Source: Volvox africanus (Eukaryota; Chlorophyta; Chlorophyceae; Chlamydomonadales; Volvocaceae). Taken from it: a stretch of DNA of 64,000 bases. The stretch lies in the NCBI GenBank assembly GCA_030268105.1, contig BSDZ01000014.1, positions 635,501 to 699,500 of the forward strand. The letters are read 5' to 3'. The notes below the pieces were generated by a model. It saw nothing but the letters and a program-made list of their open reading frames with translations, made no database searches and was not told the origin of the DNA. Shown here one piece after another: positions 1 to 64,000 of this stretch; position 1 is the stretch's first letter; each line of letters opens with the position of its first letter. The position numbers were made by a program, and so were the translations under genes.

Positions 1-323
1 GGAGGAAGCAAGGAAGATAGAGAACTTTTAGACTGAAACCTTCGCTTGATGGGTCATAACCATCCTGAGACTTTGCAACATACTAATAAACCTTTTCTTA
101 TGGGTTCAAGAGCAAAACGCTCTAACATTTGGAGTCTCAGGCTCCAAACCTAAAAAAAAATATATGCACCAATAAGTAAATAAAAGGAGAAGGAAACATC
201 GCGCCAATTTTCAAAGACCCTGCAACGACTGCTAAGGATTTAGACTTCTTTCAGTGGCAGCACTGGTGGATAAATAAACCCCCGGAACCCTTCTACCCAC
301 AGCCGGGCAGACTTCGAGTAAGT
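1..323. other. Unassigned sequence with two adjacent hairpins
   Basis: No coding similarity is recognised here. Two perfect inverted repeats lie next to each other. The first is AGAGC/GCTCT at 109-113 and 119-123. The second is TTTGGAG/CTCCAAA at 128-134 and 142-148. They are followed by an A-rich run at 152-160. The hairpins could be part of an old LTR or its 3' processing region, but no terminal TG/CA pair was found to prove it. Confidence 0.3.
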
Positions 324-654
324 ATGGCAGATACGTACTCAGTTGATCCCTGTAGTCCGCGCGATCAAAGCCTCCAGCTGATTAGAACGCAAGTTGTAAC
401 CAGGAGTGACCGCAAGCAATGCTGGACCACTAGTTTTACCTGCAACTCAGAGCGAAGGCTCACACCACAATTGCAGGAAACTATAAAGGGACAAAAGCAA
501 TCACAATTCGGAAAAAGCAGCGTCCAACACAACGCAGTCAAGTCCTTCAGCAATAGTGGGCTATGTCATCCATCGTCGACAGTCACCATAGCAAGAACTT
601 ACTTCCGATTGACGCAGAGAGACAGTCAGGCAACGAACCTGTCTCGATACCAAT
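324..654 (-). mobile_element. Untranslated leader fragment of a family-A gypsy element
   Basis: This stretch resembles the leader of element A (15865-16170), for example in the blocks around ACTTCCGATT, GGCAACGAACCTGTC and CTCGATACCA. Read on the minus strand it starts two bases after the end of the LTR at 655-1491 with TGGTATCGAGACAGG, a primer binding site of the initiator-tRNA type (TGGTATC). The open frame running across it on the plus strand (324-815) is a shadow. The rest of this element is missing, so it is a truncated 5' end: LTR plus leader. Confidence 0.75.
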
Positions 655-1491
655 TGTTGTACCTGCCCTTCGAGTTTGCTCATAGGTATCTGCACGTCTG
701 GGGACTTTCGATACTGATGCACAAGCACTTGCAAGTACAGCAAGGCAATCGTGAGCAAACAGAGACAGCGGAAGACTTCAGAGCAAGGAAAGATATAACT
801 TACAATCATATATAAACGAAGCACTGCAGGGACACGATCGCCGTCAGCGCCGGAAGCAAGCGTTCATCACGTGGCGTTGATTAGCGAAGTTCAGGCTTAG
901 CTCAGGCTAAGATAATAGAGCAACTAGCAATAGTTGAGTTGAACACAGGAGTGTTCTAAAGGCATAAGAATGTTTTTCTTCTGCTCTACTTAGCCGTCCT
1001 CGCATCTGTTATACTCGTGATATCTCTACGCCGTACAATCCACACTAGGAGGCCAACCCTAAGTGCGGCAAACTCAACTGTGTATCTGCGATATCCATGT
1101 ATAACAACCGATAAGCCTTTCCGGCATTCACATGATGCAAGGGTCTGAATAGCAATATTCGGTTGCAAGGCATTCATCGCGACTAGTGCGGTGCTCGCAA
1201 AGCATGCCGCAACAATGTAATATTATAGCAAATAATATTACTTAACAGTACATGACATGAGCATGCCACGCGCCTGTGCGTCTCTGAGCATTGCATATGT
1301 TAGGCGTATCAGCGGTGATGCGATGTGTCGCGATGCATAGCATTAACATGCTAATCATATGCAAATGTATGCAAATACATTTATATTCATGCAAGTTCAT
1401 TCCTGGTCATCATGCATTCATCAAGTCAGCACATCGCCTTGTAGCGTCGCATTGACCTACGCATCGGCGGGAAATGAACCGTGGCACAACA
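655..1491 (-). repeat. LTR of family-A gypsy retrotransposon (LTR1)
   Basis: The LTR runs from TGTTGTACC (655) to GCACAACA (1491), so its ends form the inverted pair TGTTGT/ACAACA. It aligns over its length with the left LTR of element A (9527-10350). It carries three hairpins conserved among family members at 1040-1068, 1145-1162 and 1217-1241. The leader of the same element lies to its left, so this is the 5' LTR of a minus-strand copy. Its right edge cuts straight into copia coding sequence at 1492, showing that it was inserted in that gene. Confidence 0.85.
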
Positions 1492-2651
1492 GTATACTGC
1501 AACCAGCCGCCCGGTTCTGAGGCAGGCTGTTCAGGCATGAAGTGCAAGCTGAAGCGGGTGTTGTACGGCCTACGGCAAGCTAGCAGGGCATGGCACAAGA
1601 AGTTGCGTGGGACCCTAGAGCAGTTGGGGTTCCAGGTCTCTGAGTCTGATCCGGCGTTATTTGTGTCGTACGGTCAGTCGTACACCATCTGGTTGCTGGT
1701 GCATGCTGATAACCTGCTGATCATGGGAAGTAACAAAGTCGAAGTGCAGAAGATGAAGGAGAAGCTAATGAGGAAGTATGATATGCGCGATCTAGGGGAG
1801 GTGTCTCTCTTCCTGGATATGGAGGTGGAGCGCAACAAAGCAGGGGGTGAGCTGAAGCTTACACAGCGGCGTTATGCTGCGGAGTTGTTGCAGCGGTTCC
1901 GAATGGCTGAGGCCAAGGAACAGTCAATTCCCCTGAGCCCTACGGTTGATTTTCGAGCGGAAAAAGAGGATGAGCCGGTGCTTGAGAATGTGACGCGTTT
2001 TCGTGCATCAATTGGTAGCCTGATGTATTTGGCGACCTGCACGCGTCCCAACATTACCCAGGCTGTCTACATGCTGGCACGGTTCATGTCGACACCTACC
2101 CAGACTCACTGGGAAGCAGCTAAGGGTGTTCTGAGATACGTGAAGGGCACGATGAAGTTTGTGCTGCACTACAAGCGTGGCAGTTTAGTTGTTGAGGGCT
2201 ATTCTGATGCAGATTGGGCCAAGGACCGTGATAGGCGTCAGTCCACCACGGGTTTCGTCTTTCTAATGAATGGTACAGCAATCAGCTGGAAGAGCCGATT
2301 GCAGCCAACTGTTGCAATGTCATCCATGGAGGCGGAATGGCCGCGGTGTTCACCACACGTGAGGCGCTGTGGATTCGCAAGCTCCTGTATGCTTTGGGAA
2401 TGGAGCAGGAGTGTGTGCGCATCTGGGATGACAACCAGGGTGCGCTGAGCCTGATCAAGAATCCGGTTTCTTCGGAATGTTCAAGGCATAATGATGTGGC
2501 TCACCACTTTGTCAGGGAGCGAGCTGAGCGCGGCGAGGTCAAGTTTGATTACTATCCTACAGAGAGCATGGTGGCAGACGTGAGTGGTCAGCGGTCAACG
2601 GATTCGTGTGTTAGCTCGTATTATCGTGAGCCTAACGCAAGCTTAACGTGA
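1492..2651 (+). pseudogene. Ty1/copia reverse transcriptase-RNase H fragment, broken
   Basis: The reading frame starts with the QPPG block of copia RT, then LYGLRQASRAW, the polymerase core, and the copia RNase H (SDADWAKD, then AEAEY-like and DDNQGALSL). The catalytic YVDD box is changed to HADN (residues 77-80 of the frame that opens at 1474), which should abolish polymerase activity. Near 2335 one base is lost at the expected Tyr codon of the MEAEY block, and the frame moves to 2337-2651. The end (ESMVADV) lacks the usual LTKALP tail. The front half (Gag, protease, integrase) is absent because the family-A LTR begins directly at 1491. It is a dead remnant. Confidence 0.9.
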
Positions 2652-2950
2652 ACTAACGCAAGTTTACGCAAAGCCTAACGCAAAGCAAACGCATTGCATT
2701 ATCTTTTGCGTATTTCTAACGCACCCTACCGCAAATGCAAACAATGTTTTTGGGGGGACGAATATTTTTGTGTTTACTTTGCATTAGCTTATGCAACCTA
2801 ACGCAAACTTATGCAAGGTCAAACACGCCCAGATAGATTCTTAGGTGCATGTTTGGTCTAACGCACCGCAAGCGTTAGAGACCCACGCGCAAGCAAAAAA
2901 ACATAGCGTGCATGGAAGGTACCGCACTAAAAGATCTCTAACGCACAATA
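2625..2950. repeat. Cluster of TAACGCA words downstream of the copia fragment
   Basis: The heptamer TAACGCA occurs exactly at 2633, 2654, 2676, 2717, 2799, 2859 and 2939, with further one-base variants (TTAACGC, TTACGCA, TACGCA) between. A run of GGGGGG at about 2751 could be the copia polypurine tract, so the cluster probably overlaps the 3' untranslated region and LTR of that element. No LTR end pair could be confirmed. Confidence 0.6.
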
Positions 2951-3425
2951 TACGCAGGCTTAACGCGCATTATCACGCATTAACACGCTTGAATGCATGC
3001 TTGCGTATGCTGCGAATAATGTGTACACAGCAAGCAGTTGTGAATTGTGTAAAAGCTTTAAACGCATGTAACTAACATATTCGCACACGAAAGTCTTACT
3101 CATGCGATAGCAACATTCGCACCACTTTTGCGTATGAGGCAGGCTTGCATTCTTGCTCACTGTAACTGCTTTGGTCGTTCTGGTTATTTCTTTATTGTTT
3201 CGATTATCGTTCCTGTTGTAGTTTGCTGTTTTACCCACCCGCTGCAGAATTTTGTGTGTGTACGAAAATATCCTGTCGTAATGTACGTAGCTGTTATCAA
3301 GGATATCAATAGGAATTCAGTTTCAATAGGTGGAGATATTCCAGGCAATAATTTACAGCTCATGATTTGGAAAGCATCCAGGTAAGCAGCCATTGGTGAG
3401 TGACTAGCTATTCATTCAACAAAAC
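2951..3425. other. No gene recognised
   Basis: Short open frames occur on both strands but none resembles a known protein. The stretch separates the copia remnant from the LTR of element C. Confidence 0.4.
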
Positions 3426-3779
3426 TGTAGGAAACTACATTTACCTTAGAGAAATAGGCCCAGATAAAGTGGTAGGCAATCATGCAATAAGCATGATGCC
3501 TAACCGAAAACTAACTACGAGTAAACTTCGCGATTTGCAAAGAAGATTGCCGTACATCTTGGCTAGGTGAGCCAATATTAAAGTCACCCTGGTGAAGAGC
3601 TAATGCCTGACATTTTAGTATCACAATATTAATTGTTCGGAGTTCAAGACTCCGCTGTCACCAATTATTCCCATTAGATGTACCATTTCGCGACGCTAAT
3701 TTACTTGCGAGCTATTTCTAAATCTGCAAAAGCTATGCTTCCGCACAAATCTAGTAGTATCCTGAAAGGGACTGCTACA
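3426..3779 (+). repeat. 5' LTR of gypsy element C (354 bp)
   Basis: The LTR begins TGTAGGAAAC and ends CTGCTACA. Its reverse complement closely matches the two LTRs of element B (7451-7804 and 20258-20610). It is unusually rich in hairpins: TAGGCAATCATGC with GCATGATGCCTA (3473-3502, one bulged A), TTGGCT/AGCCAA (3559-3575), TCACC/GGTGA (3584-3595) and CGGAGT/ACTCCG (3638-3654). No 3' LTR of C survives, because C is truncated at about 22067. Confidence 0.92.
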
Positions 3780-3781
3780 AT

Positions 3782-3800
3782 TGGTAGCAAGGGTCTGAGC
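3782..3800 (+). promoter_or_regulatory. Primer binding site of element C
   Basis: TGGTAGCAAGGGTCTGAG follows the LTR after two bases. Element B has the matching site at 20237-20254 on the minus strand (TGGTAGCGAGGGTCTGAG). A TGG start directly after the LTR is the standard layout for a tRNA primer site. The tRNA used was not identified. Confidence 0.7.
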
Positions 3801-3834
3801 AACGATCCTCCTCAGGTGAGATAAACTTTGCGCA

Positions 3835-6800
3835 ATGCCACGCGACACTCCCACCACAACCACAAATCCTCCGCAGCAAAAAGCGCGGAAGGAACTCTTA
3901 CGTTTTAAACGTAAAAATCTCAATGAAATTTTGCGACTAGAGCGTTTAGCCGCCATAGCCGCCAATCGACGACCACATCGGACAAACATTGAACCTACGA
4001 TAACGGTGCCTTCGGCTCCAGTAATTCCCACCAATAATTTTAATAGTAATATTCCTGTTATCCGCGGGCCCCAGGAACCAATGACGGATGAAGGAGATGT
4101 CGCGTTACCTCCCAATGGCCTTCCGCAGCGCACACCAGAACAAACGCGCGCGGCCCAGCACGTCGCAGAAACAATGCGCAACGCAACACATAATCGTGTT
4201 GTTGCATTGGAAGGCGAAATCACGCACCTCAAGGAGTCATTCGAAAATCAGATAGGTGCCCTCCGCGCGGATACGGACCGCACGCGAGCCCTATTAGAAC
4301 AGATTTTCGAACGCCTTTCGGAGCGTTCACAACCATCTGAAGCGGCCGACTCACGCAAAAAAGCGATCCTAGATATTATTTCCACAATCGCTGGGTCGAG
4401 CATCACAACCCTTTTGCCTAAGAATGCCCTCCAGCAAACAACGCTGCAAGCCATCCTAGAGAAGCACCTAGTTCCGGTGCCAACACTCGAGGAGGTTCAG
4501 TCCCTCTGGGTGGAGGCAACCGCACACCTAGCTGGGGTAGCGATTCTCAGACAACCGCCCCAAAATCCAGCCGGCCAAGTGAGGTAAACCCTAATAGACG
4601 GGTTCCACATCCCCCAAAATTTTCTGGGAAGAAGGATAGCACCATCACTTGCACCCGGTCCTGGTTCAATGTACTCATGCAATATTTCGACCTGATGAAC
4701 ATGGACCCATTTGAGCACATAGTGTACTTCTTAACGGGCAAAGCACAGGTCTGGGCAGCAGATGTCCTAGAGATGCACAAGTCGGGCAAGAAACCCCTCA
4801 CACGTGAAACCTTAAGGGTGGCATTTCTCTTGCAATATGGGGACACGCAACACAACACTGCCATGGCAGCAAGGGATCGCTTGCACTCTCATGAATACGA
4901 CATGAAAACTGCTGAAACCATTGCTGAGTACACACAGCGCTTCCATGATGTCCTACATGAAGCTAAGGACATGGATAAAGCCGACCAGATTAGCTGGTAC
5001 ATCAAAGGCTTAGTTCCAACACTTCAGGGTCGGTGTGCAACCAACGATGAGGGCAAGGACTGGCAGGATTTAGATAAATGCATCCTATATGCAGTCGGCC
5101 AAGAGGTCCGGTGGAAGGCAGGGAAAGATAAAACTGCTACCGTTGAGCTGAAAGCGGCTACGGTAACCACCCCTAAATCCAGACATCCCTACCAAAAACG
5201 CCCTATTTCCCGATCTCAACAGGGCTGGCAGTCCGTGAGCAAGAAGCCCCGGACCGACCACACTTCTGACAAGCCTCCTAGTACCTGGTGCCGCTATTGC
5301 CATGGCTTCAAGAAGCCAGGCCAGTCTTGGCCGGACCACGTAGTGGACTGTTCCAAGACGATCAAGGCTGAGGCGGAAAAGAAGTTGGTGCTTGCTGCCC
5401 GGCTCGAATCTAAAATGCACGAATTGGACCCTGGCAAGCGTGTGGAGGAATGTGAACCAGTTAAACTGGTTGCGCCAGATGGAGAGTTTGTGTTGCCCAT
5501 GACCGACAGCCCTCAGACTGCTCGGATGTTCCGGCCTGATGAATTCCGTCAGGTTGAGACCCAACTCGGCCGTCAATTTACCTTTGACGCCACATGTAAC
5601 GATTCGGGCAATAATAGTCTCTGTCCACGTTTTGCCTCTCCATCAAACCCATTTGTGAGCCATAATCTTGCGGGTGAGTTTGCCTGGATTAATCCTCCTT
5701 ACAATCACATTGCTCAATGGCAAAAACACTATATCTCCTGCAAACACAAAGATCCAGAAAATACCTCTGCAGTCTTTGTAGTCCCCAAGTGGAGCTCAAT
5801 AGAGCACAGTATGCGAGCAGCAGGCTTTCGCCTGATCAAAACATATGCACCACGGAAACAATTGTTCCTGAAGAAAAGTTGCACAGGAGTACGGGAGCTT
5901 ATACCCGGTGTCCCATGGCCTCTCCAGCTATGGTATGACCGACCGTCCACTACCGTGCACTTGAACTCCATAGTTGGTTCTGCACCTTCTATGATCTGTG
6001 ATGCTCGACTGTGCCAAATGGCCTGCAAAGTCTTGGCCGATTCCGGTGCCAATTGTAAAGGTACCGCAGACGGGTTTATATCCCTAACAGCCGTTAAGAA
6101 AATGGCCCTTGCTCTCAAACCCACACTTACCAGCTCAGTTAAAGTGGCTAATGGCAACACAGAACTGATTGAGGGCTCAGTTGTTATCAATCTTCAAATT
6201 GACAAGTTCCACGACACAGTCAAACTCCTTGTTCTAAAGCAAGATGTCCCAGGTGTTGATATTATCCTGGCTAATGACTGGTTGGGAAAACGAAAAGCCA
6301 CAATGTGCTGGGCAACTCATACCCTGACAGTGTATAAGAAGCCAAATGATGCGTATACGTTTACGCCATCCCTTTGGTCTTCCCCGGGTATCGACGCTAA
6401 CCTTGATGTGATTACCCTCATGAACTATGTCACTGCAACACTTTATGCAGCGACTACTGTCGAGACGGTATCTGCGAAAGCAGCAGGCAAACGAACTGCT
6501 AAAGGAGCACGGAGTTATCTCCTACTTGTGCAAGCAGAGGAGCACACTCCAACTCCTGACCCCAGTTCCGGTGGGAATAATCTCCTAGCTAATTTGAAGT
6601 TATCAGAATTACTGGAGGAATACAAGGATGTATTCGAGGACCTTCAAGGCCTCCCCCCCGACCGGGACATTGGTCACACGATTCCTTTAGTGGATGGTGC
6701 CATACCACCCGCTAAACGAGCCTATAGGCTCACCCAACTGGAGCAACAAGAGGTCAAGAAGCAAGTTACCGAACTGCTCAATAAGGGATATATCGAACCC

Positions 6801-7450
6801 TCTACCTCACCCTATGGGGCTCCAGTTCTCTTTGTCGAAAAGGCAAATGGGCAAGGACTACGCATGGTCTTAGACTACCGTGCGCTTAATAAACTGACCA
6901 TCAAACGGCGGTATCCCATGCCCAATATTACGGACCTTTTCGACCAACTCCAAGGAGCTACCATTTTCAGCTCCCTGGACTTACAGCAGGGGTATCATCA
7001 AATACTGATCTCTCCCGAGGATGTGGAGAAAACGGCCTTCATAGCCCCAGGCATGGGCCAGTTTCAGTTTAAGGTACTTTGCTTTGGACTTACCAATGCC
7101 CCTGCAACGTTCCAAGCAGTGATGAATCGTGTCTTCACTGACTACATTGGCAAATTTGTGCTAGTGTACTTGGACGATATACTGGACTTTAGTAAGACCC
7201 CGGCCGAGCATGAACAGCACCTCCGTTTGGTACTGTCCTTGCTCCGAAAGCACCAATTCAAGGCAAAATTGTCGAAGTGTCAGTTCAACCGGTTCGAACT
7301 GCACTTCCTTGGCCACAAAGTAAGCCAAGAAGGCTTAAAGGTGGACGACCGCAAAGTAACAGTCATTAAAGACTGGCCTGTCCCCACGGATATTAAGCGA
7401 CTGCGGGCGTTCCTTGGCTTAGCCAATTATTTCAGGAGGTTTATTCAGGG
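3835..7450 (+). pseudogene. Element C Gag-Pol, 5' part: Gag, Dam-like domain, protease, RT
   Basis: The polyprotein begins at ATG 3835, 55 nt after the LTR. A Gag part with an Arg/Lys-rich N terminus and a helical region runs to 4533. There a run of four G (five in B) shifts the frame, and coding continues in the frame of 4677. In that second frame (numbered from 4677) there is a zinc finger C205-C208-H221-C225, a Dam-like methyltransferase domain (277-421), the protease active site LADSGAN (453-459), and RT (about 690-880) with YLDDI at 831-835. The frame then runs into the LTR of B. Apart from the frameshift the domains look intact. B gives the unshifted reading. Confidence 0.93.
5505..5939 (+). 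other. Dam-like N6-adenine methyltransferase domain in element C
   Basis: Between the Gag zinc finger and the protease lies a segment unlike normal gypsy Gag or Pol. It reads FDATCND, then CPRF, then FAWINPPYN (NPPY at residues 339-342 of the frame from 4677), VFVVPKW, a YAPRKQLF block, and PWPLQLWYD. NPPY is the catalytic motif IV of amino-methyltransferases. The order of blocks resembles the phage-type DNA N6-adenine methyltransferase family (Dam, Pfam PF05869), which is also known from DIRS-like retrotransposons. Activity is inferred from motif retention only. Element B carries the same domain with the same NPPY. Confidence 0.8.
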
Positions 7451-7804
7451 TGTAGCAGCCCCTTTCAGTATGCTACTAGATTTGTGCGGAAGCATAGCTT
7501 TTGCAGATTTAGAAATAGCTCGCAAGTAAATTAGCGTCGCGAAATGGTACATCTAATGGGAATAATTGGTGACAGCGGAGTCTTGAACTCCGAACAATTA
7601 GTATTGTGATACTAAAATGTCAGGCATTAGCTCTTCACCAGGGTGACTTTAATATTGGCTCACCTAGCCAAGATGTACGGCAATCTTCTTTGCAAATCGT
7701 GAAGTTTACTCGTAGTTAGTTTTCGGTTAGGCATCATGCTTATTGCATGATTGCCTACCGCTTTATCTGGGCCTATTTCTCTAAGGTAAATGTAGTTTCC
7801 TACA
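7451..7804 (-). repeat. 3' LTR of gypsy element B (left copy)
   Basis: On the plus strand this LTR runs TGTAGCAGCC to TTTCCTACA. It matches the right LTR of B (20258-20610) with about ten substitutions and one single-base indel by eye, roughly 3 percent divergence. That makes B younger than a deeply decayed copy but not brand new. The LTR carries the same hairpins as the C LTR. Confidence 0.95.
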
Positions 7805-7818
7805 TTCCCCCCCCTCTG
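7805..7818 (-). promoter_or_regulatory. Polypurine tract of element B
   Basis: On the minus strand the run GAGGGGGGGGAA lies immediately before the LTR start TGTAGG, the expected place for the plus-strand primer of reverse transcription. Confidence 0.75.
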
Positions 7819-7839
7819 AAGCAAAACGTCCCGGGAGCG

Positions 7840-8487
7840 TCACCGTCTCCTCTTGCATGAGGTTCCTTTCTCAGTGGGTCTCGGCCCTTTGGCTTTGAGT
7901 CTTCGCTCATATTCCTCGATGGCTTCCACCAGAGGATCTGATTCTTTCAGTGATGCCTCGGTTTCATATGTATTGTGAGTGGAATCATATCCTTCCCACT
8001 TGATAAGGTACTCTCGACGAGTTTTACCTCTGCCCCCACGGATTGAGACATCCCGATGATCTACAATGGCTTCAACCATGTAGAATGGTTCACCCTCAAT
8101 AACGAGTGGTGAGGGTGGTTGTCGCTGAGCGTCCTCCTTGAATGGTTTCAGGAGTGACACATGAAAGACCGGGTGTAGGCGAGATTCAGCTGGTAAACCA
8201 AGTTTTACCGCTGTTTCACCGATATTAGCGACAACTGTATATGGGCCGATGAATTTTGGCATCAGCTTCTTAGTTCCAGGTTTTTTAAGGTTAATATTCT
8301 TGGTACTTAACAGCACTTTTTGCCCAACCTCATAACGCTCGGGGCGCCGAGAAGAGTCAGCATCCTGTTTTTGTCTAGATTGCGCAGCCTGGAGACAAGT
8401 TTTAGCGAGTTGCAATCGCTTGCGCATGATGGTGGAGTCATCATCAGCAGCTGGCACTTTCGAGGGTATATGCAGGTCAACCGGCAC
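7840..8487 (-). pseudogene. Element B Pol C terminus: integrase tail and chromodomain
   Basis: The frame starts in the integrase C-terminal region (VPVDLHIPSKVP), passes the KVLLSTKNI and FIGPYTV blocks typical of gypsy integrase tails, and ends in a chromodomain: YMVEAIVDHR, REYLIKWEGY and NTYETE. Chromodomains target chromovirus integration to modified histones, classically H3 lysine 9 methylation. In the last block the usual aromatic-rich NTWEP reads NTYET, so one expected Trp is Tyr. This part is out of frame with the integrase core because 13 nt present in C (21962-21974) are missing near 8508. Confidence 0.9.
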
Positions 8488-8499
8488 ACGCGGTTGCTG

Positions 8500-9526
8500 G
8501 ACACCATTGTCATACCTGTCGAACGTTGTTTGGAGTTATTGATAGCAAACTCAATCAACGGTAAGTGATCATCCCAATCATCCTGATTAGGGGAGATATA
8601 GTGCCGTAATGTCTCTTCCAGTAAGCGGTTCATTCGCTCTGTTTGTCCATCTGTTTGTGGATGGAAGGCTGTGCTCATATGGAGGTGGGTGCCCAATAGG
8701 CGAAATATTTCCTTCCAGAAATTGCTTGTAAAACGTGGGTCCCGGTCAGAGATAATGTTCTTTGGAAGGCCGTGCTGCCGGAATACAGTGGCTACAAAAA
8801 GGCGAGCCAACTCTTCCGCTCCTGCGGTCGTGTGGGTGGGAGCAAAGTGCGTCATTTTGCTCAGCCGGTCCACAAACACGACGATCGCATCATGCCCATT
8901 GCGAGTTGTTGGTAGCTGGGTTATCAAATCCATTGATATGCTCTCCCACACGGAAGAAGGTATGGGGAGCGGCTGCAGCAAACCACCCGGCTTAGTGTTG
9001 GTTGGTTTGTTATGCTGACATTGAGGACAAGACTTGACGTAGGCCTTCACGTCAGTATCTAGTCCAGGCCACCAGTACGTTTGTGCGATCGCTTGTTTGG
9101 TGTGGTCAATGCCGCGGTGGCCAGCGCATGGGGTATCATGATACTCTATCATGATGACCCGTCGTAAGTCAGCTTGATTAGGGATGTAAATCTGGGACCC
9201 ATTGTACCAGAAGTTACCCTTCTTTTTGAGCCGCAGCTTTGCTACCTTAGTTTTCGTGAGATTGAGATCACCGTCATACCCGCGGATGATTCGGTGTCCT
9301 AAGTCGCTGTCAATCAGCACGGCAGAAAGCAAGTTGAGCACCACATCGTGGACCCGACTGATAGGGTCAGCTACGTTCACCCGACCAGGGCGATACTCCC
9401 ATTTAAATGTGAAACGTGATAATCGCTCCATCCAACGAGCTTGGCGGCGGGATAGCTTATCCGCGCTTTTCTGTTCTTGGAGGTATACCAGTGGTTGGTG
9501 ATCCGTGATCAACGTTACATCACTGG
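8500..9526 (-). pseudogene. Element B RNase H end and integrase
   Basis: On the minus strand this continues the RNase H (TDHQPLVYL, the RRQARWMERLS block and VADPISR) into the integrase zinc finger (HDTPCAGHRGIDHTK, then CPQCQHNK). The catalytic core follows: SMDLITQLP, SDRDPRFTSNFW and HPQTDGQTERMN, which supply the D, D and E residues. Element A splits it at 9527. The reading frame is otherwise open up to the 13-nt deletion near 8508, where it shifts away from the tail. Confidence 0.93.
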
Positions 9527-10350
9527 TGTTGTACCTCTCGTTCACGTTTGCTCATAAGTATCTGCACGTCTGGAGACTTTCGACACCGATGCGCGAGCAC
9601 TTGCAAGTACAGCAAGGCAAGCGAGAGCAAACAGAGACAGCGGAAGACTTCAAGACAAAGAGAGATATAACTTACAGTCTTACAGATCGGAACGATGCAA
9701 TGGACGAAATCGCCATCAGCGCCGGAAGCAAGCAATCATCACGCGGCGGTGATTAGCGAAGTTCAGGCTTAGCTCGGGCTAAGTAGAATAGTGTATAGCA
9801 ATAGTAATATAGAACACACGAGTGTTCTCCGGTATCAAATGTCTTGTCTTGCTTAGCCGTCCTCGTGTCTGTTATACTCGCAGTATCGCAATGCCGTACG
9901 ATTCACATTAGGAGGCCGATCCTAGATGTGACAATCCTACTGCGTATAGGCGATGTCTACGCATAACAATGTATAAGCCTTTCCGGCATTCGCATGATGC
10001 AAGGGTCCGGATAACGATATCCGGTTGCAGGGCATGTGTCACGACGAGTGCGGCGCTCTCAACGTGTGCTGTAATGAAGTAATATTATATCAGATAATAT
10101 TACTTATCGTTTCGTAGCACGAGCATAATGCGCACTTCAATGCTTCGGGCTTTCATGCATGCTAGGCGGATTTGCCATGATGCGATGTCGCGATGGATAA
10201 TGACAACATGCCAAATGCATATATAAATGTACACGAATACATTTATATCATGCAGATTCATTCATATGCAATGTGTTCATCACAATAGCACTTCGCCTTG
10301 TAGGATCACATCGACCTACGCATCGGCGGGAAACTAACCGTAGCACAACA
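9527..10350 (-). repeat. 3' LTR of element A (LTR2)
   Basis: The LTR runs TGTTGTACCT to GTAGCACAACA, 824 bp. The conserved hairpins are at 9903-9931 (TCACATTAGGA with TCCTAgATGTGA), 10007-10024 (CCGGATA/TATCCGG, perfect) and 10079-10103 (GTAATATTAT/ATAATATTAC, perfect). The stretch 10272-10350 is identical by eye to the surviving part of the right LTR. Confidence 0.95.
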
Positions 10351-10366
10351 ATTATCCCCCCTCCCG
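10351..10366 (-). promoter_or_regulatory. Polypurine tract of element A
   Basis: On the minus strand CGGGAGGGGGGATAAT lies directly before the LTR. The same tract-LTR junction is seen in element E at 32785-32799. Confidence 0.8.
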
Positions 10367-10409
10367 TATGCAACGTCCTCGCTGCATCATACAGCATTGA
10401 CTGCAGGGG

Positions 10410-11960
10410 TCATTGGGCTTGCGTGGCACGTTTGTGGGCTTCTTCGAGCAGGGGCTTCATGTCCTGTGAGAAGTTGCGTGCCGGTTCCCATGAGTTGTGC
10501 TCGTCGGTATACCCTGTCCACTTAACCAAGTACTCGTGTACTGTCCGCTTACGTCGGTGTCGGCCCACACGACGCGCGCGATAATCTAACACCCGCTCCA
10601 CATCGTAAAACTTCTGTTTACCAGCGATCCAGGTCTCGGGAACTGGTTCGATCGCTGTGGGGGCGTTAGCAGGCTCAGGGACGGGTTCCGTACCACGATA
10701 CGGACGAACAAGCGATGCGTGAAACGTGGGGTGAATGGTCATATCAGCGGGCAATGCAAGCTCCACAGCCACATTCCCAACCATGCGCACGACAGGATAC
10801 GGACCAATCCAGCGAGGTAAGAGTTTTCGGGATCCGTCGGCCAAGGAACACAAGTTCTTGGTGCTTAGCAACACGAGTTGCCCTTCCGAAAACGTCACAT
10901 CCTGCTTGGATTTGTTGTAATATTCCGTTGTTCGTTGCTGCACCGCGTCCAAACATGACTTCGCGTCTGTGATTCGGGACATAAAAGACTTGGCAAAAAG
11001 TTTAGCAGCAGGCACGTTCACTTCCAACTCACGCCACATGGGTAGCGCGGGATGAAATCCGTAGTTGAGAAAGAATGGACTTTTGCCTGTTGAGCGGTTC
11101 ACAGCGTTGTTAAGCGTGAATTCTGCCGCAGTCAAATACGTATCCCAAACAAGTGGTGTGCGACCAGCATAATTGCGCAACATATCACCCAACGTGCGAT
11201 TTGTGCGTTCAGTTTGACCATCAGTCTGCGGGTGATACGCCGTGCTCAGGTTGACGCGCATGCCAACTAGTTTGCAGAGCGCTTCCCAAAACTTAGACGT
11301 GAACTGCCCACCGCGGTCCAAAATCACATTTTTGGGAACCCCGTGTAACCGAACCACATTGTCGAAAAACAAACGTGCGGTTTGCTCAGCCATGCAGGAT
11401 GATGTGCATGGTGCTAGGTGAACCATCTTAGTCAGACGATCGACCATTACGAACACCGCATCGTATCCCCCCTCAGTTTTGGGCAGCGCGACTACGAAGT
11501 CCATGGAAACACTTTCCCAAGGCGCATCCGGGACAGGCAACGGTTGCAACAACCCATGGCCCTTACCGGACAAAGCCTTATTGCGCTGGCACAGACTGCA
11601 TGTCTGGACGAAGTTCGCCGCATCCTTAGCCAAACGAGGCCACCAAAAGGAACGTTGCACCAAGTCGATCAATCGCTTGCTACCAGGGTGTCCTGCTAAT
11701 GGGTCCTCATGGAACCGTGCAAGGATGTCGTAGCGTAGCGCGTCGTCGTTTGGAACGACGATTTGCGTAGCTGCACCCTCCGTCCGTAGCCAAAGGCCAT
11801 TCTGCTTACGAAGGTTTTCTACATTAGCCGGGTCCGCGAACCAGGCGTCTGCGTTGTAGGCAACCTTCAACCGCTCCGCGAGGTCCGTTGCGATCGGTAC
11901 CTCCTCGCTACGCGGCCGCACGACGGGCGCTGCCAAAATTGCAGTGTGTAGCGACGGATG
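10410..11960 (-). pseudogene. Element A integrase and chromodomain
   Basis: After the TGA at 11961 the same frame stays open to 10410. It holds the integrase zinc finger (HEDPLAGHPGSKR, FWWPRL, CSLCQRNK), the DDE core (SMDFVVALPK, DRGGQFTSKFW, HPQTDGQTERTN), and a tail with LLSTKNL and RWIGPYPVV. At the end is a chromodomain with YDVERVLDYR, HEYLVKWTGY and HNSWEPARNF, including all three aromatic positions. The family is therefore a chromovirus. The segment is intact apart from the stop that precedes it. Confidence 0.94.
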
Positions 11961-13007
11961 TCAACTGAGAGCATCGGCAATATTCAATTTACCAGAAATA
12001 TACTCCCAGGTGCAGTCGAACCTAGCTAGGTATTCCATCCACCTAGCCTGACGGCGGTTCAACGTCGGAACGCTTTGCAAAAACGTTAGGGGCTTATGGT
12101 CAGTCTTTAAAGTAAACGGGCGTCCCTCGAGGTAACAGCGCCATTCCTTTAAAGCATGCAGCACGGCCAGAAGCTCCTGTTCCCCGGTGGTGTAGCGAAT
12201 CTCGGCACCAGAAAACTTCTTACTCGTGAAGGCGATCAGTCGCCCTTCCTGTAACAATACAGCGCCGCTTCGAAATATTGAGGCATCAGACACTACCTCA
12301 ACATGAAATGGCAACGAGTAATCAGGGAATGCAAGGGTGACATCTTCGGCAACGATTCGTTTGAGCTCTTCGAATGCCCGCTGGCATTGCGACGTCCACG
12401 ACTCGAGCGAAATGAAAACACCTTTGCGAGTTAAGTTAGTAAGCGGGGCCGCAATGATGGAATATTTTTCAATGAACTTTCGGAAATAATTGGTCAAGCC
12501 AAGGAACTTACGCAGCTCCGTGAGGTTCTGAGGCGCGGGCCAATCGCGAACCACGGCGACCTTCCGCGGGTCCATCTTCACACCGGTGGCCGACACAATG
12601 TGGCCCAAATATTCCACCTGAGGCTGCGCCCAAAAGCATTTGGCGCGTTTAGCAAACAATTGCTCCCGCCTCACAACGTCAAGCACGAGCCGAAGATGCT
12701 CCAAGTGCTCCTCGCGCGTCTTAGAATATACCAACATGTCATCCAGGTAGCAAACAACGAACCTGTCGATAAACGGCCTAAACATTCGGTCCATAACCGC
12801 CTGAAACGTCGCAGGGGCATTCGTCAAACCAAACGATAGGACCATATACTCAAAGTGACCGAAGGGCGTCCGAAAAGCGGTTTTCGGGATATCAGAGGCA
12901 GCGATGCGAATCTGATTGTAGCCCTGTTGTAAGTCAATTGAGGAAAAATAAGCCAAGCCCTTCAGCTTATCCAACAGGTCGTCAACGCGTGGCAAAGGGT
13001 AGCGATT
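11961..13007 (-). pseudogene. Element A reverse transcriptase palm and RNase H
   Basis: This segment lies between two in-frame stops. It contains RT blocks [34 protein letters not shown] and the catalytic VCYLDDMLVYSK. The thumb (FLGLTNYFRKFI) and RNase H (DASIFRSGAVLLQ, GEQELLAVLHAL, KTDHKPLTFLQ, ADALS) follow. The upstream stop TAA at 13008-13010 replaces the Lys of the usual TVKNRYPLP block (AAA to TAA). The downstream stop TGA replaces Arg in ADALSRHP (CGA to TGA). Confidence 0.94.
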
Positions 13008-14471
13008 TTACACCGTATTCACATTTAACCCCCGGTAATCAATGCACATGCGCAAGGTCCCATCCTTCTTACCGACAAACAAAATCGGTGCAGAATACGG
13101 GGATGTGCTGGGGCGTATCATACCCTTCGCGAGCAAATCCGTCACCTGGCGCTTCACCTCGTCCAGCTCCAATGGACTCAACCTGTACATTGGCCGGGCC
13201 GTAGGCTGCGCTCCAGGCACGAGAGGGATTGTGTGATCAACAGGACGCATAGGTGGTAGGCCAGGGATATCTTTAAAGACGTCCTCATACTGCGACAGTA
13301 GGGCCTCAACCTCAGGATCCGCAGAAATCTGTGCGGTGGTGACACAACAGCTCACCCACGGCCTTAAAAGCAGTCCGTGGGCACCCTTCCGTAACAAACG
13401 GACGGCCTCCTTACGCCCAACTAGCTCTGGTTCGATTCGCGCGGCCATTGTGGTCACAGCGAAATTAACCATAGGCACCGCCTCAGCTTCGCCCTCCTTT
13501 GGTGTGACATGTTCGAACGACAGGAAAGGTACCTTAATCGACAGAGTACCCTTGCACATATGCAGGGTTGCGGTCTCCATGTCGATGCGCGCGCGGTACT
13601 GCCGTAATGTCGACGACCCCATTATGTACGGTGCAGTCTCTGCTAAGCCCTGCAGCATGTACGGCCGGGTCACAACACGCAAAGGGCCTATCGATAGGCT
13701 AAGGGTAATCCTGCCCACGATGGGATGCTTACCCCCGTCAGCAAGGGTAACCTGTGGACAATCAGACGACTCTGGGGACAACCCCAGCACATTCACCTCT
13801 GCGACAGAGATGAAGTCGTCGCTGGCACCGGTGTCAACAAGTGCCTTCAGAGTACGGCCATTCAAACCGATCTGAAGCACAGGGACACGGTTATCTACGA
13901 GCGACTGCCCAGCAGACAACGTCAGTGCACTTAGGGCGGGTCCGTAACCTACGGCACCCCCGTCAGGAGCTTCGTACCAAACGTCAACCGAGTAGGATGT
14001 GCTTGGCCACGGAGCCAGCGTACCCTCCCGATCCACACCATTAAACAAAACGGTGCCCGGCTCGAACCGGTGGACATGCCGCATGCCCCTTAACGATGCC
14101 TCTGCCTTGCGCCGACAGAAAGCGGGGAGTAAAACACATGCGGCGGTGCCTGGATATTGATGCCTACACCTCCTGTATATGGCCAACTGTTCCGACATCT
14201 CACGCAGAGACGAGGGGATGAACAAAACCACGTGGTTAGACAGATCGATAGACGACAGGGGACGGCGAGGTGTAAACAAATTACACAACGGGTCAAAGCA
14301 GAGAAGTCCCGTGCGTCCGTCAAGCGTGATGCGTCGCACAATGACTCGCTCGATGTGTCCAAGTACACAAGGCAACAATGCCTTAACGGCTGGCCGTAAG
14401 GATGACCACCGACCACGCGTTAGTTCAGAAATCCCAGGTGGTGCCCCCTCCGCAGGAACCCGGGCAAGCCC
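13008..14471 (-). pseudogene. Element A dead Dam-like domain, protease, RT fingers
   Basis: The frame is open straight after the Gag TAG. Numbered from the Met at 14378, residues 21-138 align with the Dam-like domain of B and C: LCFDPLCNLFTP, IDLSNHVVLFIPSS, ACVLLPAF, FEPGTVLF and STSYSVDVWYE. The catalytic NPPY position reads IPSS (54-57), so methyl transfer is not expected. The protease follows with LVDTGASDDF (Asp182), then the linker and the RT start (ARPMYRLSP, TSPYSAPILFVGKKDG, MCIDYRGLN). Element D has the same IPSS replacement. Confidence 0.85.
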
Positions 14472-15707
14472 CTATTTCGGCTGAGGTACAAACGGCGGCA
14501 TTAGCGGGCAACCCTTCGTGGAATGGCTCTCCGCACACCGTAGACAAACGTTGGCCAATTTCCGACGCTCGAATTCAGAACGATTGCAATTCCATTTTGG
14601 CATATACGTGTCGTCCGTGCGAGTCCGCTTCGCATTGGGGTCGGAACGCTGTGCGGCTGCCGTCGACGGCGCACCACCAAGCTTCCTGTTTTTAGCCGGG
14701 TCCGAGCTCGGACCTGCTCCTCCTGACCCACGGACACCCGAGCTAGCGCCCCCGCGCGCCTGGCGTTGCCGATTGCTGCGTCGCGTCGCGGCAGTAGGCG
14801 TGGGGCGGGTCACTCCGAAGTCCTGGTCAAGAGCTACGGCTTCCCCAAGCGGATCCTGCACTTGCACGGCATTTGCACGAGGGGCAGACTTGACTTCTTC
14901 CTCACCGGCAAGGAGTCGTATCTCCGTGCCCTTAGCAAAAGCGACCAAAGCATCATACGACTTGATCTGCACTCCAACCAAGTCAGTAGCGCACCATTTA
15001 GCCAAAAGTTTCGTCAGGCCTCGCCTAAACCAAAAGACACGCTCGGATTCAGTGAGGTCAGCAATGGGAGTCACAAGTGCTTCGAAGCGTGACTGGTACG
15101 CAGGTACATTTTCATCCCGACGCATGTGGTAGCTACCGGCTGCCAAAACCTTACGAGCTTCCACATCGTGTGCTTGAACCTCAGTAGCAAATCGTGCGAG
15201 CAAAGCGGCGACCAACTCGTCAAAAGTATAGTTGCCCCGGGCGTTGGTCCAATTGCGATACCAGTCCTTCGCTGAGCCCTCGAGGGTGTTACCAACGAAG
15301 AGACACCTGATACCGTCATTATCGCCACCATGAACAGCCTGGAGATACTTTTTAACGTCACGCACGTACGCACGAGTTGCATCGGCTATGCTATGCCCTG
15401 GTGTCTTGTCGGTCAGCGAAATATTGAGCCTAGGAACGGGAATCGACAATCTCATCACCTCAGGGATGTCATCATGCCCTCGAGCTTGAGGTAATGGCAG
15501 AACCCTTGGTCCAGCAGTGTTGTCCATATTCGTGTTCACTGCTGAATGCGGCACAATTAAGTGAGCAGGGGTCTGAAGGACAAGGGGCTCTTGAGTGGCT
15601 CGCGTGCCAACAGTCTCAAGACCTCTATCCGGCGCTCTAGCAGCCACAACAAAATCAGGTTGGCTAGCTAGGCTAGTGTGCGGCGTATCGTCGTGTTCCG
15701 CGGACAT
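14472..15707 (-). CDS. Element A Gag protein
   Basis: This 411-residue open frame has the features of a gypsy Gag: a helical core (AYVRDVKKYLQAV, GSAKDWYRNW, YTFDELVAALLARF, FRRGL) and a basic Ser/Gly/Arg-rich linker. At the C terminus is a short zinc knuckle, VCLRCAESHSTKGC, spaced C-X2-C-X3-H-X4-C, one residue shorter than the usual CCHC knuckle. The Met at 15707 is the first in frame after the leader. The frame ends at TAG, and the same phase stays open downstream, so Pol could come only by readthrough unless the TAG is a mutation. Confidence 0.85.
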   Translation of the reverse strand: MSAEHDDTPHTSLASQPDFVVAARAPDRGLETVGTRATQEPLVLQTPAHLIVPHSAVNTNMDNTAGPRVLPLPQARGHDDIPEVMRLSIPVPRLNISLTDKTPGHSIADATRAYVRDVKKYLQAVHGGDNDGIRCLFVGNTLEGSAKDWYRNWTNARGNYTFDELVAALLARFATEVQAHDVEARKVLAAGSYHMRRDENVPAYQSRFEALVTPIADLTESERVFWFRRGLTKLLAKWCATDLVGVQIKSYDALVAFAKGTEIRLLAGEEEVKSAPRANAVQVQDPLGEAVALDQDFGVTRPTPTAATRRSNRQRQARGGASSGVRGSGGAGPSSDPAKNRKLGGAPSTAAAQRSDPNAKRTRTDDTYMPKWNCNRSEFERRKLANVCLRCAESHSTKGCPLMPPFVPQPK

Positions 15708-16172
15708 GGAGCACGAAGCGATACCCTAGGTTTGCGTAATAGAAGCCGACTTCTATCGCAAAGGCAAGAGTACAAAACAATTCAGTGAGCCTACCGACAG
15801 TACTCTTGAGAAGATTCAGTAAACTCAGCAAGTACTTGCCCAGCTGAGTCCTGATCTCCGTAGTTTGGGCGATGAGAGTCGCCAAATGGTCCGGACGAAA
15901 GCCGGTCTCAGTCGCCGCGGCAAGCAATGCCGGTGCACTGAGATTACCTGCGACTCAGAGCATACACTTACACAACAAGTGCAGCAATCTAAGCAAAAGC
16001 AATTAAACAATTACAAACCGGAAGCGGCGGCGTCCAAAACGGCGCGGCCTAGGTCCTCGGCAAAAGTATCTAGCGGTCCTCGTGGTTCGTCGCTGGAACT
16101 CGCCATAGAAAGAACCTACTTCCGATTAGACAAAGAGAGACAGTTAGGCAACGAACCTGTCTCGATACCAAA
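15708..16172 (-). other. Element A leader and primer binding site
   Basis: This untranslated stretch separates the LTR remnant from the Gag start. On the minus strand it begins with TGGTATCGAGACAGG (16156-16170), the same primer site as at 638-652. It shares several blocks with 324-654. No conserved protein is seen in it. Confidence 0.75.
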
Positions 16173-16251
16173 AGTGTTCATCACAATAGCACTTCGCCTT
16201 GTAGGATCACATCGACCTACGCATCGGCGGGAAACTAACCGTAGCACAACA
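16173..16251 (-). repeat. Truncated 5' LTR of element A (79 bp)
   Basis: Only the outer 79 bases remain (GTGTTCATC to CACAACA), identical by eye to 10272-10350. About 745 bp are missing between the primer site and this remnant. The promoter of the element has therefore probably been lost. Confidence 0.9.
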
Positions 16252-18084
16252 ACTGGCGCCTTCAAGGTAACAACGCCACTCTTCCAGGGCTAAGACAGTG
16301 CCGAGGCACTCTTGGTCTGTTGTTGAGTAGTTGTACTCTGCCTTATTGAATTTAGAACTGGTATAGGCGACAGGGTGGTCATCCTGCAAGAGGACGGCTC
16401 CTGTGCCATGTATTGAGGCATCAGACCAAACCGTGAAAGGTTTATTAAGCTCGGGGAGTTTAAGTACTGGTGCATTTGTCAAGGCATGCTTCACACCCTG
16501 GAAGGCTGTCTCGCAGGCTTCGGTCCAGTGGAAGGGCACTTTCTCACTGGTAAGGGTTGTGAGGAGGGCCACAAGGGAGGAATAACCCTGAATAAACCTC
16601 CTGAAATAATTGGCTAAGCCAAGGAACGCCCGCAGTCGCTTAATATCCGTGGGGACAGGCCAGTCTTTAATGGCTGTTACTTTGCGGTCGTCCACCTTTA
16701 AGCCTTCTTGGCTTACTTTGTGGCCAAGGAAGTGCAGTTCGAACCGGTTGAACTGACACTTCGACAATTTTGCCTTGTATTGGTGCTTTCGGAGCAAGGA
16801 CAGTACCAAACGGAGGTGCTGTTCATGCTCGGCCGGGGTCTTACTAAAGTCCAGTATATCGTCCAAGTACACTAGCACAAATTTGCCAATGTAGTCAGTG
16901 AAGACACGATTCATCACTGCTTGGAACGTTGCAGGGGCATTGGTAAGTCCAAAGCAAAGTACCTTAAACTGAAACTGGCCCATGCCTGGGGCTATGAAGG
17001 CCGTTTTCTCCACATCCTCGGGAGAGATCAGTATTTGATGATACCCCTGCTGTAAGTCCAGGGAGCTGAAAATGGTAGCTCCTTGGAGTTGGTCGAAAAG
17101 GTCCGTAATATTGGGCATGGGATACCGCCGTTTCATGGTCAGTTTATTAAGCGCACGGTAGTCTAAGACCATGTGTAGTCCTTGCCCATTTGCCTTTTCG
17201 ACAAAGAGAACTGGAGCCCCATAGGGTGAGGTAGAGGGTTCGATATATCCCTTATTGAGCAGTTCGGTAACTTGCTTCTTGACCTCTTGTTGCTCCAGTT
17301 GGGTGAGCCTATAGGCTCGTTTAGCGGGTGGTATGGCACCATCCACTAAAGGAATCGTGTGACCAATGTCCCGGTCGGGGGGGAGGCCTTGAAGGTCCTC
17401 GAATACATCCTTGTATTCCTCCAGTAATTCTGATAACTTCAAATTAGCTAGGAGATTATTCCCACCGGAACTGGGGTCAGGAGTTGGAGTGTGCTCCTCT
17501 GCTTGCACAAGTAGGAGATAACTCCGTGCTCCTTTAGCAATTCGTTTGCCTGCTGCTTTCGCAGATACCATCTCGACAGTAGTCGCTGCATAAAGTGTTG
17601 CAGTGACATAGTTCATGAGGGTAATCACATCAAGGTTAGCGTCGATACCCGGGGAAGACCAAAGGGATGGCGTAAACGTATACGCATCATTTGGCTTCTT
17701 ATACACTGTCAGGGTACGAGTTGCCCAGCACATTGTGGCTTTTCGTTTTCCTAACCAGTCATTAGCCAGGATAATATCAACACCTGGGACATCTTGCTTT
17801 AGAACAAGGAGTTTGACTGTGTCGTGGAACTTGTCAATTTGAAGATTGGTAACAACTGAGCCCTCAATCAGTTCTGTGTTGCCATTAGCCACTTTAACTG
17901 AGCTGGTAAGTGTGGGTTTGAGAGCAAGGGCCATTTTCGTAACGGCTGTTAGGGATATAAACCCGTCTGCGGTACCTTTACAATTGGCACCGTAATCGGC
18001 CAAGACTTTGCAGGCCATTTGGCACAGTTGAGCATCAAAGATCATAGAAGGTGTAGAACCAACTATGGAGTTCAAGTGCACGGT
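16252..18084 (-). pseudogene. Element B protease, RT and RNase H
   Basis: The minus-strand frame opens after a TGA at about 18085-18087 and reads the protease (VLADYGANCKG; C has LADSGAN, so the catalytic DSG reads DYG in B). RT follows (TSPYGAPVLFVEKANGQG, FSSLDLQQGYHQI, VLVYLDDILDFSK), then RNase H start (WSDASIHGTGAVLLQ, DQECLGTVLALEEW) up to LEGAS, where element A begins. The DSG to DYG change would inactivate the protease. The TGA corresponds to CGA in C, so the break is a single C to T change. Confidence 0.92.
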
Positions 18085-18093
18085 AGTGGACGG

Positions 18094-20202
18094 TCAGTCA
18101 TACCATAGCTGGAGAGGCCATGGGACACCGGGCATAAGCTCCCGTACTCCTGTGCAACTTTTCTTCAGGAACAATTGTTTCCCTGGTGCATATGTTTTGA
18201 TCAGGCGAAAGCCTGCTGCTCGCATACTGTGCTCTATTGAGCTCCACTTGGGGACTACAAAGACTGCAGAGGTATTTTCTGGATCTTTGTGTTTGCAGGA
18301 GATATAGTGTTTTTGCCATTGAGCAATGTGATTGTAAGGAGGATTAATCCAAGCAAACTCACCCGCAAGATTATGGGTCGCAAATGGGTTTGATGGAGAG
18401 GCAAAACGTGGACAGAGACTATTATTGCCCGAATCGTTACATGTGGTGTCAAAGGTAAATTGACGGCCGAGTTGGGTCTCAACCTGACGGAATTCATCAG
18501 GCCGGAACATCCGAGCAGTCTGAGGGCTGTCGGTCATGGGCAACACAAACTCTCCATCTGGCGCAACCAGTTTAACTGGTTCACATTCCTCCACACGCTT
18601 GCCAGGGTCCAATTCGTGCATTTTAGATTCGAGCCGGGCAGCAAGCGCCAACTTCTTTTCAGCCTCAGCCTTGATCGCCTTGGAACAGTCCACTACGTGG
18701 TCCGGCCAAGACTGGCCTGGCTTCTTGAAGCCATGGCAATAGCGGCACCGGGTACTAGGAGGCTTGTCAGAATTGTGGTCGGTCCGGGGCTTCTTGCTCA
18801 CGGACTGCCAGCCCTGTTGAAATCGGGAAATAGGGCGTTTTTGGTAGGGGTGTCTGGATTTAGGGGTGGTTACCGTAGCCGCTTTCAGCTCAACGGTGGC
18901 AGTCTTATCTTTCCCTGCCTTCCACCGGACCTCTTGGCCGATTGCATATAGGATGCATTTATCTAAATCCTGCCAGTCCTTGCCCTCATCGTCGGTTGCA
19001 CACCGACCCTGAAGTGTTGGAACTAAGCCTTTGATGTACCAGCTAATCTGGTCGGCTTTATCCATGTCCTTAGCTTCATGTAGGACATCATGGAAGCGCT
19101 GTGTGTACTCAGCAATGGTTTCAGCAGTTTTCATGTCGTATTCATGAGAGTGCAAGCGATCCCTTGCTGCCATGGCAGTGTTGTGTTGCATGTCCCCATA
19201 TTGCAAGAGAAATGCCACCCTTAAGGTTTCACGTGTGAGGGGTTTCTTGCCCGACTTGTGCATCTCTAGGACATCTGCTGCCCAGACCTGTGCTTTGCCC
19301 GTTAAGAAGTACACTATGTGCTGAAATGGGTCCATGTTCATCAGGTCGAAATATTGCATGAGTACATTGAACCAGGACCGGGTGCAAGTGATGGTGCTAT
19401 CCTTCTTCCCAGAAAATTTGGGGGGATGTGGAACCCGTCTATTAGGGCTTATTTCACTTGGCCGGCTGGATTTTGGGGCGGTTGTCTGGGAATCGCTACC
19501 CCCAGCTAGGTGTGCGGTTGCTTCCACCCAAAGGGACTGAACCTCCTCGAGTGTTGGCACCGGAACTAGGTGTTTCTCTAGGATGGCTTGCAGCGTTGTT
19601 TGCTGGAGGGCATCCTTAGGCAAAAGGGTTGCGATGCTCGACCCAGCGATTGTGGAAATAATATCTAGGATCGCTTTTTTGCGTGAGTCGGCCGCTTCAG
19701 ATGATTGTGAACGCTCCGAAAGGCGTTCAAAAATCTGTTCTAATAGGGCTCGCGTGCGGTCCGTATCCGCGCGGAGGGCACCCATCTGATTTTCGAAGGA
19801 CTCCTTAAGTTGCGTGATTTCGCTTTCTAATGCAACAACACGCTTATGGGTTGTGTTGCGCATTGATTCCGCGACGTGTTGGGCCGCGCGCGTTTGTTCT
19901 GGTGTGCGCTGCGGCAGACCATTGGGAGGTAACGCGGCATCTCCATCATCCGTCATTGGTTCCTGGGGCCCGCGGATAATAGGAATATTACTATTAAAAT
20001 TATTGGTGGGAATTACTGGAGCCGAAGGCACCGTTTCCGTAGGTTCAATGTTTATCCGATGTGGTCGTCGATTGGCGGCTATGGCGGCTAAACGCTCTAG
20101 TCGCAAAATTTTATTGAGATTTTTACGTTTAAAACGTAAGAGTTCCTTCCGCGCTTTTTGCTGCGGAGGATTTGTGGTTGTGGTGGGAGTGTCGCGTGGC
20201 AT
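18094..20202 (-). pseudogene. Element B Gag with zinc finger and Dam-like domain
   Basis: This 702-residue frame is the unshifted version of the C Gag. It starts 55 nt inside the LTR, has a basic N terminus, a long helical part (ERLSERSQSSEAADSRKK) and the Gag core (YFLTGKAQVWAADVL, YTQRFHDVLHEA, WYIKGL). The zinc finger is CRYCHGFKKPGQSWPDHVVDC, spaced C-X2-C-X12-H-X3-C. The Dam-like domain follows (FDTTCND, CPRF, FAWINPPYN, VFVVPKW, APGKQLF, PWPLQLWYD). The stop right after WYD is TGA where C reads CGA. Gag, methyltransferase and Pol were therefore one polyprotein. Confidence 0.9.
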
Positions 20203-20257
20203 TGCGCAAAGTTTATCTCACCTGAGGAGGATCGTTGCTCAGACCCTCGCTACCAAA

Positions 20258-20610
20258 TGTAGCAGCCCTTTCAGTATGCTACTAGATTTGTGCGGAAGCG
20301 TAGCTTTTGTAGATTTAGAGATAGCTCGCAAGTAAGTTAGCGTCGCGAACTTGTACATCTATTGGGAATAATCGGTGACAGCGGAGTCTTGAACTCCGAA
20401 CAATTAGTATTGTGATACTAAAATGTCAGGCATTAGCTCTTCACCAGGGTGACTTTAATATTGGCTCACCTAGCCAAGATGTACGGCAATCTTCTTTGCC
20501 AATCGCGAAGTTTACTCGTAGTTAGTTTTCGGTTAGGCATCATGCTTATTGCATGATTGCCTACCGCTTTATCTGGGCCTATTTCTCTAAGGTAAATGTA
20601 GTTTCCTACA
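20258..20610 (-). repeat. 5' LTR of element B (right copy, 353 bp)
   Basis: It runs TGTAGCAGCC to TTTCCTACA on the plus strand and is followed by the target duplicate CAGGG (20611-20615). The primer site lies just left of it on the minus strand (20237-20254), and the Gag start codon is 55 nt inside. Confidence 0.95.
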
Positions 20611-22067
20611 CAGGGTTATTCCTCCCTTGTGGGCCCCCTCACAACCCTTACCAGTGAGAAAGTGCCCTTCCACTGGACTGAAGCCTGCGAGGCAGCCTTC
20701 CAGGGTGTGAAGCATGCCTTGACAAATGCACCAGTACTTAAACTCCCCGAGCTTGATAAACCTTTCACAGTTTGGTCTGATGCCTCAATACATGGCACAG
20801 GAGCCGTCCTCTTGCAGGATGACCACCCTGTCGCCTATACCAGTTCTAAATTCAATAAGGCAGAGTACAACTACTCAACAACAGACCAAGAGTGCCTCGG
20901 CACTGTCTTAGCCCTGGAAGAGTGGCGTTGTTACCTTGAAGGCGCCAGTGATGTAACGTTGATCATGGATCACCAACCACTGGTATACCTCCAAGAACAG
21001 AAAAGCGCGGATAAGCTATCCCGCCGCCAAGCTCGTTGGATGGAGCGATTATCACGTTTCACATTTAAATGGGAGTATCGCCCTGGTCGGGTGAACGTAG
21101 CATACCCTATCAGTCGGGTCCACGACGTGGTGCTCAACTTGCTTTCTGCCGTGCTGATTGACAGTGACTTAGGACACCGAATCATCCGCGGGTATGACGG
21201 TGATCCCAATCTCACGAAAACTAAGGTAGCAAAGCTGCGGCTCAAAAAGAAGGGTAACTTCTGGTACAATGGGTCCCAGATTTACATCCCTAATCAAGCT
21301 GACTTACGACGGGTCATCATGAAAGAGTATCATGATACCCCATGCGCTGGCCACCGCGGCATTGACCGCACCAAACAAGCGATCGCACAAACCTACTGGT
21401 GGCCTGGACTAGATACTGACGTGAAGGCCTACGTCAAGTCTTGTCCTCAATGTCAGCATAACAAACCAACCAACACTAAGCCGGGTGGTTTGCTGCAGCC
21501 GCTCCCCATACCTTCTTCCGTGTGGGAGAGCATATCAATGGATTTGATAACCCAGCTACCAACAACTCGCAATGGGCATGATGCGATCGTCGTGTTTGTG
21601 GACCGGCTGAGCAAAATGACGCACTTTGCTCCCACACACACGACCGCAGGAGCGGAAGAGTTGGCTCGCCTTTTTGTAGCCACTGTATTCCGGCAGCATG
21701 GCCTTCCAAAGAACATTATCCCTGACCGGGACCCACGTTTTACAAGCAATTTCTGGAAGGAAATATTTCGCCTGTTGGGCACCCACCTCCATATGAGCAC
21801 AGCCTTCCATCCACAAACAGATGGACAAACAGAGCGAATGAACCGCTTACTGGAAGAGACATTACGGCACTATATCTTCCCTAATCAGGATGATTGGGAT
21901 GATCACTTACCGTTGATTGAGTTTGCTATCAATAACTCCAAACAACGTTCGACGGGTATGACACCATTTTTGCTTAATGGTGTCCAGCAACCGCGTGTGC
22001 CGGTTGACCTGCATATACCCTCGAAAGTGCCGGCTGCTGATGAGTACTCCACCATCATGCGCAAGCG
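20611..22067 (+). pseudogene. Element C RNase H and integrase, resumed part
   Basis: After the duplicated CAGGG the polyprotein of C continues: YSSLVGPLTTLTS, the RNase H (WSDASIHGTGAVLLQ, MDHQPLVYL, RRQARWMERLS), the integrase zinc finger (HDTPCAGHRGIDRTK, CPQCQHNK) and the DDE core (SMDLITQLP, PDRDPRFTSNFW, HPQTDGQTERMN). It keeps the 13 nt that B has lost. The frame runs into minisatellite after the MRKR block, giving an artificial TDGR-rich end. The integrase tail and chromodomain are gone. Confidence 0.93.
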
Positions 22068-22200
22068 AGGGAGTGAATGCAGGACAGACGGAAGACGGGA
22101 GCTATGGAGGGATGGAAGGAAGGAGGGATGGACGGACGGACGGACAGATGGACGAATGGGGAGGGATGAAGGGATGGACGGAGGCAGGTTCTGATGGACG
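22068..22200 (+). repeat. Purine-rich GGAC/GGAT minisatellite
   Basis: Irregular tandem copies of GGAC, GGAT and GGAAGGAGGGAT words fill this stretch. It marks the break point of element C. A much longer array of the same type lies at 59190-59710 beside the KDZ transposase gene. Confidence 0.85.
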
Positions 22201-22330
22201 GAGGAGTTTTCTTGGGCCCCGGACCAGTTTGCTGTGATCTTTTGCAAAGCATCCTTGTCATGGTTTGACCGTCCGGGGATGAGGTGTATAGTCTCCCCCT
22301 TAGGCTTGCCTGTTCGTCGATTCGCCATGG
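22200..22330 (-). pseudogene. Short N-terminal coding remnant, possibly KDZ-related
   Basis: On the minus strand an open frame starts with ATG at 22328 (MANRRTGKPKGETIHL) and runs about 40 residues before it enters the minisatellite. The start lies a few hundred bases from repeat R1, as does the KDZ transposase start at 62572 near the second R1 copy. This arrangement suggests a remnant of a related transposon, but the protein itself is too short to assign. Confidence 0.3.
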
Positions 22331-22649
22331 GTACTGAGTGTCCTCGCTTAGTTGTATTTTCGGGGAGTTAATTTTCCTGTCCTGGCTGCGGCAAGTTATT
22401 TACGTGATACAAAGGTTACCGCTCAGGCTCTGATTACTTGCTGCGATCGCGTTTTTCCGTTTCCCACGCTTTTATGAGCTGAAATGGCGCGTGCAATGTC
22501 CTACGGCTAGTTTGATCAATAGAAGGTCGCAAACACTGTGGAATGCTACGCCAGGACGTTCATACCGTTACATCTTAATATGCACTATGAAATACTTACA
22601 TTCATTATCCGTATAGCAGAGCATAAGCCAGAATGCTGCGCAATGGATC

Positions 22650-22871
22650 AAGCGTGGAATGACGCAATATGCCTCACAGTAATTTTGGTGGCTTTGCGTC
22701 AACGTCACTCTACGTAGTGTCCAACATATAATGGTATCCTATGTATAATGGCATACCGAAGATTATGTGAGTAGGTTTGTGCCTTCCGGTAGGATCAGCT
22801 TAGTTGTGACGTCCTCGTAGAGACGTAGAGATGTATCGTATAGTCCCACGTAGAGCCCGACACTTGACCGG
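22650..22871 (+). repeat. Dispersed repeat R1, copy 1
   Basis: It matches 62752-62977 in direct orientation: both have GACGCAAT, GGCTTTGCGTC, three degenerate 15-17 bp units around ACATATA(A/G)TGG, and end with the shared block TAGAGCCCGACACTTGACCGG. Similarity stops immediately after that block in both copies, which looks like an element terminus. Confidence 0.75.
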
Positions 22872-23544
22872 CAGAGGGTCTCCTCGGATCCTATTTCAAA
22901 ATATTTGAAATGATATAACGAAATCATGTTTCGTGATGTTACTTCCACTGTATAATGTTCCATCTGTAAATTAGTTGATTTAATTTGTACCTATCCCCAA
23001 TTGTTAGGTTGCCGAGACCTAGCTGCACGCGTTGCCGCAATCATGTCGCAATCGGCAATTCCTTATAAAAATTCAATATATTAACCGATATTATTCAGAT
23101 TGCGTAAAATTGGCACTGCTGAGCAGAAGTTTGCTGTGTCGATGTCTTTCGGCTTGTCCCAGGACTGATGGCAAGATTGAATTGCTGTGTACGGAGTACG
23201 GCAGCGGCACGACAGGTCGCAAAGTCTGCCGCAGTGTCATGACAAATGCTCTCCCTTGCCGTATGGTGTACCGTAACACGCCATGGTACAGCTTTCTGGG
23301 AAGGCCCCAGAAGCATGCAGCTTTCTGACCTGCTGCTGCATGTATATTTTGGGCATAAATACTACACCAAGGTGACATGTAACACACAGCCACTCCACGC
23401 AATCAGTCCGTCCATGGGAAATGTAACGTAGCTGAATACGAATATGTCGTTCAATTCCAAATCTTAACCAAATCGAGCTAGGAAAAAGGCAGAAGGCTCT
23501 GTATGGCATCGTATGTTTGCTTAATACACTGACAAATAGCACAC
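22872..23544. other. No gene recognised
   Basis: Short overlapping frames exist on both strands but none has recognisable domains. Confidence 0.4.
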
Positions 23545-23945
23545 ATGAAACCCAGGACAAGTCCCGCCACCCCATTGCCCCGTGCGTCTATGCCGCCATA
23601 TCCCCCTCCCACTACCCCGGCTAATAGCATCCCCGCCTCCACCACTGCCAGCTATTGCCACCTTCACCATCCACCACTACTGCGACTGCCACCTCCAACA
23701 CCACCCTTAAACTTCCCCACTGCCTCCGGCTCCATTACCCCGGCCACCACCCTCCCTGCGTCTGCCATCATCTCTATCCTCTCCCTCCTCTTCCCGAGCC
23801 AACAACCTCACCACCCCTACCACCCTTGCTGCCACCTGCACCACTCCAGCTGCCTCCGCCCTCCACCACCCTGCTCCCCCTCCTCCATGGACCTCATCAC
23901 TGCCACAGCCGCTGCCCTCCCCATTGCAACCCTCACTTTCGCACC
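23545..23945. repeat. CCA/CCT-rich low-complexity tract
   Basis: The plus strand is strongly biased to C with irregular CCACC, CTCCC and CTGCC words. The translated Pro/Thr/Ser/His-rich frame (23545-24099) is a by-product of the composition and shows no domain, so no gene is called. Confidence 0.6.
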
Positions 23946-26063
23946 CTCAGCCAGCAAGTTTAGCACACAAGTTTATGTCAGTCCGGCTCTGGGCTACAGC
24001 TTGCGTTCCTCGCCTCAGTTGAATACACGTTCATTGAGCACCCTGGCCTTGCTGCTTAGCAAAGAAATTACGCACATTGGCGCTGTCCAGCTTGGGTAAC
24101 CACTTTTGTCTGTTGTATTCAACTTTGTTCTAGTGCTCGTCCATTTTTGTAGCGTAAGAGCACTAGCTCTGGGCGGCACAGCCGCAGCCCGTTCGACATT
24201 GGGCTGCTTGGCTTGTTTTTATTGGATTACCAGGTGCACTGTAATGTTACCTTCCATTGTTCCGACATTATTTGCAAGTTTGAGTTTCATGCGCGCTAGT
24301 CTTCGTCTGCGCTCATACGTACTTTTACCCTGGGCCAAAATAAACATTTCTATCCCATCGTAAAGAGTTACATTTATACAAAGTCGGGATATGTTCATTC
24401 CTCGCAATTTCTCCTCCACCCCGGAAAAGTTCAAGTGTTGACGTAGGTTCAGTGACGTAAGTCAGCACCCTACTGTCCAGGTGTGAGAGCTGAAGCTATG
24501 GCAAGAACACCTTACTACATGTAGATTACATGTGAGTTCGCATCATTTTACTTCGGTCTTTTCCACCCCACGCAGAGTCCACAAGGAACATTACCAACTT
24601 TCTTATACTTCCTATATCTTTTTGATTGAGTTTCTTGAGACCTGAGCCCTATATGACCATTAGGGCTACTTTAACAGTTAGCTTTTGCTTAAGCTACCCT
24701 GTTCCCACTGCAAGGGCTTTCTGACATTTTTACCTGAAAGCATTGTACAACGGAGCCATCTTCCAAACAGGAGCGACAACTCAACTCAAAATACCGCAAT
24801 ATACCATAGGGGCAACATGCCATGGCAAATTTTCATTTTCGTAAATCCAGACAAGGAACATAGGGATTCCACCCCATCAACTTTCATTCATGTATACAAA
24901 GCGAACAATTAACAGCCATGTTTAATCCTGGGAATCAGATTGCTCCAGCCGTGCGCACAGTCGCATGGGTCAATTATGTAAGAGCAAAGCCACAGCAGCA
25001 ATACCAAGCGCCCGAACATGTAAATCTTACAGTTGCCCATTTGAGAATATCCACATACTACACCAAACATCTTCATCACACTTGTCGCTGACCGGCTGCT
25101 TCTCACACTGCGGTATTCTATAAACTCCACTTGAGGGATGTCAAGGAAAAAGGAGATAAGGACTTGGCTTTTGCATACAATGGGCGAACCAGCTGTGTGG
25201 ACCGCCCAGTACATGTCGAACCGTTTCAGGCTATTCAGCATGTGGTTCACACTGCTGGCGTTCATGCACCTTGCTGGGAACAAGTGAACCAATAGCTAAA
25301 CTGCGTAACATCCACATCCATGCGGTGATTCATGACACAACCATGCTAACAAACAATACATGACCTACCGATTCACCTAGCTGCCAGATGCCACAGTACC
25401 ATAAAGTCAGGGCTAAATTCATAATTGTGAACGTACCTGGCGTTCGCCCAGGAATATAAGGCTCGTGCTCCATGCCCGGGAAGCAGCCTGGCATCTGCTC
25501 ACTTACGCAGGGTACAGACATGGCCCTGTCACTATACTGAGGACTAGAAAAAGGAGTTAAGGGCTTAACTAAACAATGATGTTTATCATACTGGTCGTTC
25601 AGAGTCGTTATAGGCAAGTGTATGGCTGCGGATAGCAGCTGTGGCTTTCAGGTTACAACAGGATTTCACAGAATTCATTAGGCGGAGGCACAAGCCCAAA
25701 TACTTCTGATGATCAATTTCGATATCTGATGCTGAATTCACTTTCAAAACTGATCAATCAACACATAATATGCGAGCGACCCTCTTGCTCACCATCACGG
25801 AACATGCTGCCGCTTTGGGGCGGCGACAAACCACACTTGCCACAAAGGACACCCTGATGCACTACAAATAGGGATATGGTACAGACCAAGAATGCAGCCA
25901 GGTACCAATCCAAAGGGTGTGGTCAGGCAGGCATGCTAAACATAACCCAACGGTGCATCCAGAGGGAAGCTTGGCAGTCCATCAGGCAATGTGAATTACG
26001 AACCCAAAGGAATGCACCATGCAAGGGCATCATATACGCGACGCAAAGGATGGATGTGGGAAG
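23946..26063. other. No gene recognised between low-complexity tract and KH/WW gene
   Basis: Several short open frames occur (for example 24909-25292 minus) but no known domain or convincing splice chain was seen. The right part probably holds the 3' untranslated region of the KH/WW gene. Confidence 0.35.
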
Positions 26064-27824
26064 TCAAGGCATGTCGGCAGGTTTTTCCCATTGGCTCGCT
26101 CCGGTCTGAGAATTATAGTAATAGCTCCGTCCCTGGTCATCCTGCAGAACCTGCCATAAGCTGCCCACTGCACCTGATTGCTGTGCCGGTGTGACTGTAG
26201 TCTGCTGTGAAGCTCCAGCAGTATAATGGTGATGGCCGTAGCCTCCGCCTGGCCCATAAGGATCAGAAGAGGCTCCAGCAAATCCACTGAAGCCACCATA
26301 CGAAGGAACAGCACTTGAGTAGGGCGAGTACCCATAGGGTGCATATCCACTCGGGGTAGGGTACGACGCAGCATGTGACACACCGAAGCCGGCATATGGG
26401 CCATATGGAGCTGATGCCACACTACCACCGTAAGGTGGATGGGTGTACGGCGGATTAAAAGATGGATTAGGCCGGGGCCCTGCAGAGGAACAAACAAATC
26501 ATTACACATAATATGGCCTTTCATGGCCATATATAAATGACACGTGAAGGGTGCACCAGAGGGGCACACCGCAACCGTAATAAAATCCCCACCTCCAGGC
26601 TGTGGTGCAGTAGTCCGAATCAAGTCTTCAATCGCCCGCCTTGCTGAAGCTATAACCTGGCTCGGACCGGTAATAGTAATCTTGCATGGCGTCGAACCTT
26701 GGTCTATCTGGATGCTGGCATTAAAGCGCTTTTGAAGATCTTTGATAGTCTCGCCACCTTTGCCAATAATGCGGCCCACCATTAATTTGGGACACTCCAC
26801 CACCTCGGTTGAACCCATGCCGAACTGTAGGAAACGGCACGTGAATGTCAACCAACGTGTGTCACTTTGCTGACGGTAACAGTCCTTGACACCGACCGAC
26901 TCACCCGCTGAATAACGGCTTGGGTATTCGCATGGTCTCCATGAATCAGCTCGGTAACCATGCTCGTTGCGCGTTGAACTGCATCTTGGACGCCCGTGAT
27001 AACGATATGGCGTGGAAGCCCTTCGGGAAAGTCCTGGTTGACCAAAATATGGGCACCACTCGCCTGCTGCAAAGTGCGGATGGTTTCCCCACCACGTCCA
27101 ATGACGCGGCCAACAATCCCCTGGGGACATTCCACAGTCTCCTGCACCTCGCCAGAGCCTGGCGGCGTAGACTCAGCGGCTCCAGAAATTAAGTCAAGCA
27201 CAGCACGCTTAGCACGGACAACGTCATCGCGCCTTCCTGATATGACCACGGGCTTATCGCCTATCGCCTTATGGTCCACCTGGATGCGTGTGCTAGTGCT
27301 AGCTTCAAGGTCACGGATAGTTGCCCCAGCACGTCCAATTATTCGTCCAACTTTATCAGGTGGACACAATAAAGTTTCTGAGGCGCTTCCGTCCACGCCA
27401 AGCAGCGCTGTCGAAATCGGAGTGAAGGTCATTTCGTCCGCCAGCTTCTGTTGATAGTCCACGGGTTAGCCCGATTTATCATTCAAGAATTAAACAGTAT
27501 CACATTTCAACCTACCAAGACAGTAAAATCTCCCGCGGGACGCTTAAGATCAGGCGCTTCGGGCGCCGCAGCATCGTCACGCTTCCTTTTAGTGCCATCC
27601 GCTGGCATAATACCAGCTTGACCAGCTTGGGCTGCAAACAAATTTGCAAGCTCCAATGCCCGGTTCCTACCGGCATCAATAATAGCCTCGGCAACCAAAG
27701 TTTCTGTAACTGCGTGCGTTTCATTTTCCGTCGAATGTTCCAATTTTCCAGGAAGAAAAAGCTCTTCTCGAGACATATCTTCGGGCACAGAGCCGTGTCC
27801 AGGCGTCTTGAGTTCGTCCGCCAT
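26064..27824 (-). CDS. KH-domain RNA-binding protein with C-terminal WW domain, four exons
   Basis: The proposed exons on the minus strand are 27824-27516, 27447-26905, 26824-26593 and 26479-26064, giving 499 residues. Introns are 68, 80 and 113 bp with GTAGGT, GTGAGT and GTGGGG donors and CAG acceptors, and phases fit throughout. The product has three KH domains with GxxG loops GRAG, GRGG and GKGG, then a Gly/Tyr/Pro-rich low-complexity region, then a WW-type segment (LWQVLQDDQGRSYYYNSQTG ending QWEKP). The order resembles FUBP/KSRP-like and plant KH proteins, which bind single-stranded RNA or DNA and act in splicing, mRNA stability or transcription. The start is the Met of MADELK, as the upstream Met gives an unlikely extension. 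It is the only clearly intact host gene in the window. The exact cellular role is inferred from the family. Confidence 0.88.
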
Positions 27825-28781
27825 CTGTGCAAATACAGAGCAACCTTCTACTTCTGCGAAGGATTGACACAGAGAATAACTAAAGTAACGCAAACAAAAG
27901 GTTATAGGCATTTAATAAAATATAACAACAGAAGTTTCAATCAATTTAATGATAGTCATAAGGCCCGAATAGGACCCGCTCCGGTTTGCGTCGCCATATG
28001 GAACAATTTATGTTGAGAACCAAAAACAAATTTTTTTATTTAGAATGCTTAGGAAGAAGGTAGGAATGAGTGGCATCAGTTGTGGGGCCCTATTATGTGC
28101 TAGTGGAAGACCTGATGTTGCCATGTTGCAAGGGATCAGAGAGGTGATGTAGGGATGATGTGTATCACGAAGGAAAGTATTTGCTGTCCTTTGATTATCA
28201 AATTGTAAAGAGGAGGACAAAAAGCGCAGCACTTTAATGTGTTATTGCAGCTGTAGGTAGACCTCACTCATACGTGCCCTAGTTCATGCATTCTCTGGGA
28301 CCACGCATTCGCAAAATAGTACAGACGAGCATAGCAAGGTTTGGACACAGCATGTTCAAGTGCTGACAACGGTAGAATGACAGAGGTTACATGTCAGTAA
28401 ATTGTGTGTAGCTCAATGATCAATGTGTCGCATCCAGAGAAAAGGTACATCCATTCAGCGATATCATCACGGAAGTATGGCAGTATTTCTCTGAAGAGGT
28501 CGAGTCTCGATTCCGACATAGTTTATGAGTATGGAGTTATCTTTTAAGTAATGTTTGCTGTGGAGCAGCGGGAGGAGCCGCGGTACATGTTGTAATCACA
28601 GCTCTTGGCAACACAAAAGGAAAAGGTCCAAAACGAAATTGTGTGTTTTTCCAAACATGCACTTAGGGTTGTAAAAGGGCCTCTTATCAGAGGGATTCGC
28701 CTTGGTGGCCTCTTGTCAGGAGTCAACTGGTGGAGTCCCAGCATCTGGCAATGACAAATTTCCTTGCTAATTGTGGGAAAG
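27825..28781. other. Upstream region of the KH/WW gene, no gene recognised
   Basis: This stretch lies 5' of the KH/WW gene and should hold its promoter and 5' untranslated region. No TATA box placement or other motif can be defended. Confidence 0.35.
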
Positions 28782-29115
28782 TTTCTTGGCTGAGGTTCTA
28801 TAGGACGGCCATCTTGGCCCTGGATGGATTCTGGCTTTGCCCACCCTCCCTTTCAAAAATCTTTCCTTGGGGTGATGTCCCTGCATGCATGCAGATGTCG
28901 GGATGTGGCCATGCAGACACTTGCAGTCTAAGCGGGTGAGGTTCGACCCCAGGGGGTTCTGGGGGTAAAAGCCTCAAGCATGCAAACGAAGCGGCGGCCA
29001 ATATCTAAACTATACTAATCTCTAGGTCCAACTGTGGGGACCCTGTGGACAGAAGCACAGGACAAGGCAGGCAATTGGCAGCACCATCTTCAAGTTGCAG
29101 TAGAGTGAATGTTGG
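28782..29115 (+). repeat. Dispersed repeat R2, copy 1
   Basis: It matches 39950-40158: TTTCTTGGCT, the block ACGGCCAT(C/T)TTGG(C/T)CCTG, GGGGGT(C/A)AAAGCC, and CAATTGGCAGCACCA followed by AAGTTGCA near the end. This copy carries about 100 bp more in the middle. Its nature is unknown; no coding sequence is seen. Confidence 0.7.
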
Positions 29116-30339
29116 TATAGGTCCTACACTCATTTCATCAGCGGGTTGTTCTTATGATGACGCATGACAGTCCTTCTGCTATGACAGGTCTGAAAAATGT
29201 CCGACTACCTTTATGTAAATTTTTTGGTTTTTAAATACAGGAAATGTAACATTATCCAGCAATGCTACGATGGCCTCCGTGCGGCAGAGTGCTTCGGAGC
29301 TAATTAAGCTAAAACCCACGTTGGATTTCCATTTTGATTTAAGACAGTGCGGCAATAACATAATCCAGTATAAACAGCATACATTACTGGGATTTAGGGG
29401 TTTGAGTTTTGAGAACCCTGCAACTACTTCGCTTAATGGTGACAATTTATGCTGACGTTTTGCTGGTGGCTCCTTGACAATCGCCTCCATTGTCAACAAT
29501 ACTGGATTGGCCAGGTTCACATCATTACTGCCACCTGCCTGCTCCGGAGGGGACGAGGGGACTGACAAGGTGACCGAAGGGGACAGAAAAGGGGAAATGG
29601 GGGAAGGGGACCGCAGCCAGCAGGGGGACAAAGGGACCGAAGGGACAAGGGAGTAAGCAGTGGGATAAGGAGACCGGAGCCAGCACCGCGACAAGGGAAC
29701 AAGGGAAGCGAGACAAGGGGAGCAGCTCAGAGTTGGCAGTCAATAAGTCAAGGAGACCTGGGAGGTGTCCTATGGGGGAAATGGAAATGATTCAGGAACA
29801 GGCTTTTAGATACTCATGGGGCTACATCTGAAAATTATTGAAAACGATTAAGGTTAAAAATTTGATTGAAAGCAGAAGATCGCGAGCAAGCGCAGTGAGC
29901 GCATTCTGCCGGCGAGAATTTCCGAGGGCCTTCTACTAGGACTCGTTGCTACCGCTGATATTTCCTGGTTCAGTGATCTTTGATCTTTTAATTGTTTATA
30001 TTTTATTTTTATTGTAGTAATAGTTTATTTAGCAATATCTGTGTAATATTTTCACCTGCAGTGTAACGAGTCCCTAACGAAACCCTAAGGACACACAGAA
30101 ATGCTAAACTATTACTGTAATTGGTATAAACAAATGACTAAGAAGTATTAAAGATATTTGCTATCGCTATACTTAGCTAACATAGTAATTGCAATGGTTT
30201 AAAATCAAATTATTTTGGTATTCGCCGTACATTGTTATATCTTTCAGCGGTACATTTTCCCTACTTTTAGGAGAACTAGCCATGTAGGGCTTGGCCATGC
30301 TTTTCATCATGCTTTACTTAGGATTTACCGTGCTTACTG
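29116..30339. other. No gene recognised; purine-rich tract inside
   Basis: Between about 29545 and 29725 the plus strand is nearly all purine with GGGGAC, GGGACAAGGG and GGGGAAATGGGG words, a minisatellite-like tract. The remainder is AT-rich and shows no coding signal. Confidence 0.5.
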
Positions 30340-30475
30340 AGCAATACCGCTAACCGCGCGGTCCCGCTCACCGCGCGGCACCGCTAGAACGCGGTATACC
30401 TAACATACGGTACCGCTAACCTAGTAGTTGGCTAGTACCGCTGACCAAGTAGTTGGCTAATACAATTATGATTCT
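30340..30475. repeat. Small tandem repeats with CCGCGCGG palindromes
   Basis: Two units of about 18 bp carry ACCGCGCGG (palindrome ACCGCGCGGT at 30353-30362, second CCGCGCGG at 30371-30378), each followed by a CCGCT block. To the right two 24-bp units share AGTAGTTGGCTA with TACCGCT between. The whole block repeats the word TACCGCT. No function is assigned. Confidence 0.65.
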
Positions 30476-32158
30476 CGGTCAGACTTCCTCAATCTAATTC
30501 TGTGTTCGTTAGTTTCTGCTCGTTGGACGCTTTATCAGGACCGAACTGCGTCTGGGCCGCAAATGCGAAGGGTCTTATGTACGAACTTATCGCCAAGTCG
30601 CTATATGTTTCCCGAAGCTGATATACTTAGCTGATTGTAACATTTATTGCTCGCCCCGACTTTGGTATGTCCCTGTGGCTCGAGGCATAGTGGCAGCTCG
30701 CTTGTCCAGTATTGTGCTGAACTGGACCTCTTCTCAGCTATTGCGACGGGAGTTTCACAACAAAAACTGCCAACCTTGTAGCTGGCTATTGTTACAAATG
30801 CATTCAAAATCTTTAAGCTGCACTCAGTATTAATAAGTATCTTATCCTTTTTTATTTCTGCATTATAATATTGCATGCATGGCTGAGATTTAAACATGTG
30901 CATAGTAATATTAATTCACCTATCTTCCGAATCTATCATTTGCATATCGTTGAAGACAAGATGCCAAAATCGAAAGCGGAGGCCATCACACTTATTGCCA
31001 ACACTATAACACAGATCAGCACTGCTTCGGTCTACTTAAAGATTACGTAAGAAGCTTAATCCTAGTATCAATGCAGTAGACCTCAACCCCATGACTAGGC
31101 ATCAAGCTGCGATTATGATAGAAAGCTACTTAAATAATAAACACAGGAGTGGGGCTTCCTCCAAAAAGGAAAGCCCTTCCCAAGCAAGGAATGGGCCGGG
31201 CCATGATGGAGATGGGGATTGGGGAACTCAGGGAACATCAGCACCAAACATTAAGGGGGTGGCACATATGGAGGAGATGCCGGTAGCTGAAGTTATGATC
31301 AAAACAATTAGAACACGTCGTTCAGGTGGTGTCCATTGCCTTAGTATGTTTGTATATGTTTACCACAGCGAAGGTAGTTAGATGGCACAGGTATAACTAA
31401 CCTTTTGTCATTTAACTTCATCTCTTTGCAGAAGTTGAATGGTATGTGATGGCTGGCAACCTCACAGCACCAATCACTTTTTACCGTGGTAACTTCTTCT
31501 TATTTTCTTTTTCAAGCTGAAGCAGTAGCAGCAATGGCATCTACCGTGGCATCATGAACTATTGCACCCTCTGTTACCATGGGGCTGGATGCCAGAACTA
31601 TGACGCCATCCTAATATCCAAAGGTAAACTAAGAGGTTGGCTAAGGACTTGAAAGGGTCTTGATGAAGCTTGAGCTGTCTTCAGTGTACTGTCCATCCGT
31701 AGTGGCTCCTGCTGGCGATGGCTCGGTATCGGGACCTTAGCGCTGCTATGGGTTCGACGGAATAGCTTGGAAAGTCCTCATGCATTACAATGAATGTAAT
31801 ATGGTGATCGTTACGCGCAAGAGGTACTATACGCCTCTAGAGCCAAGTGACAAAGGAAACTTGCCTCATCATCGCCAAAATATCTCTTCGCGTCTAGTGC
31901 CGTAAAATCCACCATTGGGCGGCAAACGCCATTAGGTTCAACTGACACAAACCAATTGATACCTAACATAAGCATAACAGAAATGCTGAAGCTGTAGAGA
32001 CTATGGGTATGATTAAAATGTTACCAAGGATTGGGCAATATTTTTTGAGGCCGCTCGTGCCAAACAATATGTAGCTAGGTATAGAAACGGTTTAATCTCT
32101 AATTTTCCAGGTTTATTCGAAATATAATGACTATGGCTATTACCGGCACTGGTGCTTA
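30476..32158. other. No gene recognised
   Basis: AT-rich sequence with short open frames only. A small hairpin (GGGCTTCC with GGAAAGCCC) is seen near 31151-31175. Nothing else could be supported. Confidence 0.4.
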
Positions 32159-32784
32159 TGTTGTAGTAAAAAAAGGTGTGCAAGATATGACGACCGGGGG
32201 GTGATTGCCAGTTCTATCATAGTAGGTTAACCCTTAGCACCTTTTAATAACTCAATTGTTATGTGGAAATCTATTAGTAGTGCAATCAAATCTTATAAAA
32301 CAATTAATATCGTTTAATAACTATCAGGATGTTATACCCTTGATACCCAGATGGTGGTATCGAGAGATACAGATTGAGGCGTATGGTTAGAATAATTAGC
32401 AGCACTCCACTTGGGTCGTACATCAGAGGATTGGTATCCCAGTCGGACAGGGTGACGTACAATTCCATCCATAATCCTTGCATGGATTATCCTCAACCGA
32501 CGAAGCAATCATACCAGGAGCATAAGCCCCAGTCTTACACAAATAAGACCCCCGCCCATGTACAAAGATGGACTTCTGCTTATCACGCGGCGTTGACGCA
32601 TTAAGCCACGACCACCACGGTCTTAAGTCATAGCACAGACTTAATATTATATAGTAAAAACACATGTAAATACTATAGCAATATATTGCAAACTTGTTAG
32701 TAGAGTTGGAAGGTTGTAGGTCGTGATGCACAGGTCAACTTGCGACCTTGCGAGTTATGCATATTAGCAGACGGAAATACAACA
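32159..32784 (-). repeat. Probable 3' LTR of element E
   Basis: The right edge is firm: ACAACA at 32779-32784 followed by the family-A tract junction ATTATCCCCCCTCC. The left edge is placed at TGTTGTAG (32159) because it gives the inverted end pair, which is less certain. It has a hairpin ATAATCC/GGATTAT (32471-32490) roughly where the other LTRs carry the CCGAATA hairpin. The body is poorly similar to LTR1 and LTR2, so E is a distant subfamily. Confidence 0.6.
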
Positions 32785-32882
32785 ATTATCCCCCCTCCAG
32801 ATGCGTCCCCGATGTATCACCTTAGCAAAAGAAAAACAAGTCAACGACGTGCAGAGCCAGATTTGTCAGACTGAGCTCTCAG

Positions 32883-33245
32883 TCATGCTTCCTCAAGCAA
32901 AGGTTTCATGTCAGGGGTGAAGTTGAGAGTTGGCTCCCAACTATTATGCTCATCAAAGTAACCACCCCACTTGACCAGGTACTCATGCACAATACGCTTA
33001 CATCCGCCTTCGCCAACTCGACGTGGTCGATAGTCCAGGATACGTTCCACTGTATACATTGTCTGTTTGCCTGATAGCCATGTCACCGGGTCAGGTTCAG
33101 TAGCTACAGGGGTATCAGTCGTGCCAGAAATGGGAACAGACATATGATATGAACGAATCAAAGACAGGTGGAACGTAGGGTGAATAGGAATATTGGATGG
33201 GAGCATTACTTGAACAGCAACAGAACCCACCATGCGAACCACGTA
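32883..33245 (-). pseudogene. Element E integrase tail and chromodomain
   Basis: The fragment starts in the integrase tail (VVRMVGSVAVQV, HPTFHLSLI) and ends in a chromodomain: YTVERILDYR, HEYLVKWGGY and HNSWEPTLNF, close to element A. Upstream of 33245 similarity stops abruptly and element F begins soon after, so the rest of E was lost or was cut off when the two elements came together. Confidence 0.88.
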
Positions 33246-33631
33246 TCACGCCGATTACTGCACCGATGTCCCCCCTTCCAACTCCGGTGCTGTTTCGGTC
33301 CCGCGAGGTGGACAAGATGAGGGTTATTAGGCAATGTCGTGCAAAACACTGGTGTCATAAAGCAAAACCTGCCTCCATAGGACACTGCTGAACACCACAC
33401 CCACATCCGCTCCCCATCTTCATAACGGCCAGCCTGCCCTGCTTGCGCAAGCCCAGAAGCCAACGCATCCGAGCATTATCTGCGACCGAGAGCTAGCTGA
33501 ATGAAACACAGGCGACAGCAAACCTCACAATGGTGGCAAATACTAGATCCAAACCTCAGGATCGACATTCTCACATCTTGAGGCCATCTTTGCGCGCCTG
33601 TATGGACGCTTCTGGCTCCAGGGCTTTCAGA

Positions 33632-33907
33632 TCAGAGCCTCAAACACGCCGCAAGACACTTAAACAAACACGCCGTCGCCCTGAGACGCTGCAACACGTC
33701 CTCACTCCACCTGAACGGCAGAAACACTTCTCCAGCCTTTTCCAGCGCCACGAACCCTAGCAGCAAATTCATCTCCCGCACAGTCACTGGGCAAGAACGA
33801 ATCCACCCAAGTGAACGCACAGCAATGAGCGGCGAAAGCTTGAGATCGCTATACTCTCCTGGCATACGTGCCCTGACAATTGCGTGCACATCCTGCGGGT
33901 CCTCCAT
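33632..33907 (-). pseudogene. Element F C-terminal region, possible degenerate methyltransferase start
   Basis: The frame reads ARMPGEYSDLKLSP, then SCPVTVREMNLLLG and GEVFLPFRWSED. The last block sits where a Rossmann methyltransferase would have a DPxxGSG motif, here degenerate. I infer a fifth enzymatic or chromatin module at the polyprotein end, but this rests on pattern recall only. The frame ends in unrelated sequence at about 33630. Confidence 0.3.
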
Positions 33908-34198
33908 TCACCACACGGAAGGAACACGCGCCTGTGTAACTTGCATTGACTTCCTCTGTAACTGCTTGGTGGCCAGGCAATTTCTCAGCTCTGTAACCCC
34001 CAATATTTCCACTGATCCGTCATCATGGGTGACTTGAAAATGAACACGTCCTTGACGTCCCATGTACGACGCCACTCCGAGGTGTGCCATACTACGTCGC
34101 CCACGACCCCTTGACTCCCGCATAATTGCTGCTCCCTGCAGCTCCTGGAGGTGCTTTGGGGGCAGTGGGCTGCTGCCAGCCGATGAGCCAGAGCCCAC
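33908..34198 (-). pseudogene. Element F Tudor-like segment
   Basis: Downstream of the PHD finger the frame reads GVASYMGRQGRVHFQ, then VTHDDGSVEILGVTEL. An aromatic-rich strand followed by DDGSVE..L...EL resembles the Tudor or agenet barrel (YDDGD.E.L pattern). Tudor domains read methylated histone tails or Arg. The segment is short, so the assignment is tentative. Confidence 0.4.
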
Positions 34199-34222
34199 CG
34201 CCCGCAGTCCTCACCCATGTGC

Positions 34223-34432
34223 TCACGCATCATGGGCAGCCCGCTTGAGTGGTGGCTTCAGGCAGTATGTGTCCCAACCCGCCCCACACTTATCACACAG
34301 CAGCATCCACTCCTCTCCATCAGGGAAGCCGCAGGGTACACTCGGTGACGGCCAGGATAACTGCAGATCCACATGATGATCATCAATAGGAAGGTGGCAT
34401 GCGTTATGTGGGCAGTAATGGTACTGCCACAA
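34223..34432 (-). pseudogene. Element F PHD finger, partial
   Basis: The frame holds CGFPDGEEWMLLCDKC, then GWDTYCLKPPL, the core of a PHD zinc finger. The usual GWH histidine reads GWD, and one cysteine of the first pair is not visible, so zinc binding is doubtful. PHD fingers read histone H3 tails. Here the domain follows the integrase tail, the place a chromodomain takes in elements A and B. Confidence 0.7.
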
Positions 34433-34499
34433 CGTCCCTCCAAGACCAACACCCCCCTAGGATGAACCTCAACAACACGCAGAATCTCTGGCTGTGCCT

Positions 34500-35666
34500 G
34501 CGCCTCCAAGGCCGTACACCTAGTTGTGTTCCTGTAATACACATAGTCTCCCATCTTAAACCGCCGTAGACGAGGCAGAGTCGCACCATCCCTCATGTGC
34601 ATATCGCAGAGCATCTTGATGTTGCACAATCAACAAGTTGCTTCCCGCCATCGCCATGTGCATCCGTAGCATTGCCGCCCGCTGAGTAATAGAGCTGGCT
34701 GCTGCCTCCGGGTCATCCAGATTGACCTCCCCCACAAAGCGCTCTTTCATGGCTGGGGGGATCGACGGTTCCACCGCATGCATGACATGGTAGGGGGCCA
34801 GACGTGACGACGACTGAGCAGAGCAATTTTATCCCAGCATAATTTACGCCAGGTGCTTGTCCCACTCCAGATTGCCACCACCTGCCTGCGCAATGCGCCG
34901 CAGGGCATTCTTGCACGTCTGCACGGCCCGCTCCGTCGAACCATTAGCCTGTGAGTGGCTTGCTGACATTTGACGGTGATCTATCATCGAGTCAACCAGC
35001 AACTGCGCAAACTCGCCCTTCCATTCACCGCCCTGATCCGAGCACACCTCCACACACGCACCGTGGCGTCCTAGCACGTGCTGCTGGAATGCAAACGCCG
35101 TTTGCTCTGCCTGCGTGTCAGGCAGGGGAATCATGGCCACGTACTACAACGCATATCAGAATGTAGACGCTGCCCCTGGTGGTGCAGATGGAACGGACCA
35201 CAGAGATCCACGCCCCAGCGGTAAAATAGGCCCGAAAAAGGGAACTCAGCTCCGGCATCGTGCTGTTGAAGCTGGTGTTCACCCGGTCACAGGCTGCGCA
35301 ATGACGTACGATTGCCGCCATAACCGCCATAACATACTCCTCTAGCCCGCGGCACCAATAGCTTGTTAAGATTAGCCCTGACGTGTGCTATACGCCAAAA
35401 TGACCTCTATCCTCATGAGTTCGCTTGATGATGTCCGTGAACAATCCAACGCTTGGTGAATGCTGCTTCACAGTGATAGGAAAAGCCGACATCGAAGGAT
35501 CAAAAAGCAACGTCGCTATGAACGCTTGGCTGCCACAAGCCAGTTCTCCCTGTGGTAACTTTTCTGACACCTCTAGCTTCAAATTCCGAAAGGCTAAAGG
35601 ATCGATAGGCCATGCTTTCACAGTTTGTATTCGTACTGAAATAAAAATCAAATGAGCTTTTGCCAT
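34500..35666 (-). pseudogene. Element F integrase, frameshifted
   Basis: The zinc finger can be read in pieces: THEDRGHFGV near 35395, then VRHCAACDRV near 35300. The first catalytic Asp lies in GVDLCGPF in another frame near 35210. The next piece holds SDQGGEWKGEF and SQANGSTERAV (frame from 35140, Asp35 and Glu70), the correct spacing of about 35 residues. The tail has FKMGDYVYY near 34550. At least three frame changes and a stop within the zinc finger make it dead. Confidence 0.85.
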
Positions 35667-35943
35667 TTTGTTCTACACGAGATTTCTGTCCTCGTTGAAC
35701 TCATCTTAGAACACCTGCGTTATCTTTTAACAGATGTGCCGCAGGGTCTATGAAATGAAGATACCTGGTGGGAGGGCTCCTTCCTGTGGGAGCAAGACTC
35801 AGACCATGTGGATGCCCTGGGACCATTCTCAGAACCAGGAGGACCATAGGCAAAACTACATGAGCAAGGACAACATGTCCTTTGTTACACATCCGGGTCA
35901 ATTTCTTTAAGGAAACACCTTCCTTATGACAAAAAACATATTA

Positions 35944-37184
35944 CTATCCAATCATTACTCCAGGGAGGGCTGGGAGTCCTGAGAAATCCGAGCTTTTCCA
36001 GCACTTCAGGGAGGCAAAATGGGCCAGTGGTAATACCAAGCCGCTGCTGCACGCATGGACACCAGTCACACACGCCTGCATGGGCATGACACTGCCGACC
36101 TGCCCAGCCGCGACCTGCATAATAGCAAGGGTGCTGGACAGGTAGGTAACGTCCGTAGCATGGGCTAGAATCGCCCTGCAATCCTCCTCTGACAGCTCCA
36201 CCACCAGCATGCTATCCTCCTCCAAACCCAGCGCCCTCTCGCACTCATGAGTGGACAGGGATTCATACCACCCCATATGATTGTTGAATAGGGGCGTGCT
36301 GATGGTCTGCTTCACCGAGGATCCCGTACTGCCTATAGATACAGGGTACAGGGCCACCGCCGGCCTGTCTGCCTGTTCACAGGGGTAGTAAAGCGACCGC
36401 ATCTGCTTGCCCATGATCGGCACTGCGTGCTCTGACGCCAGAATGTCCGCCAGAATGTCCGCCAGACGATGGGTCGCACTGCCGACTTCACAACCGCATT
36501 GAGCTGCTCAGGAGTGACAAAGTTGGTCCAGATGTGGTACAGCTGGTTCGCCTGCAATCCAAACCTGGCTGCATCGCTGAGTATGGGACCGCCCAACACC
36601 AGGCTAACCTCTGTAGCAAGGTGCTCAACCTTGCCTGGTTCGGCCACGTGCGTGGGAGCACGCCGACCAATGATGCACGCCGACTGGGGCTCCACAATCT
36701 CCTGCAACAGCTCCGTGACTCTTAATACTGAGGGCATCGACGCTGCTAACACTGCGTCTCAGAAGGCTATGGTGATCCATGCGCAACCATTTCCTGCACC
36801 TGTGCCCTTGAGCTGGCCCCCCCTCGTTACCTCTGCCACGTTGGTGGGCAGGGTGGAGAAAGCATTCTCCCAGGCCTCCGGTGGCAACAAATTCGGGTCA
36901 GATAGGGTAAGCGCCGCCAGTCTTGCTGTGGCCATTTTGTGGGCCTTGGGATCGCCGCCTGAATAAAGGTACCGGTTCACCCGGATCCCGTTCCGGAGAC
37001 AGGCTTCTAGGCCGGTGCACACCCCTCCCAGAGGTTCGTACAGGATGACCCCATGTTGCATATCGTTCCGGAAGAATGGGAATCCCACAGTCCGGAGCCA
37101 CGTGCACTGAGCGTCCAGGCCCCCCCAGACGCTTAGTTGCCATGAACCATTCCAGCACAGCGCTATGCAACTGCCTCCACTCAC
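35944..37184 (-). pseudogene. Element F C5 cytosine DNA methyltransferase domain, inactive
   Basis: Between RNase H and integrase lies a domain that is not part of a normal gypsy Pol. It reads HGVILYEPLGGVCTGLE (37058-37005, the AdoMet-binding motif I), RYLYSGGDPKAHKMA (motif II region), LPPEAWENAFSTLPTNV, then after an in-frame TGA near 36755 ILSDAARFGLQANQL and IWTNF (the DAARFG...WTN signature), and finally STHECERALGLEE and ACRAIL-like sequence in the target-recognition end. The expected PCQ catalytic loop and ENV motif are absent, apparently by deletion near 36755 and divergence. One frameshift lies near a 12-bp tandem duplication at 36438-36470. Retrotransposon-borne cytosine methyltransferases have been reported in some algae and dinoflagellates. 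Confidence 0.75.
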
Positions 37185-37249
37185 TCACCATAACCGGGTT
37201 ATGGCATCCACTCCTCGACGCGCCAGCCATTCCACCCCAGCAAGGCCTC

Positions 37250-37774
37250 CTCCGGTGATGAGCAGAAATCCAGATTGAAGGGCGCCACGAACGCGGTAGA
37301 GTACACCGCAGCGTTCGTTAGCTGATTATCGACCCATGCCGCTCGGACCGTGGCTAGAGCACTCCTGGGTGCAGGACCCAGTTCAGCTTGCTGCGTCACG
37401 TCGTTATCGAGCCTAGCACAGGTGTCGTCTTTGCTGCACGCCCGGGGGTTCCTCGAAAGCGTGTCTAGGTTCTGGTGCCGGATGCCTGGCCGGTGCTCAA
37501 TGACGAAGTTGTACTCTTGCAGCACCAATCCGAACCGTGCATACTGCCCTGTTAATCCTTTCGCGCTCATAAGGTAGGTAAGTGGCTGGTGGTCCTTGAC
37601 GAGTTTGAAGGGTGACTCACCTACGAGATGGTACCGAAACATCTTTACAGCCCGGACCGCAGCCAGCATCTCTCCCTTATAGCTGCTGTACTGCGCCTCA
37701 TGTTTGTTTTGAGGACTGATGCAGGCACACATATATATGTTGCCCTCGTCCATCCAGTTGCCCCAGCACCGCAC
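37250..37774 (-). pseudogene. Element F RNase H
   Basis: The frame holds QYSSYKGEMLAAVRAV, FKLVKDHQPLTYL, QYARFGLVLQEYNF and IEHRPGIRHQNLDTLSR, the conserved order of gypsy RNase H. The usual TDH catalytic block reads KDH. The front of the domain is in another frame (37698-37895). Confidence 0.88.
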
Positions 37775-37953
37775 CGATGCCCCGATTAGGGAAGTCCGTA
37801 TGCAGGATTAGCGGCCGGCTATAATCGATGCGGCGCAGCACCATACCCTCACGGATGAAGCCGGCCTCAATCACATCGTGAGCCTCCTGCTTCACCGGCC
37901 CCCAGGTCCCCCCGTATCCATCTTCAGCAGCTTGAGCTCCAGCACCGCCTGGC

Positions 37954-38490
37954 TTAGATTGAGCACGTAGCAGCGGTATTTATTGATAAAGCCCAGCTGC
38001 ATACGTAGCTCCGAGACGTTCTTCGGGATTTGCAGTGCCATGATAGCCGCGACCTTGGCCTGATGCGGACTAATGCCCGCGGGACTAAGATTATGCCCAG
38101 GTACTCAACAACGTCCGTGGCAAAAATCGATTTGTCTGGGTGAGCTCGGAGGCCGCACGTAGACAAGGCATCTAGGACCCGCTCCCCGTCCCTAACATGC
38201 TGCTCCGGTGCCTCTGACCATATCAGCACATCGTCCATTAATGCGACACTGACCTCATCTAGCCCTGCATTCACCAGCTCATAGTCCATTACGCGCTGAA
38301 ACTTGGCACTCGCATTCTTGAGTCCGTAAGGCATTCTGGTATACATCATGAGTTTGTTGCCGACCCAATATGCTGTTTTTGGTCCTCCGGCCTGATGGGG
38401 ATCTGCAAGAAGCCCTGCCGTAAGTCCAATTTGGAGAAGATGACAGCCTTGCCCAGAGACATAATGACATTAGAGACGTCGGAGAAGGGG
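37954..38490 (-). pseudogene. Element F reverse transcriptase, truncated
   Basis: The first piece reads GKAVIFSKLDLRQGFLQI and PIRPEDQK, then shifts frame near 38368 to YTRMPYGLKNASAKFQRVMD, ALMDDVLIWS and HPDKSIFATDVVEYLG. The catalytic Y-x-D-D reads L-M-D-D, so the conserved aromatic is Leu. Gag, protease and RT fingers are missing. Upstream of 38490 the sequence becomes GAGACATCAGAG-type repeats. Confidence 0.88.
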
Positions 38491-39355
38491 GCTGGGGAAG
38501 GGGAGGATATTAGAGAGGTGGACGACAGTAGAGAAAGGGTCAGAGACATCAAAGAAGGCACCTAAAGGAGTACGGAAGCAAAACCTCATCAGAGGTCAGA
38601 GACATCAGAGATGCCAGATGGGGGAGGGGAGGCAATCAGAGAAGGGGAGACATCATAGAAAGTGTTTGAGCCCAGGGATGGTGAAATAATGGGGGTCGTA
38701 TTGAGATTTTGGGTGTGTGAAGGTTTCGGCTCATTCAGTGTAGAATGTCCAGCAGTCCAGTCCATAATGAAATCATAGCTCATCATAGAAGCAGAAAAGA
38801 GAAGGGTTTAATGGTATTGTAGTGCTTGATGCCAGGGTGCAACTTCCGGCAGGTCATAGAACTGATGCAGCGCCAGCCACCTACCATAGGGCAGCCGAAA
38901 TTCATGTGCATCCTGTCACGATTGTAATAATTAAATGTATTAACCAAGGTTCGACTCTTAGATTTTGATGACAACATGGTTGAACATCCAACCTCAAGAA
39001 TGGGCACTACAACATGTAAACGAAACTTTTATATACCTATTCCGCTTAAGTCGTAGTCAAGGTTCCTGCCGGGCCCTCCATCTCCTCATCCATTCTGGAA
39101 GCGGTTTCAGAACTAATGCACCGCTTGACTATTCAAATGCAAACTGTCATCATTTGACACGAAAAACAAAGCTTTGGCGGTGCAAGCACTAACACTATGA
39201 TAACCGCCACCCTTTCAACCACATTTGACATCACGAAGCGGCTAAACATCATAAGAGAGACGCCCAGAAAGGATGTAATAATATGTTATGTAGTCAAGAT
39301 TACAATTATTCATCAGCAGGCGCCCTTAGCCCGAAGTATGCCGGGAGCCATGCTA
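38491..39355. other. Repeat-flanked sequence without recognised gene
   Basis: From 38470 to 38650 the plus strand has degenerate GAGACATCAGAGA-like units. The rest is unassigned. Confidence 0.45.
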
Positions 39356-39359
39356 TGTC

Positions 39360-39955
39360 GTGACACGCCGTCCCCCCACCGTGCCCCCATCCCCCCTCGC
39401 CCGTCCGCGCCCCCCGTCCATATCTCCCGTCCATTTCATGTGTCCCCCGTTCGTCCCGCACCCCCCGTCCTGTATCCCCGTGCCGCCCCCGACCCCCCCC
39501 CATCGCGGCCCCCGGTCCCCAACCCCCATCCCCGTCCCCGTCCCCGTCCCCGTCCCCCGTCCCATATCCCATGGCGTCCCCGCCCCATATCCCCGTGGCG
39601 TTCCGGGCCCCCATCCCCTGTCCCATATCCCCGTGGTGTCCCCGGGCCCCATTCCCCGTCCGATATCCCCGTGGCGTCCCCACCCCCTATCGCCATCTCC
39701 GACCCCGTCCCCGTCCCTGTCCCCGCCCCCATCTCCGTCCCCGGTCCCCTGGACCCCCTCCCACATCCCCCGTCCCCTGTCCTCGTCCCCGTGCACCCTC
39801 CCCCGACCGTGTCCCCATCCCCCGTCCCCCGTCCCCCATCACCGTCCATGTCCTGTGTCCCGCATCCGTCCCACGACCCCATCCCCCGTCCCTTGTCCCT
39901 CCTCCCGCACGTCTCGTCCCCCATCCCCATCTGCGTCCCCATCCCCCGGTTTCTT
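39360..39955 (+). repeat. CCCCGT/CCCCCAT-rich minisatellite
   Basis: About 600 bp built of variants of CCCCGTCC, including a perfect run of GTCCCC hexamers near 39530-39550 and longer units such as CATATCCCCGTGGCGT repeated at intervals. It yields long Pro/Ser/Arg frames on the plus strand and Gly/Asp-rich frames on the minus strand, which are not genes. Repeat R2 copy 2 begins directly at its right edge. Confidence 0.9.
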
Positions 39956-40158
39956 GGCTAGATTACATAGCACGGCCATTTTGGTCCTGAATGCTTCCTA
40001 GCTTTTACAGCCCCCTCCCCCCTCCAGGCCTAGGGGGTCTGGGGGTCAAAGCCGAAACTACACTAGCCCAAGCATGTGGGCCCCTGCGGACCGGAACACT
40101 GTACAAGGTAGGCAATTGGCAGCACCACTTATAAGTTGCATTAGAATGAATGTCGGCG
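39950..40158 (+). repeat. Dispersed repeat R2, copy 2
   Basis: Direct-orientation match to 28782-29115, shorter by an internal segment. A further R2-like block (GGGGGTAAGAGCTTCAGCATGTATG) is seen at about 40258-40282. Confidence 0.65.
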
Positions 40159-40783
40159 GCAGGTTAACGTGATTAGGCATGGTATATTAACATTGAGACG
40201 GGGACGAAAAGATTCCGGGTCAGATGTCCTACAATTTTGAGATTATCACGACGTGTCCGGGGGTAAGAGCTTCAGCATGTATGAAGCAACAGCCAGAAAT
40301 CCTTGCACCATTACCTGGCACCAAGTGCAAGTAAGGCTAGGGAAAGGTATCTTTATTTGAGATAGAGACTGAAACGTCACCAAGAAGTATCATTCCTAGT
40401 ATTACCAACAGTTGTTTAGTAACGAAAAGTCAGCAATACCTGAAGGGATCCTAGCCACTGGCTGGTTCCGCAAGCACTTTTCGGTGTTATTTTCGCCCCC
40501 TGTCGTGAAGAGACCCCGGGCCCTAACATTTGCACCGTACATGACGTGGGGGAAGCAGGACAGACAATTTGACTTTCCGAGCACGCTGGAGTTAGGGCAC
40601 CATTTAAAAAGTGTAATGGATACTTTGATGTTTTCTTGTGATCTATGACGATACCATGAACTTATTTTCGGAGTTTCATCGCAAGCCCCAACAGGCCCGC
40701 AAGGTCTGGCATAGGTGATATGAGAGCAGCCGAATCTTTTCGACCTATTTCGCTGATTTTACTTTACTTTACATGATTCGTAG

Positions 40784-43581
40784 GCCGTTGCCAAGTCCGC
40801 GGTACAGTGCTGGCGGACGGTATTCGGCAACATATCGGCCAGCTCTTCGTCACGGCGTTGCAATAACACGACTGTGGTCAGCGCCCAGTTCCGTCGCACC
40901 ATCGTATTGACTGCTCTTTCCGGGATGCCAAAGTTGGCACTTCAACCGGCGGCTGCAGACGTGCTGAGGGATGCTCTGCGCGATTTCACGCGACCAGACA
41001 TCACCGCGAAGGTGTTCTTTAGCTGGTGCTAGAATGTTTGCATGAGTGCAATCCCAGTTCGTTTCAAGAAATAAAAGTTCATACTTGGTAGCAAGTGTGC
41101 AGGGGATAAGCCAGCGTGCCTATGACCACAAAGTATCACTTTTGGCGCCGGAATATTGGCCTGTTATACTCGCGATTGAGGCCAACCCTGTTTTAATGCT
41201 AAACGTAATAATACGACATTAGAATCGGCAATAGGACATAGGACAGCTTCGTCCGCGAGTTACAGTTTGGTGGACTAAAACATCCCGAAAGCTACACGCA
41301 ACTGCCTTGTAGGAGTATATCCTAATGGCATTTTGCACGCTTTGTGGAGGGTGGACCAATGCATCTATCCAAGCCACGTAACCCTGTGTGCACCTTCGGG
41401 TGGAAGGTTCCATATTGCCTTAATTGTTTTGCTTCCCATTCAACATGACACCTCAGGATGCCGTGGTAATCCTACTAGACGCTCAGAGCACGCTACGAGA
41501 AATTCAGGTTCGGGCTGGCGAAGGCCTGTTTGTAGCTTACCACTCAGTAGGTGGCGGCACTTCAGGCCTAACCCACAAGTACTGGTTCCTGTTACAAATA
41601 TCCTTTACGTGTGCTTGCTTTACGTATATTAACCCTTCGGGCAATATTTGTGCATTCTTGCGTGGATTCCTAGTAGTGTGCGCTCTCATCTGCACAAGCC
41701 TTCTATCAGGCTACACAACCGGTCAATCCTGCACACCCATGGCTGCACAATCGGTCAATCCTGCCAGGGTATTGCTGCTACATCTCAGAGTAGCCAGGAG
41801 CGCTTCCGTGCCCGAGCGGTGTGGCCCGCCTATGCTAAGCGTCTGCGGGCCGTGGCGGAGGCTGCACCCGTGGTTGCGAAGTTGGTTATTGGAACATCTG
41901 ACAAAGAGGAGACTCTCAGCGAGTATTATGGTGGCAAGGCGGAGGGCACAGGGGTAAGGATAAATTAATATATTTCATCGTGCCCTGGTAAGTCGTCTGC
42001 ACTATGTAAACAGTACGAACAAAGCATTGGAAAGGCATTGTAAACAGTCCAAAAAGGATTGGAAGGCAGAAGGGGTTTCGCAGCTGCAATAATTGATAAA
42101 GAGAATATGGGCCACGAATTGCAGACATAGTGCAATCTGGCATAGGTCAGGCTTAGTACGTAAGGATCCACCATTGCTGCTGTAGTGTTTTGCTAGGAGC
42201 TGTGGCTGCATTGCGTGGTCAGATCTGCTTTCTGAAAACTACTTTGCATGCAGCGTGTGTGACTGCATACTGGCTGGTACCGTAGAGAAATGTGAGTGCT
42301 TTTGTGCCGTGTTGTGCCTACCAGGCGGCTGATGCTGTGTACCAAGGGCTGGGCCGTGTACTCACCATCAGCGGCCGCACCATACGGCTTGAGGCGCAGG
42401 CTGCACCGGATGTTGCTGCGGGGGCAGAATGGGCAATTGACAATTTCCTTCAGCAGGTACGTGAAAAGCAAGGGATGTAAGAACATTGTGTTCCATGACT
42501 GTGGGTATTTACATCCCAAACATCAACTTGTCCGTCATGCCATTTTATATTAAATGTCCTTGGCTTTCTTATGTTGCACTTGTGTTCACTGGAAATGGAA
42601 ATCCCACGTGGCACATTAAGTAAATGATGAACTCCGAAGCACCCTGGTGCACGGCGGTCGTCTTTAGCAGCGCTGGATAGTGCAATTTTCCTGTTTAATA
42701 AATACCTCCTAATCATGCATGCCATAGCGGCAGGGTCATAAGTTTGACCAATAGGACATGTCACGAACGATCACCGACAAAATACGTGTCTAATCTACTG
42801 AAAGAATTGGAACCTTTGCTAGACATTCTGTGAGTGTAGGATAGGCACACAAGGCAAAAAGCAGTGAGCAGTGAGCACAAAAAGCAGTGATGAAGCAACA
42901 GAAAGTGACGATTTAAAAGATCCCACATAAACAAAGAATGTGTAGAAATAATGACGGAGCTTTGCCAGGAGTATGGATAAGATACATCCCAGTAAGTTAG
43001 AACAGAATTGCGTACATACATTAACTATGCCTAGCAAACTTGGTGTTTCCAAGGTTCATGCTTGCTCAAGCACAGGCAGGGCCATCTACTGCCGCATAAG
43101 GAAAACCCTAAATACATACCAGGGAAAGAAGGATGAACTCATTGGGCCGTGAGCTGGAGGACTCAGGATCAAGGCCTTGGTTTGCAGGGAGGCTGGTTCG
43201 TGCTAAAGCAGTTAGCACTTACCAGTTGGCAGCTGTAGCATGTTCATAACTCGTATGTCTTTCATTCCTTGATAATTTCTACGCCAGTTCAACACCACGT
43301 CTGCCAACCGCTCTATATCACGCTTATGATTGGTATGTATGGTCACTTATTTATTCTTGGCATTCGTCCTGCTCCACTGCACGTGCTGCATACGTTGTCC
43401 TCATTTCTGCCCCTAATTTTCTCTGAATGCGGGACACTGATCCTTTGTATTCTCATCATCTGCATGCCTGGTTCTTGTACACAATATTCTCATTGCTGGT
43501 CCCATGTAGGTGCCACCATTGTTACTGGCAGAAGCCCAGCAGTTCCGATTGGAGCGTGCCAAGGCTGCCGGAATGCGATGA
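40784..43581 (+). CDS. Candidate multi-exon host gene, function unknown
   Basis: Five short coding blocks lie on the plus strand with GC-rich codons, all in phase 0 and each bounded by plausible splice sites: 40784-41011 (after TTCGTAG, donor AAG/GTGTTC), 41457-41546 (after CCTCAG, donor TCA/GTAGGT), 41768-41953 (after TGCCAG, donor GGG/GTAAGG), 42325-42456 (after TACCAG, donor CAG/GTACGT) and 43510-43581 (after ATGTAG, ending TGA). The joined product is helical and Ala/Arg/Gln-rich (for example QERFRARAVWPAYAKRL and ISGRTIRLEAQAAPDVAAG). I do not recognise the family. The first donor is weak, and without it that block ends at TAG 41032 with AATAAA near 41074. Then it would be the end of a separate gene and ATG 41445 would be the start of this one. 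Upstream exons were not found. Confidence 0.5.
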
Positions 43582-44242
43582 GGTGGATACATGAGGAACT
43601 GATGGAGCCCTTCTGTAGTATGGATTAGGAATTGGCATTTCCGTTTTCCATCAAGTCTTTTAGTAGATTGCTATTTGAGTGTAGCCGGATCCAGCCTCTA
43701 CTTATCACTTGCTGGCAATTGTAATAGTTGGCTGGCTACCATGTCCATGGGACCAATACAGCGAGAGCATTGGTTGAGGACAGCATATTCGTTTGCTCCT
43801 TGCACATGCATCAATCATTAGGAAGATATTGTCTTCCCCATCGATGAAAGGGCAAAGGGACATCAAGGACACCACCCCAGCCAGGTTTGGCCGTTCAAAA
43901 TCTCAAGAGGCTTTCCTGACAGAATTCCTGTATTTGCTAGAAGCTCTACCTGGCTCTGCAAGTTATTGTGCCACCCTATATTTAGTGAACACGGAAATCT
44001 TATGGAGTAGATACTCTGCAAGGAATATGGGCAAAGAGGCTGTTGATGCCTCTCAACAGCAGTTCCAGGTTTTGTTTCCTCCTCAATGAAGTCCCTTACT
44101 TCCTCACCGCATACCTAACTTGCTTGCTCTCTTACCGTGGGGGTTCTTCATTGGGGTCATGGTTTGTTCAGGCTGTTGTATCACTCCCAAACTGGTGGTA
44201 ATGATAACTACCGGCTGGTAGGAAAGTCAGGGTATAGGTATC
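43582..44242. other. No gene recognised
   Basis: This stretch separates the candidate gene from element D. A 97-codon open frame (43793-44089) has no known domain. Confidence 0.4.
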
Positions 44243-44610
44243 CTAATCAGGGATTAGGTCGGGAGTAAAGTTGTGCGCAGGTTCCCAGCTGTTTTGGTCA
44301 GAAGGGTAACCTTTACACTTGACAAGGTACTCACGCACTAGCCGCTTATCTTTCTTCCCGATACGGCGTGCACGGTAGTCAAGGACGCTCAACTGAGTAG
44401 GGTGGGGTGTTTTCCATCCAATCCACCAGCGGCGGCCCAGAAGGTCTGGTCCCGCGGTTTCTAGAGCAAGTATTGGATCCATTGGTATCCGATGTATCAG
44501 GTGCCGCCCAGTAAGGTCGCAGCAATGACACATGGAAGGTGGGGTGAATACACAAATTAGACGAAAGGACAAGCTCGGCCGCTGCTTGACCAACCAAGTG
44601 CACCACAGAT
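44243..44610 (-). pseudogene. Element D integrase tail and chromodomain
   Basis: In pieces of two frames it reads LVGQAAAELVLSSNLCIHPTFHVSLLRPY and then LSVLDYRARRIGKK, REYLVKCKGY and NSWEPAHNF. The Trp of the KWxGY block reads Cys, so one cage residue of the chromodomain is lost. The DYRARR block ties it to element A. Confidence 0.85.
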
Positions 44611-44770
44611 TAAGGACCCACCCAATTCAGGAGAAGTTTCCGCAAACCTGTGGCAAGTTGCCGTTGGGTTTTGGTACTTATGAGTACTTCATCACCGGGT
44701 TTAAAGGTCGGTTCCTTCCCACGTTGCTGAGCAACCTCAAGCAGGTCCTTAGCTTCTGCCATGTGGTCAA

Positions 44771-45558
44771 TTACCACTTCACAAAGGCTTTAGCAGCCGG
44801 ATTTGGAACATCCAACTCTCGAGCAAGTGTAATTGCGGGGTGGAAGTCATAGCTCAAGAAGAACAGAGACTGTCCCGTATGCCGGTTAACAGCATTGTCC
44901 ATGGCAAACTCAGCAGCAGAGAGACATGTATTCCACATGCGAGGATTATTGCCTGCGTAAGTACGCAGCATGTCACCAAAAGTATGGTTCATGCGTTCCG
45001 TCTGCCCCTCCGTTTGCGGATGGCAGGCAGTGGAAAGGTTCACGTGAATGTTAACAGGGTGCCCAGAAAGGACCAGAATTTGCCACCAAACTGGGGACCA
45101 CGGTCAGAGATGACCGACTAGGGCATGCCATGCAAGCCGACGACATTATCAAAGAACAGGCGAGCTGTCTGCTCTGCAGTCACCAAGGTGGTGGTAGGTG
45201 CAAGGTGCACCATCTTGGTCAACCATGACGAGCACAGTGTCGTATTCCCCCTCAGACGGAGGAAGACCAACAACAAAGTCAAGGGAAACGTTTTCCCAGG
45301 GTGTAGCCGGCACCGGCAAAGGGGTAGAAGCAGCCCTGCTTGCTTACCGGACAGGGGCTTAGCGTGCTGGCACTCATCGCACTGCTGCACAAAGTGAACA
45401 GTGTTGCGGGTCAAGGAGGCCCACCAGAAGTTGCGACATGCTAGCTCCACCAAGCGTGTAACACCCACATGTCCCGCCAGCAGATCCTTATGCAAGCGCG
45501 CAAGGATGTTCTGGTGTAGCAGGTCGTCGTTAGGCACAACAATTCGGTCGTTTACCAT
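44771..45558 (-). pseudogene. Element D integrase core
   Basis: From right to left: HKDLLAGHVGVTRLVELACRNFWW and CDECQHAKPLSG (zinc finger, 45500-45350), [22 protein letters not shown] (about 45180-45118), then NLSTACHPQTEGQTERMN, FGDMLRTYAG and LSAAEFAMDNAVN (45043-44870). The first Asp region (PLTLLLVFL) is out of frame and the second Asp region is broken near 45100. It is not functional. Confidence 0.88.
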
Positions 45559-46046
45559 CAGTACGGATCCAGAGGCCGCGTTCTTGCTTCAGGGTCTCAA
45601 GGTTGCAGGGATCCTTGAACCAGGTGTCAGAGACATACCCCTGCACGATGCGCTGTGCAAAGCCTGAAACAGTAACCTCAGAAGTCGCTGATTGGCATTA
45701 AAGCCGGTCAAATTCATGGAGATGATACACCAGTAAAGGTACTTGAACCTGGAACCAGTCAAACCAAAACCGGAAGAATCTGGACATATGTAAGGGATGG
45801 TAGACCTAAGGGGGATAAATGTCCAGTAGCGGCTTGTTATTTTTATAGTCCTGATAGGAAAGGAGAAAGGCCTGCATCTCATCTGAAGAATTTTACCGTG
45901 TGACCACAGAGAGGATTACGGCATGCAGGGAAGGATGGCGGCTAAATGCATCGGCAACATTGAGGGATCAGGCAAGGTACTCCCAGGTGAAGTCAAAACG
46001 TGCCATGAATTCCAACCAACACGCCTGGTGATGGTTAAGGATAGGA

Positions 46047-47363
46047 TCAAGAAAGGACCTGAAGAAAGGTCAAGGGCTTATGGTCCGTCTTTACTGCGAA
46101 GGGACGCCCCTCCAGGTAGCAATGCCATTCACGCAGCGTATGAATGATAGCTAAGAGCTCTTGCTCACTGGTAATGTAGCCCTGCTCCGCAGGCAAGAAC
46201 TCCTTACTGGTGAACGCAATGGGACACCCATTCTGTAACAGAACGGCCCCAGATCCTTGCAGCAAAGCATCAGATATGAACATAACACGGAAAGGCAAGG
46301 AATAATCAGTGCAGCAGCACATCATCCGCAACAGCGTGCTTAATTGCATCAAACGCAGCTTGGGATTCAGGTGTCCACGCATCAGGTGACTGGAATGTGT
46401 CTTTGCGAGTGACGTGAGAGGAGCTGCGAGGGTGGAGTTCCCGGAGATGAACTTATGAAAGTAATTGGTGAGACCCAAGAACTTATGCAGCTCCGACAAG
46501 GATGTCGGGGCCGGCCAGTCGCGTACAGCAGCAGCCTTACAAGGATCCATGCGGATGCCATTGGCAGACAACACATGCCGTAAGTCCTCCACCTGGGAAA
46601 GGACCTAGGAGAACTTGGACTGCTTTGCATAGAGCTGCTTGCGCCGTGTGACCTCCAACACCTGCCACAAATGCTTAAAGTGTTCCTCCTTTGTTTTCGA
46701 GTAGATTAGGATGTCGTCCAGGTAGCACACAACGAACTTGTCAATGAAAGGCCTGAACATGCGGTCAATAACAGCTTTGAAGGTCACGGGAGCGTTAGCC
46801 AAACGAAAGCTTAGGATTGTAAACTTGAAATGCCCAAAGGGTGTATGGAAGGCCGTCTTTGGGACATCAGATTCTAAGATACGAATCTGCTGCAAATCAA
46901 TAGAGCTGAAATAGGCAGAGCCATGCAACTTATCAAGCAGGTCATTCATGCGCGTTAAAGGATACCAGTTTTTAACGGTAACAGTGTTAAGGGCACGATA
47001 ATCAATGCACATCCGCAGAGACCCATCCTTCTTACTCACGAACAGGATTGGAGCAGAGTAAGGGAAGGTGCTAGGACGGATTAGGCCCTTAGCAAGCAAG
47101 TCAGCAACCTGCCGCTTTACCTCATCAAGCTCCAGAGGGCTGAGTCGGTACGTAGGGCGTGAGGCAGGTTGTGCGCCAGGCACCATAAGAATGATGTGAT
47201 CAGCCGGCCGTTCGGGCAGGATACCAGGAATATTATGAAACACATCTGCAAACTCCGTGAGCAGCGCAGAGACGTCAGGGTCCTGCGAGGAAGCCTGAGC
47301 AGCAACAGAGTTGAGCCGAAGAGAAGGACGCACTAGCAGCACATGAGCCCCCTTACACAGCAT
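46047..47363 (-). pseudogene. Element D reverse transcriptase and RNase H
   Basis: RT blocks are [66 protein letters not shown] with the catalytic YLDD intact. Four residues (GYNQ) are missing from the usual [11 protein letters not shown] block. RNase H continues in a second frame (46592-46047) with SDALLQGSGAVLLQ, ITSEQELLAIIHTL and KTDHKPLTFLQ. The segment is close to element A along its length. Confidence 0.92.
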
Positions 47364-47837
47364 GCAAGCAGCTGCTTTATGGTTTACAGGCTCTGGGTCA
47401 TAACCCCCACCGTCATGGCGGTGATCACATGATTGACTTAGGGAGTGTTGTCAGGAACAACTTCATCAGGGATTCACGGCAGCCACGGAAGCACACAAGC
47501 TGCTGAAGGTGAAGGGTGCGTAGTCAAACACAGCAGCATGCTTCTGAAGTGAGGCAGAACCTAAGGTGAAGGATGCGGCATCCGTGAGAGCGGGCAGCAC
47601 ATAGGGCTGCATGCAAGCACGATGTAGTATCCTGGGGTATCTCAGGTAGTGTCAAAGATTGAGCCGTCAACGGTCATCTTCCGATCGGGCCTGTGTAGGC
47701 CGACACAACAGAGATACAACACACGAAAAGAGCCTGCAGACTCGCACAGAGACACCTGCCCCAAGATTTTGCCTGCTTACCCCCGTTGGCTAAGGAAACC
47801 GAGGACCATGGGCAAGAATGGATAGGCAATCGCAAGG

Positions 47838-47910
47838 CACTGAACCAGTGGCTCACTGACAAAATCGTGGGTAGCCCCAGAGTCCACCAAGGCGGTGAAA
47901 CTGTATCCAG
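47838..47910 (-). pseudogene. Element D protease active site
   Basis: On the minus strand, in a short open piece, the sequence reads FTALVDSGATHDFVSE (Asp codon at 47884-47882), the aspartic protease core. Frames on both sides are broken. Confidence 0.75.
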
Positions 47911-48170
47911 CAGTTGCCAAAGAGATGAGGGGAAGTGCCGAACCTGTAGTCATAGCACCGATGCAGCTACCAAGAGGGCAGATGTGAAAGGATTAAGAGA
48001 CACCAGTGTGAATGGCTGTGGCGCATCATACTTCCGTACCTCGACAGGATATGAGGTATCAAGCAAAGCAACCTGTTGGCATGAAAGGTAAAGAGCGTTG
48101 AAGAGACCTGTTCCCGTTGGGAAGGACAGAACCCTGCGCATATTTGTGAGCTCAGCAGAAGCTAGACATG

Positions 48171-48477
48171 CTACATGCTGTGGTAATAAGATACAGCTGC
48201 TGTATCAGGACGTTGCTGCTTAAAGGTGTGATAGTGATTGAGTCGGGCTTGGAGGTGGTGAAGTGAGGAGGGGATCAGATGGACGGTGTGCCCGCTGAGG
48301 TCAGCCGGAGAGAGGGGACGTCCACGAGGTGCCAGAAGGCTACACGCGGAGTCGAACCCTGCCTTAACAGCCAAATTGTCAGATGAGAACTGGTGACCGA
48401 TAGCAGTCTCAAGGTCAGCAAGGACCTCTGGGACTGTTGTATCCCACTTCGCTGCTCTTGCAGTTATCTGCACTCTC
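48171..48477 (-). pseudogene. Element D dead Dam-like domain
   Basis: The frame reads LADLETAIGHQFSSDN, FDSACSLLAPRGRP, DLSGHTVHLIPSSL and RPDTAAV. It aligns block for block with the Dam-like domain of B (VETQLGRQFTFD, CPRFASP, NLAGEFAWINPPY, ENTSAVFVV), but the catalytic NPPY reads IPSS, as in element A. The beginning of the listed open frame (48478-48542) comes from the LTR and not from D. Confidence 0.75.
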
Positions 48478-49300
48478 TGTTGTATTACGGTTCGATTATC
48501 GTCAATGTGTTGGTCGATGCGACCTAACAAGATGATAAGCAAACGTAATTAATGCATTGTTACTAGTTAACATGTCTGTATATATTTAGCTAGTTTTGCA
48601 TTGCGGAATCCATGCAATTGGGATTTTTTGCCTTGCGTTGCAATCTGTATCAGTAATGCACCAACAAAAGAATGTTCAGATTGAGCCGGCAAGCGCAGTT
48701 CATGAGCATTAAGATGACATGAATTGTTAAGTAATAATAATTCATATATTATTACGTCAATCCTGGTATGAGCGATGCATAAGTTTGAGAAATGCGACGA
48801 CCACAGTAGTTAGTCGACAACCGAATATTCATATTCGGCCATTCGAATTGCATAAATGCCGGGAAGGCTTGATAAGACTGCATGCGAATACCTGTGATAC
48901 GTTGCTAGGGTTTATCACACCTGCGGATCGACGATCTGGTGTGGTGTGTACCGCATATTGGTGTGGCGAGTATAACATGTGCGAGGACGGCCAAATAGCT
49001 TAAGGAACAGCTTAAAGGGTATCGAATAATCGTCAGTATTATCATATTGACCTATACTACACCGAGATTGGCCTGAGCCAAACCTAAGTATTATTAGCGG
49101 GTTAGTTGATGATTGCCTGGCATCGGTACTGATAGCCGGACGCACCGCATTGCATCTTTTGGACTATAAGCTGTAACCTTTTCACTCCTGAAGACTTCCG
49201 CTGCCCCTGACATTGCGTCCAGATGCTTTTGTCTATCTTGTGAGCATTCGGCCCTTGGCACGTAATGTTTAGATGTGCAGATATTGTGTGTGTATCAATC
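48478..49300 (+). repeat. Family-A LTR in plus orientation (LTR3)
   Basis: It begins TGTTGTATTACGGTTCG at 48478, inside element D. Read in the element sense it matches LTR1 and LTR2 along its length, for example the CGAGTATAACA-TGCGAGGACGGC block near 48965-48995 and GAAGACTTCCGCTG near 49190. It keeps the conserved hairpins at 48731-48755, 48831-48848 (CCGAATA/TATTCGG) and 48916-48943 (CACACC/GGTGTG). The exact right end is unclear because the copia element H starts at 49319. It may be the 5' LTR of fragment G. Confidence 0.8.
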
Positions 49301-49318
49301 ACACTTCAAGGCTCTCAT

Positions 49319-49741
49319 TGTTAAGTTTCGGCCTGACTTCCTTAGTTTAGCTTGCTGTCTTAACGCATTCTCGATGGAATCTAGGTCTTGCTTATTTAGG
49401 CTGTTTCTGTCATGAAGATATGAAGTTTCTGTCATGACGTAAGACTGGCGTTTGGTCTTCTGACACTAAGCCAGCAATCACTTACCTAATCAGTGCACTT
49501 GAAGATCTAGGTCGATGGTACGACACTTAACTCTTTGACAATATATTTGGCGAGGTTCTCATACCTCATTAGCTGTTTTGTAACAATCCGTTGCTTGCTT
49601 GAGACTTTTGCTCTTGTCTCTTAATAGGCTTGAGGCACGGTACAGCTCACCAGTTGGACACGCAGCAGCCGGACTACTAATCTGCTTTGAGCTTGCAGGT
49701 GTATACGTAGGCTTCGGCTGCATCGACACGTTTTTCCAACA
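49319..49741 (+). repeat. 5' LTR of copia element H (423 bp)
   Basis: It runs TGTTAAGTTTCGG to TTTTTCCAACA with TGTT/AACA inverted ends. The parts shared with the 3' LTR differ by only a couple of bases by eye (for example CGTAAG/CGTTAG near 49438 and CTAGGT/CTAGAT near 49510), so the insertion is recent. Confidence 0.95.
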
Positions 49742-49757
49742 GGTTATGAGCCCCGCC
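49742..49757 (+). promoter_or_regulatory. Primer binding site of half-tRNA type
   Basis: GGTTATGAGCCCCGCC follows the LTR directly. It is complementary to the anticodon-loop region of a methionine tRNA (CUCAUAACC). In Drosophila copia and some relatives the primer is a cleaved 5' half of initiator tRNA-Met that pairs with such an internal site rather than with the tRNA 3' end. Confidence 0.7.
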
Positions 49758-49838
49758 TATGGCGGTGGCTGTGTTCTTGCTTGAGTTGTATTTGCGTTGA
49801 TTGGTCGCTTGCCCCTTTTCGACTTCTGGTTTGTCGAA

Positions 49839-50855
49839 ATGTCTGCTGCGGATCCCAACGCTTGGAAGGACACTTTGAAAACAAGTAATGCTGATGATTG
49901 GTTCCTCAAGATGTATGCTTTGTTACAGTGCGAGGAGCTCAACGAGTTCATCGACTCGACGTTTCAGATGCCGACGGTCGATGATCCGACGTACCCTGCC
50001 GTTCAGAAGAAGGTCAAGCGCGCTCGGGCCATTATCATCATGAGGCTCACTGCAAAAGACCACAAGTCTACCATCGACAACTCAACCCAAGCTAAGGATC
50101 CCTGGGTCGGGTTGAAAGGGTGGGCGAAGAAGTTGAGTGACGCTGAGTTGACAGCGGTATCTTGAATCTTTGTGGCGTTGAAAATGGAGTCGGGTGAAAT
50201 CATGCATGATTATATAACTCGTGCATTAGATATGTTTAACAAATTATCCAAGCACTCTGATTTTGTGCAGACAGTGTGGAACGGAATTACGCAGATTATC
50301 CACGGTTTGGACGATGAATTGTATGCAACTGAGAAGGTAGTTGTCACATACGCCCAACCGAAGGATTTCGACGAGCTGAAGGAGAGGTTGCTCGGCATTG
50401 AGGCAGAGAGGCTGGCCAAATGCAAGGGTCAGCCTGAGACTGCGACGGCTCTTTATGCTGGGCATGACGGCGGCCACAAATTCAGAGGCTGCTTCACTTG
50501 CGGAGGTGACCACCTGGCCCGTGACTGCCCCAAGAAGGGCAGCTCGTCTGTGGCCTCAGGTTCAGGTCGCTCCTCCGGTGGGTCACGTAAGGCAGTGGCT
50601 GGGTCGTCTGTGCGGTGTGATTGGTGTGGGAAACCGGGGCATGTTGAGGAGAGGTGCTTCCGGAAGAAGCAGGGAAAACCCAAGACCATAGAGGGCAAGC
50701 CAGAGGTAGTTGCGTTGACTCTGGTTGCACAAGAGCACAATTGTATGCTGCATGAGACGATAGGGACTAGGCTTCTGTGTGAACACAAACAGCGTGTATC
50801 AGATCGTGTATCGTTCACCTCTGCCTCTGCTCTCACAACCCCATCGGTCAAATGA
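49839..50855 (+). pseudogene. Element H Gag
   Basis: The frame starts at ATG 49839 (MSAADPNAWKDTLK) and has the copia Gag layout (LTAKDHKSTIDNSTQAKDPW, LKMESGEIMHDYI, the LKERLLGIEAERLAK block). Two CCHC zinc knuckles follow, CFTCGGDHLARDC and CDWCGKPGHVEERC, both C-X2-C-X4-H-X4-C. A TGA at 50163-50165 interrupts it in the same frame. Elsewhere the frame is open to 50855. The double knuckle is less common in plant copia elements, which often have one. Confidence 0.88.
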
Positions 50856-53018
50856 GATGCAGCAGAATATGGTTTGTGTTGAGGCGAATTCGAACCCTTG
50901 GTGGCTGGACTCTGGCTCTAAGTACCACATCACAGGTGACCATCTTACTTAGCTACCAGCCACTGTCCACACCTTTACCGTTCTCAATCGAGGTAGGAAA
51001 TCGAAATGTGCTGCGGGCGGAGGGATTTGGTGATCTGGTGCCAACCCTTGCCCCGAGCGTGACAATTGAGCGGGTATTTTACGTGCCGGGTTTTAGGCAC
51101 AATGTGGTATCCGTGTCTGTCCTGACGGATAAAGGATGCAGGATCCTGTTTGATGGTGATTGTGCAAAGGTCACGATAGGGAATATCACCATCTCCGCTA
51201 CCAAGTCCCCGACTGGTTTGTACGAATTCATGAGCAGTGTTACCACTGTTGCCCATGATTCTTCTAAGCCCTGTGTTGAGACAGTTATGCCCGTACTGCC
51301 CGTTAAGGTCCCCGATTCTGAGATGGCGGTCTTGTGGCATCGCCGACTGGGGCACCTCGGCCATCCTGGCCTTGAGAGGTTGGTGCAGGAGGGTTTGGTC
51401 AAGGGGTTTGACTTGTCGCTTTTACAGTTGCGCGAGTTGGAGGGCAAGGTTTGCGAGCCATGCATATTAGGCAAGCATAGCCGTGACCCTTTTCTTAGCT
51501 CAGAAACGGTGACTGAGCGCCCTCTTCAGCTGGTCCACCTGGATGTGTGTGGGCCGTTGCCTGATTCAGAGAAGGGGCATCGTTTCTTCGTCACAATGCT
51601 GGACGACTATTCCGGCATTTCTGTTGTGCAGCCTATTAGGCTTAAGTCCGATGTGCCCGATTTCAGCAAGAAGGGCATTGTGCTGCTTGAGACACAGTGT
51701 GGAAGGCAGTTAAAGTGCATTCGTACGGACAATGGGGGTGAGTTTGTTAATGCACGGGTGAAGGAGTTTTGCACGCAGCGTGGCGTTAAGCATGAGCTGT
51801 CCGCCCCTTACACGCCGCAGCATAATGGTAAGGCTGAGCGTCTTAACCGCACCCTGTTGGATAAAATGCGGACGATGTTGGCTGAGTCCGGTGTTCCAAA
51901 GAAGTGGTGGCATGAGGCGCTTTATACGGCGTCCTATCTGCGTAATCGCTCGCCTTCTTTGGGGAAGCCTAAGACCCCGTTTGAGCTGTTCACTGGTTCG
52001 GTTCCTGATGTGTCCCACTTGCGCGTTTTTGGCTGTGTCGCGTACGTTCATGTGCCCAAGGGCCAGGGTGATAAACTGGATCCTCGGGCGTGTAAGGGCA
52101 CTCTTTTGGGCTACGAACCAAATTCCAAGGCATATCGTGTGTTGCTCGAGGATGAGAGCATTTTGGTGTCACGTGATGTGACGTGCCATGAGTCGGCTTT
52201 TCTGTTCTGTGATGGTACTCCTGCAGAGAAGGCAGAGGCTTCTGAGCCGTTGTGGTTTGAAGTTATGCCGTGTGCTGATGATGTGAGTGCGGCTGTTGTC
52301 CCTGGCACTTCTCAGGCTGCTGGTGCCTCCGTGGAAGCGGCGGGTATTGCCGGCCAGAGTGCTGCAGGTGATGCTCCCAACATTCCTACTGCTGGTGCCC
52401 CCGCGGGAGATGCGGGTGAGGCCGGTATGGACGGTGGTGAGGACCCTCCACCCTTGATCCATTCGGAGGACGAGGTGGAGGATGAAAAGGAGGATGAAGA
52501 AGAGAGTGATGGGGAGGATGACTTTTCCTCCGATGGTGATGATGATGATGGGGGCGGAGCAGCCGATATGGGCTCTTCCCCTGGTTCGGGATCCGGATCT
52601 GGCCCTTGTTCGGGTTCAGGTTCGGGGTCTGGCTCTGATTCTGAAGGGGCTTCCCCCACTCCACAACCGCGTACGTCTGGTAGGGCAAGGAAGCCCAACT
52701 CGTTGTTGAAGGATTATGTTTTGCTTGCGGGTGCTAAAGAAGTGATTGAGCCTAAGACGCTGGCTGAAGCACAGGCTCGTGAGGATTGGCCTCACTGGAA
52801 GTTGGTGATGGACGAAGAAATGCGGTCTCTGACGGAAAATCGTACCTGGGACCTTGAGAAGCTTCCCCAGGGTGCGAAGCAGATCGGGCTGAAGTGGGTG
52901 TTCAAACTTAAGCGTGACGCCCATGGCAATGTTGAGCGATATAAAGCTCGGCTGGTCGCCAAGGGGTTTACCCAAAAGGAGGGAGTTGATTTTGGGGAAG
53001 TGTTTGCGCCGTGGGCAA
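50856..53018 (+). pseudogene. Element H protease and integrase, RT start
   Basis: The protease active site WWLDSGSKYHITGDHL (50899 on) lies in a third frame, so there is a frame change on each side. From about 50950 the frame of 50852 carries the rest of the protease (RVFYVPGFRHNVVSV), the integrase zinc finger (LWHRRLGHLGHPG, CEPCILGK), and the core residues in HLDVCGPLP, RTDNGGEF and HNGKAERLNRTL. A Ser/Gly/Asp-rich linker follows (EDEVEDEKEDEE), then the RT start (WDLEKLPQGAKQIG, WVFKLKRDAHG, RLVAKGFTQ). One base is lost or gained near 53018 after FAP. Confidence 0.9.
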
Positions 53019-54258
53019 GTATGCCACTTTACGTGCACTGTTGGCTGTTGTGGCGGAGCAAGATCTCGAGCTGCATCAGCTCGACATTAAAACCGCTTTT
53101 CTCAATGGTTTACTGGAGAAAGAAGTGTTCACGGAGCAACCGCCTGGTTATCACCTAGGTGATGCAAATATGGCACGTCATCTTCGCCAATCGCTGTATG
53201 GCTTGCGCCAGGCTCCCCGTGCCTGGTGGAGCAGATGGGCTTTAAGCCTTCGGTTGCTGATCCAGGCTTGTTCATTAAGGACGAGAATGGAGAAAAGGTG
53301 TACATCCTCGTGTATGTGGATGATTTAATTATCGCCTGCAAATCAATCAGCCTGGTTGAGTGCATTAAGGCACAGTTGCAAGGGGCTTTTGACATGCGTG
53401 ACCTAGGAGAGGCATGCTTCTACTTGGGCTTTGAGATCAAGCGTGATAGGTGTGCGCGGTCCCTTCACATCTTGCAGAAGCGTTACGTTATGGGGATCTT
53501 GTCCAAGTTCTCCATGGAGGGTGCGAACAAGCGATGCACCCCGCTGGATGCAGGCGTGCGTCTGACTTTCAGAGGGAGGACAGTTGGATACGGCATGGTT
53601 TCCGTACAGTGAGCTTAGCGGGATTTTGCTCTACCTATCAGTCTGCTCACGTCCGGACATCTCGTTCGCCGTGGGAGCTTTGGCTCGTCACATGTCCAAG
53701 CCCACGGTGGAGCACTGGAATGTCGCCAAGGGCGTTCTGAGATATCTGTCGGGTACTCAAGGTTTGGGTATCTTATTCGCAGGCCGTTTGGAGTTATCTG
53801 GTTTCTGCGATTCCGATTATGCTGGCGCTTTAAGCGCTTTAAGCCGTCGTTCTACGTCTGCATATGTTTTCCTGTTGGGCAATGGCGCGATTTCATGGTC
53901 GTCCAAGCTTCAGCCCACTGTAGCTAAGTCCACAGCAGAAGCTGAGTACATGGCCTCGGCTGCTGCAATTAAGGAGGCGTTGTGGCTTCGTCATCTATTA
54001 CACGATCTGGGAGTTGGTGTGGAGGCTGTGCCGCTTAGATGTGATAGCACCTCCTGCATTTCCATGCTTGCGAGTCCAATTTCTACGGCTCGCACTAAGC
54101 ATATCGATATCTGCCATCACTTTGCCGTGAGAGAGTAGAAAGGGGTGAAATTCGTATGCTTCAGTGCACTACTGCGGAGCAAGTCGCGGATATTCTCACA
54201 AAGGCTCTACCTAAGGAGAAGCTGCACTTCTGCATATCTGGCATGGGCATGAAGTAAC
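53011..54258 (+). pseudogene. Element H reverse transcriptase and RNase H
   Basis: RT continues in three frames: GKYATLRALLAVV, LDIKTAFLNGLLEKEV and SLYGLRQAPRAW (from 53011); then FKPSVADPGLF and YVDDLIIACKS with the catalytic YVDD intact (from 53226); then SGILLYLSVCSRPDISF and the RNase H (CDSDYAGAL, STSAYVFLLG, STAEAEYMASAAA, RTKHIDICHHF) from 53584. After 54138 the end (RVERGEIRM, ADILTKALPKEKL, MGMK) is in yet another frame and stops at 54258. Four frameshifts are thus present, though the catalytic residues remain. Confidence 0.9.
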
Positions 54259-54442
54259 TGCCTGTGATTACTGCGATTGTGGTTTGCTGATTGCGTGGGA
54301 ACATGAACACACACACCACCACTGCTGCGTTAAGTGTCTAACTGGTTGCGTATTTGTACTCGTTTTATGAGTCTTTGCAGTCTTTTGCTGACTGTATGTG
54401 TTGACCGTTAGGAGGTCGTTAGGAAGTCTGTCTGCGAGGGAG

Positions 54443-54481
54443 TGTTAAGTTTCGGCCTGACTTCCTTAGTTTAGCTTGCTG
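54443..54481 (+). repeat. 3' LTR of copia H, first part
   Basis: The first 39 bases (TGTTAAGTTTCGG to AGCTTGCTG) match 49319-49357. The next 51 or so bases of the LTR are missing and an insert begins. Confidence 0.92.
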
Positions 54482-56251
54482 GAAAACGGGGGGGTCCGGC
54501 TTCCATAAAATCCAGCGTCCTTTTCCATAAAGTGGCCTCCATATTATTTTGATATGGAATCCATAATCCTGCCACCAGGTTATGGAAGGTATTTTATGGA
54601 AGGCATTTTATGGAATGGAAACGGCATTTTATGGAAAGTTACAATGGCTGGCATGGAGGGCACAAAAGGAAGCGTCCATTTCGCATGCAAAATACGGCGA
54701 TTATTCAGCATCACGTACTGTCATTAGCTTCATGTCCTATTATTCGGCCAACCAATTATATGCATGATATGTAGATAGGGTATCTCTGGCCACCTATCTA
54801 CATACCTAAAACGTGCTGTCACGGGAAACAACGCCCCTCTGGTACCGCGGCGTGAGGACCTCAGTACCGGTTGATGTGCATTGCCCCCACTGCTTCCCGT
54901 GCCACTTGAGACCCCCGATGATGGTGCAATATCGCCACTACTTGCAGAGGTGTCCCCACTTGCCGCCTCCCCCTCAGTCCCCACTTGCCGCCTCCCCCTA
55001 CCAAGCGCTCGGCCACCACTTTCCCTGATCGTCTTGACCAACAAATGTGCAAATCGTCGCGCCATAGGTTGTCCAGCATATGGAAACCAAATTCGAAAGG
55101 CCTTTAACATGAAAATGCTATAGAAACTCGGATTCCTCGCGAAGTTATCGCCAGCCCGTTCCATCTTGGTGTCGGTGTCGCTGTAACTCATAAATAACCA
55201 GAAAATTTCCTCCGTGCTTCCGATTAAGCCCACAAAAAGCAACCAAGGCTTGATTGCTGAGCTCTTCCTTAGCGTCGTCTTCTTTGAATACGCGCGGCTA
55301 ACATGCGCATTTGCCGGCAGATTGCCTTGGGCGGCGACCTCGAAATTATAGCCAGTCCATCTCCTTAGAAAGGATCGTTATGATATCTGAACTGTTTGGC
55401 CCAACCTCGATTATTAACCACGGTTCTGGCGCGTTCGCCCAAAGCCGTCGCCATCGCCATCACAAACTCCAAACAAAAGTTGATGTCCTCCATGTCGCAT
55501 ATTACCTCTATACGACCTTGGGTTCGGATCCTTATAAGCAAGTCTTGAGCATCAGCCATGATTGTTGCCGGCTGCCCAAAGTTGCCATCATTGGTTCACG
55601 GCGCACTTCCGGCGGCGCAGACCAGCTCTGAACGCCGCAGGGCTCATAACCTCTTAGATTGGCACAACTGATGGCAAAACGTTGGTTGGTTACAAGGTAC
55701 AAGGAGCTATAGAAAGCGTGCGTAATAGAAGAACATGATTTGGCGGGATAATTGACGTGATAGATTGAATCGTTACAAGTGGTAGAAGTCAGAAAGCAGT
55801 AGATGGAAAAGAAATTGTAAAGAAAGAACAAAGATGAGTTGGTAGAATGACGGGTTGACGGTATTGTCGTACCACATCACATCATATTAAAGTGGTCACC
55901 ACGAGGTGCATATGGCCTCTAAAACAAACTGCATGCTACCAGAGTGGTATGCTCAAATTTGTTCATGGTTATAAGCTATAAGCACTGCACTAGGAAGTGT
56001 ATTTTATGGAATTGGGACAATGGATTATGGAAGGTGTCAGGCTACCAGAACCCTAACGACCCCAAGTCACAGAAAAACAATTTTCTACAAGCTGTCATGA
56101 CAGGACATATCTACTTAAAAACGTTTTTCATGGCTGTATGTGGATATTATTGCCTTCCATATGGGTTTTATGGAAGCCCATATGGTTTTATGGAAGTCCA
56201 TATGGACTTTATGGATCCAACGAAAAATATGGAGGATGGCTTTTCCCAGAG
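54482..56251. mobile_element. 1.77-kb insert with TTTTATGGAA/TTCCATAAAA subterminal words
   Basis: The insert interrupts the copia 3' LTR. Its left 170 bp has TTCCATAAAA-like words, then direct TTTATGGAA words (54592-54640), and its right 280 bp has many TTTTATGGAA and TCCATATGG words. The ends are weakly alike (CTGGAAAACG at the left; reverse complement of the right CTGGGAAAAG). This is the layout of a non-autonomous cut-and-paste DNA transposon with transposase-binding subterminal repeats. A minus-strand open frame (54730-55242) and a second (55365-55559, MADAQDLLIRIRTQG) are of unknown nature. No clear target duplication is seen, because about 51 bp of LTR were lost. Confidence 0.55.
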
Positions 56252-56585
56252 TGTCATGAAGATATGAAGTTTCTGTCATGACGTTAGACTGGCGTTTGGT
56301 CTTCTGACACTAAGCCAGCAATCACTTACCTAATCAGTGCACTTGAAGATCTAGATCGATGGTACGACACTTAACTCTTTGACAATATATTTGGCGAGGT
56401 TCTCATACCTCATTAGCTGTTTTGTAACAATCCGTTGCTTGCTTGAGACTTTTGCTCTTGTCTCTTAATAGGCTTGAGGCACGGTACAGCTCACCAGTTG
56501 GACACGCAGCAGCCGGACTACTAATCTGCTTTGAGCTTGCAGGTGTATACGTAGGCTTCGGCTGCATCGACACGTTTTTCCAACA
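56252..56585 (+). repeat. 3' LTR of copia H, second part
   Basis: It matches 49410-49741 nearly base for base and ends TTTTTCCAACA, followed by the target duplicate CTCAT. Confidence 0.95.
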
Positions 56586-56796
56586 CTCATGATGCCTATA
56601 GCTGATCTTTCCGAAGGAGATCTTCTGGTTTCAGCAATGTCTTTCGGAGTCTTTGGCTGGTGAATGTGGGGGGTAGGTCAGAGGCGGAGCCTGTGGTTAA
56701 CCTCACTGTGGCCACGATGGGCAAGCAAACTGAACCCAAGCCAGTTGGGTGCAAGGAAGCCGTTTGAATGATTCAAAAGGGCGCCCATGGACTGCT

Positions 56797-57612
56797 TGTT
56801 GTAGTATCTCTTCTGCTTTGCTGATGTAATGTCTGCACATCTCACATGTTAGACGCTTAGATAGAAGTACTCTTAGACAGCAAAGCACTCCGTAGCGACG
56901 ATAGGACAGCGGAAGACTTGGAAGCAAGGAAAGATATAACTTACAATGATTGCCGAATACAATGTAATGATCGGCCGTCAGACCCAGCGGGCGGCGATCA
57001 TCATACGGCTGATGGCAAGGCTCGGACTTAGCTCAGGTCGCAGCAATAGAGCAGATGGTAGTAGTTCAATGGACACAGATGTGTTCCAACAGCATACAAA
57101 GATGTTCTGATGTACCTGACCGTCCTCGCATCTATTATACGCGTGATATCGGAACGCAGTACAACTCACACTAGGAGGCCGATCCTAAGTGTGGTAAACC
57201 CTAATGCATATTTCCGATATCCGTGTATTCGGACAAATAATACTTCATGACGTTCGTAAAACGTAAGGGTCCGAATAGCGACATTCGGTTGGTGATCAAC
57301 CACTGCGACGTAGACGAACTTCACACTCGCACACTACGCATACCAGCGATAGATTAATAATATGGCAAATCTTATTAGTTTAATAGTTCAAGTCATTATT
57401 ATGCAATGCGCTCATGCTTCTCCGATTAAGTCAACGGCGCGACAGTCATGCGGCTGGCAGTGCGATGGGACAAGTCGCAGTGCATGACATACCAAACTAG
57501 CTAAATATATGCAAATATAAATATTACTGGTATGCATTTATTACGTTCGCTTATCGCCTTGTAAAGTCGCATCGACCCCACGCATAGGCGATAATCGAAC
57601 CGTAATACAACA
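56797..57612 (-). repeat. Solo LTR of family A inside fragment G (LTR4)
   Basis: It runs TGTTGTAGTATC to ATACAACA (816 bp) in minus orientation. The coding text of G continues across it (HGLL before, MRPQ after), so it is an insertion into G. No internal element sequence is present on either side, the mark of a solo LTR made by recombination between two LTRs. The conserved hairpins are at 57167-57193, 57271-57288 and, imperfectly, about 57353-57380. The flanks do not show a clear 5-bp duplication. Confidence 0.82.
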
Positions 57613-58242
57613 CTTATGAGGCCTCAGTTGCATTTGAATGCAAACACCACTGAAACCTCTGTGGATCTTGAGGTAGATGCATTGTTGCAAGGGTACGCAG
57701 ACATTTTTAATGACGTACCTGGGCTTCCACCTATGAGTCATGTCGATCATACCATACCACTCGTATCTGGAGTGCAACCCGTTTCACAACATATGTTCAG
57801 GTTAAGTCCACTGGAGCTGGACAAGGTGAAGCGCCAGGTGACGGACTTGCTCCCGAAGGGTATGATTCACCCCGTCCCAATTTTGTTTGTCAGTAAGAAG
57901 GACGGGACTTTGCGCACGTGCATTGATTACTGGAGTTTGAATGCGATCACGATCAAAAATCGCTACCCTTGGCTGCGTGTTGATGACCTGCTCAATAAGC
58001 TGAAGGGTTCGGCTTATTCCAGCTCGATTGACTCGCAACAGGGTTACAATCAGATCCGAATTGCTGCATCTGACATTCCGAAAACCGCTTTTCAGACGCC
58101 CTTTGGTCACTTCGAGTACATGGTCTTGTCGTTTGGGTTGAATAATGCCCCTGCGACACATGGGTTTCAGGCGGTTATGGACACATGTTCAGACCATTTT
58201 TCGACAGATTTGTGGTATGCTACTTGGACGACATTTTGGTGA
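57613..58242 (+). pseudogene. Fragment G reverse transcriptase
   Basis: RT is recognisable through [77 protein letters not shown] and, in another frame, CYLDD near 58215. Some codons are lost (STSPYSA is missing before PVPILF). The frame breaks before the catalytic block. Confidence 0.88.
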
Positions 58243-58244
58243 TT

Positions 58245-58680
58245 CCAAGCATTGTCGGGTAAGGGTCATGGGTTGTTGCAACCTATGCCTGTCCCGAATG
58301 CACCTTGGTAGAGTGTTTCCATGGACTTGGTAGTCACGCTGCCCAAAACTGAGCGGGGATAGGACTTGGTGCTCGTCATGGTCGACCGATTAACTAAGAT
58401 GGTTCACCTAGCACCATGCACGTCGTCCTGCACTGCTGAGCAAATGGCATGATTGTTTTTTGACAATGTGGTTCAGGTGAACAGCGTTCCTAAAATCGTG
58501 GTTTTGGAACGTGGAGGTCAATTCACGTCTAAGGTTCGGGAAGTACTCTGCAAGCTGGTTAGTATGCACGTTAACCTGAGCACGCATACCACCCGCAGCC
58601 TGATGGACAAACCGAATGCACAAACCTCATGTTGGGTGACATGGTGCGCATTTTTGCTGATGGGTGTTAGGGTTTGCTCG
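58245..58680 (+). pseudogene. Fragment G integrase
   Basis: Starting at SGKGHGLLQPMPVPNAPW the integrase reads [29 protein letters not shown], then FFDNVVQVNSVPK, LERGGQFTSKV and VNLSTHTTRS. The second catalytic block DRGGQF reads ERGGQF and several stops interrupt it. Element A has the same blocks unbroken. Confidence 0.85.
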
Positions 58681-59120
58681 CACACCTCTTGTTTGGGATA
58701 TTTATTTACTGCTCACGATTGACATGTGCGAATTTTGGATAGCACAAGCAATATACCCCCTTTGGTCACCGCAGGAACCCCGTCCTGAACTACCCTTCTA
58801 AACTGTCTTGCCATAATGGTGTGCATGTGTATATGTGTGTGCAAACATCCGTGTATGTATGACGTTTGTATTACATGTGGCCAAGCTGGCTTGTGTCAAA
58901 GGACATTCTGTCACATCTGGAACCCAGGGGCTCCAGCTGAGACGGGTCCTCATAGGCTGGCACCAACACACAGAAAACCTCCCAAGAAATTAATAAACAG
59001 TTAGGATGCCACGTCACAACGAAGTCCGCTGGGCCTGGTCATCTGTTCAGGAATGCCATAGCCTATTCCGTCACAACCCTTCCAAAATGCAGCCCAGGCC
59101 CTTTCAGAGATAACAGGCCC
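58681..59120. other. No gene recognised
   Basis: A GT-rich patch (TGTGCATGTGTATATGTGTGTG near 58820) is the only feature seen. Confidence 0.4.
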
Positions 59121-59189
59121 ATTGCTTAGTAGCATGTTCGCGAGCCTGGCGCACCATCCCTTTATAAGCAGCTGGGGACCTGAAACCAT

Positions 59190-59710
59190 GATGCGTCCGT
59201 CCTTCCCTCTCTCCCTACATCCCTCCGTCTCTCCCAGCCTCCTTTCCTTCATTCGTCCCTCCCTCCCTTCGTTCCCACCTCCCTCTATCCCTTCCTCCCA
59301 CCGTCCCTCCGTCCGTCCCGCCCTCCCTCCGCCCCCTTCTGTCCGTCCCTCCCTTCCTGACGGATCCTCTACCTGTTGGCACAAGAGTGAAGGAAACACG
59401 TGGTTAAAGGGAAGGAGGGAATGGCTGACAGAGGAGGGAATGGTGGGACCGAGGGATGGGGGACGAGGAAGGGTGGGACGGACGGCGGGGGGATACGAGG
59501 GGCGGACGGACGGAGGGGGAGAGGGAGGGAGGGACGAAAGGAGAGGGGAGAAGGACTGCGGAAAGGACGGACCGACGGATGGGGCCGGTGAGGACGGATG
59601 ATGGGGAAGGGATGGAGGGAGAAACGGAGGGACGGAAGGGAGGGAGGAATGTACGGACGGACGGGGGGGGGGATGGATTGAGGAACGGAGGCACGGACGG
59701 ACGGAGCTGC
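59190..59710. repeat. Two-armed minisatellite, pyrimidine then purine rich
   Basis: From 59190 to about 59360 the plus strand is built of CCCTCCGTCC/TCCCTCC words. From about 59405 to 59705 it is built of the complementary type, GGGAGGGACGGA. A spacer of about 45 bp (GATCCTCTACCTGTTGGCAC and on) separates the arms. The long Pro/Ser and Gly/Arg frames across it are by-products. The array sits just beyond the apparent 3' end of the KDZ gene. Confidence 0.88.
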
Positions 59711-59759
59711 TTTCCTCCACCCCTTCCCCCCTTGCTTCCTCCCCTCCATGGACCAGACC

Positions 59760-62595
59760 AGGCACTAAGGGGGCTGATACCGTGCTGAAGCTCCAGCTTG
59801 TCCAGCTCCGTCCGCACTTGCTCCTTTTGGGAACACGAATTGGCCGCCGCCAAAGTGACCTCTGCCAGACACGACGGCCAAGGCTGATGCCGCGTTTACA
59901 AGCCTGCCAAGCTCCTTCTCTTTTTGGCGCAGCTTGACGAACGAGACCTAAGGAAGGGTAGGCAGTCCCTTCACGATTCACGGGTAGTTATTTGCAGGGA
60001 TGCTGCGTAACATCAGAGTTCTTCACGAGGGTATACTGGGTTTATTCCTGATTATTTGGGTTTATTTGGATTTATTCCTGATTATCCCCTAAATATCCTT
60101 GTGCTCCAGTATATATAGCCCCTAAGCACAGCCTCACCTGAGCCTCACTAAAGCAAGTGGCAAGATTGTCAGGCAGGAGGACCCCAGAGCAGCTGAGCAT
60201 GTAGGGGGCATTTTCGAAGATATGAAAAATGCCGGGACCCATCTCGTGCGTAAAACAATGCATGACGTACCTGCCACGCATCCTTGTCAGCTACTTTCGG
60301 CGAGCCAGCTGGCAGTACGCACTCCAGGAACCGCTCAGCTGCCGCCGCCATGTCGTTGATGCCTCTATCCGCGGCCTCCGAAGTCACCCGGAGGAGCTCC
60401 ATTTAGAATTGCACTGTGCACCAGTATCGGTGCATTTCAGTTGTACGACAACAAACTCATCAGGATCGCTTTGCGTGAGCAACAAAAATACGCACAACGC
60501 CGCGTCTTGGCATCTGCAGACTTCTTCACCAGCCATTGTACGGCCCTCTTGAGCTTCGATCGTGCCAGCAGCGCCAGGTGCGCCTCTATGAAACCACGCC
60601 GATGTGTCAGTAACATGTACCGCATCAGTGGCCCGATCGGCTGCATCGGATTTAGCCTGCACATGGAAACTACCAATAACCCGGGACCCCACCTTCCCCA
60701 TACTCCACAGCTGCTCTATCTCCTCGCCAACTCGCCAGTCTGCCTCGCCGGTGTAGCGACCACTGTTCTGCAGTTGGCAGGCCAGATCATGGCCTGCGCC
60801 ATGCATCCAGTTGACAAGGATGCGGAGTGATGCGGCCTCGTCAGGCAGGTCTGGATGCTGAGCGATGAACCGCTCCCACTTGCTGTGAATTCGGCAACCG
60901 ACGTCAAAATAAATATCCTGAAGATCGGGACGCTGCCCTATTGGGTACTCAAGCATGTATAGGTAATAAGAGAACTGCTCTGAAGTCCGCATGTCGCAGA
61001 ACAACCCACGAAGCGGGACGGTGTGCATGCAAGCCGCGCAACATATACCATGGATATCTACAATGCAACTCAACGCTGCTGCATCCGAACGAGCACAATG
61101 CAACGAGGAACGGCAGGCAAGCACCTCCTCCGCTGTTTTGCTTGACGATGCTTCACGCCCATTGTCGCCATTAAGTGTGTGCCGGAGGTTGAGGCATCCT
61201 GCAGCATGTAGGGACTCCACCTTCTTGTCGACAGGCCCAAAGAACTGGGTAATAGATGGCTGGATGCCTGGCCACAACTGGTGTAGTGGCTGAGCTTTGT
61301 GACTGCGACCATCGAGACAGAGAGTCGGAACTTATCAGCTGACTGCACCACGCTGCTGGACTTATCCCCGATCGTGCCTGCACCAGTGTAACCGCCGGCA
61401 ACGACGCCAGTGTCCGTTTTGGTGCCCTCACCGCCATCCTGCAAACCAGCACCAGAAGGAGCCGCACTTGGTCCAGCATCAGAGCCCGCGCCTACAGTTG
61501 CATCCAGGTCATGGCCGGCTGCAACAGTTAAGCCCGCAGCCCCATCTGTAATGGTTGTGATAGGGGAGGCGAGACTGTAGAGCAGAGGGCAGAAGGGGGA
61601 AAGAGGAACAGGAGAGAAACACCCCATTCAAAATCAGGAAGCATACATAGCCAAAAAGTCAAACACCATACGGCAAGAGACCCACTAACTCATGCAATCC
61701 TCACACAAACCGCTGCATAAGGCATGTCAGATTGTTGCCATATATATACCTGCCGCCAGTTTGCTCCTTGCTCTAGGCTCAGGCAAAGTCATTGTCAGAT
61801 GCTACGGAGACAGAATTCCTGGGACACACCCAGGAAAGTTAATAAGCATCCGGGAGAAACAGGAACAAACAGATACCCCACTGCTGAGAAACCTCCAGTC
61901 AAGAAACAAGGCAAGCCCACAGCTGCACCCCGTTCTAGCTTACATGCCCGACATGCTCAGCCCGTCATTCAGTCCACGTAATAGGTATGCATCGAGAAGG
62001 CGCATGTCATACCACACGTGGGCATCGATGGGGAAGCTGTAAAAGCATCCTCCTGGATCGCTGATGACGTAAACGCCTCTGTGCAATGTTGACACGTTAC
62101 GCGAGGAAGAGAGATGGTGCCAGAGCCGAGAAAACCCATGAAGTATACATCCGCCGATGATTCTGTTCGGCCCGCTGCTATGGGATCATGGAAGCAGGCG
62201 TGCTGGCTGCACCACATGTCATGGTCTGCTGCTACATACGTTGGGTTTGCTGTAAAACTAATGCATTCAGCGTTGCATCCCCTGCATGCCTCAGCCCCGC
62301 TGTGGAGATCAGTTCTTTAATTCCCGGGAGCTTCGCCGCCCACGCTGCGTCCGCTGCAGACACGCGGTCCATAACCGTCCGTCTGGGGAAGAGGCATACA
62401 GCGCTCCACCTTCTGGGTCCGCCCGAACGCCACAAAGAAGCGTTTGTGGCACGCGCGGGAAATCAACTGCCCTGGTCTGGCTGCGGCACTTCTCGTACGA
62501 GGCAAAGGTCGCGGCGTGGGCTCTCGAGGTTGTGGTGTGATTGCGTTTGGAATCTTCCTAAGTTTTCTAGACATCGAAATTCGACGATGTCTCAC
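59760..62595 (-). pseudogene. KDZ-family DNA transposase gene, intron-containing and decayed
   Basis: The catalytic part is in 60384-61277: a Cys/His block (SCIVDIHGICCAACMH), IYFDVGCRIHSKWERF (DVGC, Asp125), WMHGAGHDLACQLQ and RVGEEIEQLWS (184-192). This is the order of the Kyakuja-Dileera-Zisupton transposases, where an Asp and a GExxExLWS block belong to the active site. Upstream, 61969-62217 has VTCQHC and AFTASPSMPTCG, matching the usual FPATP.PT region, and 62317-62595 holds a basic N terminus starting at MSRKLRKIP (62572). Downstream near 59800-59950 lies a coiled-coil tail (RQKEKELGRLVNAAS, QKEQVRTELDKLELQHG). The pieces lie in different frames, with a possible intron donor (CAG/GTACGT at about 60275). 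KDZ elements cut and paste and make 8-bp target duplications; ends were not identified here. Frameshifts suggest it is inactive. Confidence 0.65.
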
Positions 62596-62751
62596 GGATA
62601 CGTTGAATTATTCGGCCCTGTGGAAAGCTATGCAAGTACAACCATTCCATGGTATCTGCGTAAGTTTACGTCATCAGTGCATTTGTTTGGAAATCCCATA
62701 AACTCTGATCAATATGTGAAAGCCAAATAACAAAATGCTAACACAAATAAG

Positions 62752-62977
62752 CAAGCGTGGTATGACGCAATCTGACCTTGCAGTATCTGTGGCGGCTTTG
62801 CGTCGACGCCACTCTATATGGTGTCCTACATATAGTGGCATCCTACGTATAGTGATACACCCGAAAAAGTCAGAACACTTTTGGGACTTTCTGTAAGATC
62901 AATTTACTTTGTGGCGCACACGATACGTGTGATCTCACGTATCGTGTAGTCCCATGTAGAGCCCGACACTTGACCGG
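62752..62977 (+). repeat. Dispersed repeat R1, copy 2
   Basis: Direct-orientation match to 22650-22871. It includes a perfect 12-bp inverted repeat, ACACGATACGTG (62918-62929) with CACGTATCGTGT (62936-62947), and a triplet of 15-17 bp units at 62810-62865. It ends with the shared TAGAGCCCGACACTTGACCGG. It lies upstream of the KDZ start codon and may be the 5' end of that transposon. Confidence 0.75.
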
Positions 62978-63331
62978 GAGTCCTAGCTGCGGCCGGCGTA
63001 CTAGGGCTCAATTGCTTCGCAATAATTGTACGGCGGTTCTGAACGCCAAAATCAGGAAGGTCAAACACAGAGTTCATTTCGGTGGGAGAATTTCTCCCTC
63101 GCTACATGCAAACAGTCCCTAATGGTTGCAGAAGGGTTCACGCCATTTGCAAATACACCTTACATGGTTGTAACGGGAGCCGCTACGCCAAAAAATTGAA
63201 TATTATGGAGGGGTTCAGCTCGGCTGAAGTTGGAAGGAAGCAGTGCCCAGTCGATTACAAGCGGCAGGTATATTTTACAGGGGCGATTCTCAGTCCGCGT
63301 ACTCCCATTTAACCTTGTGAACTTCATTCAG
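62978..63331. other. No gene recognised; upstream of the myristoyltransferase exon
   Basis: The first coding exon of the following gene should lie in or left of this stretch, but no convincing start was found. Confidence 0.35.
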
Positions 63332-63543
63332 GCGAAAGATAAGTATGCCTTTTGGGAAACTCAGCCGGTGGCTCAGTTCAGAGAAGGCAGCGAGGTACGC
63401 GATGAAAATGAGATTCGAGCTTTTGGATGGCAGCTTCATTGTCCCTCAATGGGCTTTTATCCTTGTCAGGGTGTGGAGGGTCCTATTGATGCTCCCAAAA
63501 CGGTGGATGACGTGCGTTCTGAGCCTTACTACCTGCCAGAAAG
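63332..63543 (+). CDS. N-myristoyltransferase-like gene, two exons (partial)
   Basis: Exon 63332-63394 (after CATTCAG) reads AKDKYAFWETQPVAQF and ends at a GTACGC donor. A 75-bp intron follows. Exon 63470-63543 (after CTTGTCAG) reads GVEGPIDAPKTVDDV, RSEPYYLPE, and ends at a GTGCGA donor. This is the N-terminal signature of glycylpeptide N-tetradecanoyltransferase (FW.TQPV..F and GPI..PKT..DVR.EPY.LP), which attaches myristate to N-terminal Gly of cytosolic proteins. The phases fit (0, then 2). Further exons (for example the expected YEW and NYVEDDD region) were not found in the remaining 450 bp, so the gene continues beyond the window or is a truncated copy. Confidence 0.75.
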
Positions 63544-64000
63544 GTGCGATGCCGTGACCCTGCAACACCATTTTTACTGACTTCTATCTCGTTGAAAGTA
63601 ATGATGAAGATTTCGCCAAAGTGGGCAGTAGGGCAAGGAAGGTTTGTCCACGTATGGGTGTTCATCCATAGCAGCGCAGTCAGACACAGCAAAGATTTCA
63701 CCGAGGTTGTGCAGTAGTCTTAGCGTGCTCAGGAGCCCGCTTGGTTCCAGCTTGGTTCATATAAGGGTTTCTTCGGACGTCACCGTTGCTCGGCGAATAC
63801 TGGCCGCTGGGAGCTGGCACTCGGCAAAAGGCAACGGTCCCACTCGAAGTAGTAGTCCTGTGCAATACCATACGCCCTAGTGCTCTCCATGCACCGCCGT
63901 ATGGAAGGCTTTTAAATAGGCATGGGTTCCCCTATTTCGTGGAGTGATTAAATTTGTGCCATGACTTGAAGCGCAGGTTTAATATGAACTCGGGTTGTTT
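63544..64000. other. No gene recognised at the right edge
   Basis: This would be intron or downstream sequence of the myristoyltransferase-like gene. Open frames of 70 to 80 codons exist on both strands but none has a known domain. Confidence 0.35.

Follow-up and report, generated by a model that had tools for sequence, protein, structure and literature searches.

A lineage of chromodomain-bearing gypsy retrotransposons in Volvox africanus carries a domain related to the Dam adenine methyltransferases of phages, placed after the zinc knuckle of Gag and before the protease. Sequence comparisons demonstrate this homology and this position, together with the presence of three divergent classes of the domain in one genome and long-term constraint on it.

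Nested gypsy elements in the window

The DNA analyzed, referred to as the window, is a stretch of 64,000 nucleotides (contig BSDZ01000014.1, positions 635,501 to 699,500). Between its positions 3426-22068, three LTR elements are nested, G in F and F in E, with a 5-bp duplication at every junction. The features are listed below.

3426..3779, plus strand: E 5' LTR, 354 bp, TGTAG...CTACA, from the repeat search
4719..5012, plus strand: E Gag domain (PF03732), profile match of 25.9 bits
5289..5351, plus strand: E Gag zinc-knuckle-like CRYC...H...C, by reading the sequence
5436..5939, plus strand: E Dam-like domain, 168 residues, NPPY at 5691-5702
6009..6341, plus strand: E aspartic protease (RVP_2), profile match
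6840..7322, plus strand: E reverse transcriptase (RVT_1); E is broken after 7450 by F
20611..22068, plus strand: E resumed, RNase H and part of the integrase; likeness to F stops at about 22068
7451-20610, minus strand: F, whole element, flanked by the CAGGG duplication
20258..20610, minus strand: F 5' LTR, with CAGGG at 7446-7450 and 20611-20615
18094..20202, minus strand: F Gag and Dam-like domain in a single ORF of 702 residues
18685-18747, minus strand: F zinc knuckle, upstream of the Dam-like domain in the Gag ORF
18097..18600, minus strand: F Dam-like domain, 168 residues, NPPY at 18334-18345
16255..18024, minus strand: F protease, reverse transcriptase and start of RNase H, broken by G
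7903..9526, minus strand: F resumed, remainder of RNase H, integrase (H2C2, rve), SH3-like domain, chromodomain
7903-8085, minus strand: F chromodomain (Chromo, 46.9 bits)
7451..7804, minus strand: F 3' LTR, differing from the F 5' LTR by 10 mismatches and 1 gap in 354
9527..16251, minus strand: G, a class III gypsy element with a chromodomain, inserted in the RNase H of F
9522-9526 and 16252-16256: target-site duplication ACTGG of G
13962..14471, minus strand: class III form of the domain in G, with VLFIPSS (14208-14228) where class I has WINPPY
48007..48470, minus strand: another class III version of the domain, with a frameshift

E and F are members of a single family, called class I here, and their coding arms are 96-99% alike. 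As expected of a gypsy element, F has LTRs ending in TGTAG...CTACA and a duplicated CAGGG, and its domain order (RVP, RVT_1, RNase H, H2C2/rve, Chromo) is that of a chromovirus, the rve match scoring 30.5 bits, slightly under the cut-off of 32.6. DIRS elements are marked by a tyrosine recombinase and the lack of a protease, whereas E and F carry RVP_2 and integrase domains. In F, RVP_2 lies in the next ORF after that of Gag and the Dam-like domain, and a stop codon falls immediately past the latter (18091-18097), where E is open. The profile scan of G gave an integrase, a chromodomain and a Gag below the cut-off.

An earlier note on this DNA had placed a Dam-like domain between Gag zinc finger and protease of a gypsy chromovirus. 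This arrangement was found in both copies, with a 168-residue segment in each, and a chromodomain was found as well. The motifs that it quoted are also present: FDATCND in E and FDTTCND in F, CPRF, WINPPYN, VFVVPKW and PWPLQLWYD. Its view that the two copies are independent holds, because F sits reversed within the reverse transcriptase of E with CAGGG on both sides, which makes them separate insertions.

Relation of the domain to phage Dam methyltransferases

We compared the class I domain with profile libraries, phage records and a profile of 12 phage Dam proteins. When cut out, the domain of two class I copies matched PF05869 at 25.9 and 25.2 bits (E 9e-6 and 1.5e-5), under the curated cut-off of 28.1, and the long ORFs scored 22. 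It also matched the PHROG 111 DNA methyltransferase (E 6e-5 and 3e-5) and TIGR01712 phage_N6A_met (E 3e-4 and 6e-4), the latter at a score of 20.2, far below that model's own cut-off of 97.05. In a tblastn search of 50,697 phage records with the E domain, 111 records fell within E 10, the best at 3e-3; among the best 20 of the 111, 18 are named methyltransferase or methylase, and the other two are Gp62 and a hypothetical protein. Near relatives of the class I domain were sought in viral contigs and none was found, and a sequence search of solved structures gave a single, chance-level match.

With hhalign, the class I domain matched the phage Dam profile at 96.2% (P 2.6e-9, score 59.2), and a five-sequence alignment of all classes did so at 92.7% (4e-7). 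Among 60 shuffled versions of the class I domain, the highest score was 20.5 (best value 0.015), the reversed domain scored 14.2 (value 0.17), and masking of eight residues around NPPY left a score of 28.8 (E 5e-4). The likeness therefore exceeds chance, since the shuffled and reversed controls score far lower and the domain without its motif still scores. Class I shares with the phage enzymes an FTLDAA-like strand, C-x-x-F, W-x-NPPY and a hydrophobic strand ending in VP, in identical order; it differs in being embedded in a Gag-Pol polyprotein, in lacking W, P and R of motifs conserved in phages and in scoring under the curated cut-offs. On these alignments we are confident that the class I domain is related to phage Dam. 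The earlier assignment to the phage Dam family is upheld as to homology but not as to membership; because the curated cut-off was missed, the domain is a divergent relative of PF05869.

Predicted structures were poor. A model built from three window sequences had a pLDDT of 56.5, and one with three phage Dams added to the alignment had 45.5. Foldseek with the former, window-only model put acetyltransferases at the top (best E 4e-3, none at or below 0.001), and a second fold comparison, also with a low-confidence model, mixed acetyltransferases with adenosine methyltransferases; in such models the acetyltransferases match at least about as well as the adenosine methyltransferases. This ranking would favor the reading that the Dam likeness arose by chance or that the fold is another one, e.g. 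acetyltransferase-like. We consider that reading very improbable, as the model behind the ranking is poor, no shuffle came near the score of the domain, and three libraries (PHROG, Pfam and TIGR01712) point to one family.

We then examined the residues that phage Dams conserve. Eight columns are invariant across the 12 phage Dams when the start Met is excluded; class I retains six of them (T, D, N, P, P and F) and alters two (L to V and R to K). In addition, W and P, nearly invariant in the D-x-W-x-T-P motif of phages, are missing from class I near the N-terminal end, as is the R of the phage G-R motif. By sequence, these altered and missing residues make activity of class I less likely, though still possible.

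Class I copies, sister classes and selection

The own-genome search covered 141 Mb in 126 contigs and gave 1753 candidates, of which 150 were scored and 1603 left unscored. Genes for chlorophyll a/b-binding proteins mark this as the genome of a photosynthetic eukaryote. NPPY was encoded in some frame in all 65 class I copies fetched, a set that includes some partial copies and excludes smaller fragments; 56 of the 65 were open in one frame, 50 of these at full length. Sister copies of class I, about 60-66% identical, are decayed. Among them, L104 (about 60% identical) reads INPPY behind a stop codon, and L100 and L101 read NSAY. Pieces of the class I domain also occur in regular arrays (C100:1965746-1983496 and C32:477262-524910), spaced at about 3.1 or 3.7 kb and at 15.7 kb.

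Class III (26-29% identity) accounted for 68 of the 150 scored places, out of the 1753 candidates, and 25 copies were fetched. Its frames reach 1356 residues, and in the loci read, the zinc knuckle, domain and protease are arranged as in class I. At the place of motif IV, all 25 fetched copies have TPSS or IPSS, in the forms ILFTPSSL (15), VLLIPSSL (9) and VVLIPSSV (1). The class I and class III domains are homologous across 140 residues (hhalign 98.1%, 6.5e-14), whereas class III alone gave no match to the phage Dam profile (0.5%) and zero matches to phage records. A class II remnant survives at three decayed places, which read NAPF, NARL and, at the third, lack the stretch. Because the match to phage Dam is gone in class III and class II reads NAPF or NARL, catalysis is not what maintains the domain in these classes. 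At the sequence level, the captured domain so appears to have been maintained in class III even where catalysis was lost. The earlier note had held that loss of NPPY in most intact copies would speak against a methyltransferase; NPPY is kept throughout class I and lost throughout the fetched class III copies.

Selection was examined at two time scales. Among young class I copies, nonsynonymous and synonymous changes in the domain numbered 13N:4S internally and 56N:22S terminally, a dN/dS near 1 that is similar to that of the reverse transcriptase and reveals no measurable selection, in a comparison that lacks power at this age. In copies with a readable reverse transcriptase, counts were 7N:1S and 18N:13S for this enzyme and 4N:1S and 18N:12S for the domain; this comparison used 15 of 29 reverse transcriptase stretches, the other 14 having been left out on account of indels, stops or low ungapped identity. 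Around NPPY in class I, the longest run free of changes was within chance (P 0.31), as was finding all four NPPY codons unchanged (P 0.19). The survival of NPPY in both E and F had been taken as a sign of selection, a claim that we could not sustain: because the copies are young, it is no evidence of selection.

Over longer times, class I compared with L100 and L101 gave a dN of 0.19 and a dS of 0.61-0.66, a ratio of about 0.3, which is an upper estimate because L100 and L101 have decayed. Subfamilies of class III differed by a dN of 0.44-0.58, with saturated synonymous sites. These longer-scale comparisons therefore indicate constraint on the protein whether NPPY is present or absent. The dN/dS check proposed earlier thus gave a divided answer, near 1 in young copies and about 0.3 for class I in the longer term. 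In these sequence data, selection on the whole domain is visible solely at the longer time scale.

Possible roles of the domain and comparison with known systems

We propose that a gypsy chromodomain ancestor captured a phage-Dam-type adenine methyltransferase domain, which would have become fixed at its present place after the zinc knuckle and ahead of the protease. Since it adjoins the nucleocapsid, the domain may be packaged in the particle with the RNA and be present at cDNA synthesis, where it would touch element RNA or cDNA. Such a binding role could be common to all classes and would account for class III, in which motif IV was lost and a non-catalytic role alone would be left; adenine methylation would be an extra trait of class I, which, with its NPPY, most likely still methylates, or until recently methylated, adenine of element nucleic acid. 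Taken as a whole (capture, packaging and binding, likely methylation by class I and a non-catalytic class III), this explanation seems to us as apt to be right as wrong. An adenine-methylating activity in class I, taken separately, is putative, and we place it a little below an even prospect. The fullest version, in which class I is a functional LTR retrotransposon family that packages an adenine N6-methyltransferase of its own in its particles and so marks element cDNA or RNA, and class III is a conserved pseudo-enzyme, we offer only tentatively.

A different account, which we regard as a substantial possibility although we do not lean toward it, is that every class carries a pseudo-enzyme, its Dam-derived fold being kept for binding or organizing nucleic acid or for particle assembly, with NPPY of class I an undecayed remnant. 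The absence of the motif from class II and from the fetched copies of class III, of which class III is still constrained, agrees with this account, as does the lack of the phage-motif W, P and R in class I. So do DIRS elements: in this genome, the Dam domain of DIRS-like elements has CPPL, RPPL or CPTL at 28 of 30 readable loci and never NPPY, and methylase domains of DIRS1 type are called catalytically inactive in the part of the literature consulted (PMC3537659). However, class I retains NPPY and the D of FDA/TTCND, as does L104 at about 40% divergence; drift would be expected to hit NPPY of class I as it did in the other classes, although independent lineages are few. A further variant of the methylating reading, that the domain methylates adenine in RNA (the genomic RNA of the element) rather than in DNA, appears unlikely to us, as its nearest relatives by sequence are phage DNA methyltransferases and the pLDDT 56.5 model ranks acetyltransferases equally high.

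Under the explanation that we propose, methylation by class I would take place in a host with its own adenine methylation machinery, as indicated by three MT-A70 loci in the genome; cytosine methyltransferase gave a single short match. The genome also holds DIRS-like elements, with 28 places above the Dam cut-off among 106 matches. In the one ORF scanned, reverse transcriptase and Dam occur together, and since Pfam gave no match to a tyrosine recombinase there, which was seen by reading the ORF alone, the label DIRS-like rests on these two domains in one ORF. Their Dam domain matched phage Dam at 97.1% (5e-11). A comparison of their domain with that of class I, made to examine derivation from these elements, gave no direct match (0.9%; the class I side, A1, included a class III row); the class I domain may have come from a phage, a bacterium or a DIRS element.

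Capture of methyltransferases by retrotransposons is already known: Dam domains in DIRS and cytosine methyltransferases in gypsy elements are described (PMC5890265, PMC3783388, PMC6338049). The case presented here is a Dam-type domain in the Gag-Pol of a chromodomain gypsy element. In the open-access literature searched, no Dam domain in gypsy is described, and novelty is therefore provisional. The DIRS Dam-like domain is likewise of PF05869 type in a eukaryotic retrotransposon, as far as the sources consulted go (PMC3783388, PMC3537659). It differs from that of class I in lying after RNase H and, in this genome, in lacking NPPY, whereas E and F have LTRs, protease, DDE integrase and chromodomain, and their domain precedes the protease. 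KnitGypsy-Dnmt3 (de Mendoza 2018, PMC5890265) is also reported as a gypsy polyprotein with a captured DNA methyltransferase under long-term purifying selection, but the same paper describes its domain as a cytosine methyltransferase with no structural kinship to Dam. An orchid gypsy lineage is likewise described with a domain acting on N6-methyladenine; that domain, an m6A demethylase, is an eraser in a separate ORF of 25-kb elements and has activity in vitro (PMC9289625). Ectocarpus elements share with class I captured accessory domains in algal transposons (PMC12477816): according to the part of that source drawn on, a gypsy lineage has a NADAR domain where Pol begins, a similar place but another domain family, and Sola1 has an adenine/cytosine N-methyltransferase but is a DNA transposon.

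In V. africanus, sister families with the active and the dead motif, both with long intact frames, coexist in one genome. Classes I and III thus offer a natural comparison of whether adenine methylation encoded by an element matters or whether the particle uses the domain non-catalytically. If the fullest version is true, class I would provide the first case of a gypsy polyprotein with a Dam-type writer, and class III would be a case of its re-use as a pseudo-enzyme.

Several other features were observed. By reading alone, Copia-like polyprotein ORFs lie at 1474-2448 and 50172-54138, and a 300-bp direct repeat (49408-49707/56252-56551, 99%) probably represents the LTRs of the latter. Pieces of eukaryotic large-subunit rRNA lie at 35399-35762 (minus strand), set apart from any complete rRNA gene of the window, and ORFs at 26030-27462 (minus strand) resemble repeated KH RNA-binding domains, again by reading alone. 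Elsewhere in the genome, pieces of light-harvesting genes form a tandem array at C10:4737357-4773407 with a spacing of about 4.4 kb.
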